Assembly: GCF_005221385.1 (NCBI RefSeq)
Contig: NZ_CP039903.1
Span: 1,116,001-1,180,000 of the forward strand
Origin: Agrobacterium tumefaciens
GTDB lineage: Bacteria; Pseudomonadota; Alphaproteobacteria; Rhizobiales; Rhizobiaceae
DNA: 64,000 nucleotides
Direction: 5' to 3'
A model generated the notes under the pieces. It worked only from the letters and a program-made list of their open reading frames with translations. It did not search any database and was not told where the DNA came from. Below are positions 1-64,000 of this stretch, piece by piece. Numbering within the stretch: the first letter of the stretch is position 1; every line of letters begins with the position of its first letter. The translations under genes were made by a program, and so were the position numbers.

Positions 1-25
1 TCTCCGGTTATGATGAGGGTATAGG

Positions 26-595
26 ATGCCGAACTATCTTGAGACAGTGGAAGACGCCGCTGTAATCATCGCCGGGGCGCAGCGCATCATGGTCGTCGGT
101 TGTTCTGGCGGCGGCAAGTCGACGCTTTCGCAGAAGCTCGCACGCAAATTCGGGCTTCGTTATATCTCCATGGACCGCGAAATTTTCTGGCTGCCCGGCT
201 GGCAATTGCGCCCGCGAGAAGAACAGCGGCAGAGGATCGCCGCCATGGTCACGGAGGAGCGCTGGTTGATGGATGGCAGCAATCCGTCATCTTTCGATAT
301 GCGTATGCCGCGGTCTCACATCGTACTCTGGGTGCGCATGCCGCGATGGCTCTGCCTGTGGGGCGCCGTCAGCCGGGCGATCAAGGGGTATGGCAAGGCA
401 CGGCCGGAAATGGCGGAGGGATGTCCGGAAAGGATAGACGCCGATTTCCTGCGTTATATCTGGAATTTCGAGCGCCGCCATACTCCGATTTTCGAGCAGA
501 ATTTCGCCCTTTACGGCCCCGATGTGCCTGTATTCCAGCTGAAAAGCCGAAAACAGTTTCGCCGCCTTCTTGATCTTCTTGTTATCGGCGATTAA
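26..595 (+). CDS. P-loop nucleoside/adenylate kinase-like protein (topology-modulation type)
   Basis: Small cytoplasmic P-loop NTPase of 189 aa. A Walker A motif GCSGGGKST lies near residues 25-33, followed by a kinase-like fold with an Asp-Arg (MDREIFW) where shikimate/adenylate kinases bind substrate. This pattern fits the group annotated as topology modulation or FlaR-like proteins, whose substrate is unknown. The ATG at 26 is preceded by GAGGG about 10 bases upstream. The gene lies only 9 bases before the RatA/COQ10-like gene on the same strand, so the two are probably co-transcribed. The fold is clear but the biological role is not. Confidence 0.75.
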   Translation: MPNYLETVEDAAVIIAGAQRIMVVGCSGGGKSTLSQKLARKFGLRYISMDREIFWLPGWQLRPREEQRQRIAAMVTEERWLMDGSNPSSFDMRMPRSHIVLWVRMPRWLCLWGAVSRAIKGYGKARPEMAEGCPERIDADFLRYIWNFERRHTPIFEQNFALYGPDVPVFQLKSRKQFRRLLDLLVIGD

Positions 596-604
596 CTGCC
601 GCTT

Positions 605-1060
605 ATGCCCCAGTTCGAAACGCATCGCCACGTCAAACACTCACCCGACCGCATGTACGACCTTGTCGCCGATGTGGAGAAATATCCGCAGTTTCTGCCC
701 CTTTGCGAAGGGCTCATCGTTCGCTCGCGCAAGGAGCGGGATGGCAAGGTGCTGCTGGTGGCGGATATGACGGTGGGCTACAAGGCCATTCGTGAGACCT
801 TCACCACGCAGGTGCTGCTGAACCCGGCCGAGCGCGCCATCGACGTGAAATATATCGATGGACCGTTCAAATATCTCGACAATCGCTGGCGTTTCGAAGA
901 ATCGGAAGATGGCGGCTCGGCCATTCATTTCTTCATCGATTACGAATTCAAGAGCCGGTTGCTTGGCGCCGTCATGGGGTCGATGTTCGACCGGGCTTTC
1001 CGCATGTTCGCCGAAGCCTTCGAGACCCGCGCAGACAAGATTTACGCCGACCCGGCCTGA
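605..1060 (+). CDS. RatA/COQ10-like START-domain protein
   Basis: Protein of 151 aa in the polyketide cyclase/START superfamily. The start with F-x-T-x-R/H, then YDLVADVEKYPQFLPLCEG, is diagnostic of the COQ10/RatA family. Mitochondrial COQ10 binds ubiquinone and assists its delivery, and E. coli RatA was reported to affect ribosome subunit association. In alphaproteobacteria the ubiquinone-binding role seems more plausible, but this is inference. The 3' end overlaps the convergent pncC gene by 19 bases. Confidence 0.88.
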   Translation: MPQFETHRHVKHSPDRMYDLVADVEKYPQFLPLCEGLIVRSRKERDGKVLLVADMTVGYKAIRETFTTQVLLNPAERAIDVKYIDGPFKYLDNRWRFEESEDGGSAIHFFIDYEFKSRLLGAVMGSMFDRAFRMFAEAFETRADKIYADPA

Positions 1061-1551
1061 TTGAGGGTTACAAGCATTTCAAGTGCGGTTCTGACGGTAG
1101 CAAGCCGTATTTCGGTGCGGCCAATCTCGCCGTAACGCATTTCGTGATGCAGGATTTCGCCGCTGCGTGCCTTGGCGGCCAGATGCACCAGCCCGACTGG
1201 TTTATCAGCGGAACCACCACCCGGACCAGCAATTCCAGTCACGGCCACGGCAAAATCCGCGCGCGAGCGGAACAGGGCGCCATGCGCCATTTGCAGCGCC
1301 GTCTGTCGGGATACCGCGCCGAATGTCGTCAGCGTCTCGGCGCCAACCCCCAGCATCTCCATCTTGGCTTGGTTTGTATAGGTGACGAAACCGCGATCAA
1401 CGACGGCGGAAGAGCCGGAAATTTCGGTCAGCGAACCGGCGATCAGGCCGCCCGTGCAGCTTTCGGCGGTCGAGACCATAAAACCACGGGCTGTGAAATC
1501 GGCGATGATGCGCTGCGCCAGATCTCCTATGTCCGCGGGAAAAAGGCTCAT
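1042..1551 (-). CDS. pncC: CinA C-terminal family nicotinamide-nucleotide amidohydrolase
   Basis: Stand-alone CinA C-terminal (PncC) domain of 169 aa. Family motifs are visible: [21 protein letters not shown] near residues 27-47 and [20 protein letters not shown] near 103-122. Enzymes of this family deamidate nicotinamide mononucleotide to nicotinic acid mononucleotide in pyridine-nucleotide salvage. The N-terminal MoaB-like domain of full-length CinA is absent, as is usual in proteobacterial PncC. The start overlaps the stop of ispDF by 4 bases (ATGA), so translation is probably coupled. Convergent with the RatA-like gene. Confidence 0.9.
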
Positions 1552-2735
1552 AACGGTCTGCCCCTGTAAACGACGGTAGCGGTGGCGATGGCCGCAATGC
1601 CTTCCCGGCGGCCGACGAAGCCGATCGTCTCATTCGTCGTCGCCTTCACCGAGCAGCGCTCCAGCGCAATGCCGAGCATGTCCGAGAGCGCTTCGCGCAT
1701 GGCCTGGCGGTGCGGGCCGATGCGCGGCGCTTCGGCGATCAGCGAGACATCGGCATTCATGATCGTGCCGCCATTATCGCGCACCACCTTGGCCGCATGT
1801 TCGAGGAAGATGCGCGATGCGGCGCCCTTCCATTGTGGATCGGACGGCGGGAAGTGATCGCCGATATCACCGGCTCCGCAGGTGGCGAGCAGCGCATCCG
1901 TCAGCGCATGCAGCGCCACATCGGCATCCGAATGACCTTTGAGTTTCTGGTCGTGTTCGATGAAGACTCCACAAAGCGTCACGCCATCTCCGGTCTCCAG
2001 CTGGTGCACATCGTAGCCATTGCCGGTGCGCACGTCTGGCAAGGCGTGAGAGAGTTTTTCATCGGCCATGGCGATATCCCGCTTGAGAGTGAGTTTGACA
2101 TTGTCGACCGAACCTTCGGTCAGCGTCACCGGCAGTCCCGCCCATTCGGCAATCGACGCATCGTCGGTAAAATCGGTCTTTCCGGAAATGGCAGCGGCGC
2201 GGTGTGCGGCGAGAATATCGCCAAAGCCGAAACTTTGTGGCGTCTGCGCCGCATAAAGCCCCTGGCGGGAAACCGTCTCCACAACGCGATCATCCGCGCC
2301 GCGTTTCAACGTGTCGGTAACGGGCAGGGCAGGCAGAACGCCCCGAGCACCTTCCGCGTGCAGCGCCACGATACGCTCCAGCATATCCACGGCGACGAAA
2401 GGCCGCACGGCGTCATGGATCATCACATGCGTCAGGTCTTCCGAAGAGAGCGCTTCCAGCCCCGCCAGCACCGATTGCTGGCGCGTCGCGCCGCCGGTCA
2501 CCGTGATGATCCGCTCGCCGGCTTCAAGCCGCTGCAGGATCGGTGAGAGCAGTGCGACATCGTCGGCATGGCTGACGATTATGATCGGGCAGGTGCTGTC
2601 CCAGCCAAGAAAGGTCGACAATGTATGCTCGATCACGGCCTTTCCGCCAATCGGGCGATATTGCTTCGGCCCTTCCTCGGGGGAGCCTGCCCTTTCGCCG
2701 CGTCCTGCGGCGACGATGACGATGCCGAGTTTCAT
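1548..2735 (-). CDS. ispDF: Bifunctional IspD/IspF (MEP isoprenoid pathway)
   Basis: Fusion of 2-C-methyl-D-erythritol 4-phosphate cytidylyltransferase (IspD, about residues 1-230) and 2-C-methyl-D-erythritol 2,4-cyclodiphosphate synthase (IspF, about 235-395). IspD shows the nucleotide-binding AAGRGERAG loop. IspF shows GNGYDVH and [12 protein letters not shown] with metal ligands Asp and His. Such fusions are standard in alphaproteobacteria and catalyse non-consecutive steps of isoprenoid precursor synthesis. I chose the ATG at 2735 over one five codons earlier because AGGAAAG sits about 7 bases upstream of it. Followed by pncC with a 4-base overlap. Confidence 0.96.
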
Positions 2736-3010
2736 AGTACTTTCCTGCATTGGTCTTATGCTTTGCGCGCAACCCTTAGCGGTTGACAGTCATGCTCTAG
2801 CGTTTCAAAACCCGGATGGCCAGCCCGATAAGACGCGCATTCATCTCGCACGCCGCAGGATCGCACGTCATTGCACGCCCGGATCTGCACAATTTGCTAC
2901 CGACCGCAAAACAGGCAGGCAGCCGCCTCGCAAATAAAAGGTGCAACCTTCTAAAAGTGCTTGGCAACTGCGCAAACACTGTCTAAAAATAATGCAAATA
3001 ACCCTTCTGC

Positions 3011-4027
3011 ATGAAAGATCATCAGTTGCCCCTTCCGGAATTGTCAGAACCGTTCAGCATCGGCTCCGTAACGATCCGTAATCGTGCGGTGCTGGCGCCC
3101 ATGTCGGGCGTGACGGATCTGCCGTTCCGGCAGCTTGCCTGGCGTTATGGTGCTGGTCTGGTTGTGACGGAAATGGTCGCCAGCCGCGAGCTCGTCGCTA
3201 ACAGGGGTGAATCCTGGGCGCGGCTGAAAAATGCCGGCATGGTTCCGCATATGGTGCAGCTTGCCGGACGCGAGGCGCATTTCATGGCGGAAGCGGCGAA
3301 GATCGCCGCTGATAATGGCGCCGGCATCATCGATATAAACATGGGTTGCCCGGCCAAGAAGGTGACGGGCGGTTATTCCGGTTCGGCGTTGATGCGCGAT
3401 CCCGATCACGCCCTGTCACTGATTGAGGCGACAGTCGGCGCGGTCGATGTGCCTGTCACGCTGAAGATGCGGCTCGGCTGGGACGATAACACCATCAACG
3501 CGCCCGAGATTGCCAGCCGCGCAGAAGCGGCAGGTGTTCAGCTCATTACCATTCATGGCCGCACCCGCATGCAGTTTTACGAAGGACGCGCAGACTGGGA
3601 CGCCATCCGCGCAGTGCGCGAGGTGATTTCCGTGCCGCTGATCGCCAATGGCGATGTCGAGACCGCCGAAGATGCACGCGAAATCCTGCGCCGTTCGGGT
3701 GCTGATGCCGTCATGGTCGGTCGCGGTGCGCAGGGTCAGCCCTGGTTGCCCGCAGTGCTGGCCGGACATGCCGCGCCTGAGCGTGCGGAAATCGCTGGTA
3801 TTGCCGTTGAGCATTACAAGATGATGCTGGAATTTTACGGAAGGGAAGCCGGTCTCAGGCATGCCCGCAAACATCTGGGCTGGTATCTCGACCGTTTCGC
3901 GCCTGAGTTCACCACGCCCGACAAGGCTAAAATCATGACATCGCGTGACACGGGGGAAGTGGCGGATCTGCTGCGTTCCGCCCTTTGCGAAAATGCGGGC
4001 GAAGAAGCCGCAAGGAAGGCCGCATGA
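3011..4027 (+). CDS. dusB: tRNA-dihydrouridine synthase (NifR3/DusB family)
   Basis: FMN-dependent tRNA dihydrouridine synthase of 338 aa. Visible motifs are [12 protein letters not shown] near residue 30, the catalytic region NMGCPAKKV near 109, the phosphate-binding GRTRMQFY and NGDV. It reduces uridines in the tRNA D-loop. This is the nifR3 gene that precedes ntrB-ntrC in many alphaproteobacteria. Its TGA overlaps the ntrB ATG by 4 bases, so it heads the operon. The 275 bases upstream (2736-3010) separate it from divergent ispDF and should carry both promoters. Confidence 0.96.
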
Positions 4028-5168
4028 GCGCTGACAAACACAGCCCGGCAGACGCAAACCCGCTCGCCATGGCGGTTCTGAACGCGGTGCAGAACCCCGT
4101 CATTCTGGTGGATGCCGAGGGTTTCATTGCATTCGCCAATTGGGAAGCCGAAGCCTTTTTCGGGGCGAGCGCCTCCCATCTTGCCCGCTACCGCGTCTCC
4201 ACCTTCATTCCCTTCGGCAGCCCGCTGCTGGCGCTGATAGATCAGGTGCGGGAGCGCAGGGCCCCGGTCAACGAATATCGCGTTGATCTGAGTTCTCCGC
4301 GTCTCGGACAGGACAAGTTGGTCGACCTTTACGTTGCGCCTGTTGTCAGCGAACCGGGATCGGTCGTCGTCGTCTTTCAGGAACGGTCGATGGCCGACAA
4401 GATCGACCGGCAATTGACCCATCGCGCGGCGGCCCGTTCGGTCACCGGCCTTGCCTCGATGCTGGCGCATGAGATCAAGAATCCGCTGTCCGGTATTCGT
4501 GGCGCCGCCCAGCTGCTGGAAACGTCGGTTGCCGACGAGGACCGGGCGCTGACGCGGCTGATCTGCGACGAGACCGACCGCATCGTCTCGCTGGTCGACC
4601 GCATGGAGGTATTTTCCGACGAGCGGCCGGTGGACCGTGTACCGGTCAACATCCATTCCGTGCTCGATCATGTGAAGGCCATCGCCAAGGCCGGGTTTGC
4701 CCGCAATATCAAGATTTCCGAGAACTACGACCCCTCGCTGCCGCCTGTTTATGCCAATCGCGACCAGCTGGTGCAGGTTTTTCTCAATCTGGTGAAGAAT
4801 GCGGCGGAAGCTGTTGGCAACCAGCCGGATGGCGAGATATTGCTGACCACCGCTTACCGTCCCGGCATGCGCCTTTCGGTTGCCGGCAGCCGGGAACGCA
4901 TCTCGCTGCCGCTCGAATTCTGCGTGCATGACAATGGTCCGGGCGTCCCGGCCGATCTTTTGCCGCATCTCTTCGATCCTTTCATTACCACCAAGACGAA
5001 TGGTTCGGGCCTCGGCCTGGCACTTGTTGCCAAGCTGATCGGCGCCCATGGCGGCATCGTCGAATGCGACAGCCAGAACCACCGCACGACTTTCCGCGTA
5101 TTGTTGCCCGTCTCGCCGGAAATGGCGCTCGACGACAGCTCTTTGCCGAACACGACAGGAAATGACCC

Positions 5169-5172
<4 letters not shown>
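4024..5172 (+). CDS. ntrB: Nitrogen regulation sensor histidine kinase NtrB
   Basis: Cytoplasmic two-component kinase/phosphatase of 382 aa that controls NtrC in response to nitrogen status through PII. An N-terminal PAS domain spans about residues 15-110. The phospho-acceptor His is in [12 protein letters not shown] near residue 150. The ATPase N box is [12 protein letters not shown], with DNGPGVP and [10 protein letters not shown] boxes near the C-terminus. No membrane segment is present. An upstream in-frame ATG exists, but the ATG at 4024 overlaps the dusB stop (ATGA) and fits family length. It overlaps ntrC by 4 bases. Confidence 0.97.
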
Positions 5173-6620
<1,448 letters not shown>

Positions 6621-6770
6621 GAATGTTGACAAGGCGGCATTTGTCGTTGCATTTTCGCCACATTGTGTTGCTTGGAAAACACTAGGAAGGAAAGAGATTC
6701 GCCGACTTGAAGCGTTTCTCGCCTGACTTCAGAAATGTGGTGCTGGCTGGCCAGCGATTGGGAGTAGTGC

Positions 6771-9032
6771 ATGCGGAAACCCGCCGCTGAACACGCCGTT
6801 GCCGATGAGGCAGCGGGCATGGTGGTTGCCGATCGCAGGATGTCTTTCGCTCTGCCGGGGCTGGTGCTCGCCGGCGTCGCCCTTGTTTGCGCCATCATCA
6901 CCCTCTTCGTACTTCTCGGCGTCACGCCGATTGCGCCGACATCGAATGTCGTCATTGCTTCCGTCGTCATCAATTCGATCTTCGTGATCGGCCTGATTTT
7001 TTTGATCGGCCGCGAAATCAACCGCCTGCTGAAAGCGCGTAAAAAGGGCAGGGCGGCGGCACGTCTGCACGTCCGCATCGTCGTGCTGTTCTCCATCGTG
7101 GCAATCACGCCGGCCGTGCTTGTCGCCATCTTCGCCAGTCTGACGCTGAATGTCGGTCTCGACCGCTGGTTTTCGCTTAGAACCCAGTCGATCGTCGATT
7201 CCTCCAGCAATATCGCTCAAGCCTATATGATGGAAAATGCCGGCTACCTTCAGGGACAAACCCTGTCGATGGCCACCGACCTTGATCGCAACCGCGCGCT
7301 TTTTTATCTCGACCGCACCGGGTTCATTGATCTGATGACCCGTCAGGCCAAGGGCCGCGGCCTGCTTGGCGCGTTTCTGGTGCAGGAGGACGGAGACGCC
7401 GTTGCTCAAGCCGACATCAAGACGGAAAAGCCGCTTCCCGCCATTCCGCATGATGCGCTCGAAAAAGCTGCCGCCGGTCAACCGACCCTGATCCCGCCCG
7501 GTATCACTAATCTCGTTGGCGCCATCATCAAGCTTGAAGGCATCCAGGGCACCTTCCTCTATACCGTGCGCGCGGTCGATCCCAAGGTGATGGGCGCGAT
7601 GCGGCTGATGGAGGAGAACCGCGCCGAATACAAGGCGATGGAGGCAGGCCGCGCACCGTTGCAGATCGCCTTTGCTATTCTCTATCTCGGTTTTGCGCTG
7701 ATCGTGCTTCTGGCGGCCATCTGGACCGCAATTGCGGTGGCCGACCGTATCGTCCGGCCGATCCGCCTTCTCATCAGTGCCGCCGATAGCGTCGCCACCG
7801 GTAACATGCATGTGCTGGTGCCCGTTCGGGCTGTGGACGGTGACGTCGGGCGCCTGTCGCGCACCTTCAACAAGATGGTCTCGGAACTGCGCAGCCAGCA
7901 GGATCAGATCATCGAGGCGAAGGACGATATCGACGATCGGCGCCGCTTCATCGAGGCTGTGCTATCAGGCGTTACCGCAGCCGTTATCGGCGTTGACGAG
8001 AACCGCAAGATCACCATCGTCAACCCATCGGGCGAGGAATTCCTGGCGCAGACCTCCGAGCAGCTTATCGGCGCGCAGCTTTCCGAGATTGCGCCTGAAA
8101 TCGAACAGGTCGTGACCGAGGCGAATACCTGGTCGCGCGGCAACTTCCGCAAGCAGATCAACATCATGCGACGCGGTAAGGAACGGACGCTCAATGTGCA
8201 GGTCACCCGCGAGGATGCCCGCGACAGCCGCGACAGCTACGTCATCACCCTCGACGACATTACAGATCTCGTCATCGCCCAGCGCTCCACCGCGTGGTCG
8301 GATGTGGCGCGCCGCATTGCCCATGAAATCAAGAACCCGCTGACGCCGATCCAGCTTTCCGCCGAGCGCATCAAGCGCCGTTTCGGCAAGCAGATCGACG
8401 AGAACGACCGCGCTATCTTCGACCAGTGTACGGACACCATTGTCCGGCAGGTCGGTGATATCGGCCGGATGGTGGATGAATTCTCGGCTTTTGCGCGCAT
8501 GCCGAAGCCGACGAAGGAAAAGTCGGACCTGCGCTCGATCCTGAAGGACGCGGCGTTTCTGCGGGAAATCAGCGCCGCCGACACGAAGTTCTCCACTGAG
8601 CTGGGTGATATCCCGCTGGAGGGCATGTTCGATGCCCGCATGCTGGGGCAGGCGTTCGGCAATCTCATCAAGAATGCGACGGAAGCAATCGAAGCGGTGG
8701 AAGGCGAAAAGCGGCCGGGTAAAATCCTCGTGCGCGCCTCTTTCGACGAGGCCAATTCCCGTTTCGTGGCTGATATCATCGACAATGGCCGCGGCCTGCC
8801 CGTCGAGAACCGCCATCGCATTCTCGAACCCTATATGACGATGCGGGACAAGGGCACCGGTCTCGGCCTCGCCATCGTCAAGAAGATCATCGAAGAGCAT
8901 GGCGGGTATCTGGAACTCCACGATGCCCCGCCGGAGTTCGATCACGGCCACGGCGCCATGATCAGAGTGCTGCTGCCCTATATCGAGGCGGTCGGCGGCG
9001 AAAATAACAAGGAAGCAGCATATGGCGTCTGA
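6771..9032 (+). CDS. ntrY: Sensor histidine kinase NtrY
   Basis: Membrane-bound kinase of 753 aa paired with NtrX. Hydrophobic segments occur near residues 25-50, 57-80, 97-120 and 290-315, and the stretch before the last is periplasmic. A HAMP domain follows ([20 protein letters not shown]), then a PAS domain (about 390-490). The His box is [20 protein letters not shown] near 520, with N box [12 protein letters not shown] and G box DNGRGLP. GGGAG-like bases (ggga) precede the ATG. The 150-base gap after ntrC suggests its own promoter. It overlaps ntrX by 11 bases. NtrYX is linked to nitrogen, redox and envelope signalling in alphaproteobacteria. Confidence 0.96.
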
Positions 9033-10386
9033 TATTCTGGTCGTGGATGACGAGGCGGATATTCGCGAAATCGTGGCGGGTATTCTCTCCGATGAAGGCC
9101 ACGAAACCCGCATGGCGTTCGACAGCGACAGTGCGCTGGCCGCGATTTCGGAGCGCGTGCCGCGCCTGATCTTTCTCGATATCTGGATGCAGGGTTCGAA
9201 GCTTGACGGTCTGGCGTTGCTGGACGAAATCAAGAGCCGCCATCCCGAAATTCCTGTCGTCATGATTTCCGGTCACGGCAATATCGAAACCGCCGTCAAC
9301 GCCATCAAGCGCGGTGCCTTCGATTTCATCGAAAAGCCGTTCAAGGCAGACCGCCTGATCCTGATCGCCGAACGGGCGCTGGAAAACTCCAAGCTGAAGC
9401 GTGAGGTTCAGGAACTCAAGAAGCGCACGGGTGATGCGGTTGAACTCGTCGGCGCCTCGCTTGCGGTTTCGCAGCTTCGTCAGACCATCGACAGGGTAGC
9501 GCCCACCAACAGCCGCATCATGATCCTCGGCCCCTCCGGTTCCGGCAAGGAACTCGTAGCGCGCATGGTGCACAAGAAATCCTCGCGCGCCACCGGACCT
9601 TTCGTGGCGCTGAATGCCGCGACGATTACGCCGGACCGCATGGAAATCGCGCTCTTCGGTACCGAAGGGCTGCCGGGTCAGCCGCGCAAGGTCGGCGCGC
9701 TGGAAGAAGCTCATCGCGGCGTTCTTTATCTCGACGAAGTCGGCGAAATGCCGCGCGAAACCCAGAACAAGATCCTGCGCGTGCTGGTCGACCAGCAGTT
9801 CGAGCGCGTCGGTGGCGGCAAGCGGGTGAAGGTGGATGTGCGCATCATTTCCTCGACCGCCCATCACCTCGAAAGCCTGATCGCCGAAGGCCAGTTTCGC
9901 GAGGATCTTTACCATCGCCTTGCCGTCGTACCGGTGAAGGTGCCGGCTCTGTCCGAACGGCGCGAGGATATCCCTTTCCTGGTCGATATGTTCATGCGGC
10001 AGATTTCCGAGCAGGCCGGCATCCGCCCGCGCAAGATCGGCGACGACGCCATGGCCGTCCTGCAAACGCACGACTGGCCGGGCAATATCCGCCAGCTGCG
10101 CAACAATATCGAGCGACTGATGATTCTCGCACGTCCCGAAGGCGGCGAAGCACCGATCTCGGCCGACATGCTACCGTCGGATATCGGCGACATGCTGCCG
10201 AAGATCTCGGCGCAGGGCGACCAGCACATCATGACCCTGCCGCTGCGCGAAGCCCGTGAAATGTTCGAACGGGATTATCTGGTGGCCCAGATCAACCGTT
10301 TCGGCGGCAATATTTCGCGCACGGCAGAATTTGTTGGCATGGAAAGATCAGCGCTGCATCGCAAACTGAAATCTCTCGGCGTATAA
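9022..10386 (+). CDS. ntrX: Response regulator NtrX
   Basis: NtrC-family regulator of 454 aa, partner of NtrY. Receiver domain about residues 1-120 with Asp in IFLDIWMQG, then an AAA+ domain with Walker A GPSGSGKE near 172 and Walker B GVLYLDEVGEM, and a C-terminal Fis-type helix-turn-helix (GNISRTAEFVGMERSALHRK). The region where NtrC has its sigma-54 contact loop reads LFGTEGLPGQPRKVGALEEA, so GAFTGA is missing and the loop is shortened. This suggests that NtrX does not remodel sigma-54 holoenzyme, in line with what is reported for other alphaproteobacterial NtrX proteins. Confidence 0.96.
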   Translation: MASDILVVDDEADIREIVAGILSDEGHETRMAFDSDSALAAISERVPRLIFLDIWMQGSKLDGLALLDEIKSRHPEIPVVMISGHGNIETAVNAIKRGAFDFIEKPFKADRLILIAERALENSKLKREVQELKKRTGDAVELVGASLAVSQLRQTIDRVAPTNSRIMILGPSGSGKELVARMVHKKSSRATGPFVALNAATITPDRMEIALFGTEGLPGQPRKVGALEEAHRGVLYLDEVGEMPRETQNKILRVLVDQQFERVGGGKRVKVDVRIISSTAHHLESLIAEGQFREDLYHRLAVVPVKVPALSERREDIPFLVDMFMRQISEQAGIRPRKIGDDAMAVLQTHDWPGNIRQLRNNIERLMILARPEGGEAPISADMLPSDIGDMLPKISAQGDQHIMTLPLREAREMFERDYLVAQINRFGGNISRTAEFVGMERSALHRKLKSLGV

Positions 10387-10434
10387 GGAACCAAGGCGCA
10401 TCGCCGTAACCGATTATTCCGTCAGAGAGACAGC

Positions 10435-11811
10435 ATGAAAGTCATCATTTGCGGCGCAGGGCAGGTGGGTTACGGCATCGCCGAACAATTGTCGCGCGAG
10501 GATAACGAGGTATCGGTGATCGATACCGCCGCGCCGCTCATCTCCGCCATCACCGAGACGCTCGATGTGCGCGGCTACGTCGGCCATGGCGCGCATCCGG
10601 ATATGCTGGCGAAAGCGGGCGCCGACCAGGCGGACATGATCATCGCCGTCACACTGCATGACGAGATCAACATCGTCGCCTGCGAGGTGGCGCATGCCTT
10701 GTTCAGCGTGCCGACCAAGATTGCCCGCATCCGTGACCAGAGTTATCTGAAGCCGGAATATGCCGATCTCTTCAGCCGCGAGAACATGTCCATCGATGTG
10801 ACGATTTCCCCGGAAGTGGAAGTCGGCAAGATGGTGTTGCGCCGTATCGCCTTTCCGGGCGCCACCGACGTCGTGCGGTTCGCCGATGACACGATATACA
10901 TGCTGGCGATCGAATGTATGGAAGACTGCCCGGTCATCAATACGCCGCTGCACCAGCTTTCCAACCTCTTTCCGGACCTCATCGCCACAGTTGTCGGCGT
11001 TTTCCGCAATGGCATCCTCAAGGTGGCGCATTCCTCCGAACAGCTGAGGGTCGGCGACCTTGCCTATGTCATCTGTCAGCGTCAGCACGCCCGCCGTACC
11101 TTGAGCCTGTTTGGCCATGAGGAGCAGGAAGCGCAGCGTATCGTGATTGCCGGCGCCGGCAATATCGGCCACTTCGTTGCCCGCAAGATCGAGGAGATGC
11201 AGCCGAAAACGCGGGTGAAGATCGTCGAGGCGGATCGCGACAGGGCTATTGCCGCATCGGAGCAGCTCAGCAACACCATCGTCATGCTTGGTTCGGCGCT
11301 TGATCAGAAAATTCTGATGCAGGCCGATATTCAGGATGCAGACCTGATCGTGACGCTGACCAATAACGACCAGACGAATATTCTGGCCGCCGTGATGGCA
11401 AAGCAGCTGGGCTGCAAGTCCAATCTTGCGCTGCTGAACAGTTCGTCCTTTCACGATGTCGCGGGTTCGCTCGGTCTTGATGCCTATATCAACCCTCGCG
11501 CCGTCACCATCTCCCGCGTTCTCCAGCATGTGCGCAAAGGCCGCATCCGCTCGGTCTATGCCGTGCAGCGCGGTTCGGCGGAGGTGATTGAGGCGGAAGC
11601 GCTGGAAACCTCGCCGCTGGTGGGCCAGTCCTTCCGTGATATCGACATGCCCGACGGCGTACGCATCGGCGCGATCTATCGCGACGGCGTGGTGATCCGC
11701 CCGGATGGCAGCACCAAAATCAAGGCGAAGGACCGCGTCGTGCTGTTTGCGTCAGCGGACGCAGTGCGCGACGTGGAGCAACTTTTCCGGGTTTCGATAC
11801 AATATTTCTGA
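10435..11811 (+). CDS. trkA: Trk system K+ uptake regulatory protein TrkA
   Basis: Cytoplasmic NAD-binding regulator of K+ uptake, 458 aa, with two tandem RCK (TrkA-N plus TrkA-C) units. The first Rossmann motif is GAGQVGYGIAEQL at residue 6 and the second GAGNIGHFVARKI near 240. The protein gates a TrkH/TrkG channel that is not in this window. The position right after ntrX (48-base gap, same strand) and before hfq is conserved in rhizobia. The C-terminal domain holds IYRDGVVIRPDGSTKIKAKD, typical of TrkA-C. Confidence 0.96.
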   Translation: MKVIICGAGQVGYGIAEQLSREDNEVSVIDTAAPLISAITETLDVRGYVGHGAHPDMLAKAGADQADMIIAVTLHDEINIVACEVAHALFSVPTKIARIRDQSYLKPEYADLFSRENMSIDVTISPEVEVGKMVLRRIAFPGATDVVRFADDTIYMLAIECMEDCPVINTPLHQLSNLFPDLIATVVGVFRNGILKVAHSSEQLRVGDLAYVICQRQHARRTLSLFGHEEQEAQRIVIAGAGNIGHFVARKIEEMQPKTRVKIVEADRDRAIAASEQLSNTIVMLGSALDQKILMQADIQDADLIVTLTNNDQTNILAAVMAKQLGCKSNLALLNSSSFHDVAGSLGLDAYINPRAVTISRVLQHVRKGRIRSVYAVQRGSAEVIEAEALETSPLVGQSFRDIDMPDGVRIGAIYRDGVVIRPDGSTKIKAKDRVVLFASADAVRDVEQLFRVSIQYF

Positions 11812-11995
11812 CTGTTTCGAATCGAAAAATCGGGTCAATACTCGTACCCGTCAGGCCGTTTTCGCCGTTGCGGAACGGGACATGATTTGATACCAGAGTT
11901 GCAGGCTGGCCAAGCGGGGGACTAGACTCGGCCGGTTTATTATTGATTGATTATTTTCCGGTGTCCCTGCCGGCAATAAAGAAAGAAGCGGCGCC

Positions 11996-12238
11996 ATGGC
12001 GGAACGTTCTCAAAACCTTCAGGATCTTTTCCTCAATACCGTTCGTAAGCAAAAGATTTCGCTCACGATTTTTCTGATCAACGGCGTCAAGCTGACGGGC
12101 GTTGTCACCTCCTTCGACAATTTCTGCGTGCTTCTGCGCCGTGACGGTCATTCGCAGCTGGTCTACAAGCATGCGATTTCCACCATCATGCCCGGCCAGC
12201 CGATGCAGATGTTCGAAAGCGAAGAAGGCGCGGCCTGA
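11996..12238 (+). CDS. hfq: RNA chaperone Hfq
   Basis: Hexameric Sm-like RNA chaperone of 80 aa that pairs small RNAs with mRNAs. Sm1 motif region [25 protein letters not shown] and the Sm2 signature YKHAISTI are present. In rhizobia it is also the historical nrfA, needed for nitrogen-fixation regulation. The 184-base gap after trkA likely holds its promoter. hflX follows after 108 bases, the classic hfq-hflX order. Confidence 0.98.
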
Positions 12239-12346
12239 TCAGGCTCCCTCTGACGGTATCTTCGATATAGACTGACCCGGATCGGAACATTTCCGGTCTG
12301 GTCAGGTTAATCTTCATGGCCGTCCGCGCGGACGCGGTCGGCCGAA

Positions 12347-13771
12347 ATGTTCTTTCTGGATAAGGCTGAGCCCATTTCGACGCGCGACACCTCGAACGAA
12401 TCGATCATTCCGGAGCAGGAAAAGCGCCGCGACGACATGCGTGCCGTGGTTCTCGTGCCGGTCCTCAAGCAACAGCGCGAAAATCGCGATGCGGCGGCGG
12501 CACCGGCCGCTCCCGGCCGCTCCGTCGAAGCCAAGCTTGAGGAAGCGAAGGGTCTGGCGCTCGCCATAGAGCTCGAGGTGACGCAGGGTCTCATCGTTTC
12601 CGTCAATCAGCCGCGCCCCGCCACCCTGTTCGGAACCGGCAAGATCGAGGAAATCGGTCATCTTCTGGATGAAACCAATTCCGGCCTGGTGATCGTTGAT
12701 CATCCGCTGACGCCAGTGCAGCAGCGCAATCTCGAAAAGCAATGGAATGCCAAGGTCATAGACCGCACAGGCCTGATCCTCGAAATCTTCGGCCGTCGCG
12801 CTTCCACCAAGGAAGGCACACTGCAGGTTGATCTTGCACATCTGAATTACCAGAAGGGCCGCCTCGTCCGAAGCTGGACCCACCTTGAACGCCAGCGCGG
12901 TGGTGCAGGTTTCATGGGTGGTCCGGGTGAAACCCAGATCGAGGCCGACAGACGCCTGCTGCAGGATCGCATCGTCAAGCTCGAGAAGGAATTGGAGCAG
13001 GTGGTGCGTACCCGCCAGCTTCACCGCGCCAAGCGCCGCAAGGTGCCGCATCCGATCGTCGCACTGGTCGGTTACACCAATGCCGGCAAATCCACGCTGT
13101 TCAACCGCATCACCGGGGCGGGTGTTCTGGCGGAGGACATGCTGTTCGCCACGCTCGACCCAACCTTGCGGCGCATGAAGCTGCCGCATGGCCGCACGGT
13201 TATATTGTCTGATACCGTTGGCTTCATTTCCGACCTGCCGACGCATCTCGTCGCCGCTTTCCGTGCGACGCTGGAAGAGGTGCTTGAAGCCGATCTCGTT
13301 CTGCATGTGCGTGATATGTCCGATCCGGACAATGCCGCCCAGTCTGCGGATGTGCTGCGTATTCTCAGCGATCTCGGCATCGACGAGAAGGAAGCCGAAA
13401 AGCGCATCATCGAGGTCTGGAACAAGGTCGACCGTCTGGAGCCGGAAGCGCATGACGCCATCATGCAGCGCGCCGAAGGCCGCTCTGATATCCGCGCCGT
13501 TTCGGCGATCACGGGCGAGGGCGTTGATGCCCTGATGGAAGAGATTTCAAAGCGCCTGTCCGGCGTGCTGACGGAAACGACCGTTGTCTTGTCCGTCGAG
13601 CAATTGCCGTTGATCTCCTGGGTCTATAGCAACTCCATCGTCGATAACCGTGAAGACCATGAGGACGGATCGGTTGCGCTGGATGTCCGCCTGTCGGAAG
13701 CACAGGCGGTGGAACTGGAGCGGAAGCTTGGAAAAGCAACCGTCCGCGAGCGGGAAGACTGGGAGCGATGA
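12347..13771 (+). CDS. hflX: Ribosome-associated GTPase HflX
   Basis: GTPase of 474 aa that splits or rescues stalled ribosomes in bacteria. The N-terminal HflX domain (about residues 30-200) carries the glycine-rich segment RGGAGFMGGPGETQIEADRR. The G domain has Walker A GYTNAGKSTL near 245, G3 DTVGFISDLP and G4 NKVD. The N-terminus is about 30 residues longer than the conserved core; the ATG at 12347 is the first in frame, but an internal Met (MRAVVLVPVL) is an alternative. A palindromic repeat lies just downstream and may serve as 3' structure. Confidence 0.94.
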   Translation: MFFLDKAEPISTRDTSNESIIPEQEKRRDDMRAVVLVPVLKQQRENRDAAAAPAAPGRSVEAKLEEAKGLALAIELEVTQGLIVSVNQPRPATLFGTGKIEEIGHLLDETNSGLVIVDHPLTPVQQRNLEKQWNAKVIDRTGLILEIFGRRASTKEGTLQVDLAHLNYQKGRLVRSWTHLERQRGGAGFMGGPGETQIEADRRLLQDRIVKLEKELEQVVRTRQLHRAKRRKVPHPIVALVGYTNAGKSTLFNRITGAGVLAEDMLFATLDPTLRRMKLPHGRTVILSDTVGFISDLPTHLVAAFRATLEEVLEADLVLHVRDMSDPDNAAQSADVLRILSDLGIDEKEAEKRIIEVWNKVDRLEPEAHDAIMQRAEGRSDIRAVSAITGEGVDALMEEISKRLSGVLTETTVVLSVEQLPLISWVYSNSIVDNREDHEDGSVALDVRLSEAQAVELERKLGKATVREREDWER

Positions 13772-13807
13772 GCGCTTCGATGATGGTAAGATCTCGTCAT
13801 ATTCGAC

Positions 13808-13891
13808 GTCATCCTCGGGCTTGTCCCGAGGATCTGCCACGGTATTCAAAATCGATGGGTAGCAGATGCTCGGGACAAGCCCGAGCATGAC
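13808..13891. repeat. RIME-like palindromic intergenic repeat
   Basis: Two 30-base arms (13808-13837 and 13862-13891) are inverted copies of each other with two differences. Each arm also contains its own hairpin, CTCGGG-CTTGT-CCCGAG. The layout GTCAT...ATCTGC / GCAGAT...ATGAC is like the rhizobial intergenic mosaic/RIME palindromes. It lies between convergent hflX and mazG, where such elements usually sit, and could stabilise or end both transcripts. The family assignment rests on pattern recall. Confidence 0.8.
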
Positions 13892-13967
13892 GGAGGAGAG
13901 GTTTGCGGCCTCTATAAACAATCCTCGAAGCGCTTAGCACGCCTGCCTTTAATGCATATCCAAGCGA

Positions 13968-14813
13968 TCACGAAGAAACCGTATCAAGCGAGCGTTCAAT
14001 GCGCTTGGCTGCCTGCCAGAGGTCTTCCATTCTTTCAAGGCTCGCCGCTTGAAGTGTCTCGCCATTATCGTTGAGCGATGTCTCGATGTGATTGAAACGC
14101 CTGCGGAATTTCGTGTTGGTGCCGCGCAGCGCATTCTCCGGATCGGCCTTGACGTGGCGGCCAATATTGACCAGCGCGAAGATCAGGTCGCCAAGTTCGT
14201 CAGAAACCTTCTCCGGCCTGCCTTCCGCCAGCGCCTCGCGCAGCTCGGCGATTTCCTCTTCGATCTTGTCGAGAATGGGTGCCGGGTCCGACCAGTCGAA
14301 ACCAACGCGCGCCGCCTGTTCCTGCAGCTTCAAAGCCTCGGTCAGCGCCGGCTGGCTGCGCTGCACACCCCCCAGAAAGCCGGACTTGAAATCCTCGGTA
14401 ATACCCCGGCGCGCACGGCGCTCCGCACGCTCACGTTTTTCTTCAGCCTTGATCTGGTCCCATTGCAGCTTGACCGTTTCCGGCGTGTCGGCACTGGAGA
14501 CGGCGAAAACATGCGGGTGACGACGGATCATCTTCGAGGTGACGGCATGCACCACGTCACCGAAAGCGAATTCGCCCATTTCTTCCGCTATGCGGGCATG
14601 GAAAACCACCTGCAGAAGAAGGTCACCCAGCTCGTCGCACAGATCGTCCGTATCCTTGCGCTCGATGGCATCGGCAACTTCATAGGCCTCTTCGATGGTG
14701 TAAGGCTTGATCGTCTCGAAGGTCTGAACGACGTCCCACGGGCAGCCGGTTTCCGGCTGGCGAAGCGCCTCCATGATCTCGATCAGGCGGGAAATATCCT
14801 TCGAGGCTTCCAT
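13968..14813 (-). CDS. mazG: Nucleoside triphosphate pyrophosphohydrolase MazG
   Basis: House-cleaning NTP pyrophosphohydrolase of 281 aa with two MazG repeats. The first (about residues 5-115) has the metal-binding pattern EEAYEV and DELGDLLLQ. The second (about 160-260) has EEEIAELREA and DELGDLIFA. The family hydrolyses canonical and aberrant NTPs to NMPs. I use the ATG at 14813 because the conserved region starts there and AAAGG lies upstream; an in-frame ATG nine codons earlier has no clear ribosome binding site. Confidence 0.94.
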   Translation of the reverse strand: MEASKDISRLIEIMEALRQPETGCPWDVVQTFETIKPYTIEEAYEVADAIERKDTDDLCDELGDLLLQVVFHARIAEEMGEFAFGDVVHAVTSKMIRRHPHVFAVSSADTPETVKLQWDQIKAEEKRERAERRARRGITEDFKSGFLGGVQRSQPALTEALKLQEQAARVGFDWSDPAPILDKIEEEIAELREALAEGRPEKVSDELGDLIFALVNIGRHVKADPENALRGTNTKFRRRFNHIETSLNDNGETLQAASLERMEDLWQAAKRIERSLDTVSS

Positions 14814-14881
14814 CGTATCTAAACCTTTGTTTTTACGCATTTCTGCACGGAAATCCGGGCCGCACCCTTGACGGAAATTCT

Positions 14882-15469
14882 CTAGTTCAGCGGAATATCG
14901 TTGTCGCTCTTCGATGACTGATAGCTGATCGAGAGATCATCGTAAGCTGCCTTGATGCGGGCCGTCTGCGCCTTCAACGTGGTTTTCAACGGATCGTCCT
15001 CGCCTTCAACCAGATCGGCGATGAAGAAAGAGTTCCAGAAGGCGTTGTTGCGGCGATAACCGCCCGGCTCCAGCCCGAATACCTCTTTCAGGATTTTCAG
15101 ATCATGCGGAATTGCAAAAGCATCGCGTGAATCCTCATGGCTGAAGAAGGAATAGAAATTGTCGAATCCGGCCCAGGTGATGGCGGACATGCACATGGTG
15201 CAGGGTTCATGGGTGGAAAGGAAAATCAGGTCCTTGGTGTTCGGCTTTTCACCCAGTTCGTAAAACCGCTTCAGCGTGTGCACTTCGCCGTGCCAGAGAG
15301 GGTTTTCGAGCTCATTATTCGTCTCGGCGACCACCAGCGAAAGATCAGATTTGCGCAGGATCGCCGCACCGAAAACCTTGTTGCCCAAGCTCACACCGCG
15401 GGCCGTCAAGGGCAGGATATCGTGCTCGATGACGTCGAGAAGGCGGGAAGCGAGGCTGTGGCTGGTCAA
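14882..15469 (-). CDS. CMP/dCMP-type zinc nucleoside deaminase
   Basis: Zinc-dependent deaminase of 195 aa. The active site is visible as H-x-E in LWHGEVHTLKRF (about residue 60) and P-C-x-x-C in HEPCTMCMSAITWAG (about 93). This fits the cytidine/guanine/tRNA-adenosine deaminase superfamily; the substrate cannot be read from sequence. It is longer at the C-terminus than TadA, and the second cysteine motif is CTMC. Same strand as mazG, 68 bases upstream of it. Divergent from cysG across 262 bases. Confidence 0.85.
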   Translation of the reverse strand: MTSHSLASRLLDVIEHDILPLTARGVSLGNKVFGAAILRKSDLSLVVAETNNELENPLWHGEVHTLKRFYELGEKPNTKDLIFLSTHEPCTMCMSAITWAGFDNFYSFFSHEDSRDAFAIPHDLKILKEVFGLEPGGYRRNNAFWNSFFIADLVEGEDDPLKTTLKAQTARIKAAYDDLSISYQSSKSDNDIPLN

Positions 15470-15731
15470 GGGTCTGATCCTTCGTGCCGCTTTAAAGAAA
15501 GCGGTATTCGCATGGAGAAAACGACAGAAAATGGTCCTTCCTTGTTCGGCGCGAGGACCCGGTTTGTCAAGGGATTCTCATGGGTTTGAGGGCGCCCTGA
15601 CAGGGCCAAAACAGGGGTGGCGGTTTGTTTTCCTCAAAAACAGGGGTGTTCGAGAAATAAAAATCCAAGCGCTGGAAAGGCTTGAATTTCTGTTTCTTCA
15701 ATCTTGCGCCGCAATGCGGGATATATGTCCA

Positions 15732-17195
15732 ATGCACAACGAACATGATTTTTCCACAGCTGGCGACCGCCTTTCGACCTTCCCCGCTTTCTTCCGGGTT
15801 GAGGGGCGGCAGGTCGCCGTCTTTGGAAATGGAGACGAGGCTTTCGCCAAGGTAAGGCTTCTCGCCAACACCAATGCGCATATCATTGTTTACGCCGATC
15901 AGCCGGAGGCGGATTTTGCCGGCTATATCACCGAAAATGGTATCGATCATCGGGCGTTCTCTTTCGCCGCTGAGCTGATCGAGGGTGCAACGCTGGTTTT
16001 TGCCGCCACCGGAGACGAGGCGCTGGACCGCGAAATCGTATCCGCCGCGCGTGCGAAGAAAATTCCCGCAAATGCGGTGGATCAGCCCGAATTTTGCGAT
16101 TTCTTCACCCCGGCGCTTGTCGCCCGCGCACCCATCGCCATCGCCATCGGCACGGAAGGGGCAGGCCCGGTTCTTGCCCAGATGATCCGCGCCCGCATCG
16201 ACCAGATGCTGTCGCCGTCACTCGGAAAACTCGCACGGCTTGCGGTGCAGTATCGTGATGCGGCCGAGGAGAATGTGCCCAGGGGCGCCTTGCGGCGCAA
16301 TTTCTGGCGTCGGTTCTTTTCGGGTGCGGTTGCGGATGCTGTCGCTCTCGGTAATACCTCTTCCGCCCGTCATGCCGCAGATCGCCTGCTGCAATCGCCG
16401 GAACGCAGCGAAGGTCGTGTCTGGCTTGTTGGCGCCGGTCCCGGTGCGGAAGATCTGCTGACGCTGCGTGCACAGCGCGTGCTGATGGAAGCCGATGTGA
16501 TCGTCTATGATGCCCTGGTACCGCAGGCGATCGTCGATATGGGCCGCCGCGATGCCGAACGCCTGTCTGTCGGCAAGCGCAAGGGCTGCCACAGCAAGTC
16601 GCAGGAAGAGATCAACCGTCTGCTGGTGCGTCTTGGCCGGGATGGCAAGCGTGTCGTGCGCCTCAAATCCGGCGATCCTCTGGTTTATGGCCGGGCAGGC
16701 GAGGAAATGGCGGCGCTGCGCAATGCCGGCATCGGTTACGAGATCGTGCCGGGCATCACCTCCGCCTTCGCCGCCGCTGCGGATTTCGAATTGCCGCTGA
16801 CGTTGCGCGGTGTGGCTTCGTCGCTGATTTTCACCACCGGCCACGATCTGACCGGCGATGTCCTGCCCGATTGGGCCCGTCTTGCCGTTTCCGGCGCAAC
16901 AATCGCCGTTTATATGGGCCGCAGCGTTGCCGCCTCGGTGGCGACGCGGCTGATCGAAGCGGGGTTGGGTGTGGAAACCACCGTCGCCGTCATTGAAAAC
17001 GCCAGCCGTGCGGATCGCCGCCTGCTGCATGGCACATTGAACGATCTGCCCGATCTGGAACATCGCGATGAACTGACCGGGCCGGTCATGGTCATCATCG
17101 GTGATGCGGTGGCGGGCGCCAATTTCGACAGGTCCGAGGCGCTTGCATTGTCAGCGCAGCCGGCGGATTTCAAACGGGAGTACGTAAATGGTTGA
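15732..17195 (+). CDS. cysG: Siroheme synthase CysG (trifunctional)
   Basis: Siroheme synthase of 487 aa. N-terminal precorrin-2 dehydrogenase/ferrochelatase part (about residues 10-200; Rossmann segment RQVAVFGNGDEAFAKVRLL) and C-terminal uroporphyrinogen-III methyltransferase (about 215-460; VWLVGAGPGAEDLLTLRA, VYDALV, RLKSGDPLVYGR). It makes siroheme for the sulfite reductase encoded two genes downstream. The start is uncertain: ATG at 15732 or at 15714, both in frame, neither with a strong ribosome binding site. The open frame extends far upstream but lacks family similarity there. Overlaps the next gene by 8 bases. Confidence 0.95.
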   Translation: MHNEHDFSTAGDRLSTFPAFFRVEGRQVAVFGNGDEAFAKVRLLANTNAHIIVYADQPEADFAGYITENGIDHRAFSFAAELIEGATLVFAATGDEALDREIVSAARAKKIPANAVDQPEFCDFFTPALVARAPIAIAIGTEGAGPVLAQMIRARIDQMLSPSLGKLARLAVQYRDAAEENVPRGALRRNFWRRFFSGAVADAVALGNTSSARHAADRLLQSPERSEGRVWLVGAGPGAEDLLTLRAQRVLMEADVIVYDALVPQAIVDMGRRDAERLSVGKRKGCHSKSQEEINRLLVRLGRDGKRVVRLKSGDPLVYGRAGEEMAALRNAGIGYEIVPGITSAFAAAADFELPLTLRGVASSLIFTTGHDLTGDVLPDWARLAVSGATIAVYMGRSVAASVATRLIEAGLGVETTVAVIENASRADRRLLHGTLNDLPDLEHRDELTGPVMVIIGDAVAGANFDRSEALALSAQPADFKREYVNG

Positions 17196-17502
17196 CAAGG
17201 TTTTGACCGCCAATCGTCTGGGCGATGGTATCGCCGTCTGGCTCGACGCCAATGGTGACTGGACGGAGAACCTGCAGGGCGCCATCGTTGCCCGCCATGC
17301 GGAGGCCGTCGCTTCGTTCGAGGAAATCGGCAAGCGTGATTTTTCCGCCAATAAGGTGGTCGATGTGGCCATCGTTGACGTGGTGGAGGAGAATGGCAAG
17401 CTCTGGCCGACCCGGCTTCGCGAGCGCATTCGCGCTGCTGGCCCCACCGTGCACTATGCCACCGGCTTCAAGCCGGCCGATGCAGCATTTATCGCAGTCT
17501 GA
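17188..17502 (+). CDS. DUF2849 protein of the sulfite-reduction operon
   Basis: Protein of 104 aa matching my recall of DUF2849, a short family found between cysG and cysI in alphaproteobacteria. The pattern VLTANRLGDGIAVWLD near the N-terminus is typical. No catalytic motif or signal peptide is seen. It overlaps cysG by 8 bases and ends 8 bases before cysI, so it is translated within this operon. Its role is unknown; association with siroheme sulfite reductase is inferred from context only. Confidence 0.88.
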   Translation: MVDKVLTANRLGDGIAVWLDANGDWTENLQGAIVARHAEAVASFEEIGKRDFSANKVVDVAIVDVVEENGKLWPTRLRERIRAAGPTVHYATGFKPADAAFIAV

Positions 17503-17510
17503 GGAAGAAT

Positions 17511-19181
17511 ATGTACCGTTACGACGAGTTCGATCACGCATTTGTTGAAGGCCGCGTGGCGCAGTTTCGCGATCAGGTCGAGCGCCGGCTGTCCGGCGAG
17601 CTGGCCGAGGACGCATTCAAGCCGCTGCGCCTGATGAACGGCGTTTATCTCCAGCTGCATGCCTATATGCTGCGCGTCGCCATTCCCTACGGTACGCTGA
17701 ATTCGCAACAGATGCGGATGTTGGCCCATATCGCCCGCAAATATGACCGGGGGTACGGCCACTTCACCACCCGCCAGAACATTCAGTATAATTGGCCGAA
17801 GCTCTCCGATACACCGGATATCCTGTCCGAACTGGCAAGCGTGGAAATGCACGCGCTGCAGACGTCGGGCAACTGCATTCGCAATGTGACCGCCGATCAT
17901 TTCGCTGGCGCGGCCGCCGATGAGGTCGCTGATCCGCGCCCCTATGCGGAAATTCTGCGCCAATGGTCTTCCGTGCATCCGGAATTCTCGTTCCTGCCGC
18001 GCAAGTTCAAGATCGCGGTAACGGGTGCCGAGCGCGATCGCGCCGCCATTCAGGTCCATGATATCGGCCTGCATCTGAAAAAGAACGACAAGGGCGAGAT
18101 TGGTTTTGCCGTTTATGTCGGTGGCGGGCAGGGCCGCACGCCGATGATCGCCAAGAAAATCCGCGACTTCCTGCCGGAAGAGGACCTGTTGTCCTACACC
18201 ACGGCGATCATGCGCGTTTATAACCTGCACGGCCGCCGTGACAATAAATACAAGGCGCGCATCAAGATCCTCGTGCATGAAACCGGCGCGGAAGAGCTGT
18301 CCCGCCAGGTCGAGGTCGAGTTCGCCGAGCTGAAAAACACCGAATTGAAGCTGCCGGATGCCGATATTGCGGCGATCTCCGCTTATTTCGCGCCACCGGA
18401 ACTGAAGAACCGCCCCGAAGGCTGGGAAAGCCTGGCGCGCTGGAAGAAGGCGGATGAGGGTTTTGCCCGTTTCGTTGACCAGAATGTCCAGCCGCACAAG
18501 CACCCCGACTACGGTATGGTGACCATTTCACTGAAGCCGATCGGTGGTATTCCAGGCGATGCGACGGACGAGCAGATGGAACTCGTCGCTGATATTGCCG
18601 AAGAATACGCTTTCGACGAAATCCGCATCAGCCACGAGCAGAACATCATCCTGCCGCATGTGGCGCTTGCCGATCTCGAGCCGGTCTATCGTGCGCTGGC
18701 GGGTGCTGGCCTTGCTACCGCCAATGCCGGCCTCATCACCGATATCATTGCCTGTCCCGGGCTGGACTATTGTGCGCTTGCCAATGCGCGCTCCATTCCG
18801 GTGGCGCAGGAAATTTCTACCCGTTTCGGCGCTCCGGAGCGTCAGGCGGAAATCGGCGAGCTGAAGATCAAGATTTCCGGCTGCATCAACGCCTGCGGCC
18901 ATCACCATGTCGGCCATATCGGCCTGCTGGGGGTGGAGAAAAAGGGTGCCGAGCTTTACCAGATCACGCTCGGCGGATCGGGTGACGAAAACACCTCGAT
19001 CGGTGAGATCATCGGCCGTGGTTTTGAGCCGGACAGGGTAACCGACGCCATTGAAACCATAGTCGATACCTATCTGGGGCTTCGTCTGTCGAAAGAGGAA
19101 ATCTTCCTCGATGCCTATCGCCGCGTCGGACCGCAGCCTTTCAAGGATGCGCTCTACGGTTCCGCCGCCGAAGCCGCCTGA
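17511..19181 (+). CDS. cysI: Siroheme/4Fe-4S sulfite reductase hemoprotein
   Basis: Assimilatory sulfite (or nitrite) reductase of 556 aa reducing sulfite to sulfide. The cluster/siroheme ligands are visible as CPGLDYC near residue 418 and KISGCINACGHHHVGHIG near 457. GHFTTRQNIQYNW and ISHEQNIILP near 82 and 377 are siroheme-binding regions. Sequence alone does not fully separate sulfite from nitrite reductase, but cysG, DUF2849 and DUF934 in the same run favour sulfite. GAGGAAG lies just upstream of the ATG. Confidence 0.94.
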   Translation: MYRYDEFDHAFVEGRVAQFRDQVERRLSGELAEDAFKPLRLMNGVYLQLHAYMLRVAIPYGTLNSQQMRMLAHIARKYDRGYGHFTTRQNIQYNWPKLSDTPDILSELASVEMHALQTSGNCIRNVTADHFAGAAADEVADPRPYAEILRQWSSVHPEFSFLPRKFKIAVTGAERDRAAIQVHDIGLHLKKNDKGEIGFAVYVGGGQGRTPMIAKKIRDFLPEEDLLSYTTAIMRVYNLHGRRDNKYKARIKILVHETGAEELSRQVEVEFAELKNTELKLPDADIAAISAYFAPPELKNRPEGWESLARWKKADEGFARFVDQNVQPHKHPDYGMVTISLKPIGGIPGDATDEQMELVADIAEEYAFDEIRISHEQNIILPHVALADLEPVYRALAGAGLATANAGLITDIIACPGLDYCALANARSIPVAQEISTRFGAPERQAEIGELKIKISGCINACGHHHVGHIGLLGVEKKGAELYQITLGGSGDENTSIGEIIGRGFEPDRVTDAIETIVDTYLGLRLSKEEIFLDAYRRVGPQPFKDALYGSAAEAA

Positions 19182-19191
19182 GGAGAGTGTC

Positions 19192-19698
19192 ATGACAAAA
19201 ATCTGGAACCGCGACGGCTTCGTGGAAAACGATCCCTGGGTAATCGAAACGGAAGAGGTGAAAGCGACAGCCGTGCAAAAGCCAGTGCTGCCGCTCGCCG
19301 ATTTCCTCATCCGTGCGGCGGAAAGCAACGATACAGGCCTTGGCGTGCTGATTGCGCCGGCCGACGACGTCGCCCGTCTTGAGCCTTACCTTGACCGTAT
19401 CGACCTCGTAGCCGTGAGTTTCCCAGCCTTCAATGATGGCCGTGGTTTCAGCCACGCTTCGCTGCTGCGCAACCGCCTGGGTTTCAGAGGCGAGGTGAGG
19501 GCAGTCGGCGACGTGTTGATCGACCAGGTGCCGCCGATGCTGCGCACCGGCTTTACCAGTTTTGCGGTGACGAACGGCACGGCGATCCGCCGCCTGTCCG
19601 AAAATCGCCTGCCGGAAATCCCGGTTTATTACCAGCCGACGGCCCGGCCGGCAGCGGGCGGCGAGGCCTATAGCTGGCGTCGGCGTGCGTCTCTGTGA
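19192..19698 (+). CDS. DUF934 family protein
   Basis: Protein of 168 aa belonging to DUF934, a family found beside sulfite reductase and PAPS reductase genes. The middle segment, VSFPAFNDGRGFSHASLLR, is family-typical, as is the following RGEVRAVGDVLIDQ. A longer open frame begins inside cysI, but the ATG at 19192 has GAGGAGAG upstream and is 10 bases after the cysI stop. Function unknown; context points to sulfite/sulfate assimilation. Confidence 0.9.
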   Translation: MTKIWNRDGFVENDPWVIETEEVKATAVQKPVLPLADFLIRAAESNDTGLGVLIAPADDVARLEPYLDRIDLVAVSFPAFNDGRGFSHASLLRNRLGFRGEVRAVGDVLIDQVPPMLRTGFTSFAVTNGTAIRRLSENRLPEIPVYYQPTARPAAGGEAYSWRRRASL

Positions 19699-19846
19699 CA
19701 CGTTGCGCGGAAATATGATTTTTTGATACATATTTCCTGAGCACATAGCAGTTGTGATATTCTCATGCCTTCAAACCTCGGCAAAAATGGTATAATTGCC
19801 CGGTTGGAGAATGTCGCTTATCGAATAAGAATGGACGGAACCTGAA

Positions 19847-20659
19847 ATGAACGCGCCAGCCAAGACGGAAGATTTCGCGATCAAGATACCTGATGGTGTT
19901 TACGCCGAGACGGTTTTATCGGTGGAGCACTATACGGATCACCTGTTCCGTTTCCGCATGACGCGTCCGGCCGGCTTCCGTTTCCGTTCCGGCGAATTCG
20001 CCATGATCGGCCTGATGGTCGGAGAAAAGCCGATCTACCGCGCCTATTCCATCGCCAGCCCCGCCTGGGATGAGGAACTGGAATTCTTCTCGATCAAGGT
20101 TCCCGACGGCCCGCTGACCTCCCATCTTCAGGCGATCAAGCCCGGCGATACCGTTCTGATGCGCAAGAAGCCGACAGGCACGCTGGTTCTGGATGCGCTG
20201 ACGCCCGGCAGACGGCTCTATATGTTCTCGACCGGCACCGGCATTGCTCCTTTCGCAAGCCTGATCCGCGACCCCGAGACCTATGAAAAGTTTGAAGAGG
20301 TCATCCTCACCCATACCTGCCGCGATGTGGCCGAGCTGAAATACGGCTTCGATCTGGTTGAGGAAATCCGCAACCACGAATTCCTGAACGAGATCGTCGG
20401 CGACAAGCTCAAGCATTATGCGACGGTGACCCGCGAGGACTACCCCTTCAAGGGCCGCATCACCACGCTGATCGAAAATGGCAAGCTGTTTGCCGATCTC
20501 GGCGTTCCGGCGCTTGATCCGGAAATTGATCGCGGCATGATCTGCGGTTCCTCGGCCATGCTGAAGGACACCAAGGAACTGCTTGAAAAGGCAGGTCTGA
20601 ACGAAGGCGCCAACAACAAGCCCGCCGAATTCGTCATCGAGCGCGCTTTCGTCGGCTGA
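19847..20659 (+). CDS. fpr: Ferredoxin/flavodoxin-NADP+ reductase
   Basis: FAD-dependent ferredoxin-NADP+ reductase of 270 aa, bacterial subclass. FAD-binding RAYSIASPAWDEELEFFSI (about residue 66), then the NADP-binding part with MFSTGTGIAPFASLIRD (about 126) and ILTHTCRDVAEL. The C-terminus FVIERAFVG ends in the short extension typical of this class. It links NADPH and ferredoxin/flavodoxin pools, and could supply electrons to the CysI upstream, which lacks a CysJ partner in this window. The 148-base gap before it suggests a separate promoter. Confidence 0.95.
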   Translation: MNAPAKTEDFAIKIPDGVYAETVLSVEHYTDHLFRFRMTRPAGFRFRSGEFAMIGLMVGEKPIYRAYSIASPAWDEELEFFSIKVPDGPLTSHLQAIKPGDTVLMRKKPTGTLVLDALTPGRRLYMFSTGTGIAPFASLIRDPETYEKFEEVILTHTCRDVAELKYGFDLVEEIRNHEFLNEIVGDKLKHYATVTREDYPFKGRITTLIENGKLFADLGVPALDPEIDRGMICGSSAMLKDTKELLEKAGLNEGANNKPAEFVIERAFVG

Positions 20660-20690
20660 CGGCGCGGGTCCCACGCGAACACATTGAGAC

Positions 20691-20718
20691 AGGAGGCCCG
20701 CAACGGCCTCCTTTTTTG
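20691..20718 (+). terminator. Rho-independent terminator after fpr
   Basis: A hairpin with arms AGGAGGCC and GGCCTCCT (with loop cgcaac, slightly staggered) is followed by TTTTTTGTTTT. It lies 31 bases after the fpr stop. Confidence 0.85.
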
Positions 20719-20823
20719 TTTTAAGGCTGTTGATGAGGCCGGAACGGCAAATCGTCGGACTGGAACATCCGGAGGCGATGGCGCGTTATCGTTCGAAGGA
20801 AACCGAACCGGCGAAACCGTCCA

Positions 20824-21339
20824 ATGGAAAAAACAGAAAGAATACGCACCACCATCATTGCTTTTGCAGCGAGCCTTTTCACCGCGCTGCCGGCAGTCGC
20901 CGATGAAAGCGCGTTTCTGTCATCACTCGAGGGTACATGGACTGGCAAGGGCACGGTGATCACCCGTATCGGCGCGCCGGCCGTCAACGTTAATTGTACG
21001 CTGAATTCCGATGCACGGCAGACAGCTTTGCGCATGTCTGGTACCTGCCGTGGGCTTCTGGTGGTAAAGCGGGCGATTGCAGCCGATCTCGCCGCCAGCG
21101 GCGCGCGTTACAGCGGCACCTACACAGGCCCGTCCGGCCGCCCTTCGGCACTGGCGGGCAATCGCCGGGGAAATGCGATCAATCTGACCGTTCGCTGGAA
21201 CCGTGATATCAACGGTGACCGTGTCGCCGCCATGACAATCGAGAAGGTCGGCAATAATGGCCTGCGGCTGCGTACCACCGACAAAGACGGCAGGACCGGA
21301 AAGACGGTAGTGACGAGCGATATCCAGCTGGTGCGTTAA
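20824..21339 (+). CDS. Secreted protein of unknown function
   Basis: Protein of 171 aa with a Sec signal peptide: charged MEKTERIR, hydrophobic core TTIIAFAASLFTAL and likely cleavage after PAVA (about residue 26). The mature part starts SAFLSSLEGTWTGKGTV, a pattern seen in small periplasmic beta-rich (lipocalin-like) proteins of rhizobia. Two cysteines (about 59 and 75) could form a disulfide. No enzyme motif seen. Preceded by the fpr terminator, so it is separately transcribed. Confidence 0.75.
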   Translation: MEKTERIRTTIIAFAASLFTALPAVADESAFLSSLEGTWTGKGTVITRIGAPAVNVNCTLNSDARQTALRMSGTCRGLLVVKRAIAADLAASGARYSGTYTGPSGRPSALAGNRRGNAINLTVRWNRDINGDRVAAMTIEKVGNNGLRLRTTDKDGRTGKTVVTSDIQLVR

Positions 21340-21383
21340 CTGGATTCAGCTGATTTTGACGGCGCACATGAGCGTCCGGTTTC

Positions 21384-22187
21384 TCAACTGAATTCGAGCA
21401 ACAGCGGGCAATGATCCGAAACTTCGGGCTGTCTCACAACGTCGAAGTGATCGATCTTCACAGCCGGATTGACCAGCATGTAATCCGCATAGCGGTTTTG
21501 CTTGGTGTAATGCGAAGTCCGCGTGTCGGTAAAGCCGCGCGTCGTAACCAACTCTGTAAGGTCCAGCTCTTTCAGAACAGCAAAAGTCTTGCTGTCAGGC
21601 AAGACATTGAAATCACCACAGACGATGATCCGGTCACCAGCCTCCGCGATGTTTCTGACGAGCTGGGCGAGACGCGTCGCCTGCGCCAGCCGTGCGGCGC
21701 TATCGTGTTTGCCGTTGGGGTCTCGCAGGCCGTGCATGTGGGCGATGACGGCGGGCTGGCCGGTTGTGAAATCGAAAATACGAACGGCGTGGGCGGTTCG
21801 CGATCTCGGGTGATCGCCATATCCATCGGCCGAAAAGGTGCCATGTACGAAACCTTGCACCTGCGCGACAATGGCAATGGATTTACGCACGAAGGTCGCC
21901 AACCCCCATTGCGACGGGTATCGTGTTTCGCCGTGCCAGAGATCGCCCTGCGCTGCCGGGCAGAAGACCGCCATATGATCGGGCAGGGCGTCTGCGACAT
22001 CCCGCAGGAAATTCGCCCTCTGCGGCAGGTCGATGCCGTGATCGCGATAGGCTAGCCAGTCCTGCGTGGCAGCCGGCGTATGCACCACTTCCTGCAGACA
22101 CAAAATATCGGGATCGGAAGAAGAGAGATAGGGAACAAGCTCGTCGTGAAGCTTTCCGCCCCAGCCGTTCAGGCAGATCAGACGCAT
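21384..22187 (-). CDS. Endonuclease/exonuclease/phosphatase family protein
   Basis: Cytoplasmic EEP-superfamily hydrolase of 267 aa. The four family motifs are present: ILCLQEV near residue 30 (metal-binding Glu), HMHGLRD near 150, GDFNVLPD near 192, and SDHCPLLLEF at the C-terminus (catalytic Asp-His). The superfamily covers AP endonucleases, phosphodiesterases and lipid phosphatases; the substrate here is not evident. No signal peptide. Convergent with the secreted protein gene to its left. Confidence 0.86.
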   Translation of the reverse strand: MRLICLNGWGGKLHDELVPYLSSSDPDILCLQEVVHTPAATQDWLAYRDHGIDLPQRANFLRDVADALPDHMAVFCPAAQGDLWHGETRYPSQWGLATFVRKSIAIVAQVQGFVHGTFSADGYGDHPRSRTAHAVRIFDFTTGQPAVIAHMHGLRDPNGKHDSAARLAQATRLAQLVRNIAEAGDRIIVCGDFNVLPDSKTFAVLKELDLTELVTTRGFTDTRTSHYTKQNRYADYMLVNPAVKIDHFDVVRQPEVSDHCPLLLEFS

Positions 22188-22290
22188 TCACACTCCATTG
22201 CTGCAGGATTGCATGATCCCGTTTAGCATGGAACCGCCGACGATCAATCATGTCCAGCCATTTCAGGATGTGGAGGTGTCGTCGCCCGAA

Positions 22291-22324
22291 TATCAAAGGC
22301 CCGGATGTTTCCGGGCCTTTGATA
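22291..22324. terminator. Symmetric hairpin between EEP gene and fasciclin gene
   Basis: A perfect inverted repeat, TATCAAAGGCCCGG - atgttt - CCGGGCCTTTGATA, starts about 50 bases after the fasciclin-gene stop. It is most likely its terminator on the minus strand. The flanking T-run is weak. Confidence 0.7.
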
Positions 22325-22375
22325 AGGGTTCAAGCCGAATGGCTCATCCGGCCATTTTGTGTCATGCCGCGACAG

Positions 22376-22933
22376 TTACATCTTCGGCAGCAACACCTTG
22401 TCGATGACATGAATGACGCCATTGGATTGCTTGACGTCAGCGATGGTTACATGAGCAACCGTGCCGTTCTCGTCCGTCAACGTGATTTTGCCCATGCTTT
22501 CCTTGGCCTTAAGCACGCAGCCGCCGACGGTCTTCACGTCATGCTCGCCCTTGTCATCCTTGATCATCTTTTCGATGGCGGGTGACAGTGCATTGGCGGC
22601 GACCACGTGGCAGGTCAGCACCTTGACCAGCTTCTCCTTGTTCTCGGGCTTCAGAAGATCGTCGACCGCACCCTTCGGAAGGGCCGCGAAAGCCTCGTTG
22701 GTCGGCGCGAACACCGTGAACGGACCTTTTCCTTGAAGTGTTTCGACAAGGCCGGCAGCCTTCACCGCTGCGACAAGCGTTGTATGGTCTTTCGAGTTCA
22801 TCGCATTTTCAACGATGTTCTTGTCCTCGAACATTGCGGCGCCGCCAACTTTGGGGTTCGCGGCATAAGCGGAAACCATGCCGATGGAAAGAGCTGCGGC
22901 CAGCGTCAGGGCGCGAACAGAAACGTTGTACAT
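22376..22933 (-). CDS. Secreted fasciclin-domain protein
   Basis: Protein of 185 aa with a signal peptide (VSVRALTLAAALSIGMVSAYA, cleavage near residue 25) and one FAS1 domain. H1/H2 motifs are present: TLVAAVKAAGLVETL, GPFTVFAPTNEAFAALP, then HVVAANALS and NGVIHVIDKVLLP at the end. FAS1 proteins mediate adhesion or surface functions. The ATG at 22933 has a perfect AAGGAGG upstream. It is the next gene after an ECF sigma/anti-sigma pair on the same strand, as in the mycobacterial SigK-RskA-MPT70/83 system, so it is a likely target of that sigma factor. Confidence 0.92.
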   Translation of the reverse strand: MYNVSVRALTLAAALSIGMVSAYAANPKVGGAAMFEDKNIVENAMNSKDHTTLVAAVKAAGLVETLQGKGPFTVFAPTNEAFAALPKGAVDDLLKPENKEKLVKVLTCHVVAANALSPAIEKMIKDDKGEHDVKTVGGCVLKAKESMGKITLTDENGTVAHVTIADVKQSNGVIHVIDKVLLPKM

Positions 22934-23099
22934 CGTTATTCCTCCTTGGTGACTTCCAAACCCCGAAAGGCATTTCTTCCGGTGGCCGCTATCGGTCATC
23001 CGTAGCGATACAAGAGACGGAAGCCGGCGCCTCGAAGTTTCAGGCGAGCCAGGAAAAATGATAACCAATTGACTTTAATGATGAATATCTGTGCTTCAG

Positions 23100-23816
23100 C
23101 TATAAGCGACGCGCAGTGCCTGATGCGACGATCGGGCCGGTGGGAAGGCCGGTGGGCGAACCGCCGAACGGTTCAAGGCTGACGGCAAATACGGAACCTT
23201 CACCGAGTGTGCGTTGTATCTCGGGTGAAATGATCATTTCCGCATCAACCTTCGCGTCGATGATGCCGAGCGACTTCGGATTGCCCGTCGGTGGTACCAC
23301 CCACAGTTCAAGCGACCGGCGTTCACCGCCGTCCGCTGCAACCGGTGTGATTTTCAGGCGTCCGCTTGACGCGTCGTAGGACGCCACAAGATCGATCACG
23401 TTGCCGGGGGCGGTGAGGTTGGCAACGAGCGGCGCCGTTCGCTTGCCACCCGGTATAAGCAGACCTGACATAAGGGCAATGGCAACGACAGCCGCGAGTG
23501 AGGAGACAAGCGATACGCTGCGCCAGAAGACGAGTGACTGCCAGAGCGAAGCAGTGGAACGATCGGGGCTGTTGGCGAAGAGGCGATTTTCGATACGGCT
23601 GAATATTGCGGCGTCGGGTGGGATCTCGCCATAGGCATCGTTGAACGATGCGGTATCGATCTGCCAGCGCTCCACGAGGCGCTGAAAGTCGGCATCATCC
23701 GTCATGCGCTTCTCGACCAGCCGGCGCTTTTCCAGCGAAAGAAGGCCAAGCACATATTCAGCCGCAAGGACTTCATCCTGCGGCGTGTCGCCATGACTAT
23801 GTTCGCCAGATATCAT
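23100..23816 (-). CDS. Anti-sigma factor, RskA/anti-sigma-K family
   Basis: Membrane-anchored anti-sigma factor of 238 aa. The N-terminal cytoplasmic region (EVLAAEYVLGLLSLEKRR) is the RskA-type zinc-less anti-sigma motif. One membrane segment (VSLVSSLAAVVAIALMSGLLI, about residues 100-120) precedes a periplasmic RskA domain ending in ...VSLEPFGGSPTGLPTGPIVASG, which is typical of the family. The ATG at 23816 overlaps the sigma-factor stop by 4 bases (ATGA). It should hold the ECF sigma factor inactive until an envelope signal triggers release. Confidence 0.9.
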   Translation of the reverse strand: MISGEHSHGDTPQDEVLAAEYVLGLLSLEKRRLVEKRMTDDADFQRLVERWQIDTASFNDAYGEIPPDAAIFSRIENRLFANSPDRSTASLWQSLVFWRSVSLVSSLAAVVAIALMSGLLIPGGKRTAPLVANLTAPGNVIDLVASYDASSGRLKITPVAADGGERRSLELWVVPPTGNPKSLGIIDAKVDAEMIISPEIQRTLGEGSVFAVSLEPFGGSPTGLPTGPIVASGTARRL

Positions 23817-24361
23817 CGTTCCATGCACTCTCTCAGTTTCAGCAGGCTGCGGCGAAGCCACGTCCGCACCGTGTTGAGCGGTGCATTCATGTCTTCCGCA
23901 AGTTCCGCATAACTCATGCCCTCCACATAGGCTCGCCGCACAGCGTTGGCTTGGTCCGGCCGCAGCTCCTCCATACACCTGTCGATCCGCCGGCCTTCAT
24001 CGCGCATCACGGTTTGCGTTTCCGGGTCCAGAGTCACCTGGTCTTCAAGGTCCAGCAGGGTATCGATGTCATCGCTCACGGGTCTCCGCGCCCGGATGAC
24101 ATCAATACAGTGGTTTCGAGCGACGGTGGAAAGCCACGTCAGCGCATGCCCCGAGCGACTTGCGAAGGAATGCGCTCTTTGCCAGATTCTGATATAGATT
24201 TCCTGCAATGCCTCTTCCGCATCCGTCCGGTCCTTTAAGATACGGATGCAGATTGCAAAAAGTTTCGGGCTGGTTGCCTGGTAAAGCGTGGCGAAGGCGG
24301 AGCGGTCTCCGAGCGCAACGCGCCCGATCAGGACAGCAATCTCATCGCCTTGCATCCGCAC
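23813..24361 (-). CDS. ECF sigma factor (SigK-like)
   Basis: ECF sigma factor of 182 aa. Region 2 (about residues 15-85) includes LFAICIRILKDRTDAEEALQEIYIRIWQ and TWLSTVARNHCIDVIRARR. Region 4 (about 125-178) includes LRPDQANAVRRAYVEGMSYAELAEDMNAPLNTVRTWLRRSL. It is translationally coupled to an RskA-type anti-sigma gene and followed by a fasciclin gene, so a SigK-type regulon is the best guess. The minus-strand upstream regions of this gene and of the fasciclin gene share a short GTATC element that might be part of a common -10, a weak observation. Confidence 0.92.
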   Translation of the reverse strand: MRMQGDEIAVLIGRVALGDRSAFATLYQATSPKLFAICIRILKDRTDAEEALQEIYIRIWQRAHSFASRSGHALTWLSTVARNHCIDVIRARRPVSDDIDTLLDLEDQVTLDPETQTVMRDEGRRIDRCMEELRPDQANAVRRAYVEGMSYAELAEDMNAPLNTVRTWLRRSLLKLRECMER

Positions 24362-24460
24362 ATTCTCCGCCTCGTCCGCAAGTTAGACAAGCAGATACGA
24401 AAAAACACAAGACCCCGGCCGCGAGAAAGCCGGGCCAGGTCACACCGCCACTTCTGCCAT

Positions 24461-24489
24461 AAAAAAAGCCCGGAGCGATCCGGGCTTTT
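24461..24489 (-). terminator. Terminator of the gcvTHP operon
   Basis: Hairpin AAAAGCCCGG-agcgat-CCGGGCTTTT with a T-run on the minus strand (AAAAAAA at 24461-24467 on plus), 20 bases after the gcvP stop. Confidence 0.88.
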
Positions 24490-24508
24490 GTCTTGAGCTA
24501 AACAAAGT

Positions 24509-27373
24509 TTACTCTGCCGCTTCGGCATAATCTTCCATCGGCGGGCAGGTGCAGATGAGGTTGCGGTCACCATAGACATTGTCGATGCGGTTGACCGGCG
24601 ACCAGTATTTGTCGATGCGGAACGCGCCGGGCGGGAAGCAGCCCTTTTCGCGGCTATAGGGACGATCCCATTCACCGACGAGGTCTTCTACCGTGTGCGG
24701 CGCGTTCTTCAGCGGATTGTTGCTCTTGTCCGCACGGCCTTCCTCGATGTCGCGGGCTTCCTCGCGGATCGCCAGCATGGCATCGCAGAAACGGTCGATT
24801 TCCGCCTTGGTCTCGGATTCGGTCGGCTCGATCATCAGCGTGCCGGCCACCGGCCAGCTCATGGTCGGCGCGTGGAAACCGCAATCGACAAGGCGCTTTG
24901 CCACATCGTCCACCGTCACGCCGCAGCTATCCGCGAGCGGGCGAGTGTCGATGATGCATTCATGCGCCACGCGACCGGTCTCGGACTTGTAGAGCACGTC
25001 GTAAGCGCCCTTCAGCCGTTCCGCGATATAGTTGGCATTGAGGATCGCCACCTTGGTCGCCTGCGTCAGCCCTTCGCCGCCCATCATCAGGCAATAGCTC
25101 CAGGAGATCGGCAGGATCGACGGCGAGCCGAAGGGAGCAGCAGACACCGCACCCTCACGGCCGTCCGTCGAAGGATGACCCGGAAGGTAAGGAGCAAGAT
25201 GCGCCTTGACGCCGATCGGTCCCATGCCGGGGCCGCCGCCGCCATGCGGAATGCAGAAGGTCTTGTGCAGGTTGAGGTGCGAAACATCAGAACCGATATC
25301 GCCGGGACGGGCGAGACCGACCATGGCGTTCATGTTGGCGCCGTCGAGATAGACCTGACCGCCTTGGCTGTGCGTGATCTCGCAGATCTCTCGAACCGTC
25401 TCCTCGAACACGCCGTGGGTGGACGGATAAGTGATCATGCAGCACGAGAGGTTTTCCGCATACTGCTCTGCTTTTGCACGGAAATCATCGATATCGATGT
25501 CGCCGTTATCCCGCACTTTCACCGGCACGACTTTCATGCCGACCATCTGCGCCGAGGCAGGATTGGTGCCATGTGCGGAAGTCGGAATGAGGCAGACGTC
25601 ACGATGGGTGCCGCCATTGGCGAGGTGAAAGTTACGGATGGTGAGAAGCCCTGCATATTCCCCCTGCGCACCGGAATTCGGCTGCATGGAGAAGGCATCA
25701 TAACCGGTGACCGAGCACAGCTTTTCGGAGAGATCGTCGATCATTTCCTTGTAACCGAGCGCCTGATTGGCCGGCACGAAGGGATGGATGTCGGAAAATT
25801 CCGGCCAGGTGATCGGCAGCATTTCCGCCGTGGCGTTCAGTTTCATGGTGCAGGAACCGAGCGGGATCATGGAGCGGTCGAGCGCCAGATCACGGTCCGA
25901 AAGGCGGCGGATGTAACGGGTCATCTCGCTTTCGGCGCGGTTCATGTGGAAGATCGGATGCGTCATGTACTGGCTGGTGCGCAGCAGTTCTTTCGGCAGG
26001 CGATAGTCCGGCTCGAAATCCGAGATCGAGAAATTGCCGCCGAAAGCACGCCAGACGGCCTCAAGCGTTGCCGGGCGCGTACGCTCGTCAAGGCTCATGC
26101 CGATCTTGGTCGCGCCGACCTTGCGCAGGTTCACGCCTTCAGCCACGGCCGAACGCAGGATGACGCCCTGCATATGGCCGACTTCGACGGTGATGGTGTC
26201 GAAGAAGGTTTCCGGCTCGATGGTGTAGCCGAGCTTTTCCAGCCCCTTGGCCATCAGCACGGCCTTCTGGTGGGTCTGCTGGGCAATCGCCTTGATGCCC
26301 TGCGGACCGTGGAAGACGCCATACATCGAAGCCATGACGGCAAGCAGCACCTGCGCGGTGCAGATGTTCGACGTCGCCTTTTCGCGGCGGATATGCTGTT
26401 CGCGGGTCTGCAGCGACAGGCGATAGGCACGGTTGCCGCGCGCATCGACCGAAACGCCGACCAGACGGCCGGGCATGGAGCGCTTATGCGCATCCTTGAC
26501 GGCCATGTAAGCCGCATGCGGGCCACCATAACCGACCGGAACGCCGAAACGCTGCGAGGTGCCGATGGCGATGTCTGCGCCCATTTCGCCGGGAGACTTC
26601 AGAAGCGTCAGCGCCAGAAGATCGGCGGCGACGGCGGCAATCGCGCCCGTCTGATGCAGGCGGGAAATCAGGCCGGAGAAATCGCTGACATGGCCGTGCG
26701 TGCCCGGATACTGGAAGATCGCGCCGAACACATCGACCGGATCGAGATCGGTGAAGGGATTGCCGACGATCACTTTCCAGCCGAGCGGGGCCGCACGGGT
26801 CTCGATCAGCGCAATGGTCTGCGGGTGGCAATTGGCATCCACGAAGAAGGCGGTTGCCTTGGACTTGGCGACGCGCTGGCACATGGCCATGGCTTCCGCC
26901 GCCGCTGTCGCTTCATCGAGCAGCGATGCGTTGGCGACATCGAGACCGGTCAGATCGCAGACCATGGTCTGGTAGTTCAGCAGCGCCTCAAGACGGCCCT
27001 GGCTGATTTCCGGCTGGTAGGGCGTATAGGCCGTGTACCACGCGGGGTTTTCCAGAATGTTGCGCTGGATGACCGGCGGCGTGATGGTGCCGTAATAGCC
27101 CTGGCCGATCAGCGAGGTCAGCACCTGGTTCTTGTTGGCCGTCTCACGAAGACGGTCGAGCGCCTCGCGTTCGGTCAGCGCCGCACCCCAGGTGAGCGGT
27201 ACCTTCTGGCGGATGGAGGAGGGAACGGTGGCGTCGATCAGCGCGTCGAGGCTCTTATAGCCAACGACCTTCAGCATCTCCGCCATTTCCGACGGCGACG
27301 GCCCGATGTGACGCCGGTTGGCGAAATCATAGGGCTGATAGTCGGTGAAATGGAATTCGGTGGGCGTCGTCAT
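24509..27373 (-). CDS. gcvP: Glycine dehydrogenase (decarboxylating), P protein
   Basis: PLP enzyme of the glycine cleavage system, 954 aa, the usual length of the fused P protein. It decarboxylates glycine and passes the aminomethyl group to lipoyl-GcvH. The PLP lysine lies in [19 protein letters not shown] near residue 700. The N-terminus [15 protein letters not shown] is family-typical. Its ATG overlaps the gcvH stop by one base (TAATG). Last gene of gcvTHP, controlled by the glycine riboswitch upstream of gcvT. Confidence 0.98.
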
Positions 27374-27735
27374 TACGCGATCAGCTCCTTGTAGGCTGCT
27401 TCATCGAGCAGCGTATCGGCATCCGCCGCATTGGAAAGCTTCAGCTTGAAGAACCAGCCGGCACCCTGCGGGTCGGAATTGACCAGCGAGGGATCATCAA
27501 CGATGGCCTGGTTGATTTCGACCACTTCGCCATCCAGCGGACAATAAACATCGGAAGCCGCCTTGACGGATTCAACGGTCGCTGCATCGCCATCCTTTGC
27601 GAAGGTGGCGCCCACTTCCGGCAATTCGACGAAAACCAGATCGCCGAGCTGTTCAGCGGCGTGGCTGGTGATGCCAACGGTGGCGATATCGCCTTCGAAC
27701 TTCAGCCATTCGTGTTCTGCGGTAAATTTCAGCAT
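27373..27735 (-). CDS. gcvH: Glycine cleavage system H protein
   Basis: Lipoyl carrier protein of 120 aa. The lipoylated lysine is in [19 protein letters not shown] near residue 61. The N-terminus [16 protein letters not shown] is the conserved start, and this ATG (27735) is preferred over an upstream in-frame extension. It shuttles the aminomethyl group between GcvP and GcvT. Lies 28 bases after gcvT and overlaps gcvP by one base. Confidence 0.98.
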
Positions 27736-27763
27736 CGTATTCTCTCCGGAGATGGGATGAAGA

Positions 27764-28903
27764 TTATCGTTTATAGGTGGGCTTGATGAAGGGCAGGGCG
27801 GCGACGGTGACGGGCAGATATTTGCCGCGCACTTCCGCAAAGACAGCCGTGCCGGGAGCAGCGTAGGAAACAGGCACGTAGCCCATGGCGACGGGACCCT
27901 CGACCGAAGGACCGAAGCCGCCGGAAGTCACTTCGCCGATTTCCGTCTTGCCCTCGGCATCCGCGAAAAGCTTGGAATGGCCGCGCACCGGCGCCTTGCC
28001 TTCCGGCTTCAAACCGACGCGGCGGCGCGATGTACCGTCCTTGAGTTCGCCGAGAATACGCTCGGATCCAGGAAAACCGCCTTCACGATCACCGCCGGCG
28101 CGGCGCGCCTTCTGGATTGCCCATTCAAGCGAGGCTTCGATGGGGGAGGTCGTGGTGTCGATGTCGTTGCCATAGAGACAAAGGCCGGCTTCGAGCCGCA
28201 GGCTGTCGCGCGCGCCAAGCCCGATGGCTTCGCAATCGGGATGTTCGAGCAGGGCCTTGGCGATCTCGTCTGCCTTTTCGGCCGGCACGGAGATTTCAAA
28301 ACCGTCTTCACCGGAATAACCGGAACGGGAAACGATGCAGGGCACGTCGTGCAGTGGCACTTCCTGCACGTCCATGAACTTCATTTCGGACACGCCAGCC
28401 CACAGTTCCGCCAGCACTTCTTCGGCGCGCGGTCCCTGCAGCGCGATCAGTGCGCGGTCGTCGAGGAGGGTGATTTCGCAGGTGCCGGAAAGATGCGCCT
28501 TCATATGGTCGACATCGGCATCCTTGCAGGCCGCATTAACGACGACGAAAAGATGGTCGCCGCGATTGGTGATCATCAGGTCATCGAGGATATGGCCGTT
28601 GTCGTCGGTAAAGAAGCCGTAGCGCTGGCGGCCTTCCTTCAGGCCGAGAATATCGACGGGAACCAGCGTCTCAAGCGCGCGTGCGGCATCGGCGTTGTCG
28701 CCAGACTTGGCCTTCACAATAACCTGGCCCATATGGGACACGTCGAACAGACCGGCGGAAGTGCGGGTCTGAAGATGCTCCTTCAGCACACCAGCCGGAT
28801 ATTGCACCGGCATGTCGTAACCGGCAAACGGCACCATGCGGGCGCCGAGCGAAACATGCAGGGAATGAAGCGGCGTGGTTTTAAGCTCGGCGGTATCGTC
28901 CAA
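27764..28903 (-). CDS. gcvT: Glycine cleavage system aminomethyltransferase, T protein
   Basis: Folate-dependent aminomethyltransferase of 379 aa. Conserved blocks: [20 protein letters not shown] near residue 18, [10 protein letters not shown] near 52, and the C-terminal [21 protein letters not shown]. It releases ammonia and forms 5,10-methylene-THF from the aminomethyl-lipoyl group of GcvH. First gene of the operon, 67 bases downstream of the tandem glycine riboswitch, which should raise expression when glycine is abundant. Confidence 0.97.
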
Positions 28904-28970
28904 GGACGCCTCCAGGGTTGCGCGAGATATCGCGCGGGCTCAGGTCATGGCGCAAGACGCGCCGGTTCAA

Positions 28971-29133
28971 GAGCCCCCTCTGTCCTTGTCGCCTGAGATT
29001 GTTATCCCTTCGGCGAGCCGTCCTTTAGATCAAGGTGGCTTCTCTCCAGAGTTCCGTCGTCACCGCTGGTCCTTTTGCCTGAGAGTTTCCGGGGCGGTTG
29101 CTCCTTCGGCACCGCAGTGTAGCGGCTTCTCCC
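28971..29133 (-). promoter_or_regulatory. Tandem glycine riboswitch upstream of gcvTHP
   Basis: Read on the minus strand, aptamer I (29133 to 29065) begins GGGAGA and contains GCCGAAGGAGCAA and CTCTCAGGCAAAAGGAC. After a short linker, aptamer II (29047 to 28971) begins GGAGAGA, contains CGCCGAAGGGATAA and ends CTCAGGCGACAAGGACAGAG. These are the consensus blocks of the two-aptamer glycine riboswitch. Its place before gcvT is the classical one. The remaining stretch 29134-29268 should hold the promoter; I see no clear -35/-10 pair there. Confidence 0.95.
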
Positions 29134-29268
29134 AACGATGATGCGACGCTCATTATCTTCGAAGCCCCGCTGTTGGCAAGGACCAAATGACGCATCTGAA
29201 CAGATTCTTGCTCCATCTGCGCCATCGGCAGCGCTGTGGTGGGTGACGAGTTGGAAACCGGGACAATA

Positions 29269-29454
29269 TCAGTGGGATTTTTTCTCCGGCAGGCCCTTGC
29301 GTTTCGTTGATGCGAGATCATCAAGTTCCTTTTCTGTCATGGACTTCTCCATGCTTTTTGAAGCACCTTGTAAACTGGATTTTTTGACTTCGCCGCGTTT
29401 GGCGGCCAGTGCTGCACCCGCCGCTTTCTGCTGGGCTTTTGATTTGGCTGGCAT
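29269..29454 (-). CDS. Small DUF3008-like protein
   Basis: Highly charged protein of 61 aa beginning MPAKSKAQQKAAGAALAAKR and ending in STKRKGLPEKKSH, the pattern of the DUF3008 family of small basic proteins in proteobacteria. A strong ribosome binding site (AAAGGAGG) precedes the ATG at 29454. The open frame continues upstream without similarity, so this internal ATG is chosen. Function unknown; the composition (Lys, Ala) would suit a stress-related or nucleic-acid-associated protein, but that is speculation. Confidence 0.88.
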   Translation of the reverse strand: MPAKSKAQQKAAGAALAAKRGEVKKSSLQGASKSMEKSMTEKELDDLASTKRKGLPEKKSH

Positions 29455-29619
29455 GTCTGCCTCCTTTGAAACGATCGTTCCAGCAGGGAAATGCCGCCTA
29501 GTGACGATTGTTCCCTTGCGAGAAGTCAAGCATGCGGCAAAATTCCCCTTTGAAATCGGCCGGAAAGCGGGATATCGCATGATGTCATGGATGCAAACAG
29601 AAACCGACGACTGACAGGG

Positions 29620-30009
29620 ATGGAGAGAATGCTTCGCATTTTCTGCGCGGCCTTGATGTTGTCGCTCGGTTTTGCCCACAAGCCCGTGCTGGCGGCAGCG
29701 CCGACGGTCTCTCTGGACGAGAGCTACCGGCTGCCGGACGGCACCTTTGCGGAAATCTGCCTTGGCCACGGCGATGGCGTCAACGTCTCCCACGGCAAGG
29801 ACGATCCGGCCCATTCCGGCGATGCCATGCTGTTTTGCGAGGCCTGCCTGCTGGCCTCGTCCATTCTTGTGCCGATACCCGATACGGAAGGCTGGCTGAG
29901 GACCGAATTCTCTTGGCTCGACAATCGCCTGACCGCTAAATGGAGCTTCCGCTCTGTCCTGACGATCCAGAAACCCGCAGCGCGGGGGCCTCCATCCCTG
30001 TCCGCCTGA
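29620..30009 (+). CDS. Small secreted protein upstream of copper-handling gene
   Basis: Protein of about 129 aa with an N-terminal signal peptide (MLRIFCAALMLSLGFAHKPVLAAA). The mature part carries ICLGHGDGVNVSHGK, then FCEACLLASS, a His/Cys layout reminiscent of DUF2946-type proteins that accompany copper genes. It lies 89 bases before a YcnI-PCuAC fusion on the same strand, which supports a metal-related role. The start is uncertain: ATGs at 29587, 29620 and 29629 are in frame and none has an ideal ribosome binding site. Confidence 0.65.
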   Translation: MERMLRIFCAALMLSLGFAHKPVLAAAPTVSLDESYRLPDGTFAEICLGHGDGVNVSHGKDDPAHSGDAMLFCEACLLASSILVPIPDTEGWLRTEFSWLDNRLTAKWSFRSVLTIQKPAARGPPSLSA

Positions 30010-30098
30010 TTTTTCGTTTTACCGGATCATCACCGCCTGAGGGCGGCACGGAGCGACTGCCAAAGCCCTGATGGGATGCAGTCGAAGGGACAAGAGAC

Positions 30099-31079
30099 AT
30101 GAAGACCACCAAAATCATCACCTGCACGTTGTTCGTTGCCTCGGTTTCGACCGCGCAGGCTTTCGCCCACGCCACTTTCGTTGACGGCTCGGCCGAGCAG
30201 GAAAGCACCGTCGTCGCGGCGCTGCAGGTACCGCACGGTTGCGACGGCGGGCTTGCAACGACAGAAGTGCAGATAAAGCTGCCGGAAGGCTTCATTTCCG
30301 CCAAGCCGCAGCCCAAGGCCGGCTGGGAGCTGGAAGTCATCAAGGGTGATTACCAGAAGGCCTACAAGAACCACGGCAAGGAAATCAAAAGCGGTCCGGT
30401 CGAAATCCGCTGGAAGGGTGGCAACCTGCCAGATGAGTTTTATGACACCTTCGCCGTTCAGGGTAAAATCTCCGGCATCGAAGCCGGACAGGATCTGCCC
30501 TTCAAGGTGACGCAGCTTTGCGGCGACAAGGGAAAGGTTTCCTGGGATGAGGTTGCGGCCGCCGGTGTCGATCCGCATTCGCTGAAAAGCCCCGCCCCAA
30601 CCATTCGCGTTGCCGCAAAGGCGGCCCATGCTGCCGGAGGCCATGATCATGGCGCCATGGATATGGATGTTGTGAAGGCCGGCATGCTTGAGGTTTCCGG
30701 CGGTGCCACCAAGGCCATGCTGCCGGGCCAGCCGGTTGGTGGCGGTTACGTGACGATCAAGAATGCCGGTACCAGCGACGACAAGCTGATCGGCGTGGAA
30801 TCCTCCGCTTCCGGCCGCGCCGAAATCCATGAGATGGCCATGGTCAACGACGTCATGAAGATGCGCAAGCTGGATGACGGCATCGTCATCCCCGCCGGCC
30901 AGACGATTGAGCTGAAGCCCGGCGGCCTGCACATGATGTTCTTCGACGTGAAGAAGCCCTTTGCCGAAGGCGACAAAGTGCCGGTGACGTTGATCTTTGA
31001 AAAGGCCGGTAAGGTCGAGATCGTACTCTCTGCCGCCAGCGCGGCCAAGGGCAACGGCGGCGACCACCAGCATAACTGA
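30099..31079 (+). CDS. YcnI (DUF1775)-PCuAC fusion, periplasmic copper protein
   Basis: Secreted protein of 326 aa. A signal peptide ends at AQAFA, so the mature protein starts at His (HATFVDGSAEQEST), the N-terminal histidine that YcnI domains use for copper. YcnI/DUF1775 spans about residues 24-170. A His/Met-rich linker (HAAGGHDHGAMDMD) follows, then a PCuAC domain (about 190-310) with HEMAMVNDVMKMR and GGLHMMFF, the H/M copper-binding pattern. It probably delivers or stores copper for periplasmic oxidase assembly. It ends with a His tail (GGDHQHN). Confidence 0.92.
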   Translation: MKTTKIITCTLFVASVSTAQAFAHATFVDGSAEQESTVVAALQVPHGCDGGLATTEVQIKLPEGFISAKPQPKAGWELEVIKGDYQKAYKNHGKEIKSGPVEIRWKGGNLPDEFYDTFAVQGKISGIEAGQDLPFKVTQLCGDKGKVSWDEVAAAGVDPHSLKSPAPTIRVAAKAAHAAGGHDHGAMDMDVVKAGMLEVSGGATKAMLPGQPVGGGYVTIKNAGTSDDKLIGVESSASGRAEIHEMAMVNDVMKMRKLDDGIVIPAGQTIELKPGGLHMMFFDVKKPFAEGDKVPVTLIFEKAGKVEIVLSAASAAKGNGGDHQHN

Positions 31080-31089
31080 TCAATAAAGA

Positions 31090-31136
31090 GCGGCTACCGG
31101 AACGCGTGACAGATCCGGTAGCCGCAAGCTTTTTTA
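31090..31136 (+). terminator. Terminator after the YcnI-PCuAC gene
   Basis: Perfect 12-base stem GCGGCTACCGGA / TCCGGTAGCCGC with a 12-base loop, then AAGCTTTTTTATT. Starts 10 bases after the stop codon. Confidence 0.92.
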
Positions 31137-31303
31137 TTGTTATATCTTGTTTTCAGCGCCGTGGCGGAAAAGGCGTGATGGCCATCGCCTCCGTGATTTT
31201 TCCGGCATTCGGTTGAAAATACTTAGAAAATCATCCTGACACCAGCCTGAACGTCGAAGGCCTGCTGATGGCGCGCCTGTATTCAGAAATAAAATTAAAA
31301 TAT

Positions 31304-31624
31304 TCAGGTATCAAACTGATTTAAATTACTGTTTTCTGATTTGGTTTTCGCATTGTTTTCCTCATAGGCCTCTACGGCCTGTTCGAGCGTCGCCTGCGGT
31401 TCGTGACGCTGGCTGGCGGCGGTCAGGAAATAGAGGGTGAGCGCCGGCGGCTTTATTGCCGTCATCAGGGCTCGGAGCTGGAAGTCGTCGCCATGTTCGG
31501 CCTTGCGCGCCAGTTCGTGAATGGCTTCTTCGACCTCGCTCTTGCGGGGCACGCGTTGCGACGGCTTCACTGCCTCCAGCGCATAGGCTGCCGTATTCGC
31601 AGAAACGGAAAGAACCTGTGTCAT
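31304..31624 (-). CDS. Conserved-looking hypothetical protein
   Basis: Protein of 106 aa, no signal peptide, no membrane segment. The middle is mostly helical by composition (EVEEAIHELARKAEHGDDFQLRALMTAI) and the C-terminus is Asn/Glu-rich. GGAGG lies 4 bases before the ATG at 31624, a good ribosome binding site that supports a real gene. I do not recognise the family. Divergent from crcB across 203 bases that carry no feature I can name, including no obvious fluoride riboswitch. Confidence 0.6.
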   Translation of the reverse strand: MTQVLSVSANTAAYALEAVKPSQRVPRKSEVEEAIHELARKAEHGDDFQLRALMTAIKPPALTLYFLTAASQRHEPQATLEQAVEAYEENNAKTKSENSNLNQFDT

Positions 31625-31827
31625 CCAACCTCCGGCTATTTTCGCCGACCCTTAAAAATTGGAGATTAGCATCTGCGTCTTGTTGGAAGGCTAAATCGCG
31701 GAGCTGCAATTTAATCGTATTTTAGTGGACGCATGCGGCGGGTAGAGGGCTTTCGCCTGCGATTATGATGGTCTAAAAATCCGTTGGACTGCCCGGTCCG
31801 GCCATTTCCTCCGGAGACACAATCCCC

Positions 31828-32205
31828 ATGGTTAATATCGCTCTTGTCGCCGCCGGCGGCGCAATTGGTTCCGTTTTCCGTTATCTGGTCGGCGTCTTGA
31901 GCGTTCGGCTGGCGGGGTTGAATTTTCCCTGGGGAACGCTGGCGGTCAATGTGGTCGGATCGTTCCTGATTGGTCTTCTGGTCGAGCTGGTGGCGCGGCG
32001 ATTGAATGCCTCGATGGAAATGCGCCTGTTTCTCGTCACCGGTGTGCTTGGCGGCTTCACGACATTTTCGTCCTTCTCGCTTGATGCGGTAGCACTTTTC
32101 GAGCGCGGTGCGTTCGGCCTTTCGGCCGTTTACGTGCTTGCAAGCCTTGCGGTTTCCATCGCTGCGGTTTTTGCCGGGCTGGCCTTGGGCCGCAGTTTGT
32201 TCTAA
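31828..32205 (+). CDS. crcB: Fluoride ion channel CrcB/Fluc
   Basis: Small membrane protein of 125 aa with four hydrophobic segments. Signature motifs are present: GGAIGSVFRYLVG near residue 10, WGTLAVNVVGSFLIG near 37 and TGVLGGFTTFSSFS near 71 (the Phe box and polar track of the double-barrelled fluoride channel). It exports fluoride and protects against its toxicity. It precedes the pseudouridine synthase gene by 66 bases. Confidence 0.96.
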   Translation: MVNIALVAAGGAIGSVFRYLVGVLSVRLAGLNFPWGTLAVNVVGSFLIGLLVELVARRLNASMEMRLFLVTGVLGGFTTFSSFSLDAVALFERGAFGLSAVYVLASLAVSIAAVFAGLALGRSLF

Positions 32206-32271
32206 AGGCTTGATCCAAACGGCGCGCCGGCGAACAGAGCGCGCGATCAAGACAGAAAGACTGGAAATTTC

Positions 32272-33261
32272 ATGGCAGGTATCGAGCATATCAAGGTCGA
32301 GGCCGACGAGGCCGGTATGCGCCTCGATCGCTGGTTCAAGATTCACTATCCGGGCCTTGGTTTCGGGCAATTGCAGAAGCTGCTGCGCTCCGGCCAGGTG
32401 CGCGTGGATGGCGGTCGGGTGAAGACGGATGCGCGGGTGCAGCCGGGGCAGATGGTGCGCGTGCCGCCCGTTGATTCCGACCTCAAGGTCAAAACCGGCC
32501 CGATTGGATCGAAGGACCTCAAACATTCGGAAGACGCTGAACTTCTGGCGCGTATGCTCTTGCATGAGGACGACAAGGTTTTCGTTTTCAACAAGCCGGC
32601 CGGCATTGCCGTGCAGGGTGGCTCCGGCGTAAACCGGCATATTGACGGGCTTCTGGAAGCCTGGACGAGCCCGAAGGGCGAAAAGCCACGTCTGGTGCAC
32701 CGTCTGGACCGCGATACGTCAGGCGTGCTGGTGGTTGCCCGCACAAGAGGCGCCGCGCAGAAGCTGACGGCCGCCTTCCGCGAGCGCGATACCAAGAAGA
32801 CCTATTGGGCGCTGGTCAAGGGCGTGCCGCGCAAACACCAGGACAAGATTTCCACCTGGCTCGTCAAGGAACAGACGATGGATGGCGACCGCATGCGCAT
32901 CGCCAAACACGGCGAGGAGGGGGCCGATCACGCCATTTCCTATTACCGTGTCATCGATACCGCCGCGCAGAACCTCGCCTGGCTGGAAATGGAACCCTAT
33001 ACCGGCCGCACCCACCAGCTTCGCGTTCATGCGCTGCATATGGGACACCCGATCATCGGCGATCCCAAATATTACATCGACGATCCGAACTGGGATTTCC
33101 CGGGCGGTATCCAGAAGCGCCTGCATCTGCATGCGCGCCATATCGACATACCGCACCCTAACGGCGGCCGCCTTCGGGTCAGCGCGCCTTTGCCGCCGCA
33201 TATGGTGCAGACTTGGAACCTGCTTGGCCTTGATGTGGCCGATGGCGATAGGGAAGACTGA
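32272..33261 (+). CDS. RluA-family 23S rRNA pseudouridine synthase
   Basis: Pseudouridine synthase of 329 aa with an N-terminal S4 RNA-binding domain (about residues 15-75; MRLDRWFKIHYPGLGFGQLQ) and a catalytic domain carrying HRLDRDTSGVLVVAR near residue 143, whose Asp is the nucleophile. GRTHQLRVHALHMGHPIIGD near 244 is also family-conserved. The S4 domain plus length is most like RluC/RluD, which modify 23S rRNA; which uridines are targeted cannot be told. Followed 6 bases later by a HAD hydrolase gene. Confidence 0.93.
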   Translation: MAGIEHIKVEADEAGMRLDRWFKIHYPGLGFGQLQKLLRSGQVRVDGGRVKTDARVQPGQMVRVPPVDSDLKVKTGPIGSKDLKHSEDAELLARMLLHEDDKVFVFNKPAGIAVQGGSGVNRHIDGLLEAWTSPKGEKPRLVHRLDRDTSGVLVVARTRGAAQKLTAAFRERDTKKTYWALVKGVPRKHQDKISTWLVKEQTMDGDRMRIAKHGEEGADHAISYYRVIDTAAQNLAWLEMEPYTGRTHQLRVHALHMGHPIIGDPKYYIDDPNWDFPGGIQKRLHLHARHIDIPHPNGGRLRVSAPLPPHMVQTWNLLGLDVADGDRED

Positions 33262-33267
33262 CATCAG

Positions 33268-33930
33268 ATGAAACTGGTTCTTTTCGATTGCGACGGCACC
33301 CTGGTTGACAGCGCCGGCCTTATCCATGCCGTGATGGCCGACACGTTTGCCGATTTCGGAAAGCCGCGCCCTGATATCTCGCAGACCAAGGCGATCATCG
33401 GCCTGACGCTCGATATCGCCATCGCCCGCATGCTCGGCAAGACGCATGTGGATGACGAGGCGCAGGCGATGACGGCGCGTTATCGCGAAATCTATCATCC
33501 GATCCGGGAGCGCCCGGGCATGATCGAACCGCTTTTCGACGGCATCGCGCCGCTGATCGACGCGCTTTCGAAACGCGACGACGTGTTGATCGGCGCGGTC
33601 ACCGGCAAGGGCAGGCGCGGGCTGACCCATATTCTCGAAACTCACGGTTTTGCAGATCACTTCATCGTTTCGCGCACGGCGGATGATTGCCCCTCTAAGC
33701 CGCATCCGGCCATGGTAATGGAATGCTGCCATGAAACCGGCATGGTTCCGGCCGACACTGTTGTCATCGGCGACGCAATCTATGACATGCAGATGGCCAA
33801 GGCGGCGGGCGCAAAAGCCATCGGCGTCGCCTGGGGTTATGCCTCGGTCGACGATCTCTGGAACGCGGGCGCAGATGCCGTCGTCGGCCACCCGCGTGAA
33901 ATCCCGGCCTATGTTCCGGCCGATATTTGA
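33268..33930 (+). CDS. HAD-family hydrolase (phosphoglycolate-phosphatase-like)
   Basis: HAD superfamily phosphatase of 220 aa. Motif I FDCDGTLVDS (nucleophile Asp8), motif II GAVTGKG near 110, Lys in motif III (SKPHPAMV near 140) and motif IV VIGDAIYDMQMA near 167 are all present, with a subclass I helical cap. Substrate unknown. Sits 6 bases after the pseudouridine synthase gene and 32 bases before the ATP12 gene on the same strand, an arrangement I recall from other rhizobia. Confidence 0.9.
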   Translation: MKLVLFDCDGTLVDSAGLIHAVMADTFADFGKPRPDISQTKAIIGLTLDIAIARMLGKTHVDDEAQAMTARYREIYHPIRERPGMIEPLFDGIAPLIDALSKRDDVLIGAVTGKGRRGLTHILETHGFADHFIVSRTADDCPSKPHPAMVMECCHETGMVPADTVVIGDAIYDMQMAKAAGAKAIGVAWGYASVDDLWNAGADAVVGHPREIPAYVPADI

Positions 33931-33962
33931 CAAACCTTCTAGCTGACTGATGAGGACGTGCC

Positions 33963-34757
33963 ATGCGTGATCTCCTGAACGACCTTACGGAGGGCCTGAG
34001 CCATCCCGACCCGATCCTGCGTGCGCAAATCCAGATGCAGAAGCCTTTGCCGAAGCGGTTCTATAAGGATGTGACCGTCGCGGATGTGGAGGAGGGCGGA
34101 TTTACCATCCATCTTGATGGCAAGCCGTTGCGCACACCCGCCAAGAAGCCGCTGATCGTTCCGACGAAGGCGCTCGCGGACCTGCTTCGCGACGAATGGG
34201 ATGCGCAGAAGGAAGTGGTGAACCCGGTGGTTATGCCTGTTTCGCGGCACGTGAACACGGCCATCGACGGCATCGCCAACGACACCCAGGCGGTTTTCGA
34301 AGACATTCTCCGTTTTTCCTCCTCCGATCTCCTGTGCTACCGCGCCGGCGATCCGGAAGCGCTGGTTCAGCGTCAGACTGACCATTGGGACCCGGTGCTG
34401 GACTGGGCCGCCAATGTGCTCGGTGCCCGTTTCATTCTCGTTGAAGGCGTCATGCATCGCGACCAGCCGCGCGAGGCCATAGCTGCCTTCGCGGTGACGC
34501 TGAGGAAATACGATACGCCGATTGGGCTTGCCGCCCTGCATACCATGACCTCGCTGACCGGCTCCGCTATTCTGGCGCTCGCACTGGCGGAAAGACAGCT
34601 GACGCTGGAAGAAACCTGGGCGCTTGCCCATCTCGACGAAGACTGGACCGCCGAACAATGGGGTGAGGACGAGGAGGCGCTGGAACGCCGCGCCGTCAGG
34701 CTCATCGACATGCGCGCCGCGCTCCATGTTCTGGAGTCGCTGAAGAGCGCTTCTTAA
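33963..34757 (+). CDS. ATP12-family F1-ATPase assembly chaperone
   Basis: Protein of 264 aa of the ATP12 family, which in mitochondria and alphaproteobacteria assists assembly of the F1-ATPase alpha subunit. Recognisable blocks: KRFYKDVTVADVEEGGFTIH near residue 24, LDGKPLRTPAKKPL near 45, and DLLCYRAGDPEALVQRQ near 120, followed by WDPVLDW. It lies downstream of a HAD hydrolase gene. ATP12 homologues are essentially confined to alphaproteobacteria and mitochondria, which supports the taxonomic call. Confidence 0.93.
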   Translation: MRDLLNDLTEGLSHPDPILRAQIQMQKPLPKRFYKDVTVADVEEGGFTIHLDGKPLRTPAKKPLIVPTKALADLLRDEWDAQKEVVNPVVMPVSRHVNTAIDGIANDTQAVFEDILRFSSSDLLCYRAGDPEALVQRQTDHWDPVLDWAANVLGARFILVEGVMHRDQPREAIAAFAVTLRKYDTPIGLAALHTMTSLTGSAILALALAERQLTLEETWALAHLDEDWTAEQWGEDEEALERRAVRLIDMRAALHVLESLKSAS

Positions 34758-34817
34758 CGCTTTTCTAACCCTGATGATCGAATATGCGGTTACCTCACGT
34801 TAGGGGAGCCGCTGATC

Positions 34818-35306
34818 ATGAACACCACGCTGAAACGCCTTGGCATTGTCTTGCTGGCGTGTTTCACGCTCATGTCTTTCAGGCTGGAACCGGAAGCGAC
34901 CAATGCCGACCGGTTGCTTTACGATGTGCGTGGCGCATTCGTCGCCGCACGCCCCGATGTCGCGCCAGCACTGATGCAGTCCATCCATGCTCAGGTACAG
35001 AGTGCTATCAGGACGACGGCGCGTGGCGAGACCAGACCACGCGTTGTGCTGACGATCCGTCTTGCATCCGTCACGCGCGCGCCGTTCCTGTTTGGAGAGC
35101 GGGCCTCAGCAAAGGTGATCGTCCGTGCCGCGGCCGTGGCAACGGGCGAGGTGATCGCCGAGGCCAAATTCACCGCCACCGTTGTCAGCTTCGACAATCA
35201 GTCCATCGAGCAGGAGCTGGCTTATGGCGTCGCCGAAAGGGTGATCCGTGAATTCCGGCTGAACCGCTCCGGCCCGACGACACTGGCGACGGCGCTTTTT
35301 CCATAA
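34818..35306 (+). CDS. Putative exported protein of unknown function
   Basis: Protein of 162 aa with a probable signal sequence (LKRLGIVLLACFTLMSF, residues 5-21). The rest is soluble, with VVLTIRLASVTRAPFLFGERASAKVIVRAAAV suggesting beta strands. No known domain recognised. AGGGGAG about 8 bases upstream of the ATG supports the start. The stretch 35307-35538 after it holds the palindromic operator region of the next gene. Confidence 0.68.
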   Translation: MNTTLKRLGIVLLACFTLMSFRLEPEATNADRLLYDVRGAFVAARPDVAPALMQSIHAQVQSAIRTTARGETRPRVVLTIRLASVTRAPFLFGERASAKVIVRAAAVATGEVIAEAKFTATVVSFDNQSIEQELAYGVAERVIREFRLNRSGPTTLATALFP

Positions 35307-35401
35307 ACGGGACGCGAGGCAAGCGCGCGAAAGCTATTCTTCTCTTTCGCTGTGGAAACCTCTGCCTCAAAAAAAAATGCGTCATGACGTCCATAGATTC
35401 A

Positions 35402-35465
35402 CATACGTTACGTATCTTAATTGACATACGCTGCGTACGTCACTATCTCGCATACGTAACGTATG
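35402..35465 (+). promoter_or_regulatory. Three palindromic operator-like sites over a promoter
   Basis: Three near-identical odd palindromes: ATACGT-T-ACGTAT (35403-35415), GACATACGC-T-GCGTACGTC (35423-35441, one mismatch) and CATACGT-A-ACGTATG (35451-35465). Centres are 23 and 26 bases apart. A TTGACA at 35421-35426 lies 17 bases before TATCTC (35444-35449), so the sites would overlap a sigma-70-type promoter. This arrangement suggests cooperative repression, for example by a TetR-type dimer. The regulator gene is not identified in this window. Confidence 0.72.
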
Positions 35466-35538
35466 TGAAATGACGTTCGAAGTGTTGAAAGCAGTGCTTC
35501 GCCGTCCATTGTCACTCAACCCAAGAGAGAGATGCAAA

Positions 35539-35928
35539 ATGACCGAACGCGAAGCGATTTTCCCTGCCAACAGGCACGCGCTTTACGAGGAACACGGCTA
35601 TTCCGCAGCTATTCGCTCCGGTGACCTTCTGTTCGTTTCCGGCCAGGTTGGCAGCCGTACCGACGGAACGCCTGAACCGGATTTTGAACGGCAGGTCCGG
35701 CTGGCCTTTGAGAACCTGAAAGCCACGCTTGAGGCGGCGCGCTGCACCTTTGACGACATAGTCGACATAACGACGTTCCATACGGACCCGGAAAACCAGT
35801 TTGGAACCATCATGAAGGTCAAAGAGGAGATTTTCAGCAAATCTCCGTACCCGAACTGGACTGCCGTTGGTGTCAACTGGCTCGCCGGATTCGATTTCGA
35901 GATCAAGGTCATTGCCCGCATCCCGTAA
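35539..35928 (+). CDS. RidA-family protein
   Basis: Rid/YjgF/UK114-family protein of 129 aa. Family features: DLLFVSGQVGS near residue 30, ENLKATLEAARCTFDDIVDIT near 66 and PNWTAVGVNWLA near 107. Classic RidA has an Arg near residue 105 for imine/enamine hydrolysis; the corresponding position here is not Arg, so this may be a non-RidA subfamily. The ATG at 35539 follows GAGAGAG. An unusually elaborate three-palindrome promoter precedes it. Confidence 0.88.
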   Translation: MTEREAIFPANRHALYEEHGYSAAIRSGDLLFVSGQVGSRTDGTPEPDFERQVRLAFENLKATLEAARCTFDDIVDITTFHTDPENQFGTIMKVKEEIFSKSPYPNWTAVGVNWLAGFDFEIKVIARIP

Positions 35929-35948
35929 TATCAGGCCAGGCCTGAAAG

Positions 35949-35971
35949 GGCGGCGCTCTCAGGGCGCCGCC
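35949..35971. terminator. Possible bidirectional terminator hairpin
   Basis: GGCGGCGC - tctcagg - GCGCCGCC between the convergent RidA-family and S-formylglutathione hydrolase genes. Strong stem, poor T-run on either side. Confidence 0.45.
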
Positions 35972-35987
35972 AGCCTTGTCTTCATCC

Positions 35988-36821
35988 TTATTTCAGCCGC
36001 TCGGCGTGCCACTTCAGATGGTCATCCATGAACGTGGAGATGAAATAATAGGAATGGTCGTAGCGATCATGCATGCGCAATGTCAGGCCGATATCCGTGC
36101 CCTTGATCGCCTCTTCGAACAACCAGGGGCGCAGACCTTTTTCAAGGAAACTGTCTGCCTTGCCCTGATCGATCAGGAACTCGGGAAAACGGGCGCCGTC
36201 CTCAACCAGTGAGCAGGCGTCATATTGGCGCCATTTGGCACGGTCGGCACCGAGATATTTTTCGAGCGCCGGTTCTGACCAGTCGGCGGAAGAGGGTGCC
36301 ACAATCGGTGCAAAGGCGGAGCAGCTTTTGAAACGCTCGGGGTTCCTGAGCGCAATGGTCATTGCACCATGGCCGCCCATCGAATGGCCGAAGATGCCCT
36401 GGCGGCTCATATCTGCACGGAAGTGCTGGCCGATGAGGGCCGGCAGCTCTTCCGTCACGTAGCTGTACATATGGTAGTGCTCGGACCACGGCGCCTCGGT
36501 GGCGTCGAGGTAAAAGCCGGCACCCTTGCCCATCTGCCAGTTGGTCAGCTCATCCGGCACGTCATTGCCGCGCGGGCTGGTGTCCGGGCAGACGATGATC
36601 AAGCCCAGTTCGGAAGCCATGCGGCGATATTCGCCCTTTTCCATGACATTGGCATGGGTGCAGGTGAGTCCGGAGAGATACCAGACAACCGGGCAGGGCT
36701 CGTGGATCGCTTTCGGCGGCACATAGACCGCAAAGGTCATCTCGGATTTCAGGGTTTCAGATGTGTGCGAAAATACGCCCTGCATGCCGTCAAAAGCCGT
36801 ATTTTGCGAAATGATATTCAT
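35988..36821 (-). CDS. fghA: S-formylglutathione hydrolase
   Basis: Esterase-D family serine hydrolase of 277 aa for glutathione-dependent formaldehyde detoxification. Catalytic Ser in GIFGHSMGGHGAM (about residue 147), His in MHDRYDHSYYFI near 257, Asp most likely in LIDQGKADSFL. The oxyanion block SGLTCTHANVMEK is near 52. The ATG at 36821 is used because AAAGGAA lies upstream and the conserved N-terminus starts there. The usual neighbour, class III alcohol dehydrogenase, is not adjacent. A DUF1345 membrane protein gene lies upstream on the same strand. Confidence 0.95.
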   Translation of the reverse strand: MNIISQNTAFDGMQGVFSHTSETLKSEMTFAVYVPPKAIHEPCPVVWYLSGLTCTHANVMEKGEYRRMASELGLIIVCPDTSPRGNDVPDELTNWQMGKGAGFYLDATEAPWSEHYHMYSYVTEELPALIGQHFRADMSRQGIFGHSMGGHGAMTIALRNPERFKSCSAFAPIVAPSSADWSEPALEKYLGADRAKWRQYDACSLVEDGARFPEFLIDQGKADSFLEKGLRPWLFEEAIKGTDIGLTLRMHDRYDHSYYFISTFMDDHLKWHAERLK

Positions 36822-36852
36822 GAGGCCATTCCTTTGAGAAGAGTTTTCCGGT

Positions 36853-37530
36853 TCAGCCCGCAAGCGAGACCGCGGCATTCACAGCCGCCGCAACCAGAAC
36901 CGTATTGAAAAAGAAAGAAACGATGGAGTGCAGCAGCGTAACCTTGCGCATGGCGGTCGTTGTCACCCCCACATCCGATGTCTGCGCTGTCATGCCGATC
37001 ACCACGGCGAAATAGAGGAAGTCGTAACCGCAGGGTTCTTTCGTCGCCGGAAAATCCATGCCGCCGCGATGCTGGCGCTTGCCATCCACCGTGGCCGGCC
37101 GCCAGTACAAATGCGCATAGTGCAGGGCCGTCATGGTGTGGATCGTCAACCAGCCGAAAATCACCGAGGCAAAAGCGATGAGCAGGGTCCAGACGGTCTC
37201 GCCCGTGTGATTGAGCGCCTGAAACAAAGAGACAACGGCAACCGCCACCGCAAGCAGTGTGACGGCGATGATGGCGATTGCCGGAAGATCGTCGCTATCG
37301 GCATGGGCCTTCAGATGCTGCGCCGTCAATCCCGGCAGACGAAAGGCAACCAGCGTCAGATAGGTCAAGAAAAACAGAACGGCCGCCATTTCTACGGCAA
37401 GCGACGGCGCAAAGGCTAATGCCAGACCGAGACCAAGAGCACCGGCGAAAAAAGCGAACACGAAAGGCTGATGTCGGCGAAAGGCATTGCTTCCTGTAGT
37501 CGTGGGGCTTTTCGGTTTGGCCGTGGTCAT
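36853..37530 (-). CDS. DUF1345 membrane protein
   Basis: Integral membrane protein of 225 aa with about five hydrophobic segments (near residues 25-60, 85-105, 115-140, 170-185 and 200-222). The central TIHTMTALHYAHLYW and GMDFPATKEPCGYDFLYFAVVIGMTAQTSDV are diagnostic of DUF1345. Function unknown. AAAGGTG lies upstream of the ATG at 37530. The gene lies 31 bases before fghA, so the two may share a transcript. Confidence 0.9.
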   Translation of the reverse strand: MTTAKPKSPTTTGSNAFRRHQPFVFAFFAGALGLGLALAFAPSLAVEMAAVLFFLTYLTLVAFRLPGLTAQHLKAHADSDDLPAIAIIAVTLLAVAVAVVSLFQALNHTGETVWTLLIAFASVIFGWLTIHTMTALHYAHLYWRPATVDGKRQHRGGMDFPATKEPCGYDFLYFAVVIGMTAQTSDVGVTTTAMRKVTLLHSIVSFFFNTVLVAAAVNAAVSLAG

Positions 37531-37555
37531 GGGCGGCACCTTTCTGTTTGCAGCA

Positions 37556-38017
37556 TCATTTTTTGACACGGCGGCAGAAGCGGTCAAGCGTCTCCAGAAA
37601 AGCGGAGCGGTCGCGCGGTGAAAAAGCTGCGTTATATCCCTTGCTCTCACCGGTTTCGCGCAGATGCGCGCCAAGATCGCGCATCGCCGTCGCCATCCCG
37701 ATATTCGACTGGTCAAAAACGCGACCCGTCGGCCCGGTCACAAGCGCCCCCTTGGCGACGCAGCGGCCGGCCAGCGGCACATCGGCGGTGATGACAATAT
37801 CGTTCTCACTCGCATGATCGGCGATCCAGTCGTCCGCGGCGTCGAAACCAGCGGAAACAATGACGTTTTTCACCATGGGATCACGCGATGGGCGCAGACC
37901 GGAATTGGCAACAAAGGTCACTTCCAGCCCATGTCGTTCCGCCACCTTGAGAATCTCCGGCTTCACGGGGCAGGCATCGGCATCGACATAGATTTGCGGC
38001 TTTTGCGTCATGGGCAC
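37556..38017 (-). CDS. UPF0178/YaiI-YqxD (DUF188) family protein
   Basis: Protein of 153 aa of the DUF188 family, related to PIN/NYN-type nuclease folds. The signature IYVDADACPVKPEI near residue 10 and NDIVITADVPLAGRCVAKGA near 72 are present. Acidic residues suggest a metal-dependent nuclease, but activity in the family is not firmly known. A second ATG two codons in is an alternative start. It sits 25 bases upstream of the DUF1345 gene on the same strand. Confidence 0.92.
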   Translation of the reverse strand: MPMTQKPQIYVDADACPVKPEILKVAERHGLEVTFVANSGLRPSRDPMVKNVIVSAGFDAADDWIADHASENDIVITADVPLAGRCVAKGALVTGPTGRVFDQSNIGMATAMRDLGAHLRETGESKGYNAAFSPRDRSAFLETLDRFCRRVKK

Positions 38018-38177
38018 TCTTTTCGGATAATTCCTGCCACGCTTCTAAGCGCAAACGCCGCGATTACCAAGCCCGTCATTGCTGAAATGCGGGTTCGATG
38101 CCGAGTAGGGGCCGCACTTGCGACCACGCTGAAAATCGCCTATGTTCCCTTTATGTTCTTACCCCGAAAGGTTTCCC

Positions 38178-38630
38178 ATGCTGGAAGAGTTCATCGTGCG
38201 GGCCAAGTCTGCCACTTATGTCGGCGGCGGCAACAAATCCGCGACGCCCACGCGCAAGGGATCACACGATCTCGGCTATCAGAGCGGCGACTGGCATTAT
38301 ATCGACAGCTATTTCGGGGGAACCGATTTCATCGGGCAGGAGGTCGTCTGGCATCAGGGAACGGCGGTGTGGGCGATGAGTTATTACGGCCGCATCCTCC
38401 GGCCCGACATGATCGACGGCGCCACGGCTGGCAGTGTCATTCAGCGGTCGCTTTCCACGCTCTATCGTGAGGGCCGGTTCCTTGGCGGCTTCACCCACCC
38501 GGTGGAAAATCTGGTCTATGTCGATACGAATGAAGGTGAATTCCGGTCCTTCACCGGCATTGAGCGCATTTACCGGGGCCATGTCGAGACGTACCGGCTT
38601 GACTATCATGGCGGGATCATAAAGCCATAG
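38178..38630 (+). CDS. DUF5680-like protein
   Basis: Protein of 150 aa matching my recall of DUF5680, which often occurs alone or beside XRE regulators. Typical features: FIVRAKSATYVGGG near residue 5, YIDSYFGGTDFIGQEVVW, and VWAMSYYGR. No catalytic assignment is possible. GAAAGG lies upstream of the chosen ATG at 38178; an in-frame ATG 12 codons earlier has no ribosome binding site. It is followed 32 bases later by another unknown gene. Confidence 0.82.
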   Translation: MLEEFIVRAKSATYVGGGNKSATPTRKGSHDLGYQSGDWHYIDSYFGGTDFIGQEVVWHQGTAVWAMSYYGRILRPDMIDGATAGSVIQRSLSTLYREGRFLGGFTHPVENLVYVDTNEGEFRSFTGIERIYRGHVETYRLDYHGGIIKP

Positions 38631-38662
38631 AGCGCAGGAAATGCCATGGACGGGAATTTGCA

Positions 38663-39466
38663 ATGGCAAATGGCGACACTCTATTTTTCAAGGCGACACT
38701 CTATTTCGACAGCGAACCCACGATCTCTGATTTGACCCTCACACAAGCGTGGGGCGAGGAGGGATATGAATGTGAGCGGCTGAGCGAAAAGGGCGTTTTT
38801 GACGGCCTGCGCGGTTCGACCAGGGTTTTTGTCGGCAGTCCCGGGCCGGTCGTAGCGGCGCCGGTTGCGCCGGCCCAATATCCGGCAGTCGCAGAGGCCA
38901 GGGTCGACTGGTCAAAGACCTTTTGCGTCGATGCCAAAGCGGCATATGACGATTTCAGCCGCGCAACACATCAGTGCGAGTTCAGATTCCTCATCATGGC
39001 GGATGAGGACAATCCTGAAATCGCCCATAACGAGATCGCCTCAGCCCTGCTCGGCATTCATCAGGTCGCTCCCATGCAGGCCGTTGCATTGCATTATCTC
39101 GACATGATCGTCGGCCGCGCCAATCTCGATGACTATCTGAATTATGCAAACAGCCATCTCGACCAACCGCAGCAAATGGCGGCGATGCTGGCCTTCGGAG
39201 CCTTCGTGACGGAGGAGGGGGAAAAGATCAGGGCCTGGACAACGGGTCTGGAACATTTCGGCCAGACGAATCTGCTTTTCGAAACCCCGGCCGGAGATGC
39301 GACGGAAGCGCTTCTCACCCTATTCGGCCTCGGGCATCTCGTCGTCAACGGGCGACGCTTCGCTGCCGGCGAAGCCATAACATCTTTCGACCTTCTTGCG
39401 CGTTTTACGCCCGCCGAACTCGATGCCCGGCCAATGCTGCGCGTCGTCAGGCAGGACGCCGGCTAG
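38663..39466 (+). CDS. Hypothetical protein, possibly DUF4261-like
   Basis: Soluble protein of 267 aa, no signal peptide. I do not recognise it with confidence; the C-terminal part (LHYLDMIVGRAN..., TTGLEHFGQTNLLFE) has a layout like DUF4261 proteins. Ala/Pro-rich linker near residues 60-80. An imperfect 15-base tandem copy (GGCGACACTCTATTT, at about 38672 and 38690) lies at the start of the coding region. Convergent with the peroxiredoxin gene. Confidence 0.65.
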   Translation: MANGDTLFFKATLYFDSEPTISDLTLTQAWGEEGYECERLSEKGVFDGLRGSTRVFVGSPGPVVAAPVAPAQYPAVAEARVDWSKTFCVDAKAAYDDFSRATHQCEFRFLIMADEDNPEIAHNEIASALLGIHQVAPMQAVALHYLDMIVGRANLDDYLNYANSHLDQPQQMAAMLAFGAFVTEEGEKIRAWTTGLEHFGQTNLLFETPAGDATEALLTLFGLGHLVVNGRRFAAGEAITSFDLLARFTPAELDARPMLRVVRQDAG

Positions 39467-39532
39467 AGCCTGCTGTCGTACCTAAGGGAGAATGGGACGA
39501 TGATGTTTCACCGCCCCATCACAGGCTTCAAA

Positions 39533-40189
39533 TCAGCCGGGCTGCTTGGTCTTGCGCAGATACGGAAGAACCGTGTCGTAAGAACCGAAACGGGCGATCG
39601 CATCCTCGTTGGAAACGGCGGCGGTGATGATGACATCCTCGCCCTGCTTCCAGTTGGCCGGTGTCGCCACCTGGTGCTTGGACGTGAGCTGGATGGAATC
39701 GATGGCGCGAAGGATTTCCTCAAAATTGCGGCCGGTGGTCATCGGGTAGGTGAGGACCAGCTTGATCTTCTTGTCTGGACCGATGACGAAAACGGAGCGC
39801 ACGGTGGCGTTGTCGGCAGGCGTGCGGCCCTCGGAGCTGTCGCCAGCGCCGGCCGGCAGCATGTCATAGAGCTTTGCCACCTTCAGGTCCTTGTCGCCGA
39901 TCAGCGGATAATCGACATTGAAACCGGTCGCGGTGCGGATGTCGTTTTTCCATTTTTCATGGCTTTCGACCGGATCGACAGAAATGCCGATGATCTTGAC
40001 GCCGCGTTTTTCAAATTCCGGCTGCAGGCCGCCCATTGCGCCGAGTTCCGTGGTGCAGACCGGCGTGAAATTCTTCGGATGCGAAAACAGCACCGCCCAT
40101 CCGTCGCCGATCCAGTCGTGAAAGCTCACCGGCCCATGGGTCGTCTCGGCGGTGAAATCAGGTGCTATGTCGTTGATACGCAGGCTCAT
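39533..40189 (-). CDS. 1-Cys peroxiredoxin (Prx6 subfamily)
   Basis: Peroxiredoxin of 218 aa reducing hydroperoxides. The peroxidatic Cys is in HPKNFTPVCTTELG (about residue 45). No second Cys is present, which with the long C-terminal domain places it in the 1-Cys Prx6 group. GISVDPVESHEKW and RSVFVIGPDKKIKL are family-typical. The ATG at 40189 follows GGGAGAG. Divergent from a GST gene; 40190-40542 should hold both promoters and shows no other recognisable structure. Confidence 0.94.
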   Translation of the reverse strand: MSLRINDIAPDFTAETTHGPVSFHDWIGDGWAVLFSHPKNFTPVCTTELGAMGGLQPEFEKRGVKIIGISVDPVESHEKWKNDIRTATGFNVDYPLIGDKDLKVAKLYDMLPAGAGDSSEGRTPADNATVRSVFVIGPDKKIKLVLTYPMTTGRNFEEILRAIDSIQLTSKHQVATPANWKQGEDVIITAAVSNEDAIARFGSYDTVLPYLRKTKQPG

Positions 40190-40542
40190 CTGATAGTCTC
40201 TCCCTAATGATTTGAACTGAAATCCTGATGGTTTCGGCAATCCGTGTCCGGCGCCGGAGCTTAGAGTGTCTGCGCAAAATGGCCAGCCTTTTCATCGCGC
40301 CCCGGTGGCGTCGCAGAGCAGGGGAAGTTTGCGAAGTTTCCGTGAAGCGCAATGATGTTCCATGGCAGATATTCGGTGCAGACACTGCTGCCCCAAAGGC
40401 GCGTGCGTGAGTCAGGATTGTTTTCGATAGTCGATTTGCCTATTCTGACGAAACGCTACCATGCCGCTCCGGCCGGCTCTGAGAACCGACACGAAAAACT
40501 GCGCGACGCCGTCTCCAAACCCCGATGTTGTGGAGAATACCG

Positions 40543-41193
40543 ATGACGATCACGATTACCACCTTTGAACGCTCACCCGACGGCGGCAAGGGCCTCGCCC
40601 GCGACATGCGCGTTCGTTGGGCGTTGGAAGAGGTGGGCCAGCCATATGATGTGCGCCTTCTCTCGTTCAAGGCGATGAAGGAACCGGAGCATCTCACGCT
40701 TCAGCCTTTCGGGCAGATTCCGACCTATGAAGAGGGCGATCTCGTTCTGTTCGAATCCGGTGCCATCATCTTCCATATAGCCGAGCACCATGCCGGCCTG
40801 CTGCCCAAAGAGGCGGATGCGCGGGCGCGGGCGATAAGCTGGATGTTTGCGGCCCTCAGCACCATGGAGCCACCGATCGTCGAGCACTTTGTCACCGGCT
40901 TTCTCGAAAGGGACAAAAGCTGGCATGATGAACGCCTTCGAATGGTGGATGAACGCATTCGCAAGCGGCTCGGTGAATTGTCCCGCCGCCTCGGTGGAGC
41001 CGATTGGCTCGATGGCGCATTCAGCGCCGGCGATCTGCTGATGGTGTCGGTCCTGCAAAGGATAATAAGTTCAGGCATTCTCGACGAATATCCGAACCTT
41101 TCAGCTTATGTGGCCAGAGGCGAAGCACGTCCCGCCTATAAGCGGGCCTTCGCCGATCAGCTGGCGGTTTTCAGAGCTGCGCAGAAAACTTGA
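40543..41193 (+). CDS. Glutathione S-transferase family protein
   Basis: GST of 216 aa. Thioredoxin-fold N-terminal domain (about residues 1-80) with the glutathione-binding PTYEEGDLVLFESGAIIFHIAEHH, then a helical C-terminal domain (about 90-205). MRVRWALEEVGQPYDVRL is the typical helix 1-strand 2 block. The substrate is unknown. TGGAGA precedes the ATG at 43-base numbering 40543. Divergent partner of a peroxiredoxin gene, which suggests oxidative or electrophile stress context. 41194-41401 downstream is empty. Confidence 0.9.
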   Translation: MTITITTFERSPDGGKGLARDMRVRWALEEVGQPYDVRLLSFKAMKEPEHLTLQPFGQIPTYEEGDLVLFESGAIIFHIAEHHAGLLPKEADARARAISWMFAALSTMEPPIVEHFVTGFLERDKSWHDERLRMVDERIRKRLGELSRRLGGADWLDGAFSAGDLLMVSVLQRIISSGILDEYPNLSAYVARGEARPAYKRAFADQLAVFRAAQKT

Positions 41194-41401
41194 CCGTCTC
41201 AGCCCGAAACATTGACGCGATATGCCATCCCAGGCGACCGGGGCGCGGGTAGGGACCACACGCCCGGCTTGGAAGAGCCGGAAGCTGGGCCATTTCAAGA
41301 AAGAACCTGCTGCATCGATCTACTTGTTGGATCAGTCGTTGCCACGCCTTTCGGAGCCTTTAATGCCACGACCCCTGAGCTTCCGGCTTCGGCAGCTCTC
41401 C

Positions 41402-42076
41402 TCAGTGAGGGTCCTTCGTGTAAACGAATGTCGGTACACACCAGTTAAAGCGTATTGCAAGGAGCCTGAGCATCAACCCGAGGGCCATTGCGACGAGCGA
41501 GGATATCGCGTGAGAGGCACCCAAAAGGGGCGCACTCAAGTAGATCAGGCTGGTAAGGACCGAGACGATTGCATAGAGTTCCGAACGAAATAACAGCGGT
41601 ACTTCGTTGCACAGTATATCCCGAAGTACGCCGCCCAGACATCCAGTCAGCACTCCCGCCGCCACCACGACAACCAGCGGCAGGTTAAGGCCTGACGCAA
41701 TCTGGCAGCCGATGACGGTGAAGACGACCAGTCCTATTGCGTCAAGAAAAAGGAACATCTTGCGCAGTTGATACATGTATCGGGCGATTGGGATCGTCGC
41801 CAGCGCAGATAATCCCGTCACGAGGAGATAGCTGGGGTTTTCGACCCACGACAGCGGATAGTGGTTCAGAAAAACATCGCGCACGGTCCCACCGCCGAGG
41901 GCGGTAATGCATCCAAGTAAAAATACGCCGATCCAATCCATTTCGCGACGGCCGGCGGCGAGTGCGGCTGTCATCGCCTCTGCGACAATCGCAACGAAAT
42001 AGAGGATATGGATAATGTCGCTGGTCGAGGGAAAGATCATCGAATAACCCGAAAATTCAGTATCTGTGAATGACAT
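41402..42076 (-). CDS. UPF0126/TRIC-type membrane protein, putative glycine transporter
   Basis: Membrane protein of 224 aa with about seven hydrophobic segments and two UPF0126 repeats. Each repeat has the diagnostic GG-x-x-RD turn: ALGGGTVRDVF near residue 60 and CLGGVLRDIL near 147. The family is structurally a trimeric intracellular cation channel (TRIC), and members have been tied to glycine transport, which is how the Pfam domain is now labelled. It starts 15 bases after the FtsI-like gene. A glycine riboswitch lies on the same strand 3 kb upstream, in line with a glycine role. Confidence 0.9.
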   Translation of the reverse strand: MSFTDTEFSGYSMIFPSTSDIIHILYFVAIVAEAMTAALAAGRREMDWIGVFLLGCITALGGGTVRDVFLNHYPLSWVENPSYLLVTGLSALATIPIARYMYQLRKMFLFLDAIGLVVFTVIGCQIASGLNLPLVVVVAAGVLTGCLGGVLRDILCNEVPLLFRSELYAIVSVLTSLIYLSAPLLGASHAISSLVAMALGLMLRLLAIRFNWCVPTFVYTKDPH

Positions 42077-42091
42077 GGGTTCATCGCCAAT

Positions 42092-43828
42092 TCAGTAGTT
42101 CATCAACGGAGATGCCTGCGGGTTCCCGAAGGACGGCCGAACCCCGAGAAGAGGTGCGGCGCGCTCAATGATATCGCGCACCATCGGCGCGGCATTGAAG
42201 GCCGCAAGACGCCCACCGCGCTCGCCGGAAAGTGGGGCGTCTATGATCGACAGAACCAGATAACGGGGGCGGTGCATGGGGAATGCTGCGAGGAATGTAT
42301 TGAAGTTCAGGTTCTTCGCATATTTGCCATCGATAACCTTTTCCGCTGTCCCGGTCTTCCCGCCCACATCAAAACCGGCCACCTGGGCGTTTCGGCCCGA
42401 ACCTTGGGTGCCGTTGTACCAGAACAGCTCGCGGACCTTTGCGCTGGTCGAGGCCTGCAGGACACGCCTGCCGGTGATTTGGTGACGCCTGTCGTTGTCG
42501 GCGATGAAGGTCGGGTGCCGGAACATGCCGCCGTTTACGAGAGCCGCCGCAGCCGCGGCCGTCTGTAACGGTGTCGTGGCCAGACCGTGACCGAAGGAGA
42601 TCGTTGCGGAATTGATCTTTTTCCAGTTCCTTGGCGCTGCGGGCGAAGCAATTTCCGGTAACTCCGTCTGCATCTTTGACAACAGGCCCAATCTGAAGAG
42701 AAACTGCTGGTGACTTTCCAGGCCAACGAGATCCGCGACTTTTGCCGTGCCGATGTTTGATGAATAGCGAAAGACTTCCCGGATTGTCAGCGGCCGTCCT
42801 CGGCCGTGAAAATCCCTGATGATGAAACCACCCATCTTCAGGGGGCGAGAGGCATCAACCACCGAGTTCAGATTGACGACGCCTGCATCAATCCCCATGG
42901 CAAGGGTGAACGCCTTGAAGGTGGAGCCCATTTCAACCGCTGAATTGCTCATGCGGTTGAACCATCCCTTTTCATAGTCCCTGTCGATCGTGCCATCGGC
43001 AAGGCGCCGCGAAGGTTCATTCGGGTCATAATCGGGGACCGACGCCATCGCGAGAACCTCGCCTGTGTCGACATCGATTACGACGGCACCTGCCGCTTCC
43101 GCCCGATAGTTCCTCAAGGCATCGCTAACGACGTTATGCACGATGCTCTGAACACGCAAATCGATGGACAGCCGGACGGGTTCAAGCTGGGTGGGATCGG
43201 TAAGCCCAACGCCACGCAGGTCTGCCAGGCCTTGCCTGTCGAGATAGCGCTCAATGCCCGCCAGCCCCTGATTGTCGATGTTGACATGCCCGACAATGTG
43301 AGATGCCACTGGCCCGCCAGGATAAAAACGCCGCTTTTCGGGTCTGAAGCCGATGCCCGGAATGCCAAGGCGCATGATCTCAGCTTCCTGGCGCGGCGTA
43401 AGCTGTCTCCTGATCCACTGGAAACCGGAGTCAGACGTTAGTTTTCTGTGCAGATCAGCCCAATCCAGGTCGGGAACAACAGAGGCGAGCTTTTCAATGG
43501 CCTCATTTGCATCAACAACGCGGCGAGGCTCCGCATAAAGCGAGATGAGATTGATATCCGTTGCGATAAGCTGGCCATTGCGGTCCAGAATGTCGGGGCG
43601 GGAGGCGATTATATGGGGTGATCGTGGAATACTCGCCGTCGCTTCGCTCTCGGAAAAATAGCCATATTGCAAAAGGCGGACTGCGATCGCGGCATAACCG
43701 ATCGCAAATGCCACGATTAGAAGGCCCACCCGCTTACGATTTCGAGCGGAAATTTTTGCGCCGCGTTTTTTGGCAGGGAGAACAAGGTATCCGACGGTAC
43801 CTCTCCTGTAACGAGCAATCAAAGACAT
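42092..43828 (-). CDS. FtsI/PBP2-like class B penicillin-binding protein
   Basis: Peptidoglycan D,D-transpeptidase of 578 aa. N-terminal membrane anchor (VGLLIVAFAIGYAAIAVRLLQYG, about residues 33-55), then a dimerisation domain (RPDILDRNGQLIATDI) and the transpeptidase domain. Active-site motifs are complete: S-T-F-K in EMGSTFKAFTLAMG near 298, Y-S-S-N in FRYSSNIGT near 352 and K-T-G in GGKTGTAEK near 492. The usual ftsI lies in the dcw cluster, so this is probably an extra copy. Coupled to the UPF0126 gene (15-base gap). Confidence 0.93.
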   Translation of the reverse strand: MSLIARYRRGTVGYLVLPAKKRGAKISARNRKRVGLLIVAFAIGYAAIAVRLLQYGYFSESEATASIPRSPHIIASRPDILDRNGQLIATDINLISLYAEPRRVVDANEAIEKLASVVPDLDWADLHRKLTSDSGFQWIRRQLTPRQEAEIMRLGIPGIGFRPEKRRFYPGGPVASHIVGHVNIDNQGLAGIERYLDRQGLADLRGVGLTDPTQLEPVRLSIDLRVQSIVHNVVSDALRNYRAEAAGAVVIDVDTGEVLAMASVPDYDPNEPSRRLADGTIDRDYEKGWFNRMSNSAVEMGSTFKAFTLAMGIDAGVVNLNSVVDASRPLKMGGFIIRDFHGRGRPLTIREVFRYSSNIGTAKVADLVGLESHQQFLFRLGLLSKMQTELPEIASPAAPRNWKKINSATISFGHGLATTPLQTAAAAAALVNGGMFRHPTFIADNDRRHQITGRRVLQASTSAKVRELFWYNGTQGSGRNAQVAGFDVGGKTGTAEKVIDGKYAKNLNFNTFLAAFPMHRPRYLVLSIIDAPLSGERGGRLAAFNAAPMVRDIIERAAPLLGVRPSFGNPQASPLMNY

Positions 43829-43985
43829 GAAAATACTCCACGCTCACGTATCGGGAATAGGGTGGGAATGCGGGCAGGTCCAACCGGTCACCGCACGCGC
43901 GCAGGACAGACCCTGTCACGCGGCATTTTACACCGCGCCAAATCCCGGAAAATTCGGCAATGGCGCAGGCTTGATCTGCACATAA

Positions 43986-44837
43986 TCAGGAACGCCACAA
44001 GGGCTTGAGACTTTCACTGATAAAGTCCATGGCAACACGTATCCGTGGCGTGTCGCGCACGTCTTCGTGGATCACCAGCCAAACGTCGATCCTGACACCC
44101 GGATCGAGTGGATCGAACCTCACAAGACCGTGTTCCGCGGCGAGGTAGGCGGGCAGCAGCGCCACCCCACAGCCGCCGGCGGCAGCAGCAGCCTGTATGC
44201 GCAGGTCGTTGCTGCACATGAACACCTCGTCGGCAGAAAGCCTGTCATCAAGCCAGCGATAGTGATCCGACTCCCGCATGGTATCATCGTAACTGATATA
44301 GAGAGGAGGGCCGTTTCTCGTCGGGTAGGCAGGGTCGGCATAGAGGAAATAGGAAAATTGTCCAAGGCGACGCGCAACCAGCGTGGCTTCGCTCGGCCTC
44401 TTCAGGCTGATGGCAATATCCGCTTCTCCCTTGGAGAGGGACATCGCCTCCATGGTGCCGACAAGACGGAGCCTTACGTCAGGATGCTGAGATTGCAGCG
44501 CGGAGATTTGCGGCGCAATGAAGCTGTAGAGCAGCGATGGCGGCGCGGATACCACGATATCACCTTCGATACCGTTCTGACCGGAACCGGCGCAGCGGCT
44601 CAGAGCAAATGCCGATCTGCTCATATCCTCGGCGAAGTTCGCGACGTCGCGGCCCATATCGGTCAGCACATATGATCGTGGCCTGCGATCCACAAGCTTT
44701 ACCGAAAGTGAGGTTTCCAGCGATGTGATGCGCCGACTGACGGTCGTATGATCAACCCGTAGCGCCTTGGCGGTTGCCGTGATCGAACCGTGGTGAGCAA
44801 AGGCGGAGAAAAATCGCAAGTCTTCCCAATCGACCAT
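43986..44837 (-). CDS. LysR-family transcriptional regulator
   Basis: LysR regulator of 283 aa. N-terminal winged helix-turn-helix (DWEDLRFFSAFAHHGSITATAKALRVDHTTVSRRITSLE), then a periplasmic-binding-protein-like effector domain. The effector domain is slightly short. It lies 157 bases upstream of the FtsI-like gene on the same strand and may regulate it or the whole locus; its ligand is unknown. No typical T-N11-A site was picked out with confidence. Confidence 0.92.
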   Translation of the reverse strand: MVDWEDLRFFSAFAHHGSITATAKALRVDHTTVSRRITSLETSLSVKLVDRRPRSYVLTDMGRDVANFAEDMSRSAFALSRCAGSGQNGIEGDIVVSAPPSLLYSFIAPQISALQSQHPDVRLRLVGTMEAMSLSKGEADIAISLKRPSEATLVARRLGQFSYFLYADPAYPTRNGPPLYISYDDTMRESDHYRWLDDRLSADEVFMCSNDLRIQAAAAAGGCGVALLPAYLAAEHGLVRFDPLDPGVRIDVWLVIHEDVRDTPRIRVAMDFISESLKPLWRS

Positions 44838-44966
44838 TTTAAATTTCCTGAATTAGGTGTGTTCGTACAAGAACCGCATACGGATCTCATCGCGAGATGG
44901 CGGATCGCGAGGTGCTTGCGCCACACCTGTCGAGCGCCATTGCCCGGTGAAACCGCGTAGAACCGT

Positions 44967-45158
44967 TCAAATTTTGAAGGTGAATGGGGTGAAATGCCGC
45001 CGCTGACGCCGGCTGGCATGAGCGCCGGCGCGCAGGAATCCGCAACGCCTGCCAAGGTCGTGTGCGGCAAATGGAATTGCCGCCATTGTCAATGAAAATG
45101 GTCTTGAAACTGCGTCAACGCAATCGACTGTCGATAGGGAAGGGTGACTTCCAGCCAT
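44967..45158 (-). CDS. Short ORF directly behind the second glycine riboswitch
   Basis: ORF of 63 codons beginning MAGSHPSLSTVDCVDAVSRP. AAGGAG lies 7 bases before the ATG, and a small hairpin (GCCC-aagaaaac-GGGC) precedes it, placed between the riboswitch and this start. The C-terminal half is Arg/His-rich and does not look like a normal folded protein. It could be a leader peptide, a decayed remnant of a glycine-regulated gene, or chance. I do not recognise the sequence. Positions 44838-44966 downstream show nothing clear. Confidence 0.35.
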   Translation of the reverse strand: MAGSHPSLSTVDCVDAVSRPFSLTMAAIPFAAHDLGRRCGFLRAGAHASRRQRRHFTPFTFKI

Positions 45159-45190
45159 AGGTGCTCCTTGCCCGTTTTCTTGGGCTTTTG

Positions 45191-45371
45191 GCACCCCCTC
45201 TGTCATTGGCCTGAGAGATTCGCTCACCGTGTTTCGGCGAACTTACACCATCGGCGCGAGCAATAAGCCCGCTTTTCAGAGTTTGTATGATCTTGCAGCG
45301 GTCCATTTGCCTGAGAGTTTCCGGGGTGGTTGCTCCGTCGGCGCCGATGTTGGGAGAAATCGGTCTCTCCC
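45191..45371 (-). promoter_or_regulatory. Second glycine riboswitch, not linked to gcv genes
   Basis: On the minus strand, aptamer I (45371 to 45295) begins GGGAGAGACC, contains GCCGACGGAGCAACCACC and CTCTCAGGCAAATGGAC, a near-consensus glycine aptamer very like the gcvT one. Aptamer II (about 45284 to 45191) contains CTCGCGCCGATGG, CTCTCAGGCCAATGACAGAG, but its 5' block reads CTCTGAAAAG instead of GGAGAG. The next ORF is the 63-codon one; further along are LysR, PBP and UPF0126 genes. 45372-45554 upstream probably holds the promoter. Confidence 0.9.
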
Positions 45372-45554
45372 GCTGCTCGATATGTGTTGCCCCACGCCTC
45401 AATCACGAGGTCTGGAGCGCTGTGATCTGGCGTTTCCACGACCGAAAGGCCCCAGATCCGCTAAACCGAACGACCGCGAGATATGGTGTCGTTTATGGCG
45501 TAAATTTGACCCGCAGCGGTTATTCTTGATCATTTCCCGCTCAGATTGACGTTA

Positions 45555-46304
45555 TCAGATGACCAAAAGGGGTGTTTTCCCTTTCACTCGATCATAAAGA
45601 TCGATCGCATCCTGCATCAGCATTCTTACGCAACCCGAGGAAGAGTTTTTGCCTATGGTTCTCCAGCTTGGTGATCCGTGAATACGATAGAGCGTATCCT
45701 TGCCGTTCTGGAAAATGTACATGGCGCGCGCACCGAGAGGATTCCTGGGGCCGGGGGCCATTCCACCTGCTTCAACACCGTAGGGCTTGAGTTCAGGATT
45801 GCGTGCGATCATATCGTCCGGCGCCTTCCACCTTGGCCATTTCTGCTTCCACTGAACGACAGCGCGCCCTTTCCATGACCGTCCCTGAGTTCCGAGCCCC
45901 ACGCCGTAACGTATGGCTCGGCCACGGGGAAGAACCCAGTAGAGGAACCGCTCATTTGTATCTACGACAATGGAATAGGCAGGCTCTGCGGTGATGTATT
46001 CGACCTCCTGTCGGAGGTATTGTGGGTCAATGGCGCGGTAATTGACTGCAGGAACATCAAAGCCACCATCCGCCAGCGCAGCATAAATTTCGTCGTAAGC
46101 GAAACCGGTACCCGCAGGCTTTGGCCTGTTGTCCTTCGCCGTTTTTGGGGCTGTCGTCGTTTCATTTTTATTTTCGGGCAGGGTAGCCGCGACAACTTCG
46201 AGTTTCGTCTTGGGAACCTGCTCGCAACCTGCAGCCAGGAATGAACTGATGGCCAGGGTAAGCAGCGATCTGCGAGACAAGTGAGAATTGATTTTCTGTT
46301 CCAA
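45555..46304 (-). CDS. L,D-transpeptidase (YkuD) lipoprotein
   Basis: Protein of 249 aa with a twin-arginine-like/lipoprotein signal (RRSLLTLAISSFLAAGCEQ; lipobox LAAGC, Cys near residue 27), a low-complexity linker (about 35-65) and a YkuD domain. Active-site motif IHGSPSWRTIGKNSSSGCVRM near 209-229 has the catalytic His and Cys. It forms 3-3 peptidoglycan cross-links or attaches envelope proteins. L,D-transpeptidases are numerous in Agrobacterium, whose wall is rich in 3-3 links. Next on the strand is the glycine riboswitch. Confidence 0.92.
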   Translation of the reverse strand: MEQKINSHLSRRSLLTLAISSFLAAGCEQVPKTKLEVVAATLPENKNETTTAPKTAKDNRPKPAGTGFAYDEIYAALADGGFDVPAVNYRAIDPQYLRQEVEYITAEPAYSIVVDTNERFLYWVLPRGRAIRYGVGLGTQGRSWKGRAVVQWKQKWPRWKAPDDMIARNPELKPYGVEAGGMAPGPRNPLGARAMYIFQNGKDTLYRIHGSPSWRTIGKNSSSGCVRMLMQDAIDLYDRVKGKTPLLVI

Positions 46305-46610
46305 GGCTGTTCTGCTGTCGAATTCTAGGGGCTATGCCGGGATCGGGGCTGACAACCGACTAAGCGCCACGGCCCGGATGTCTGCTGCGCGACAGAAACC
46401 ATGAAATCTGCCCGTTCGATACTGCGCAAATGCGCAGATTGGCCCTGCGACATTCCCGGTAAAAACCGGGTGTGATGTCTATTCAAGGCCTATCTTGCAA
46501 ACACGGGTCAGTCATGAACGCGGTCGTCGACCGGGATTGCGTTTGCGCTGCAGACAGCCGTGGCACGGTGCAATTTTTCTGAAATTGTGGTCGAACAGGG
46601 CGTGGCGACT
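46305..46610. other. Intergenic stretch without recognisable gene
   Basis: Region upstream of the L,D-transpeptidase gene. It should include its promoter on the minus strand, but I see no convincing -35/-10 pair. No ORF with a ribosome binding site is apparent. Confidence 0.5.
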
Positions 46611-46697
46611 TCCAACGTTGACATTGACCAGCGTTATGCGAGGAGAGGTTCGCATTTCTATCTGGCCCAAGTGTCGCATTACTAAATGGGCGCTACA
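46611..46697 (-). repeat. Decayed terminal fragment of an older related insertion sequence
   Basis: This 87-base stretch aligns directly with 48769-48857, the right end of the intact element next door: CCAACGTTG, TTGACCAG/ATTGACCAG, CTGGCCCAA, TGTCGCATTACTAAAT and final TACA match. Identity looks around three quarters by eye. It ends exactly where TACGA begins, so an older copy once ended here and most of it has been lost. Confidence 0.75.
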
Positions 46698-46702
46698 TAC
46701 GA
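46698..46702. repeat. Left target-site duplication (TACGA)
   Basis: TACGA flanks the element on the left; the same five bases follow its right end at 48858-48862. Confidence 0.85.
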
Positions 46703-46757
46703 TGTCAAAGCTGATTAGAGATGCGACGCCGCTGGCCCGTTAGAAATGCGACACTGG
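46703..46757. repeat. Left terminal inverted repeat of the insertion sequence
   Basis: Contains two ATGCGAC boxes (about 46721 and 46749), probably transposase-binding subrepeats. Pairs with 48803-48857. Confidence 0.75.
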
Positions 46758-46905
46758 CTCCGACAATCAGCCCCCGACCGGACCGGCTGGGCCGGGTTGC
46801 AAGGGTAGGGAGGGGGCGGGTAATGAAACTCCCTCTTCGGCTTTAGCTTCCTCAGTTGTGGCGACTGCTTTGCGCCAATACCGGTCATCAGTTCTCAGCG
46901 AAAAG

Positions 46906-47214
46906 TTACCGAGGAACCTTCGCCAGCCACTCTTCTGCACGGGAGATAACAGGGCGAATATTTGGACTAAACTCTTCTTCATCGTGCCAAGCCGCAATCT
47001 CGAGGTCCATTCCGATGTCTTCCATCTCTTTGATGAGATGATACGGGAGTGCTTCCAGCGCCCGCCCGTTAAGCAGGAAGGAACTTGCCGCAGATGACGG
47101 AAGAATTTCCCGACGACATAATGACAAAAGCGATTGCTCAATTCTGTGTACGAGCGACACGTTTGGCAATGGCGACTCCTGCATCTCTGGATCAGAGCGA
47201 CAATTGTCTATCAT
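46906..47214 (-). CDS. Passenger ORF inside the insertion sequence
   Basis: ORF of 102 codons downstream of the transposase and in the same orientation, 73 bases after its stop. The protein is acidic at the C-terminus (MEDIGMDLEIAAWHDEEE, then RAEEWLAKVPR) and looks like a folded small protein. I do not recognise it. Upstream bases offer only a weak ribosome binding site. 46758-46905 between it and the left repeat is G-rich without a gene. It may be a genuine accessory gene of the element. Confidence 0.5.
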   Translation of the reverse strand: MIDNCRSDPEMQESPLPNVSLVHRIEQSLLSLCRREILPSSAASSFLLNGRALEALPYHLIKEMEDIGMDLEIAAWHDEEEFSPNIRPVISRAEEWLAKVPR

Positions 47215-47287
47215 TTTTACTCGATCTGAAAAGCGGGCCGGTATCGTATCAGTCTAATACAATGTCTCCTTCGGGCCGAAAGCGGCC

Positions 47288-48715
47288 TTATTCAGCCGCC
47301 TCCATTCGAGCAAGCGCTTTCTGCCTTCTCGCAATCACCTCCGGATCATTCATGAAATCCGTGCGTCGTCCCGGCTTGCGGCCACGCTTCTGATAGCCGT
47401 TCGCCGTGCTGCCGTCGCGAATGCCGAACATATGATCCGTCTGACCGGTGCGGCGATGGCCGTCCTTGCTGCGTTGCTGTTCGCGACCAGCCTGCATCTC
47501 GGCAACCAGCGACAGCATGTCATCCAGTCGCTTGTTGTCTACGACTTCGGCGCGATGTACCGAGCGTAACGTGTCGAAGGTTCTATAGGGCAGGGCAAAG
47601 CTCTCGTGCATGATCTCGAGCCGGCCGTCGGGATAATCGCACACGATCACCTTCTGGCCCGCCAATGGCCTGGATATCTCGGTCGGATCGAGAATGAACA
47701 GCACCTTGTCGTAACGCAGTGTCAGAGATTGCGACAGGGTGCGGACTTCCTTGCGGCACATGGCGCCATCGAGGTTCTCCTGATCGGCCAGCGGTCTGTG
47801 CATGTCCTTCGGATTGCGTGGCAGCTTGCCGAAACGAATGTTGAAATCCGCAATGAACTCAGGTGCAAAGGCATTGGCTTCTTCAATCGTGTCGATGCCG
47901 CGAAGCCGCATCTCTTTCACTAACCGATCCTGCAGCGTCTGATTGGCACGCTCCACCCGGCCTTTAGCCTGCGGGGTGTTGGCACAAATGATGTCGATGT
48001 TTAGCTCATAAAGAGCACGGCCAAACTGCGTCAGTCCGCTGGTGCGGTCCTTCTTCGACGCATGCAGCGAGCGGAAAACGCCGTGCTTGTCGCTGTAGAA
48101 GGCCAGCGGCTTGCCCCATTGCTGTAGATAGGCCTTCGTAGCATGCAGATAGTCGAACGTGTTCTCCGATCCGGCAAAGCGTAGATGCAGAAGCTTGCCG
48201 GTGGCATCATCGATATAGACGAGCAGGGCGCATTTGGGGCCGCGGTTCTCGAACCACCAGTGATGCGAACCATCGATCTGAACCAGTTCGCCAAAGCAAT
48301 CACGTCGGCCACGTGGTTGGAAAACCCGTTTCTTGCGTTCCTGGCGCGAGATCCAGATTCCGGCCTCGGTCATCCATTGCCGCAGCGTCTCTTTGGCGAC
48401 CGAGATCCGGTGCAGCTCGATCAGCTTCTCACGCGCCAGCGTTGGGCCGAAATCCAGATAGCGTTCGCGGATCAGATCCAGCGCCGCATTGCGAAATTCC
48501 TCGCTGTGGCGCCGGTTGCTTGGCTGTGATCGCTTCTTCGAAACGAGCCCGGCCGGGCCATCCCGGTCATAGGCCTGCAGCAGCCGATGGACCTGACTTC
48601 GACTGAGGTCGAGCCGGTCCGCCGCCTGGACGACGCTCAGGCGTTCGTCACGGATCTTCTGGATAAGTTCGAGGCGATGCAATTCTTTCTGCGACATGGT
48701 GATCAAAAAGGACAT
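47288..48715 (-). CDS. Transposase, ISNCY/IS1202-like, DDE type
   Basis: Transposase of 475 aa. N-terminal helix-turn-helix (VVQAADRLDLSRSQVHRLLQAY, about residues 30-51), then an rve integrase core with DDE candidates: Asp in LVQIDGSHHWWFE near 150, Asp in FYSDKHGVFRS near 213, Glu in KGRVERANQTLQDRL near 257. The C-terminal part resembles IS481/ISNCY-type enzymes. GGAG lies 6 bases upstream of the ATG at 48715. The frame is intact, so the element may still be active. Confidence 0.9.
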   Translation of the reverse strand: MSFLITMSQKELHRLELIQKIRDERLSVVQAADRLDLSRSQVHRLLQAYDRDGPAGLVSKKRSQPSNRRHSEEFRNAALDLIRERYLDFGPTLAREKLIELHRISVAKETLRQWMTEAGIWISRQERKKRVFQPRGRRDCFGELVQIDGSHHWWFENRGPKCALLVYIDDATGKLLHLRFAGSENTFDYLHATKAYLQQWGKPLAFYSDKHGVFRSLHASKKDRTSGLTQFGRALYELNIDIICANTPQAKGRVERANQTLQDRLVKEMRLRGIDTIEEANAFAPEFIADFNIRFGKLPRNPKDMHRPLADQENLDGAMCRKEVRTLSQSLTLRYDKVLFILDPTEISRPLAGQKVIVCDYPDGRLEIMHESFALPYRTFDTLRSVHRAEVVDNKRLDDMLSLVAEMQAGREQQRSKDGHRRTGQTDHMFGIRDGSTANGYQKRGRKPGRRTDFMNDPEVIARRQKALARMEAAE

Positions 48716-48802
48716 GACGACTCCGACCGCTCATGGTCTCGACCAGGCTGAAGATCGTCATCCTTGCTCCCAACGTTGGCTTTGACCAGTGCGTCGAGAG
48801 GC

Positions 48803-48857
48803 GAGACTGTCGCATCTCTAACTGGCCCAACTGTCGCATTACTAAATAGCCCTTACA
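48803..48857. repeat. Right terminal inverted repeat of the insertion sequence
   Basis: Inverted partner of 46703-46757, ending ...TAGCCCTTACA just before TACGA. Confidence 0.75.
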
Positions 48858-48862
48858 TACGA
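48858..48862. repeat. Right target-site duplication (TACGA)
   Basis: Identical to 46698-46702. Confidence 0.85.
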
Positions 48863-49219
48863 TAATCGCATAAGATAGATTATGGAACCAAATCATAGGG
48901 AACGCGACGGTCAAGACCAGATAATGCCATGGTTGGCGCCACTCGAAAACTCCAACCTCAGCTCCACCTTTGCAGGCAGTCGGTTTGGGCGTCACCCAAT
49001 CGTCATCGAAAAACGGAAGCCAGCCGCACGATCGCCTTCAGACTGGCGCTGCTTGTCCTTGCTGTTTTCGCCGCAAGGACGCTCCCCGACAAAAGGCCGG
49101 CAATCGACACAACAGTTACCGCGTCGATCGACGACGGATCGCTGCATTCGGATCAAGGCAGCGCCCTGATGCGCGACATGGCTTTGCACGACTAGCAGCC
49201 GAACTGCATGGCGCAGAAG
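48863..49219. other. Intergenic stretch between insertion sequence and polyamine-type operon
   Basis: This 357-base stretch lies downstream of the thioester reductase gene. No convincing gene, RNA or strong terminator is seen. It probably contains the 3' untranslated end of the biosynthetic operon. Confidence 0.5.
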
Positions 49220-50449
49220 TTAAACCAGCTTCGCGTCGTAAAGCCGCTCCATGAAACCGCGCGGCGCAACGGTCCTCGAAATTTCCGCCAGTGGAAAACC
49301 GCTTCCAGCCAGCGGCAGGAAACCTTTTTCGAAGGCGTAATCGAGATAACGCATCATCAGCATCACATCGCATTCGTGGCAGCTGATTCCCGTTCCGGCG
49401 AGTGCCTGTCGGGCATTGCCGGTGTCGTATCTGGCGCTGTCACGCACATAATCGGCATTGCCCAGCATCGACAGAAGATCGGTGAAAACCGAGCTATAGG
49501 CCTTGCCCTCCCGCAGCATCCGGCCCTGGTTGAGCGCATCGAAATAATTGTCGCGTGACAATTCGCGCACCACGTAGCCGCAATCTCGCACCTGTTCCAC
49601 CAGCGCGTTCCAGTCGATCGGTTTCGGATTGACGAGATTGAAGGTGCGGCGGTTATGGGCTCGCCAGTTCATGGCGAGATGCAAGCTCGCCCGCGCCACG
49701 TAATCAACCGGAGTGATGTCGAAATCCTCGTCCGAAGCGAAGGTGAAGCCGGTTTCCACAATGGCGCGCACCGCTTCGTAATAGATACCCTTTACCTTGG
49801 TCTGCGTCAGCGGATAACGACCGGTGCGGCTATCACCCCATATATTGCCGGGGCGTACGATGATGAAATCGAGACCCTTTTGCCCGGCGGCGTGCATCAG
49901 CTTTTCCGACTCGAACTTGGAACGTTCGTAATCCATGTCCGGAAAACGTTGGCCGACGTCGAGCGCATCCTCATAGAGCGTAAACTCCTCATAGAGCTTG
50001 TCGCCGATAACGCTGAAGCTCGATGTATGCATCAATGGAATTTTACCCTCGAGGCAAAACTCCACCATATTGGCCGAACCGCCGACATTGACCGGCGCTA
50101 TTTTGCTGTAGGATGCGATGAGATTGACATTGGCCGCGCAATGCAGCGCAAGATCGATCTTTTCGGCAAGATCACGCCATACCTGCCTTTGCAGGCCGAG
50201 ATGTGATCTGGAAACATCGCCGAGAACAGGCACGATGCGGGCGGCGGCTTCCCCTTTTAGGCCACGTTCCTCGTCATAGCAGAAGAGGATGCTCTCTACC
50301 TTGCCCATCGCTTCCGCCATGTCGGCGGCACGCACCAGGCAATAGACCGTGGCTTTCGTTGTACTCAGCAGTTCCTGCAGCAGGCGTCCGCCCATGACGC
50401 CGGTGGCGCCGGTTAGCAGAATATTTTCCACGCCGTTATCGTAAGTCAT
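49220..50449 (-). CDS. Thioester reductase-like NAD(P)-dependent protein
   Basis: Extended SDR of 409 aa of the thioester-reductase (NAD_binding_4/Lys2-R) type. The Rossmann motif is LLTGATGVMGGRLLQELL near residue 10. Central blocks are HCAANVNLIASYSKIAPVNV near 105, the catalytic Tyr-Lys in MDYERSKFESEKL near 176, and VRPGNIWGDSRTGRY. Such enzymes reduce an acyl thioester on a carrier protein to an aldehyde or alcohol. Here it would release the chain from the ACPs of the synthase upstream. GGAG precedes the ATG at 50449; 13 bases separate it from the SDR gene. FclG of fabclavine synthesis is a functional parallel. Confidence 0.88.
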   Translation of the reverse strand: MTYDNGVENILLTGATGVMGGRLLQELLSTTKATVYCLVRAADMAEAMGKVESILFCYDEERGLKGEAAARIVPVLGDVSRSHLGLQRQVWRDLAEKIDLALHCAANVNLIASYSKIAPVNVGGSANMVEFCLEGKIPLMHTSSFSVIGDKLYEEFTLYEDALDVGQRFPDMDYERSKFESEKLMHAAGQKGLDFIIVRPGNIWGDSRTGRYPLTQTKVKGIYYEAVRAIVETGFTFASDEDFDITPVDYVARASLHLAMNWRAHNRRTFNLVNPKPIDWNALVEQVRDCGYVVRELSRDNYFDALNQGRMLREGKAYSSVFTDLLSMLGNADYVRDSARYDTGNARQALAGTGISCHECDVMLMMRYLDYAFEKGFLPLAGSGFPLAEISRTVAPRGFMERLYDAKLV

Positions 50450-50462
50450 CGCCGATCTCCGT

Positions 50463-51230
50463 TCAAAGCGTTCCGACCCGCATGCCGCCATCCATTGGGA
50501 TCACTGCGGCATTGAGGTAATTGGTTTTGCAGGTGGCCAGAAACGTGACCACTTCCGCCACATCATCAGGCGTACCCCACCGCCCGACCGGGACGATCGA
50601 GCGCACCAGACGTTCATCGGCCACCGTGTCGTTGATGCCTTCCTGTTCGAAGGGTTTGGACATATTGGTCTTGCAGATTCCCGGCGCAATCGCCGTGACG
50701 CTGATGTTGAACTGTCCGAGTTCCTGCGCCCAGGATTCCGAAGCCTTGATGAGACCGGCCTTGGAGGCGGCATAAGCCGCCCCTCCCCCTGCCCCCCAGA
50801 TGCCAGCAATCGAGGCGATGTTGATGACCCGCCCGTAACGCTGGCGGACCATTGAGCGCGTAAAGACACCCGTGCAGTTGAACGCGCCCGTAAGGTTGAC
50901 GTCGATGACCTTGCGGGACTGCGTCTGGCTGCGGTCGTTGACGCAATAGGTGCGGTCGAGAATGCCGGCATTGTTGACCAATACGGTCACCGGCAACCCC
51001 ATTTTCTCGGCAATGGCGCCCGATGCCTGCTCAACGCTGCCATGGTCGGTGACATCCATGGCAAAAACGCCAAGGCGCCCGGGTTTTCCGATCTCCTCTT
51101 CAAGGCGTTGCAGCGCGGCGACGTCGATATCCGCCGCCGCTACCGCATAACCCACATCGAGCAATGCAAGGGTAATGGCGGCGCCGAAGCCGCCTGAAGC
51201 ACCTGTCACGACCGCAATTTGCTGGCTCAC
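50463..51230 (-). CDS. Short-chain dehydrogenase/reductase (FabG-like)
   Basis: Classical SDR of 255 aa. Cofactor motif VVTGASGGFGAAI near residue 8, NNAG near 87, catalytic S-Y-K in NIASIAGIWGAGGGAAYAASKAG near 137-158, and a C-terminal MDGG. The start is a GTG at 51230 that overlaps the aminotransferase stop (GTGA); no ATG fits the family start. FabG-like enzymes reduce 3-oxoacyl thioesters, but since the synthase has its own KR, this one may act on a released or aminated intermediate. Role within the pathway is inference. Confidence 0.9.
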   Translation of the reverse strand: MSQQIAVVTGASGGFGAAITLALLDVGYAVAAADIDVAALQRLEEEIGKPGRLGVFAMDVTDHGSVEQASGAIAEKMGLPVTVLVNNAGILDRTYCVNDRSQTQSRKVIDVNLTGAFNCTGVFTRSMVRQRYGRVINIASIAGIWGAGGGAAYAASKAGLIKASESWAQELGQFNISVTAIAPGICKTNMSKPFEQEGINDTVADERLVRSIVPVGRWGTPDDVAEVVTFLATCKTNYLNAAVIPMDGGMRVGTL

Positions 51231-52591
51231 GCGACTTCCTCGTCCTTGAAGGCGATTTCCATGACCTTGCGGGCATTGACAAGCGCATCGGAGATGCGTT
51301 CCTCGAAGAAATTCACGTCGTCCTGGTTCATCAAGAGGTTGGAATAGATGCGCGACAACGGCGAGAACTGGATGCCGTGGCGCTTGCTCACTTCGCGGAT
51401 GATGATGTCGCAGAATTTCACCTTGTGCGAATAGCCTTCGGAACGATCCACCGGCTCTTCCTGTGAGTGATAGACCAGCGCCGTCGGCATGCCTTGAATG
51501 ACGAGCGGCATGCCGGCAGCCTTGGCCGCCTTGGTGAAGACGCCCGAGATCTGTTCGGTGTAGCGACGCATCCGGTCGTAGCAACCCGGATCCTTTTCGA
51601 CGATATCGAAGGTCGCCTTGATGGCGGCGAGACCCAACGGATAACCGTTGAAAGTGCCGGCATGGATGACTTTGCCGCGCGTATAAAGGTCCATGATGTC
51701 GCGCCGGCCGGCAATGGCGGAAATCGGCATCGATCCGCCGCCGAGCGCCTTGCCGAAGGTGGCGAGATGCGGGGTAACGCCGAGAATATCCTGCGCGCCG
51801 CCGAGACCCAGGCGCACACCGGTGATGATCTCGTCGAAGATCAGCACGATATTATGCTCTTCACACAGTTCCTTGGTGCGCTCCAGATAACCTTCGACCG
51901 GGAAGATACCGCCGCCATTGATGCAGATCGGCTCCATCAGTACGGCCGCGATTTCGTTGCCGTAGCGGCGGATGGTGGCTTCCAGCGCGTTGATATCGTT
52001 CCACGGCAGCATGAAGCTCTGGCTTTCCAGCACGCCATCCGCACGGCCGAGCGTATCGAGCATGTCGCCCTGGTATTTTTCCGGCACGGGAAAATCGAGA
52101 TTGTCCTTCTTGCGCCAGCCCATGACGTTGTCAGCATTGCCGTGATAATGGCCGTGGAAGCGGATGAAACGGTTCTTGCCGGTAAAACCGCGCGCCAACC
52201 GCAGCGCATTCTGCACCGCTTCGGTGCCACTCAGGCAAAACCGCACCATCTCGGCGCAGGGAATGTGCTTTATCATCAGTTCCGCCACCTCGATCTCCAG
52301 ATCGCAGGTGTCGACCGAAGTGACCTTCTCCATGTAGCGGATCAGCGCTTCATTATAGGCCTCATTGTGGTGGCCGACGAAAAGTGCCCCGAATTTGCAG
52401 AACAGGTCGAGATGTTCGTTGCCATCAAGATCCCATACGCGGGAATTGCGGCCCTTGTTGAAGGGCACAACGAAGGCGCGCTCGGCGTCACCGAAATTAT
52501 AGTGGGTGCCGCCCGGCATCAGTTCCCAGAGCCGCTTGTAGAAATCGCGCGAAATCTTCAGCGTCAGCTTGCTATCCGTATCTGTGATCAT
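51227..52591 (-). CDS. Class III PLP-dependent aminotransferase
   Basis: Aminotransferase of 454 aa, class III (GSAM/glutamate-1-semialdehyde type). SGTEAVQNALRLARGFTGK near residue 121, IFDEIITGVRLGLGG near 251 (PLP Asp), and the Schiff-base Lys281 in ATFGKALGGGSMP. It is too long and in the wrong context for hemL. Between PfaD-like and SDR genes with 4-base overlaps on both sides. Expected to convert an aldehyde or ketone made by the synthase to an amine, as the aminotransferase in zeamine/fabclavine assembly does. Confidence 0.92.
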   Translation of the reverse strand: MITDTDSKLTLKISRDFYKRLWELMPGGTHYNFGDAERAFVVPFNKGRNSRVWDLDGNEHLDLFCKFGALFVGHHNEAYNEALIRYMEKVTSVDTCDLEIEVAELMIKHIPCAEMVRFCLSGTEAVQNALRLARGFTGKNRFIRFHGHYHGNADNVMGWRKKDNLDFPVPEKYQGDMLDTLGRADGVLESQSFMLPWNDINALEATIRRYGNEIAAVLMEPICINGGGIFPVEGYLERTKELCEEHNIVLIFDEIITGVRLGLGGAQDILGVTPHLATFGKALGGGSMPISAIAGRRDIMDLYTRGKVIHAGTFNGYPLGLAAIKATFDIVEKDPGCYDRMRRYTEQISGVFTKAAKAAGMPLVIQGMPTALVYHSQEEPVDRSEGYSHKVKFCDIIIREVSKRHGIQFSPLSRIYSNLLMNQDDVNFFEERISDALVNARKVMEIAFKDEEVA

Positions 52592-54285
52592 GGCTGTGCG
52601 TTCTCCAGTCTGGCCGGCGATGCTGCCGGGGCGGTTCCGATTGACGGGGATGGATGCCGTGTTGGCGGCGTTGAAGGACCGGCGGAATTTTCCGCCCAGG
52701 GCCGATAGCGGTAGAGCGCGTCCGGCACCGGCAGGCCCATGTGTTTCAGCGCTCCGAGCCTTGCAAGATAGGCCGCGTTGCGCATCAGAAGATCGGCGAT
52801 AGCCACGACGGAGCGGCGCTCCACCGGCTCGTAAGGGCTGCCGCGCAACCATTCATTGATTGCGCCCATGGCTGGGCCACACCATATCTGGTAGTCGACC
52901 GCGCGGGATTTTTCTCCGGCAATCGCCCAGCGGGAGGATTGGCCGAGATACCATTGAAAAACCAGCGCCATGCGCTTTTTCGGATGCGTTTCCGCCGCTT
53001 CGATCATTCTGGGATTGCCGCGCGCCTGAAAGAACTGCCGGGTGTCTTCCCAGACCTGCGGCAAGGTGCGCTGAAAAAGCCCGCTCTCCAGACTGGCGAT
53101 TTCTGCTACCGGAATGTCTTCGAGGCTGTCATATTGCTTGTAGAGATTGTAGAGTTTCTGGGCGCGCATGGCATACATGGTGCCACCCTTCAGCACCTGA
53201 ACCTTGGATCCGATCTCGAACATGTCGGCGGATGGCGCCATCGCCATGTCATCCATCCTCGCGCGTCCGAGCAGGGCCTTCACCTGTGGCGAAGTGCCAG
53301 CCTCGATACAGGCCTGATTGATGGAACCGGTGCAGACATAGGCCGCTCCCATGGCGAAAGCCGCATAGATCGCCTGCGGATTGCCGATGCCGCCGGCCGC
53401 GCCGATGCGGACGCGGAACACCTCTCCCCTGAGATCGGCTATTTCATCCCGCAACGCCGCAATGGAAGGAAAGGCGCAGTTCAGCACGCCATTGTCGGTA
53501 TGACCACCGGAATTGGCCTCGACGGTGACGTCATCGGCCATCGGCACTTCGCCCGCCATCGCCGCCTGTTCGGCGGAAATCAGACCGTCCTCGACCAGTC
53601 TCGAAAGGATTTTTTCCGGGGCCGGATTGATGAAATGCTGTGCCACTTCGCGGCGCGAAACCTTGGCGATGATGCGGTTGCGCGCTTCGATAGTCCCCTG
53701 CCCGTTGCGAACAAGCCCGACTGCACGCCAATAAACGATGGCCGGTGAGAGGTTCATGTAGGCCGAGGCCTCCACTACCTTCACGCCATGGCGGATGCAC
53801 AGACGCACCACATCCATTTCCCATTCGGCATCGCCGGGATTATGCAGCAGATTGACGCCGTAGGGGCCGTGCGGCAGAGCGGCGCTTATTCGCGCCAGCG
53901 CCGAGGCGACGCGCTCCCTGCCAAGACCACCCGCACCGAAGAAGCCCAGGAGCCGTTCCTTGCCGAGCGCGATCACCATGTCTTCAGAGTGAATGCCATT
54001 GGCCATCGCCCCGGCATAATAGGCCATGCGCACGCCATAATCGCGCAGGAAACCCGGATCTCCGAGTTGGTGGGGCTCCAGCACGGGCACAATTCCCAGG
54101 CATTTCTCCACCTCCGCACAGCTGGTTTCGAGCAATTGCTTGCCGCCGGGGTTGAGTACGTAGAGGCGTTTATCGAGATCGGCGAGGAGCCGGCCCATTG
54201 CCTCGATAGAGGTAGCGTCAATGTCTGCCTGTTTTTTCCATGTCCGGAAAAGCGGTGTGAAATTGATTTGCGGATTTTCGTTCAT
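52588..54285 (-). CDS. PfaD-like FMN-dependent enoyl reductase
   Basis: Protein of 565 aa of the PfaD family (2-nitropropane-dioxygenase fold). N-terminal part EVEKCLGIVPVLEPHQLGDPGFLRDYGVR leads into a flavin-barrel with GFFGAGGLGRERV near 135 and VRIGAAGGIGNPQAIYAAFAMGAAYVCTGSINQACIEAGTS near 310-350. It reduces trans-2-enoyl-ACP in trans during chain building. The ATG at 54285 overlaps the KS-gene stop by 4 bases; a longer frame upstream lacks similarity. Same family as the trans-acting ER of PUFA and zeamine/fabclavine systems. Confidence 0.94.
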   Translation of the reverse strand: MNENPQINFTPLFRTWKKQADIDATSIEAMGRLLADLDKRLYVLNPGGKQLLETSCAEVEKCLGIVPVLEPHQLGDPGFLRDYGVRMAYYAGAMANGIHSEDMVIALGKERLLGFFGAGGLGRERVASALARISAALPHGPYGVNLLHNPGDAEWEMDVVRLCIRHGVKVVEASAYMNLSPAIVYWRAVGLVRNGQGTIEARNRIIAKVSRREVAQHFINPAPEKILSRLVEDGLISAEQAAMAGEVPMADDVTVEANSGGHTDNGVLNCAFPSIAALRDEIADLRGEVFRVRIGAAGGIGNPQAIYAAFAMGAAYVCTGSINQACIEAGTSPQVKALLGRARMDDMAMAPSADMFEIGSKVQVLKGGTMYAMRAQKLYNLYKQYDSLEDIPVAEIASLESGLFQRTLPQVWEDTRQFFQARGNPRMIEAAETHPKKRMALVFQWYLGQSSRWAIAGEKSRAVDYQIWCGPAMGAINEWLRGSPYEPVERRSVVAIADLLMRNAAYLARLGALKHMGLPVPDALYRYRPWAENSAGPSTPPTRHPSPSIGTAPAASPARLENAQP

Positions 54286-57200
54286 GCTGCGGCCACCCAT
54301 GATGATTGGTTGGTGCGGCGACGGGCAAAACCGGCGCCGAGATTGTCGCAAATGCCGATGACATTGCCCTTGTGGATGATCTCGGCGACGAAGACGAAGG
54401 ATGCGGTCTCCAGCGTCACACCGTCCTCGCCATAGGCGAGGTCGATCGACTTGCAGGTCAGGCGATAACTGAGCGTATCGCGCTGCGGCTTTACCTCCCC
54501 CCGGAACTTGGCGCTGTATTGATGGTCGGTCAGCGTATGCCCGCTAAGGTGAGGAACCGAATAGAGCCCGAGATAGGCCAGGTAGAATTTCAGAAGTTGT
54601 TCGCAGCCTTCCACCAGCAATGTTCCCGGCACACAGGGGTCGTTCTTGAAATGCGCCTTGAAAGCCCAGTGATCAGGATCGATGTCGCGCTCGCCGACAA
54701 CCACGCCGAGGCCGAACGCGCCGCCTTTGGGGTCGACATCCACCACCCGGTCGAGCATTCTGGCCATCGGTGTCCACAGCTTTGGCGCGGCAGTTTCAGT
54801 TCTGTAGTTTTGACCAAAGCAGCTTGCCGGGTCGCCGTTGCCCAACGCCTCGACATCGTCTTCGCTGAAACGATTCCTTGTGCAGTTCAGCAGCGGCGTG
54901 AAGGGTTGCCGCACAGCGTCGTCATTTTTCAGGAAGGGAGCCGGATCGACACCCTTCGAGCGTTCCAGATCGCGCGGCAGGAAAAAGCCGGAATTGGCCT
55001 CCAGCCGGAAAACGGGCCGCTCATCGGCAAGGCACCAATATTCGTAGGAAACCAGAATATTACGGCCGACCTTGAGGAAGGATTTGATATCCACCCGCCC
55101 CCGCAACAATTCGCCGGCGCGCGGCATTTCGCCATAAACGAAGGTGCGGCTGTCCACCGCCCGGTAGCGCAATTCGCCCCTGAAAAGCTGGTCGCAACCG
55201 ATAAGCGTGAAGGCGACGATCATCGCATGTGAGGATTCCAGCGCCACGAAAGCCGGAACCTTGTCCTCGCACATGAACCAGGCATCGCTGGGCAGATCGA
55301 GTTCCCATTCGATGCGGCAGGGCTCCAGCGCGCCGGCCTTGGCCGTTGTGCCGGTAATGCGTGAGGCGAACATATAGGGCGGCGACGGCATGCGCGTGCG
55401 TACCGCATAGGTGTCGGCCAGCGCATAATCCGGCCCAAGCACGCGGCTGACCGCGCCATCCGTCAACTCGATCAATTGCGCTTCATCGAACAATGCGGCA
55501 CGCGCCGGAATAGCCACCTCAACGGACATCAAATGGCTTAGACGACGATAGAACGCCTGCTCGGTCTGCATGAAACGCAGGTTCGTTTGTGCATTCCGGA
55601 TCGCCTGCCGCTGCTGCCAGGTCAGCGGCAGGCGTGGGAAGCAGCCGGAGACCGGGCTATCGAAAGCTTCGGTCACCACTGCCGGGGACGCAAGTGGCCG
55701 CATTGCAGGTGGAGATTTTCCAAACAGGGCAAAATTGGCGGGATCGAGAATGATCTCGGCCATGGTCCGCTCCCGTCCGGTAAACACCCTGACGAGCAGC
55801 GGATCGGTCGCCGAAGCACGCACCGGAACGCTCACCGCCTGAGGCCTCGCCACTGTCGGGCTTTCCAGCAATATATGGGTATAGGCCCGGTCAACCCCCA
55901 TACCGCTGATTGCCGCCAGTCGCGGACCGGCCGAGCGCAGCGGTGACAGGCCATAATGCAGGACCAGCGCCGTATGGATAAGACTGAGCATGCCCGAAGC
56001 CGCGCCAAGATGGCCGTAATGACGCTTTGAACTGCCCGCAGCAACGGTGGCGCCATAGACCCTGGCAAGCCCCTCTGCCTCGATGCGGGCCTCCCTATCA
56101 TCCGCCATGCTGTAGCGTTCGAGATAACTTATCTCTTCCGGCGCAACGCCTGTTTTTTGCAGGCAGGCCTGAGCCGCATCGGCCACGGCATCCGCCGATG
56201 GTTGGAAGGTGGTGCCCGGCGTCATGTCATGGCGGATTTCAAGACCGCGAAGGCGGGCATAAGCGCGCCCGGCTGGTCCGCCATTCGCTCTTTCGAGCAT
56301 GAGCACGCCGCAGCCTTCCCCCACGGGCTGGGTTCGATGGGGAGTGGCATAGATCATGTTTTCCAGCCCGCCATCGCAGGCGCTGCTGGCCAGAATGACC
56401 GCATCGACCATATTCTCGGAGAGCATGTAGCGCGCCAGTTGAAGCCCCTTGAAAGCCGAGCTTTCATGCGCACACAGGGCAAAAGCCGGTCCGTCCAGCC
56501 GCAGATGCGCGGCCACACGGCTTGCGGCGATATTGCCCACCCCACCGGTAATGCCTTCGGCGAAGGGTTCAGGAAAAAGACTGTCTTTGACGATGTGCTG
56601 CAAACCAGCGAGCTGCTCTGCCGAAAGTTTTATGCCCGACCTGTCGAGGCTGTCGCGCAATTGCCAACCGATCTCGTTGCGCGCCTGATAACGCAGGCAG
56701 CTATGATCGACATCCCGCGCGACGATGACCGCGATGTTGCGCCTCTGCCCGTCCAGCGCATAACCCGCATCCAGAAATGCCCGCTCGGCCACCGGCAGCA
56801 GAAAGGCGTGGGCCAGAAGGTGATTGCCGATGACCTTCGGCGGCAGCTTGAAATGGCGGCAATCGAAATCGAAACTTTCGATATAGCCACCGGCCGGCGC
56901 TTCCCCGATCCCGCCCAGGGCCAGAATATCGGCACGCTTTTCGAGACCCAGCCAACGCGTGCGTGGCAATGGCTGGAGCCATTGACGTCCGGTAGTTATC
57001 GTCTCGCGAAATGTTTCGACATTGTCTGTTCCCGGCAGGGCCATGGCTATGCCGACAATATCAATTCCTGCCGGAATGGAGGCAGGCAGGCCTGAGAACG
57101 TCGGCACCATCGCGCCAGCGACATGCTCGCGCAGCACCATATGGCCATTGACGCCACCGAAGCCAAAGGCATTGATGCCGGCACGGCGCGGCTTTTCACC

Positions 57201-58445
57201 CCTCGCCCAGGGCTTGTTTTCGCGAACGATATGCTCACGGTTCACAAGCCCTTTGGGTGTCGTCACAAGGTTTTCTATATCCAGCGTCGCCGGTATCAGG
57301 TCGTGCTGCATCGCCAGCAGCACCTTCAGCAGGCTCGCCATACCGGATGCGGTGAGGCTGTGGCCATTATTGGCCTTGTTAGCGCCAAGAAGCGGTATCG
57401 ACTTTTCGCCAAAGAAGCGTTCGACGGTCGAAAGCTCCACCTGATCGCCCGCCGGCGTTCCCGTCGCATGGCATTCCAGATAATCGATATCAGGCGATAT
57501 CCCCGTATAGGCCCGTTGCAGCGCCAGCATCTGCCCATGCGGATCGGGCAGCAGCATGTGCTTGGCGCCGCCATCATTGGAAACGCCGATCGCTTCGATG
57601 ACACCGTAAATCCGGTCGCCGTCGCGCAGCGCATCTTCGTAGCGTTTCAGCGCCACGATGCCGGCACCTTCCCCGGCCTTCAGCCCTTGCGAGGACCGGT
57701 CGAAGGGAACCGAACGGCCGTCGGTCGGAAAAGCCTGCAAAACGTTGAAACCATGGTCGAGATAGATATGGTCCGCATGGCAGACCGCGCCCGCCAGCAT
57801 CATGTCGGCGCTGCCGTCGAGAAGATAGGAACTGGCCACGCGGATGGCGTAAAGTGCCGAAGAGCAGGCCGCGTCGATGGCGTAGGTCGGCCCGGAAAGA
57901 CCAAGCGCCAGGGCCGCAATCGTGGCATTGTGGCTACCGGTCATGAGATTGAGCCCGGACAGGCCGCTGGCATCCCAATAGGCGGGGAAAGAAAAATCCG
58001 GCCGGTCGAGCAATTCCCGAAGATAGGGTTCGAGAATCCGGTGATAAAAGCCCGACATGAGCCGTTTGCCCGAGTGGGTCGGCATGCCGATATTGCCGGC
58101 GATCAGGCCGCAGCGCTGTGGTGATGCGCCGCTGTCCTGAAGAGCCTGACGCGCCGCATGCATGGTCCAGTGGAACAGAGGGTCGAGTGTGGCAAGGTCC
58201 TCCGCCGGCAGACGATACCCCTCGGCCTCAAAACGGAAGTCATGCACGTGGCCGTTCCGGTTGTAGCAGATATGATCGGCCGTTCCCGGCTCGGGATGAT
58301 AATAAAGCGCTGGATCGACACCCAGTTCAGCAGCGGAGAGTGGCGACGTGCTGTCCCTGCCCTCGACCAGGTTGCGCCAGTAACCATCCGGGGTATCCGC
58401 ACCCGGAAAGACGCATCCAAGCCCCGTAATTGCTATCTGTCCCAT
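54282..58445 (-). CDS. PfaC-like KS-CLF-DH-DH synthase subunit
   Basis: Protein of 1387 aa. KS (about residues 1-430): Cys194 in DAACSSALYA, His326 in ECHATGTPAGD, His362 in KANNGHSLTASG. CLF (about 455-850): the Cys region reads CAHESSAFKG, so the nucleophile is lost, as in chain-length factors. Two FabA-like dehydratase domains follow: one about 960-1170 (SPPYMFASRITG), one about 1200-1380 with HFKNDPCVPGTLLVEG. The architecture equals the PfaC/HglC-HglD and Zmn11/FclD type. I use the ATG at 58445 because AAGGATGA lies 9 bases upstream. It follows the larger subunit gene after 121 bases. Confidence 0.94.
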   Translation of the reverse strand: MGQIAITGLGCVFPGADTPDGYWRNLVEGRDSTSPLSAAELGVDPALYYHPEPGTADHICYNRNGHVHDFRFEAEGYRLPAEDLATLDPLFHWTMHAARQALQDSGASPQRCGLIAGNIGMPTHSGKRLMSGFYHRILEPYLRELLDRPDFSFPAYWDASGLSGLNLMTGSHNATIAALALGLSGPTYAIDAACSSALYAIRVASSYLLDGSADMMLAGAVCHADHIYLDHGFNVLQAFPTDGRSVPFDRSSQGLKAGEGAGIVALKRYEDALRDGDRIYGVIEAIGVSNDGGAKHMLLPDPHGQMLALQRAYTGISPDIDYLECHATGTPAGDQVELSTVERFFGEKSIPLLGANKANNGHSLTASGMASLLKVLLAMQHDLIPATLDIENLVTTPKGLVNREHIVRENKPWARGEKPRRAGINAFGFGGVNGHMVLREHVAGAMVPTFSGLPASIPAGIDIVGIAMALPGTDNVETFRETITTGRQWLQPLPRTRWLGLEKRADILALGGIGEAPAGGYIESFDFDCRHFKLPPKVIGNHLLAHAFLLPVAERAFLDAGYALDGQRRNIAVIVARDVDHSCLRYQARNEIGWQLRDSLDRSGIKLSAEQLAGLQHIVKDSLFPEPFAEGITGGVGNIAASRVAAHLRLDGPAFALCAHESSAFKGLQLARYMLSENMVDAVILASSACDGGLENMIYATPHRTQPVGEGCGVLMLERANGGPAGRAYARLRGLEIRHDMTPGTTFQPSADAVADAAQACLQKTGVAPEEISYLERYSMADDREARIEAEGLARVYGATVAAGSSKRHYGHLGAASGMLSLIHTALVLHYGLSPLRSAGPRLAAISGMGVDRAYTHILLESPTVARPQAVSVPVRASATDPLLVRVFTGRERTMAEIILDPANFALFGKSPPAMRPLASPAVVTEAFDSPVSGCFPRLPLTWQQRQAIRNAQTNLRFMQTEQAFYRRLSHLMSVEVAIPARAALFDEAQLIELTDGAVSRVLGPDYALADTYAVRTRMPSPPYMFASRITGTTAKAGALEPCRIEWELDLPSDAWFMCEDKVPAFVALESSHAMIVAFTLIGCDQLFRGELRYRAVDSRTFVYGEMPRAGELLRGRVDIKSFLKVGRNILVSYEYWCLADERPVFRLEANSGFFLPRDLERSKGVDPAPFLKNDDAVRQPFTPLLNCTRNRFSEDDVEALGNGDPASCFGQNYRTETAAPKLWTPMARMLDRVVDVDPKGGAFGLGVVVGERDIDPDHWAFKAHFKNDPCVPGTLLVEGCEQLLKFYLAYLGLYSVPHLSGHTLTDHQYSAKFRGEVKPQRDTLSYRLTCKSIDLAYGEDGVTLETASFVFVAEIIHKGNVIGICDNLGAGFARRRTNQSSWVAAA

Positions 58446-58566
58446 CGCGATCATCCTTCAAATGGCGCGCAGAGGGAGAGCGTCTCCGGCCTGAACCGGA
58501 ACACGGAAACGCTTCTCACTGCCTGTCGTTACGAGTTTATGGAAAGCCTTTGCTTTTTCGGGGCGG

Positions 58567-61500
58567 CTATTCTGCCGCCTCGACCTTGTCTTCGCGCCCG
58601 ACCAGCCGCTCTCGCAATTGCCGGGAAACGGTGAACTGGACATCCGAGAGCCGGAAATAAAGCTGTCCCGTCTCGTCATGCACGGCGATATCCACCAGAA
58701 GGCTCGCCTGCGTCAGGGATTTTATCGTCATGGAGAGGAAGAACGGCTGCCCGAAACCGAGTGCTGCAAACTGGTCAACGCGGCCGATGGCGGAAGGAAG
58801 TCCGGCATAATCGCTGCCGAGGATCAGCCACAACCACGGCGCCTGCATGAAGACATCACCGAGATAGGCATTAAACGAGGTCGTGCGAAACTGCCCTTGC
58901 ATAGCCTCTTCGACCGGCTTCAACTCGCAGGCGAGTGTGAGACCGTGATCGCCGCCGTTCAGCACCTCCCGCAGCCCCCGAAAGCTTGGGCCATGGAACA
59001 GAAGTGGACCTTCCTGCGGCGTGCCGTAAAGCGGGTAACCCAGCGGCTCGTCATCCTTGCCAAGATCGAAGGCCCCGAGACGTGGGCGAAGGCTCAGTTC
59101 GCGGCTTAATACCACGGTGCCCATATATCGGTTCTGACGTTCGGAGCCGGTCCGGCTATGAACCGAAATCGTCAGGGCATGCCTGTCACCGGCCACAGGG
59201 CACGACGCTTCCGCCGCAGGTTCGATCTGCGCTTCCAGCAGGCAGGTTTCCCCGGCCTCCAGCGTGACACCCTTCAGAACCTTGAAACCGAGCAGGGTCT
59301 CAAAACGATAGCCGGGCAACATATCTTCCGCCAACTTGACCAGCCAGCTTGCCGCTGCCGTGGCGGGAAGGACGTAACGTCCGTCGACCACATGGTCGGC
59401 GAGGAAGGGCGCAGTAGTGAGATCGACCCTGCGCTCCACGAGACGAGATGCCACCTTCGTCTTGACCGTTTTTGCGGCCCTGTAGCTGTCGCCGCCGACC
59501 AGAATTTGCGGACCATCGCCGGAACCGAACTCTTCGGCGAAGAACCGTGTCCCCGTTTTCACCGGAATGATCGCCAGCCCGCGCTCACCATAGGCCTTCT
59601 TGAGCACGTCATTGACCATGCCGCTGTCCCAAGGTCCCCAGCCGATGCTGCGCACGAAGGCATCCGGATAATGCGCCTTGAATATATGCGCGAATTTGTT
59701 CAGCGCCTCGTTCGCCATCGCATAGTCGGTCTGTCCGGCATTGCCGAAGAAGCCCGATACGGATGAGAAGAGGACCAGCTGCCTGATGGCATCCGGCTGC
59801 AGCGCCCGCATCAGATTTTGAAGGCCTCGCACCTTGGTATGGAAGACTGCGTGGAAATCCTCCCCAGTCTTTTTCTCGATACGCTTGTCCGCAAGCAGGC
59901 CCGCGCCGTGGATGATGCCGGTTATCTTGCCGAAGGTCTCTTCGACGGTGGTCACGGTGCGTTCGACATCCTTCGTATCGGCGATATCGCAGGCGAAATA
60001 GGCCGCCTTGCCGCCAAGCTGTTCGATCTTCGCCAGCGTCTGCCGAATTTGCACCGCATGGCGTACACCATTCAGCATTTTTTCGACCTTCACCGGCGTC
60101 GGCTGTTCGCCTTCGGCCTGCATCGCGGCAATCGCGGCTGCCTTCAGCGCCTCATCTCCTTCGATACCTTCTGCCCAGCTGGGCAATGGCGCGTTGATAT
60201 CGGTGCGCCCCAGGAGGGCGAAACGAACGGGACGGCGCTCCGCCAGAGCGATCACGCAATCGGCGGTGATGCCACGCGCGCCGCCGCTGACGAGAAGAAC
60301 GCTATCCGCATCGAGCGCGGTTTCCGGCTGGTCCATCGCCGGTTCGGCCTGGTTGGTAAGGGTCATGCGTGACCCGTCAGGACCACGCCCGACTTCCGCC
60401 AGTGCGGTTTGCGGGTCTTCCAGTTCTTCGATCAGGATGCCGGCAGCTTCCTCGTCGGGCAGTGCCGGATCGATGTCCACAAAGCGGCAGAAAACATCGT
60501 CCCACTCTACGGAAAGCGATTTCGACAATCCGCCGAAACTTGCGCCGATGGCGTTGAATAATCCCCTGCCAGACGTTCCGAGCGAACCGTCGCATCGGCT
60601 GGCGATGAAGAAGGAACTGCGTGCTGCCGTGCCCGTCAAACGCGGCTGAAGTACCCCAGCCAGGGTAAAGAGTGTTTCGGCCGCCTCATAGCCTGCTTCG
60701 GGGAACACATCGCCGATCGATTCCACAGCGGTTACCGGCTGCAGATGGATGAAGCCGCCAATCGGGCCTTCCGCCTGTTCGATTTCAGCGATCATGGCCT
60801 CGATAGCCACCCTGCCGCGATCCTGGAGGTTATAATCGCGCAAGCCCTCCATCGCCAGCCCGGACGATGATTGTTTTGCCGTTCTCTTGCCTTTTGCCGG
60901 TTTAGCCGGCGCGGACAGCTGAAGGCGCGCAACCTTCTCGCCCAGGGCAACGAGGCGGGAGGCCAATGCCTCACTCAGTCCCTTGCCATCATCAACAAGC
61001 AGCCAGATCCGTTCGGCACCAAGGGTCAGCGATGTCCGGTCGGGCCGGGCAAGGTCCTGACGAACCACCCGCTGACGATGGACGGAAGGGCCGGCATTGA
61101 GCGGCTGAGCAGGAAACGCGGATGCATCCTGCTCAGCCGAAGCTTTTTTTGACTGTGATATCTCCTCATCGCCGATGTCCGACAGTTTCGTTGATGTCAC
61201 CACGCCGAGACGTTGCAGGGTCACAACGGAAGCACCCGCTGCAGCTGGTGCGCTGGCGGGTGCAGTCGGTACCGCAGTTTCGGAAACGGCCGCAACAACC
61301 GGAGAAGGACCTTTGATATCGGCCAGCAATTCACCGATAGTGCGCAGGAAGAACTGCGTCATCTTGCGAATATTGCTCATGGTTTCGATGTCGAAATTCT
61401 CGTCGTTGCGGTTCTTGTCCGCATCTTCAAGAAGCCGGGTGCCGTTCGACAGCCGGTCGAACATGGCCCCGAAAATCTCCAGCCGCTTGATCGAATCGAT

Positions 61501-64000
61501 GCCGAGATCGGCCTCAAGGTCCATCTGGTCGCCGATCATATCGACCGGATAACCCGTGCGCTCGCTGACGATGTCAGTCAGTTCGCGGATCAGCCGCTCT
61601 TCGGTGATACCTTCAAGCACCGCAATTCTTGCCTGATCCTCGGCGCTGAGTGCCGGGGCCAAAACAACCGGCGCCACGGCAACAGCAACGGCTGAGTTTC
61701 CTTTGACGGCCACCAGCAATTCATCGACCGTGCGCAGGAAGAACTGCGTCATCTTGCGGATATTGCTCATGGTTTCGATGTCGAAATTCTCGTCGTTGCG
61801 GTTCTTGTCCGCATCTTCAAGAAGCCGGGTGCCGTTCGACAGCCGGTCGAACATGGCCCCGAAAATCTCCAGCCGCTTGATCGAGTCGATCCCGAGATCG
61901 GCCTCAAGGTCCATCTGGTCGCCGATCATATCGACCGGATAACCCGTGCGCTCGCTGACGATATCCGTCAACTCGCGGATCAGTCGCTCTTCGGTAATGC
62001 CTTCGAGAACAGCGATCCTCGCCTGATCCTCGTCGCTGAGAGCAGGAGCCGGTGCGGCGGGTGCCGGCGTCTGCGGCACGGTTATCTGCGGTGCGGCCAT
62101 CACCGGCATCACCGGTTTCGGCGCGGCTATGGAGACGATCGGTGCTGAAGCTGCCCTATCGGCAGCCTTGGGTGTAGCCAATGGCGCCGGCGCGAAACTC
62201 TCCTGCCGCGTTACCGCAACCGGCTGCGCCGGTTTCGGCATGTCCAGCATATTGGGAATGTAGGCGGGGGAATGCGGCAGGTTACGAACCACCTCGCCGC
62301 TGATCAGGGACATCTGGTTGTCGAAATAGCGCTCATGATTGAGGTGGTAGAGTTCCTGATTGCGCTCCAGCAATTGCAGGCTACGCGCAAGGCTCGCGGT
62401 CATGTTTTCCATCTGCGGATGACCGTGGAATTTTTCCAGAAGGTTATGCTGCTTGCTGACCAGAGACCCCAGCATATTGATATATTCGCTCTGGTTGGTC
62501 TGGAACTGCTGGTGAAGCTGGCTGAGCAGATTCTGGCTTTCGATCTGCCTGTCCATCTGGTCCGGCTTCGACATATTTTCGGATTGGCTGGTCATCGCTA
62601 TCTCGATCCTGTCAGTGTCATGGGAGGGCTGAATGGAGGAGGACAAAGGGGGAAAGGAAGGAAGAGGTTTCGCAATCGGCGCAAAAGCCTCGGCCACCTC
62701 AACAGGTCGAGGTGCGGCGCGAACGACCGGAGAAGCGGCCGATTCAGGCGAGCCTGCGACACGCTGGGCGATGAACTTCTCCACCACGGCCGTATCATGC
62801 CGTAGCGCGTGCTCGCGCCGCGCGCGGTTTTTCTCGGTCAGATAAAAGCCGCCCTGCAGCCTGAAGCTGGTGGCCGGCTTCACCGATCGATCCTCCAGCG
62901 GGCGCGGGCGGGCATAAGGGTCGGCTTCGGCAAGAGCCACACCTTCCACCACCAGTTTTGCCAGTGCCCGGCGGAATTGCAGTGCTTCCTCGCCATTGGC
63001 GCTCGGGTTGAGCGAAACCACCGCATGCGGTTTGCCCTTGAGTATGTCACCGGTCAGTTTACCGAGAATGCCTTTCGGGCCGATCTCGACGAACAGATAA
63101 CCGCCATCGGCGTGCAGTCGCTCGATCATGTCCCGGAACCGCACGGGCTGCACCAGCTGCTCGACAAGCGCATCACCATAAAGCGCGGGGTCGCTACCAT
63201 AAGGTTCCGCCGTCGCGCTTGAATAAAGCGCGCAACTTGGCTGCGAGAATTCAATTCCGGCAATTCCGTCCCGGAACGGATCCGCCGCATGTCTGACGTA
63301 AGATGTGTGAAAGGCCGTCGAAACCGGAAGCGTCTGGCAACGGCGGCCACGTTCGGTAAGCCAGGCCTGGGCGCGGGCAATCGCCTCCGTGGCACCGCCG
63401 AACACCAGCTGCTCCGGTGCGTTATCATTGGCGATCACGATATCCGGCACGGCCGCCAGCAATTCCGCCGCATCCTCACGGCGCATCTGTGCCGCGAGCA
63501 TCGCGCCGGGATCGCTAAGCCCACTCGGAGTTTCGACAGCCCGGCCACGGGCAAGCGATGCCCGGTGAAAATCCGCATCCGAAAGCACGCCTGCCGCCCA
63601 CAAAGCTGTAAGTTCGCCATAGCTATGCCCAGCAACAAAATCGGGGGTGAAGCCAAGCCGTTTCAGCAGCTGGAAATAACCGGCGCTCACCGCGCCGATA
63701 GCCGGCTGCGCATTGGCGGTACGGGTAAGTTCACGGGCCTGCCGCATGGTCTCTTCGTCGGAAAAGGCCGGTGGCGGATAAATCACACCCGAAAGGGCGG
63801 GCTGGCCCGCCTCTATAGCCACGGCATCCGCGGCCTCTACGGCATGGCGCAGCTCCGGGTAATCGACCGCGACCCCCGACCCCATATTGACATATTGCGC
63901 GCCCTGCCCCGGAAAAAGCGCGACGATACGGCCTGCCACAGGTGCGGCCTCAGGCTTGTAATACATTCCGGCCGGATGCTCGAAACCCTGATCGGGACTG
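58567..64000 (-). CDS. PfaA-like megasynthase subunit, 5' end beyond window (AT-ACP-ACP-KR-DH visible)
   Basis: Partial gene. The reading frame stays open through 63967-64000 to the edge, and the first ATG (63966) lies inside a KS-AT junction, so the true start and a KS domain are expected upstream. Visible order: AT (LFPGQGAQYVNMG; GHSYGELTALWAAG), a helical Gln/Asn/Leu-rich region (about 62300-62590), Ala/Pro linker, two ACPs each with LGIDSIKR, KR (SGGARGITADCVIAL; SSVSGFFGNAGQTDYAMAN), and a PKS-type DH (FLADHVVDGRYVLPATAA). It builds and partly processes the chain. No phosphopantetheinyl transferase gene is in the window. Confidence 0.93.
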   Translation of the reverse strand, partial: SPDQGFEHPAGMYYKPEAAPVAGRIVALFPGQGAQYVNMGSGVAVDYPELRHAVEAADAVAIEAGQPALSGVIYPPPAFSDEETMRQARELTRTANAQPAIGAVSAGYFQLLKRLGFTPDFVAGHSYGELTALWAAGVLSDADFHRASLARGRAVETPSGLSDPGAMLAAQMRREDAAELLAAVPDIVIANDNAPEQLVFGGATEAIARAQAWLTERGRRCQTLPVSTAFHTSYVRHAADPFRDGIAGIEFSQPSCALYSSATAEPYGSDPALYGDALVEQLVQPVRFRDMIERLHADGGYLFVEIGPKGILGKLTGDILKGKPHAVVSLNPSANGEEALQFRRALAKLVVEGVALAEADPYARPRPLEDRSVKPATSFRLQGGFYLTEKNRARREHALRHDTAVVEKFIAQRVAGSPESAASPVVRAAPRPVEVAEAFAPIAKPLPSFPPLSSSIQPSHDTDRIEIAMTSQSENMSKPDQMDRQIESQNLLSQLHQQFQTNQSEYINMLGSLVSKQHNLLEKFHGHPQMENMTASLARSLQLLERNQELYHLNHERYFDNQMSLISGEVVRNLPHSPAYIPNMLDMPKPAQPVAVTRQESFAPAPLATPKAADRAASAPIVSIAAPKPVMPVMAAPQITVPQTPAPAAPAPALSDEDQARIAVLEGITEERLIRELTDIVSERTGYPVDMIGDQMDLEADLGIDSIKRLEIFGAMFDRLSNGTRLLEDADKNRNDENFDIETMSNIRKMTQFFLRTVDELLVAVKGNSAVAVAVAPVVLAPALSAEDQARIAVLEGITEERLIRELTDIVSERTGYPVDMIGDQMDLEADLGIDSIKRLEIFGAMFDRLSNGTRLLEDADKNRNDENFDIETMSNIRKMTQFFLRTIGELLADIKGPSPVVAAVSETAVPTAPASAPAAAGASVVTLQRLGVVTSTKLSDIGDEEISQSKKASAEQDASAFPAQPLNAGPSVHRQRVVRQDLARPDRTSLTLGAERIWLLVDDGKGLSEALASRLVALGEKVARLQLSAPAKPAKGKRTAKQSSSGLAMEGLRDYNLQDRGRVAIEAMIAEIEQAEGPIGGFIHLQPVTAVESIGDVFPEAGYEAAETLFTLAGVLQPRLTGTAARSSFFIASRCDGSLGTSGRGLFNAIGASFGGLSKSLSVEWDDVFCRFVDIDPALPDEEAAGILIEELEDPQTALAEVGRGPDGSRMTLTNQAEPAMDQPETALDADSVLLVSGGARGITADCVIALAERRPVRFALLGRTDINAPLPSWAEGIEGDEALKAAAIAAMQAEGEQPTPVKVEKMLNGVRHAVQIRQTLAKIEQLGGKAAYFACDIADTKDVERTVTTVEETFGKITGIIHGAGLLADKRIEKKTGEDFHAVFHTKVRGLQNLMRALQPDAIRQLVLFSSVSGFFGNAGQTDYAMANEALNKFAHIFKAHYPDAFVRSIGWGPWDSGMVNDVLKKAYGERGLAIIPVKTGTRFFAEEFGSGDGPQILVGGDSYRAAKTVKTKVASRLVERRVDLTTAPFLADHVVDGRYVLPATAAASWLVKLAEDMLPGYRFETLLGFKVLKGVTLEAGETCLLEAQIEPAAEASCPVAGDRHALTISVHSRTGSERQNRYMGTVVLSRELSLRPRLGAFDLGKDDEPLGYPLYGTPQEGPLLFHGPSFRGLREVLNGGDHGLTLACELKPVEEAMQGQFRTTSFNAYLGDVFMQAPWLWLILGSDYAGLPSAIGRVDQFAALGFGQPFFLSMTIKSLTQASLLVDIAVHDETGQLYFRLSDVQFTVSRQLRERLVGREDKVEAAE
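61318..61660 (-). repeat. ACP repeat, downstream copy
   Basis: Nearly identical to 61708-62050, with a period of 390 bases (130 codons, in frame). Encodes the second ACP in protein order. Confidence 0.9.
61708..62050 (-). repeat. ACP repeat, upstream copy
   Basis: Encodes the first ACP in protein order. The stretch from GTGCGCAGGAAGAACTGCGT on differs from the other copy by only a few bases over more than 200. Confidence 0.9.

Follow-up and report, generated by a model that had tools for sequence, protein, structure and literature searches.

What would an operon with a PUFA-synthase-like domain make-up, an aminotransferase and a thioester reductase produce in an Agrobacterium genome? The operon lies at one end of the window, which is the whole 64,000-nucleotide stretch of DNA analysed here (C1:1116001-1180000) from a genome of four contigs and 5.5 Mb. 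The first-pass annotation had proposed a zeamine/fabclavine-type polyamine system, and this proposal is supported by the gene content, the gene order and the grouping of the aminotransferase and the KS-CLF protein with Zmn/Fcl proteins. Its account of the chemistry, in which chains are released as aldehydes, aminated and re-extended, departs from the published models, which aminate beta-keto intermediates; in the passages of PMC3547906 and PMC9113149, the amines are placed while the chain grows, and the reductase has a single role, in the final step. Judged from its sequence, the locus is real, intact and conserved, a relative of the zeamine/fabclavine systems that has the polyamine part only, like the cluster of Xenorhabdus bovienii.

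Gene content and domain organization

Six co-directional genes occupy positions 49220-64000 on the minus strand in the ORF listing of the window, as annotated earlier, and Pfam and NCBIfam HMM searches gave clear family assignments for their proteins. The order of transcription is PfaA-like, KS-CLF-FabA, PfaD-like ER, class III aminotransferase, SDR/KR and thioester reductase (TR); the PfaA-, PfaC- and PfaD-like subunits, the GSA-type aminotransferase, the KR and the TR that mark zeamine/fabclavine-type systems are all present in a single operon. Four of the genes are joined by short overlaps, also as described before: ATGA at 54282-54285 between the KS-CLF and ER genes, ATGA at 52588-52591 between the ER and aminotransferase genes, and GTGA at 51227-51230 between the aminotransferase and SDR/KR genes.

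The last gene (49220-50449; the ATG at 50491, further upstream, gives another possible start) encodes a stand-alone TR of 409 aa (TIGR01746, 232.2 bits), the counterpart of Zmn14/FclG, and its closest solved structure is MxaA 4u7w. It is preceded by a stand-alone ketoreductase/SDR of 255 aa (50463-51230; adh_short, 164.7 bits), the counterpart of Zmn13/FclF, with a GTG start that overlaps the stop of the aminotransferase gene. The class III (glutamate-semialdehyde-type) PLP aminotransferase is a separate gene (51227-52591; 454 aa; Aminotran_3, 194.5 bits) in which the Lys281 column of the alignment is invariant; we take Lys281 to be the PLP lysine. The PfaD-type ER (52588-54285; 565 aa; TIGR02814, 614.9 bits), with an ATGA overlap at each end, matches the PUFA PfaD structure 4yx6 at E 1e-153. 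The PfaD and TR family scores are both above the curated cut-off.

The Zmn11/FclD counterpart (54282-58454, minus strand; 1390 aa), assigned by Pfam/NCBIfam, motif alignment and tree, had been read as KS-CLF-DH-DH. The KS-CLF part and the last, FabA-type DH are borne out, whereas the stretch before that DH is a degenerate, hotdog-like region with neither a Pfam match nor the His motif. Pfam detects the last FabA domain only, and the His motif, presumably contributing the catalytic residue, lies in that domain; the preceding stretch lacks the His in 12 aligned relatives as well, two of which are from Agrobacterium. Upstream lies the PfaA-like gene, whose 3' part (58567-64000, minus strand; Pfam, extended read), the Zmn10/FclC counterpart, carries AT-ACP-ACP-KR-DH within the window, as annotated. 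Read to its ATG start at C1:1181688, outside the window, the full gene adds a KS, giving KS-AT-ACP-ACP-KR-DH in 2373 aa. KS, KR, ACP, FabA and PKS-DH motifs were all found in the locus proteins by motif alignment.

The two ACPs (two PP-binding stretches and the motif count, approximately 61430-61990, minus strand) are about 130 aa apart; 120 of 160 residues are identical between the repeats, linkers included, and by eye the domain cores are nearly identical. Both are present in all three Agrobacterium sequences compared: the window, L008 (genome G005, Rhizobium rhizogenes GBBC3284 by record title) and L009 (genome G020, Agrobacterium salinitolerans YIC 5082). Of 30 other proteobacterial loci, 27 had a readable region (3 did not), and each of these showed a single such motif. 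Their sequences start 61-669 residues ahead of it, so that an ACP further upstream could escape the count; another pattern match, in L022, appears spurious. Zmn10 is stated in passages of PMC3547906 to carry one ACP, and in this feature of the PfaA-like subunit the window differs from the zeamine/fabclavine type.

The PKS-type dehydratase domain of the same protein (58618-59454, minus strand) scores just above the cut-off (PKS_DH_N 31.0 bits, PS-DH 26.5 bits), with HxxxGxxxxP and DxxxQ intact. The aligned rows of the window, L008, L009 and X. bovienii all retain an intact HxxxGxxxxP, as do those of Chromobacterium, Aquabacterium, X. lircayensis, Bowmanella and Pseudoalteromonas. Replacement of the Gly is seen in Janthinobacterium (Ala) and in Dickeya oryzae and Serratia plymuthica (Asp). 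The deoxy-polyamine of X. bovienii has been attributed to the PKS-type DH in FclC (PMC9113149), and zeamine retains its hydroxyl though its producers carry a homologous DH (PMC9113149 and passages of PMC13291983). On these three known cases only, the intact motif suggests a deoxy-polyamine product, and we predict that the dehydratase motif should decide between the hydroxy and deoxy forms. Within Xenorhabdus, a 2021 paper reported the PKS-type DH from X. bovienii alone (PMC9113149); the X. lircayensis locus (L024) also has this domain with an intact motif.

Beyond position 64000, the KS start, PPTase and export genes that the first-pass annotation had envisaged were all found, and the NRPS/PKS genes also envisaged there were not. 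On the same strand lie genes for a TetR regulator, a 259-aa CN-hydrolase, a 255-aa Sfp/EntD-superfamily PPTase, a 1040-aa RND permease with its adaptor, and an MFS transporter; the TetR gene sits between the two gene blocks of the locus. A 593-aa gene, which we take to encode a ClC channel, adjoins the far side of the exporter genes. The CN-hydrolase (Zmn15/FclH) of zeamine/fabclavine-type systems is thus present, though upstream of the operon rather than downstream; family and place point to its correspondence with FclH/Zmn15 and to that of the PPTase with Zmn5. The RND permease reaches 50% identity in X. bovienii and had no match at E 1e-150 in the searched Dickeya, Serratia, Bowmanella and Pseudoalteromonas genomes. 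We therefore rejected orthology with the Dickeya zeamine pump, and the known zeamine pump lends no support to the export reading. At the other end, beside the operon's 3' end, positions 46703-48888 have an identical copy at C3:50925-53110, so this stretch probably moved recently; the ORF within it (47288-48715) is presumably transposase-like.

Related loci, distribution and selection

A profile scan of genome contigs with the aminotransferase alignment yielded 42 loci: 2 from the Agrobacterium group, 30 from other proteobacteria, 9 from cyanobacteria and a second copy in Janthinobacterium fluminis. The window aminotransferase is 84% identical to that of Chromobacterium, 79% to those of D. oryzae and S. 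plymuthica, 78-80% to Xenorhabdus, 74-77% to Photorhabdus and 68-71% to Pseudoalteromonas and Bowmanella. KR and TR follow the aminotransferase in the same order in 23 of the 30 other proteobacterial loci (one is cut by its end), with a KR 58-69% identical to the window's at that position, and the CN-hydrolase comes next in 22. The seven loci without KR and TR at this place are all from Photorhabdus (L025, L026, L027, L029, L034, L036 and L037), where PfaD-aminotransferase loci have no KR, TR or CN-hydrolase of this type in the stretch compared. Across the 30 loci (L010-L038, L045), the aminotransferase is 68-84% identical, against 32-69% for the other locus proteins.

In all 30 of these loci the ER and aminotransferase are in one frame, as in the fused Zmn12/FclE, whereas in Agrobacterium they are separate genes with a 4-base overlap. 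We take this as a difference of organization and not of function. Given that Agrobacterium nests inside the fused group, a gene split is the simplest reading. Stand-alone entries near the window (P0002-P0005) came from a database search that could not return proteins of fused length and so are no proof of other splits.

The aminotransferase tree (53 rows) has the window within the zeamine/fabclavine clade, with an environmental protein as its closest relative; a Chromobacterium-Aquabacterium-Janthinobacterium group lies beside it (joining branch 90/88, unstarred). The KS-CLF tree (43 rows, the window plus 42 chosen from 120 listed relatives; quick search, SH-aLRT support alone) was built with the window trimmed to residues 1-900, the KS-CLF part, and the other rows whole. 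Here the window groups with Agrobacterium sp. NPDC089420 and environmental rows, a Paludibacterium-Chitinivorax-Aquabacterium group adjoins it, and Xenorhabdus and Dickeya are farther out. All 11 PfaB-type or long rows fall outside this grouping, in a set that left out characterised EPA, DHA and Hgl proteins. Both phylogenies thus place the window inside the clade of known producers. For the reductase, the closest named row is A. tumefaciens at 93% (a cluster of 73 members), followed by Chitinivorax, Aquabacterium and Chromobacterium at 58-61% with unnamed environmental rows between; these closest named relatives belong to genera with zeamine/fabclavine-type loci. The KS-CLF part is only 53% identical to that of X. 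bovienii, a deep divergence from the characterised proteins, and the chain length may therefore differ.

The scan also returned more distant arrangements. The second aminotransferase copy in J. fluminis (L046; 52%) stands alone, without PfaD or TR matches nearby; an RND permease and adaptor, 45% and 36% identical to those of the window locus, lie a few kb away. In Calothrix sp. FI2-JRJ7 (L042), an amidinotransferase-like ORF at 13386-14513 lies between the TR and the PfaA-like gene; it has no Pfam/NCBIfam match, and its best solved match is SxtG 6u1r (560 bits). That locus may produce a lipid or polyamine bearing a guanidino group. At the equivalent position in L039, the ORF likewise has no family match. 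None of 66 pattern matches in viral contigs was a relative, and among 8 plasmid records the best places were all below 60% identity.

The operon was found in 4 of 39 congeneric genomes (aminotransferase at least 98% identical), each with the entire gene set; a fifth aminotransferase match among the 39, at 45%, belongs to another family. Among 397 genomes drawn from the order, its own genome was the sole match at E 1e-80. Among the matches listed, the TetR-to-MFS stretch is complete in G000, G005 and G006 and of lower identity in G020. The ClC gene is present in all 39 congeners, and we examined two non-carriers at this site: G016 has ClC and no gene of the locus, and G011 has, among the matches listed, TetR and MFS only, beside ClC. 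G011 is colinear with G020 save two clean absences, one of 16.8 kb (PfaA to TR) and one of 6.0 kb (CN-hydrolase, PPTase, RND permease and adaptor), and bears a scar in which the end of the TR gene survives (an 86-nt match at 86% covering the TR end and downstream sequence, E 3e-11). We infer that G011 lost both gene blocks, and their loss together supports a joint function.

Comparison of G000 with G020 gave 98.0% protein identity and 78% agreement at fourfold sites for the aminotransferase, 83.1% and 57% for PfaA, and 96.5% and 64% for ClC; against G006, the aminotransferase values are 99.3% and 85%. High protein identity with lower fourfold agreement indicates purifying selection on the aminotransferase, and its synonymous sites diverge about like those of neighbour genes despite its higher protein conservation. 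Fourfold agreement with G020 ranges over 54-78% for the locus genes, around the 64% of the neighbouring ClC, and the GC content is 59.9% at 49220-64000 against 58.8% at 1-45000. The locus is maintained, and its age in these lineages is close to that of its surroundings. A recent foreign island was rejected, since fourfold agreement resembles that of ClC and GC is near that of positions 1-45000, so that the locus looks long resident; a decayed locus was rejected because the motifs are present and purifying selection is seen.

Proposed product and alternative readings

We hold with considerable confidence that the operon codes for a PUFA-synthase-like complex working iteratively to make a long chain with spaced amino groups, a zeamine/fabclavine-type polyamine, released as a finished product. 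Gene content and order, motif residues, trees, selection and the failure to find a partner system are what the sequence shows; the product, its deoxy form, its export, its regulation and an antimicrobial role are what we infer, with the steps assigned through orthology to characterised Zmn/Fcl proteins. Loading of both ACPs would fall to the neighbouring PPTase, and KS-AT and KS-CLF would add malonyl units. In most rounds, KR, the FabA-type DH and PfaD would reduce the beta-keto group fully, whereas in some rounds the class III aminotransferase would instead convert the beta-keto thioester to a beta-amine. KR and the PKS-type DH would act on the last beta-keto/hydroxyl group, TR would release the chain as an aldehyde, and transamination would give a terminal amine. 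The CN-hydrolase would raise the yield, like FclH. Export would run through the RND pump with its adaptor, perhaps also through the MFS pump, under TetR control.

Sequence alone does not tell when, or how often, the aminotransferase acts. If it acted once per chain, the product would be a mono-amino lipid with one beta-amino or terminal amine and no polyamine, which we regard as unlikely. The deep divergence of the KS-CLF from characterised polyamine synthases would fit such a lipid, as would the related aminotransferase domain of MycA, which works within one module according to passages of PMC3547906. However, the aminotransferase, KR and TR stand in the zeamine order, and the aminotransferase is nested in the clade of its Dickeya, Serratia, Xenorhabdus and Chromobacterium counterparts, with which it shares 78-84% identity.

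A search of the genome for the NRPS, PKS and condensation proteins that make the peptide-polyketide part of zeamines and fabclavines found no such partner of the locus. The genome has five condensation-domain matches, four of them above the cut-off, all at C2:1640084-1648887. PPTase and SDR families were matched there by search, and we take the ORFs there to include isochorismate synthase-, DHB ligase-, isochorismatase- and DHB dehydrogenase-like ones; the region reads as an agrobactin-like DHB-siderophore cluster. Its free condensation protein best matches the 'amide synthase' 1l5a, presumably VibH, which acylates an amine. No modular PKS was found elsewhere in the genome, as KS matches outside the locus are all in ORFs of 400-465 aa. 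As these genome-wide searches turned up no NRPS/PKS partner, we read the locus as a polyamine-only system, with no peptide attached. In the congener G034, a stretch at C4:86637-100815 holds five condensation domains of equal score (420.7 bits) and probably encodes an NRPS whose repeated modules are almost identical.

Acylation of the polyamine by the condensation protein or NRPS of the C2 cluster is an improbable extension. It would suit the 1l5a match and the condensation-like FclL, which joins fabclavine polyamines (PMC9113149). All 4 operon carriers have the agrobactin-like cluster, against 16 of 39 congeners overall (a count of rows), but the carriers are related, which makes the overlap weak, and 12 of the 16 genomes with the cluster are without the operon. 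The cluster moreover resembles that of agrobactin, which passages of PMC5739047 describe as otherwise occurring throughout the A. tumefaciens complex. Synthesis of a membrane lipid by a PUFA- or glycolipid-like enzyme, with an aminotransferase serving another pathway, would fit the domain make-up and the PfaD match, yet we rejected it as very improbable given the overlap of the ER, aminotransferase and KR genes within one operon, the relatives of KS-CLF and its grouping away from the 11 PfaB-type or long rows, the strong purifying selection on the aminotransferase and the lack of a PfaB in the part of the genome read around the locus.

With the polyamine-only reading preferred, some Agrobacterium species probably make and export a free polyamine. 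More speculatively, and in our view doubtfully, a free, fully deoxygenated long-chain polyamine of its own chain length may be a secreted weapon that leaves through a dedicated RND pump, while relatives that lost the synthase (such as G011, with TetR and MFS still in place) would keep a pump as resistance, so that producers and resistant non-producers coexist in the rhizosphere.

Comparison with known systems

Zeamines and fabclavines are described in passages of PMC13291983 as broad-spectrum antibiotics, and the polyamine part of fabclavine is bioactive alone (PMC9113149). That no such product had been described from the Agrobacterium group still stands for the literature searched, judged from titles, abstract starts and passages, including passages of PMC3547906, PMC7214866, PMC10052836, PMC5709968, PMC5739047 and PMC8685578; A. 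tumefaciens had, however, been named in print in 2021 among strains with a homologous PKS-type DH (PMC9113149). A 2026 survey of triple hybrids required NRPS and PKS genes nearby, and the passages of its main text do not mention Agrobacterium (PMC13291983). A search for Agrobacterium with hglE-KS and antiSMASH found no literature.

PUFA synthases (pfaABCD) share the KS-AT-ACP-KR-DH, KS-CLF-DH and PfaD logic, to which the window locus adds an aminotransferase, a KR and a TR. In Nostocales, the ER and aminotransferase are separate, as in the window, in the 7 of 9 loci with an ER match, whereas the aminotransferase is only 56-59% identical, the gene order is different and the PfaA-like part is in several frames. 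The nearest named relatives outside Agrobacterium across the two trees are the Chromobacterium, Aquabacterium, Janthinobacterium, Chitinivorax and Paludibacterium loci; the first three have ER and aminotransferase in one frame and one ACP motif where readable.

In S. plymuthica, passages of PMC3547906 describe the PPTase Zmn5, the PfaA-like Zmn10, Zmn11, the ER-aminotransferase Zmn12, the KR Zmn13, the TR Zmn14 and the CN-hydrolase Zmn15, each with a counterpart at the window locus, and the lengths of Zmn13 (255 aa) and Zmn15 (259 aa) are equal to those found here. In contrast, Zmn16-19 (NRPS, PKS, condensation) are absent from the window locus and no ABC exporters lie alongside, and both Serratia and Dickeya have Asp in the PKS-type DH motif where the window has Gly.

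The polyamine-only fcl cluster of X. bovienii, which makes a deoxy-polyamine (PMC9113149), shares with the window its enzymes and their order, the intact HxxxGxxxxP of the PKS-type DH, the CN-hydrolase and the lack of a functional NRPS/PKS, and its fclCDEFGH genes led to polyamines when expressed in E. coli (PMC9113149). The published deoxy-polyamine is C36H79N5 (m/z 582.638), against m/z 598.633 for its oxygenated form (PMC9113149). The two differ in that X. bovienii has the ER and aminotransferase in one protein, one ACP motif, fcl-type transporter genes and a cryptic NRPS homologue, whereas the window has split genes, two ACPs, and RND/MFS pumps, PPTase and TetR alongside. An intact, peptide-free version in a common soil genus extends the polyamine machinery to Alphaproteobacteria, and the natural ER/aminotransferase split offers a means to ask how amination rounds are chosen. 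As the polyamine-only type itself is known from X. bovienii, what appears novel here is the Agrobacterium host, the split ER/aminotransferase, the doubled ACP and the RND/MFS exporters.
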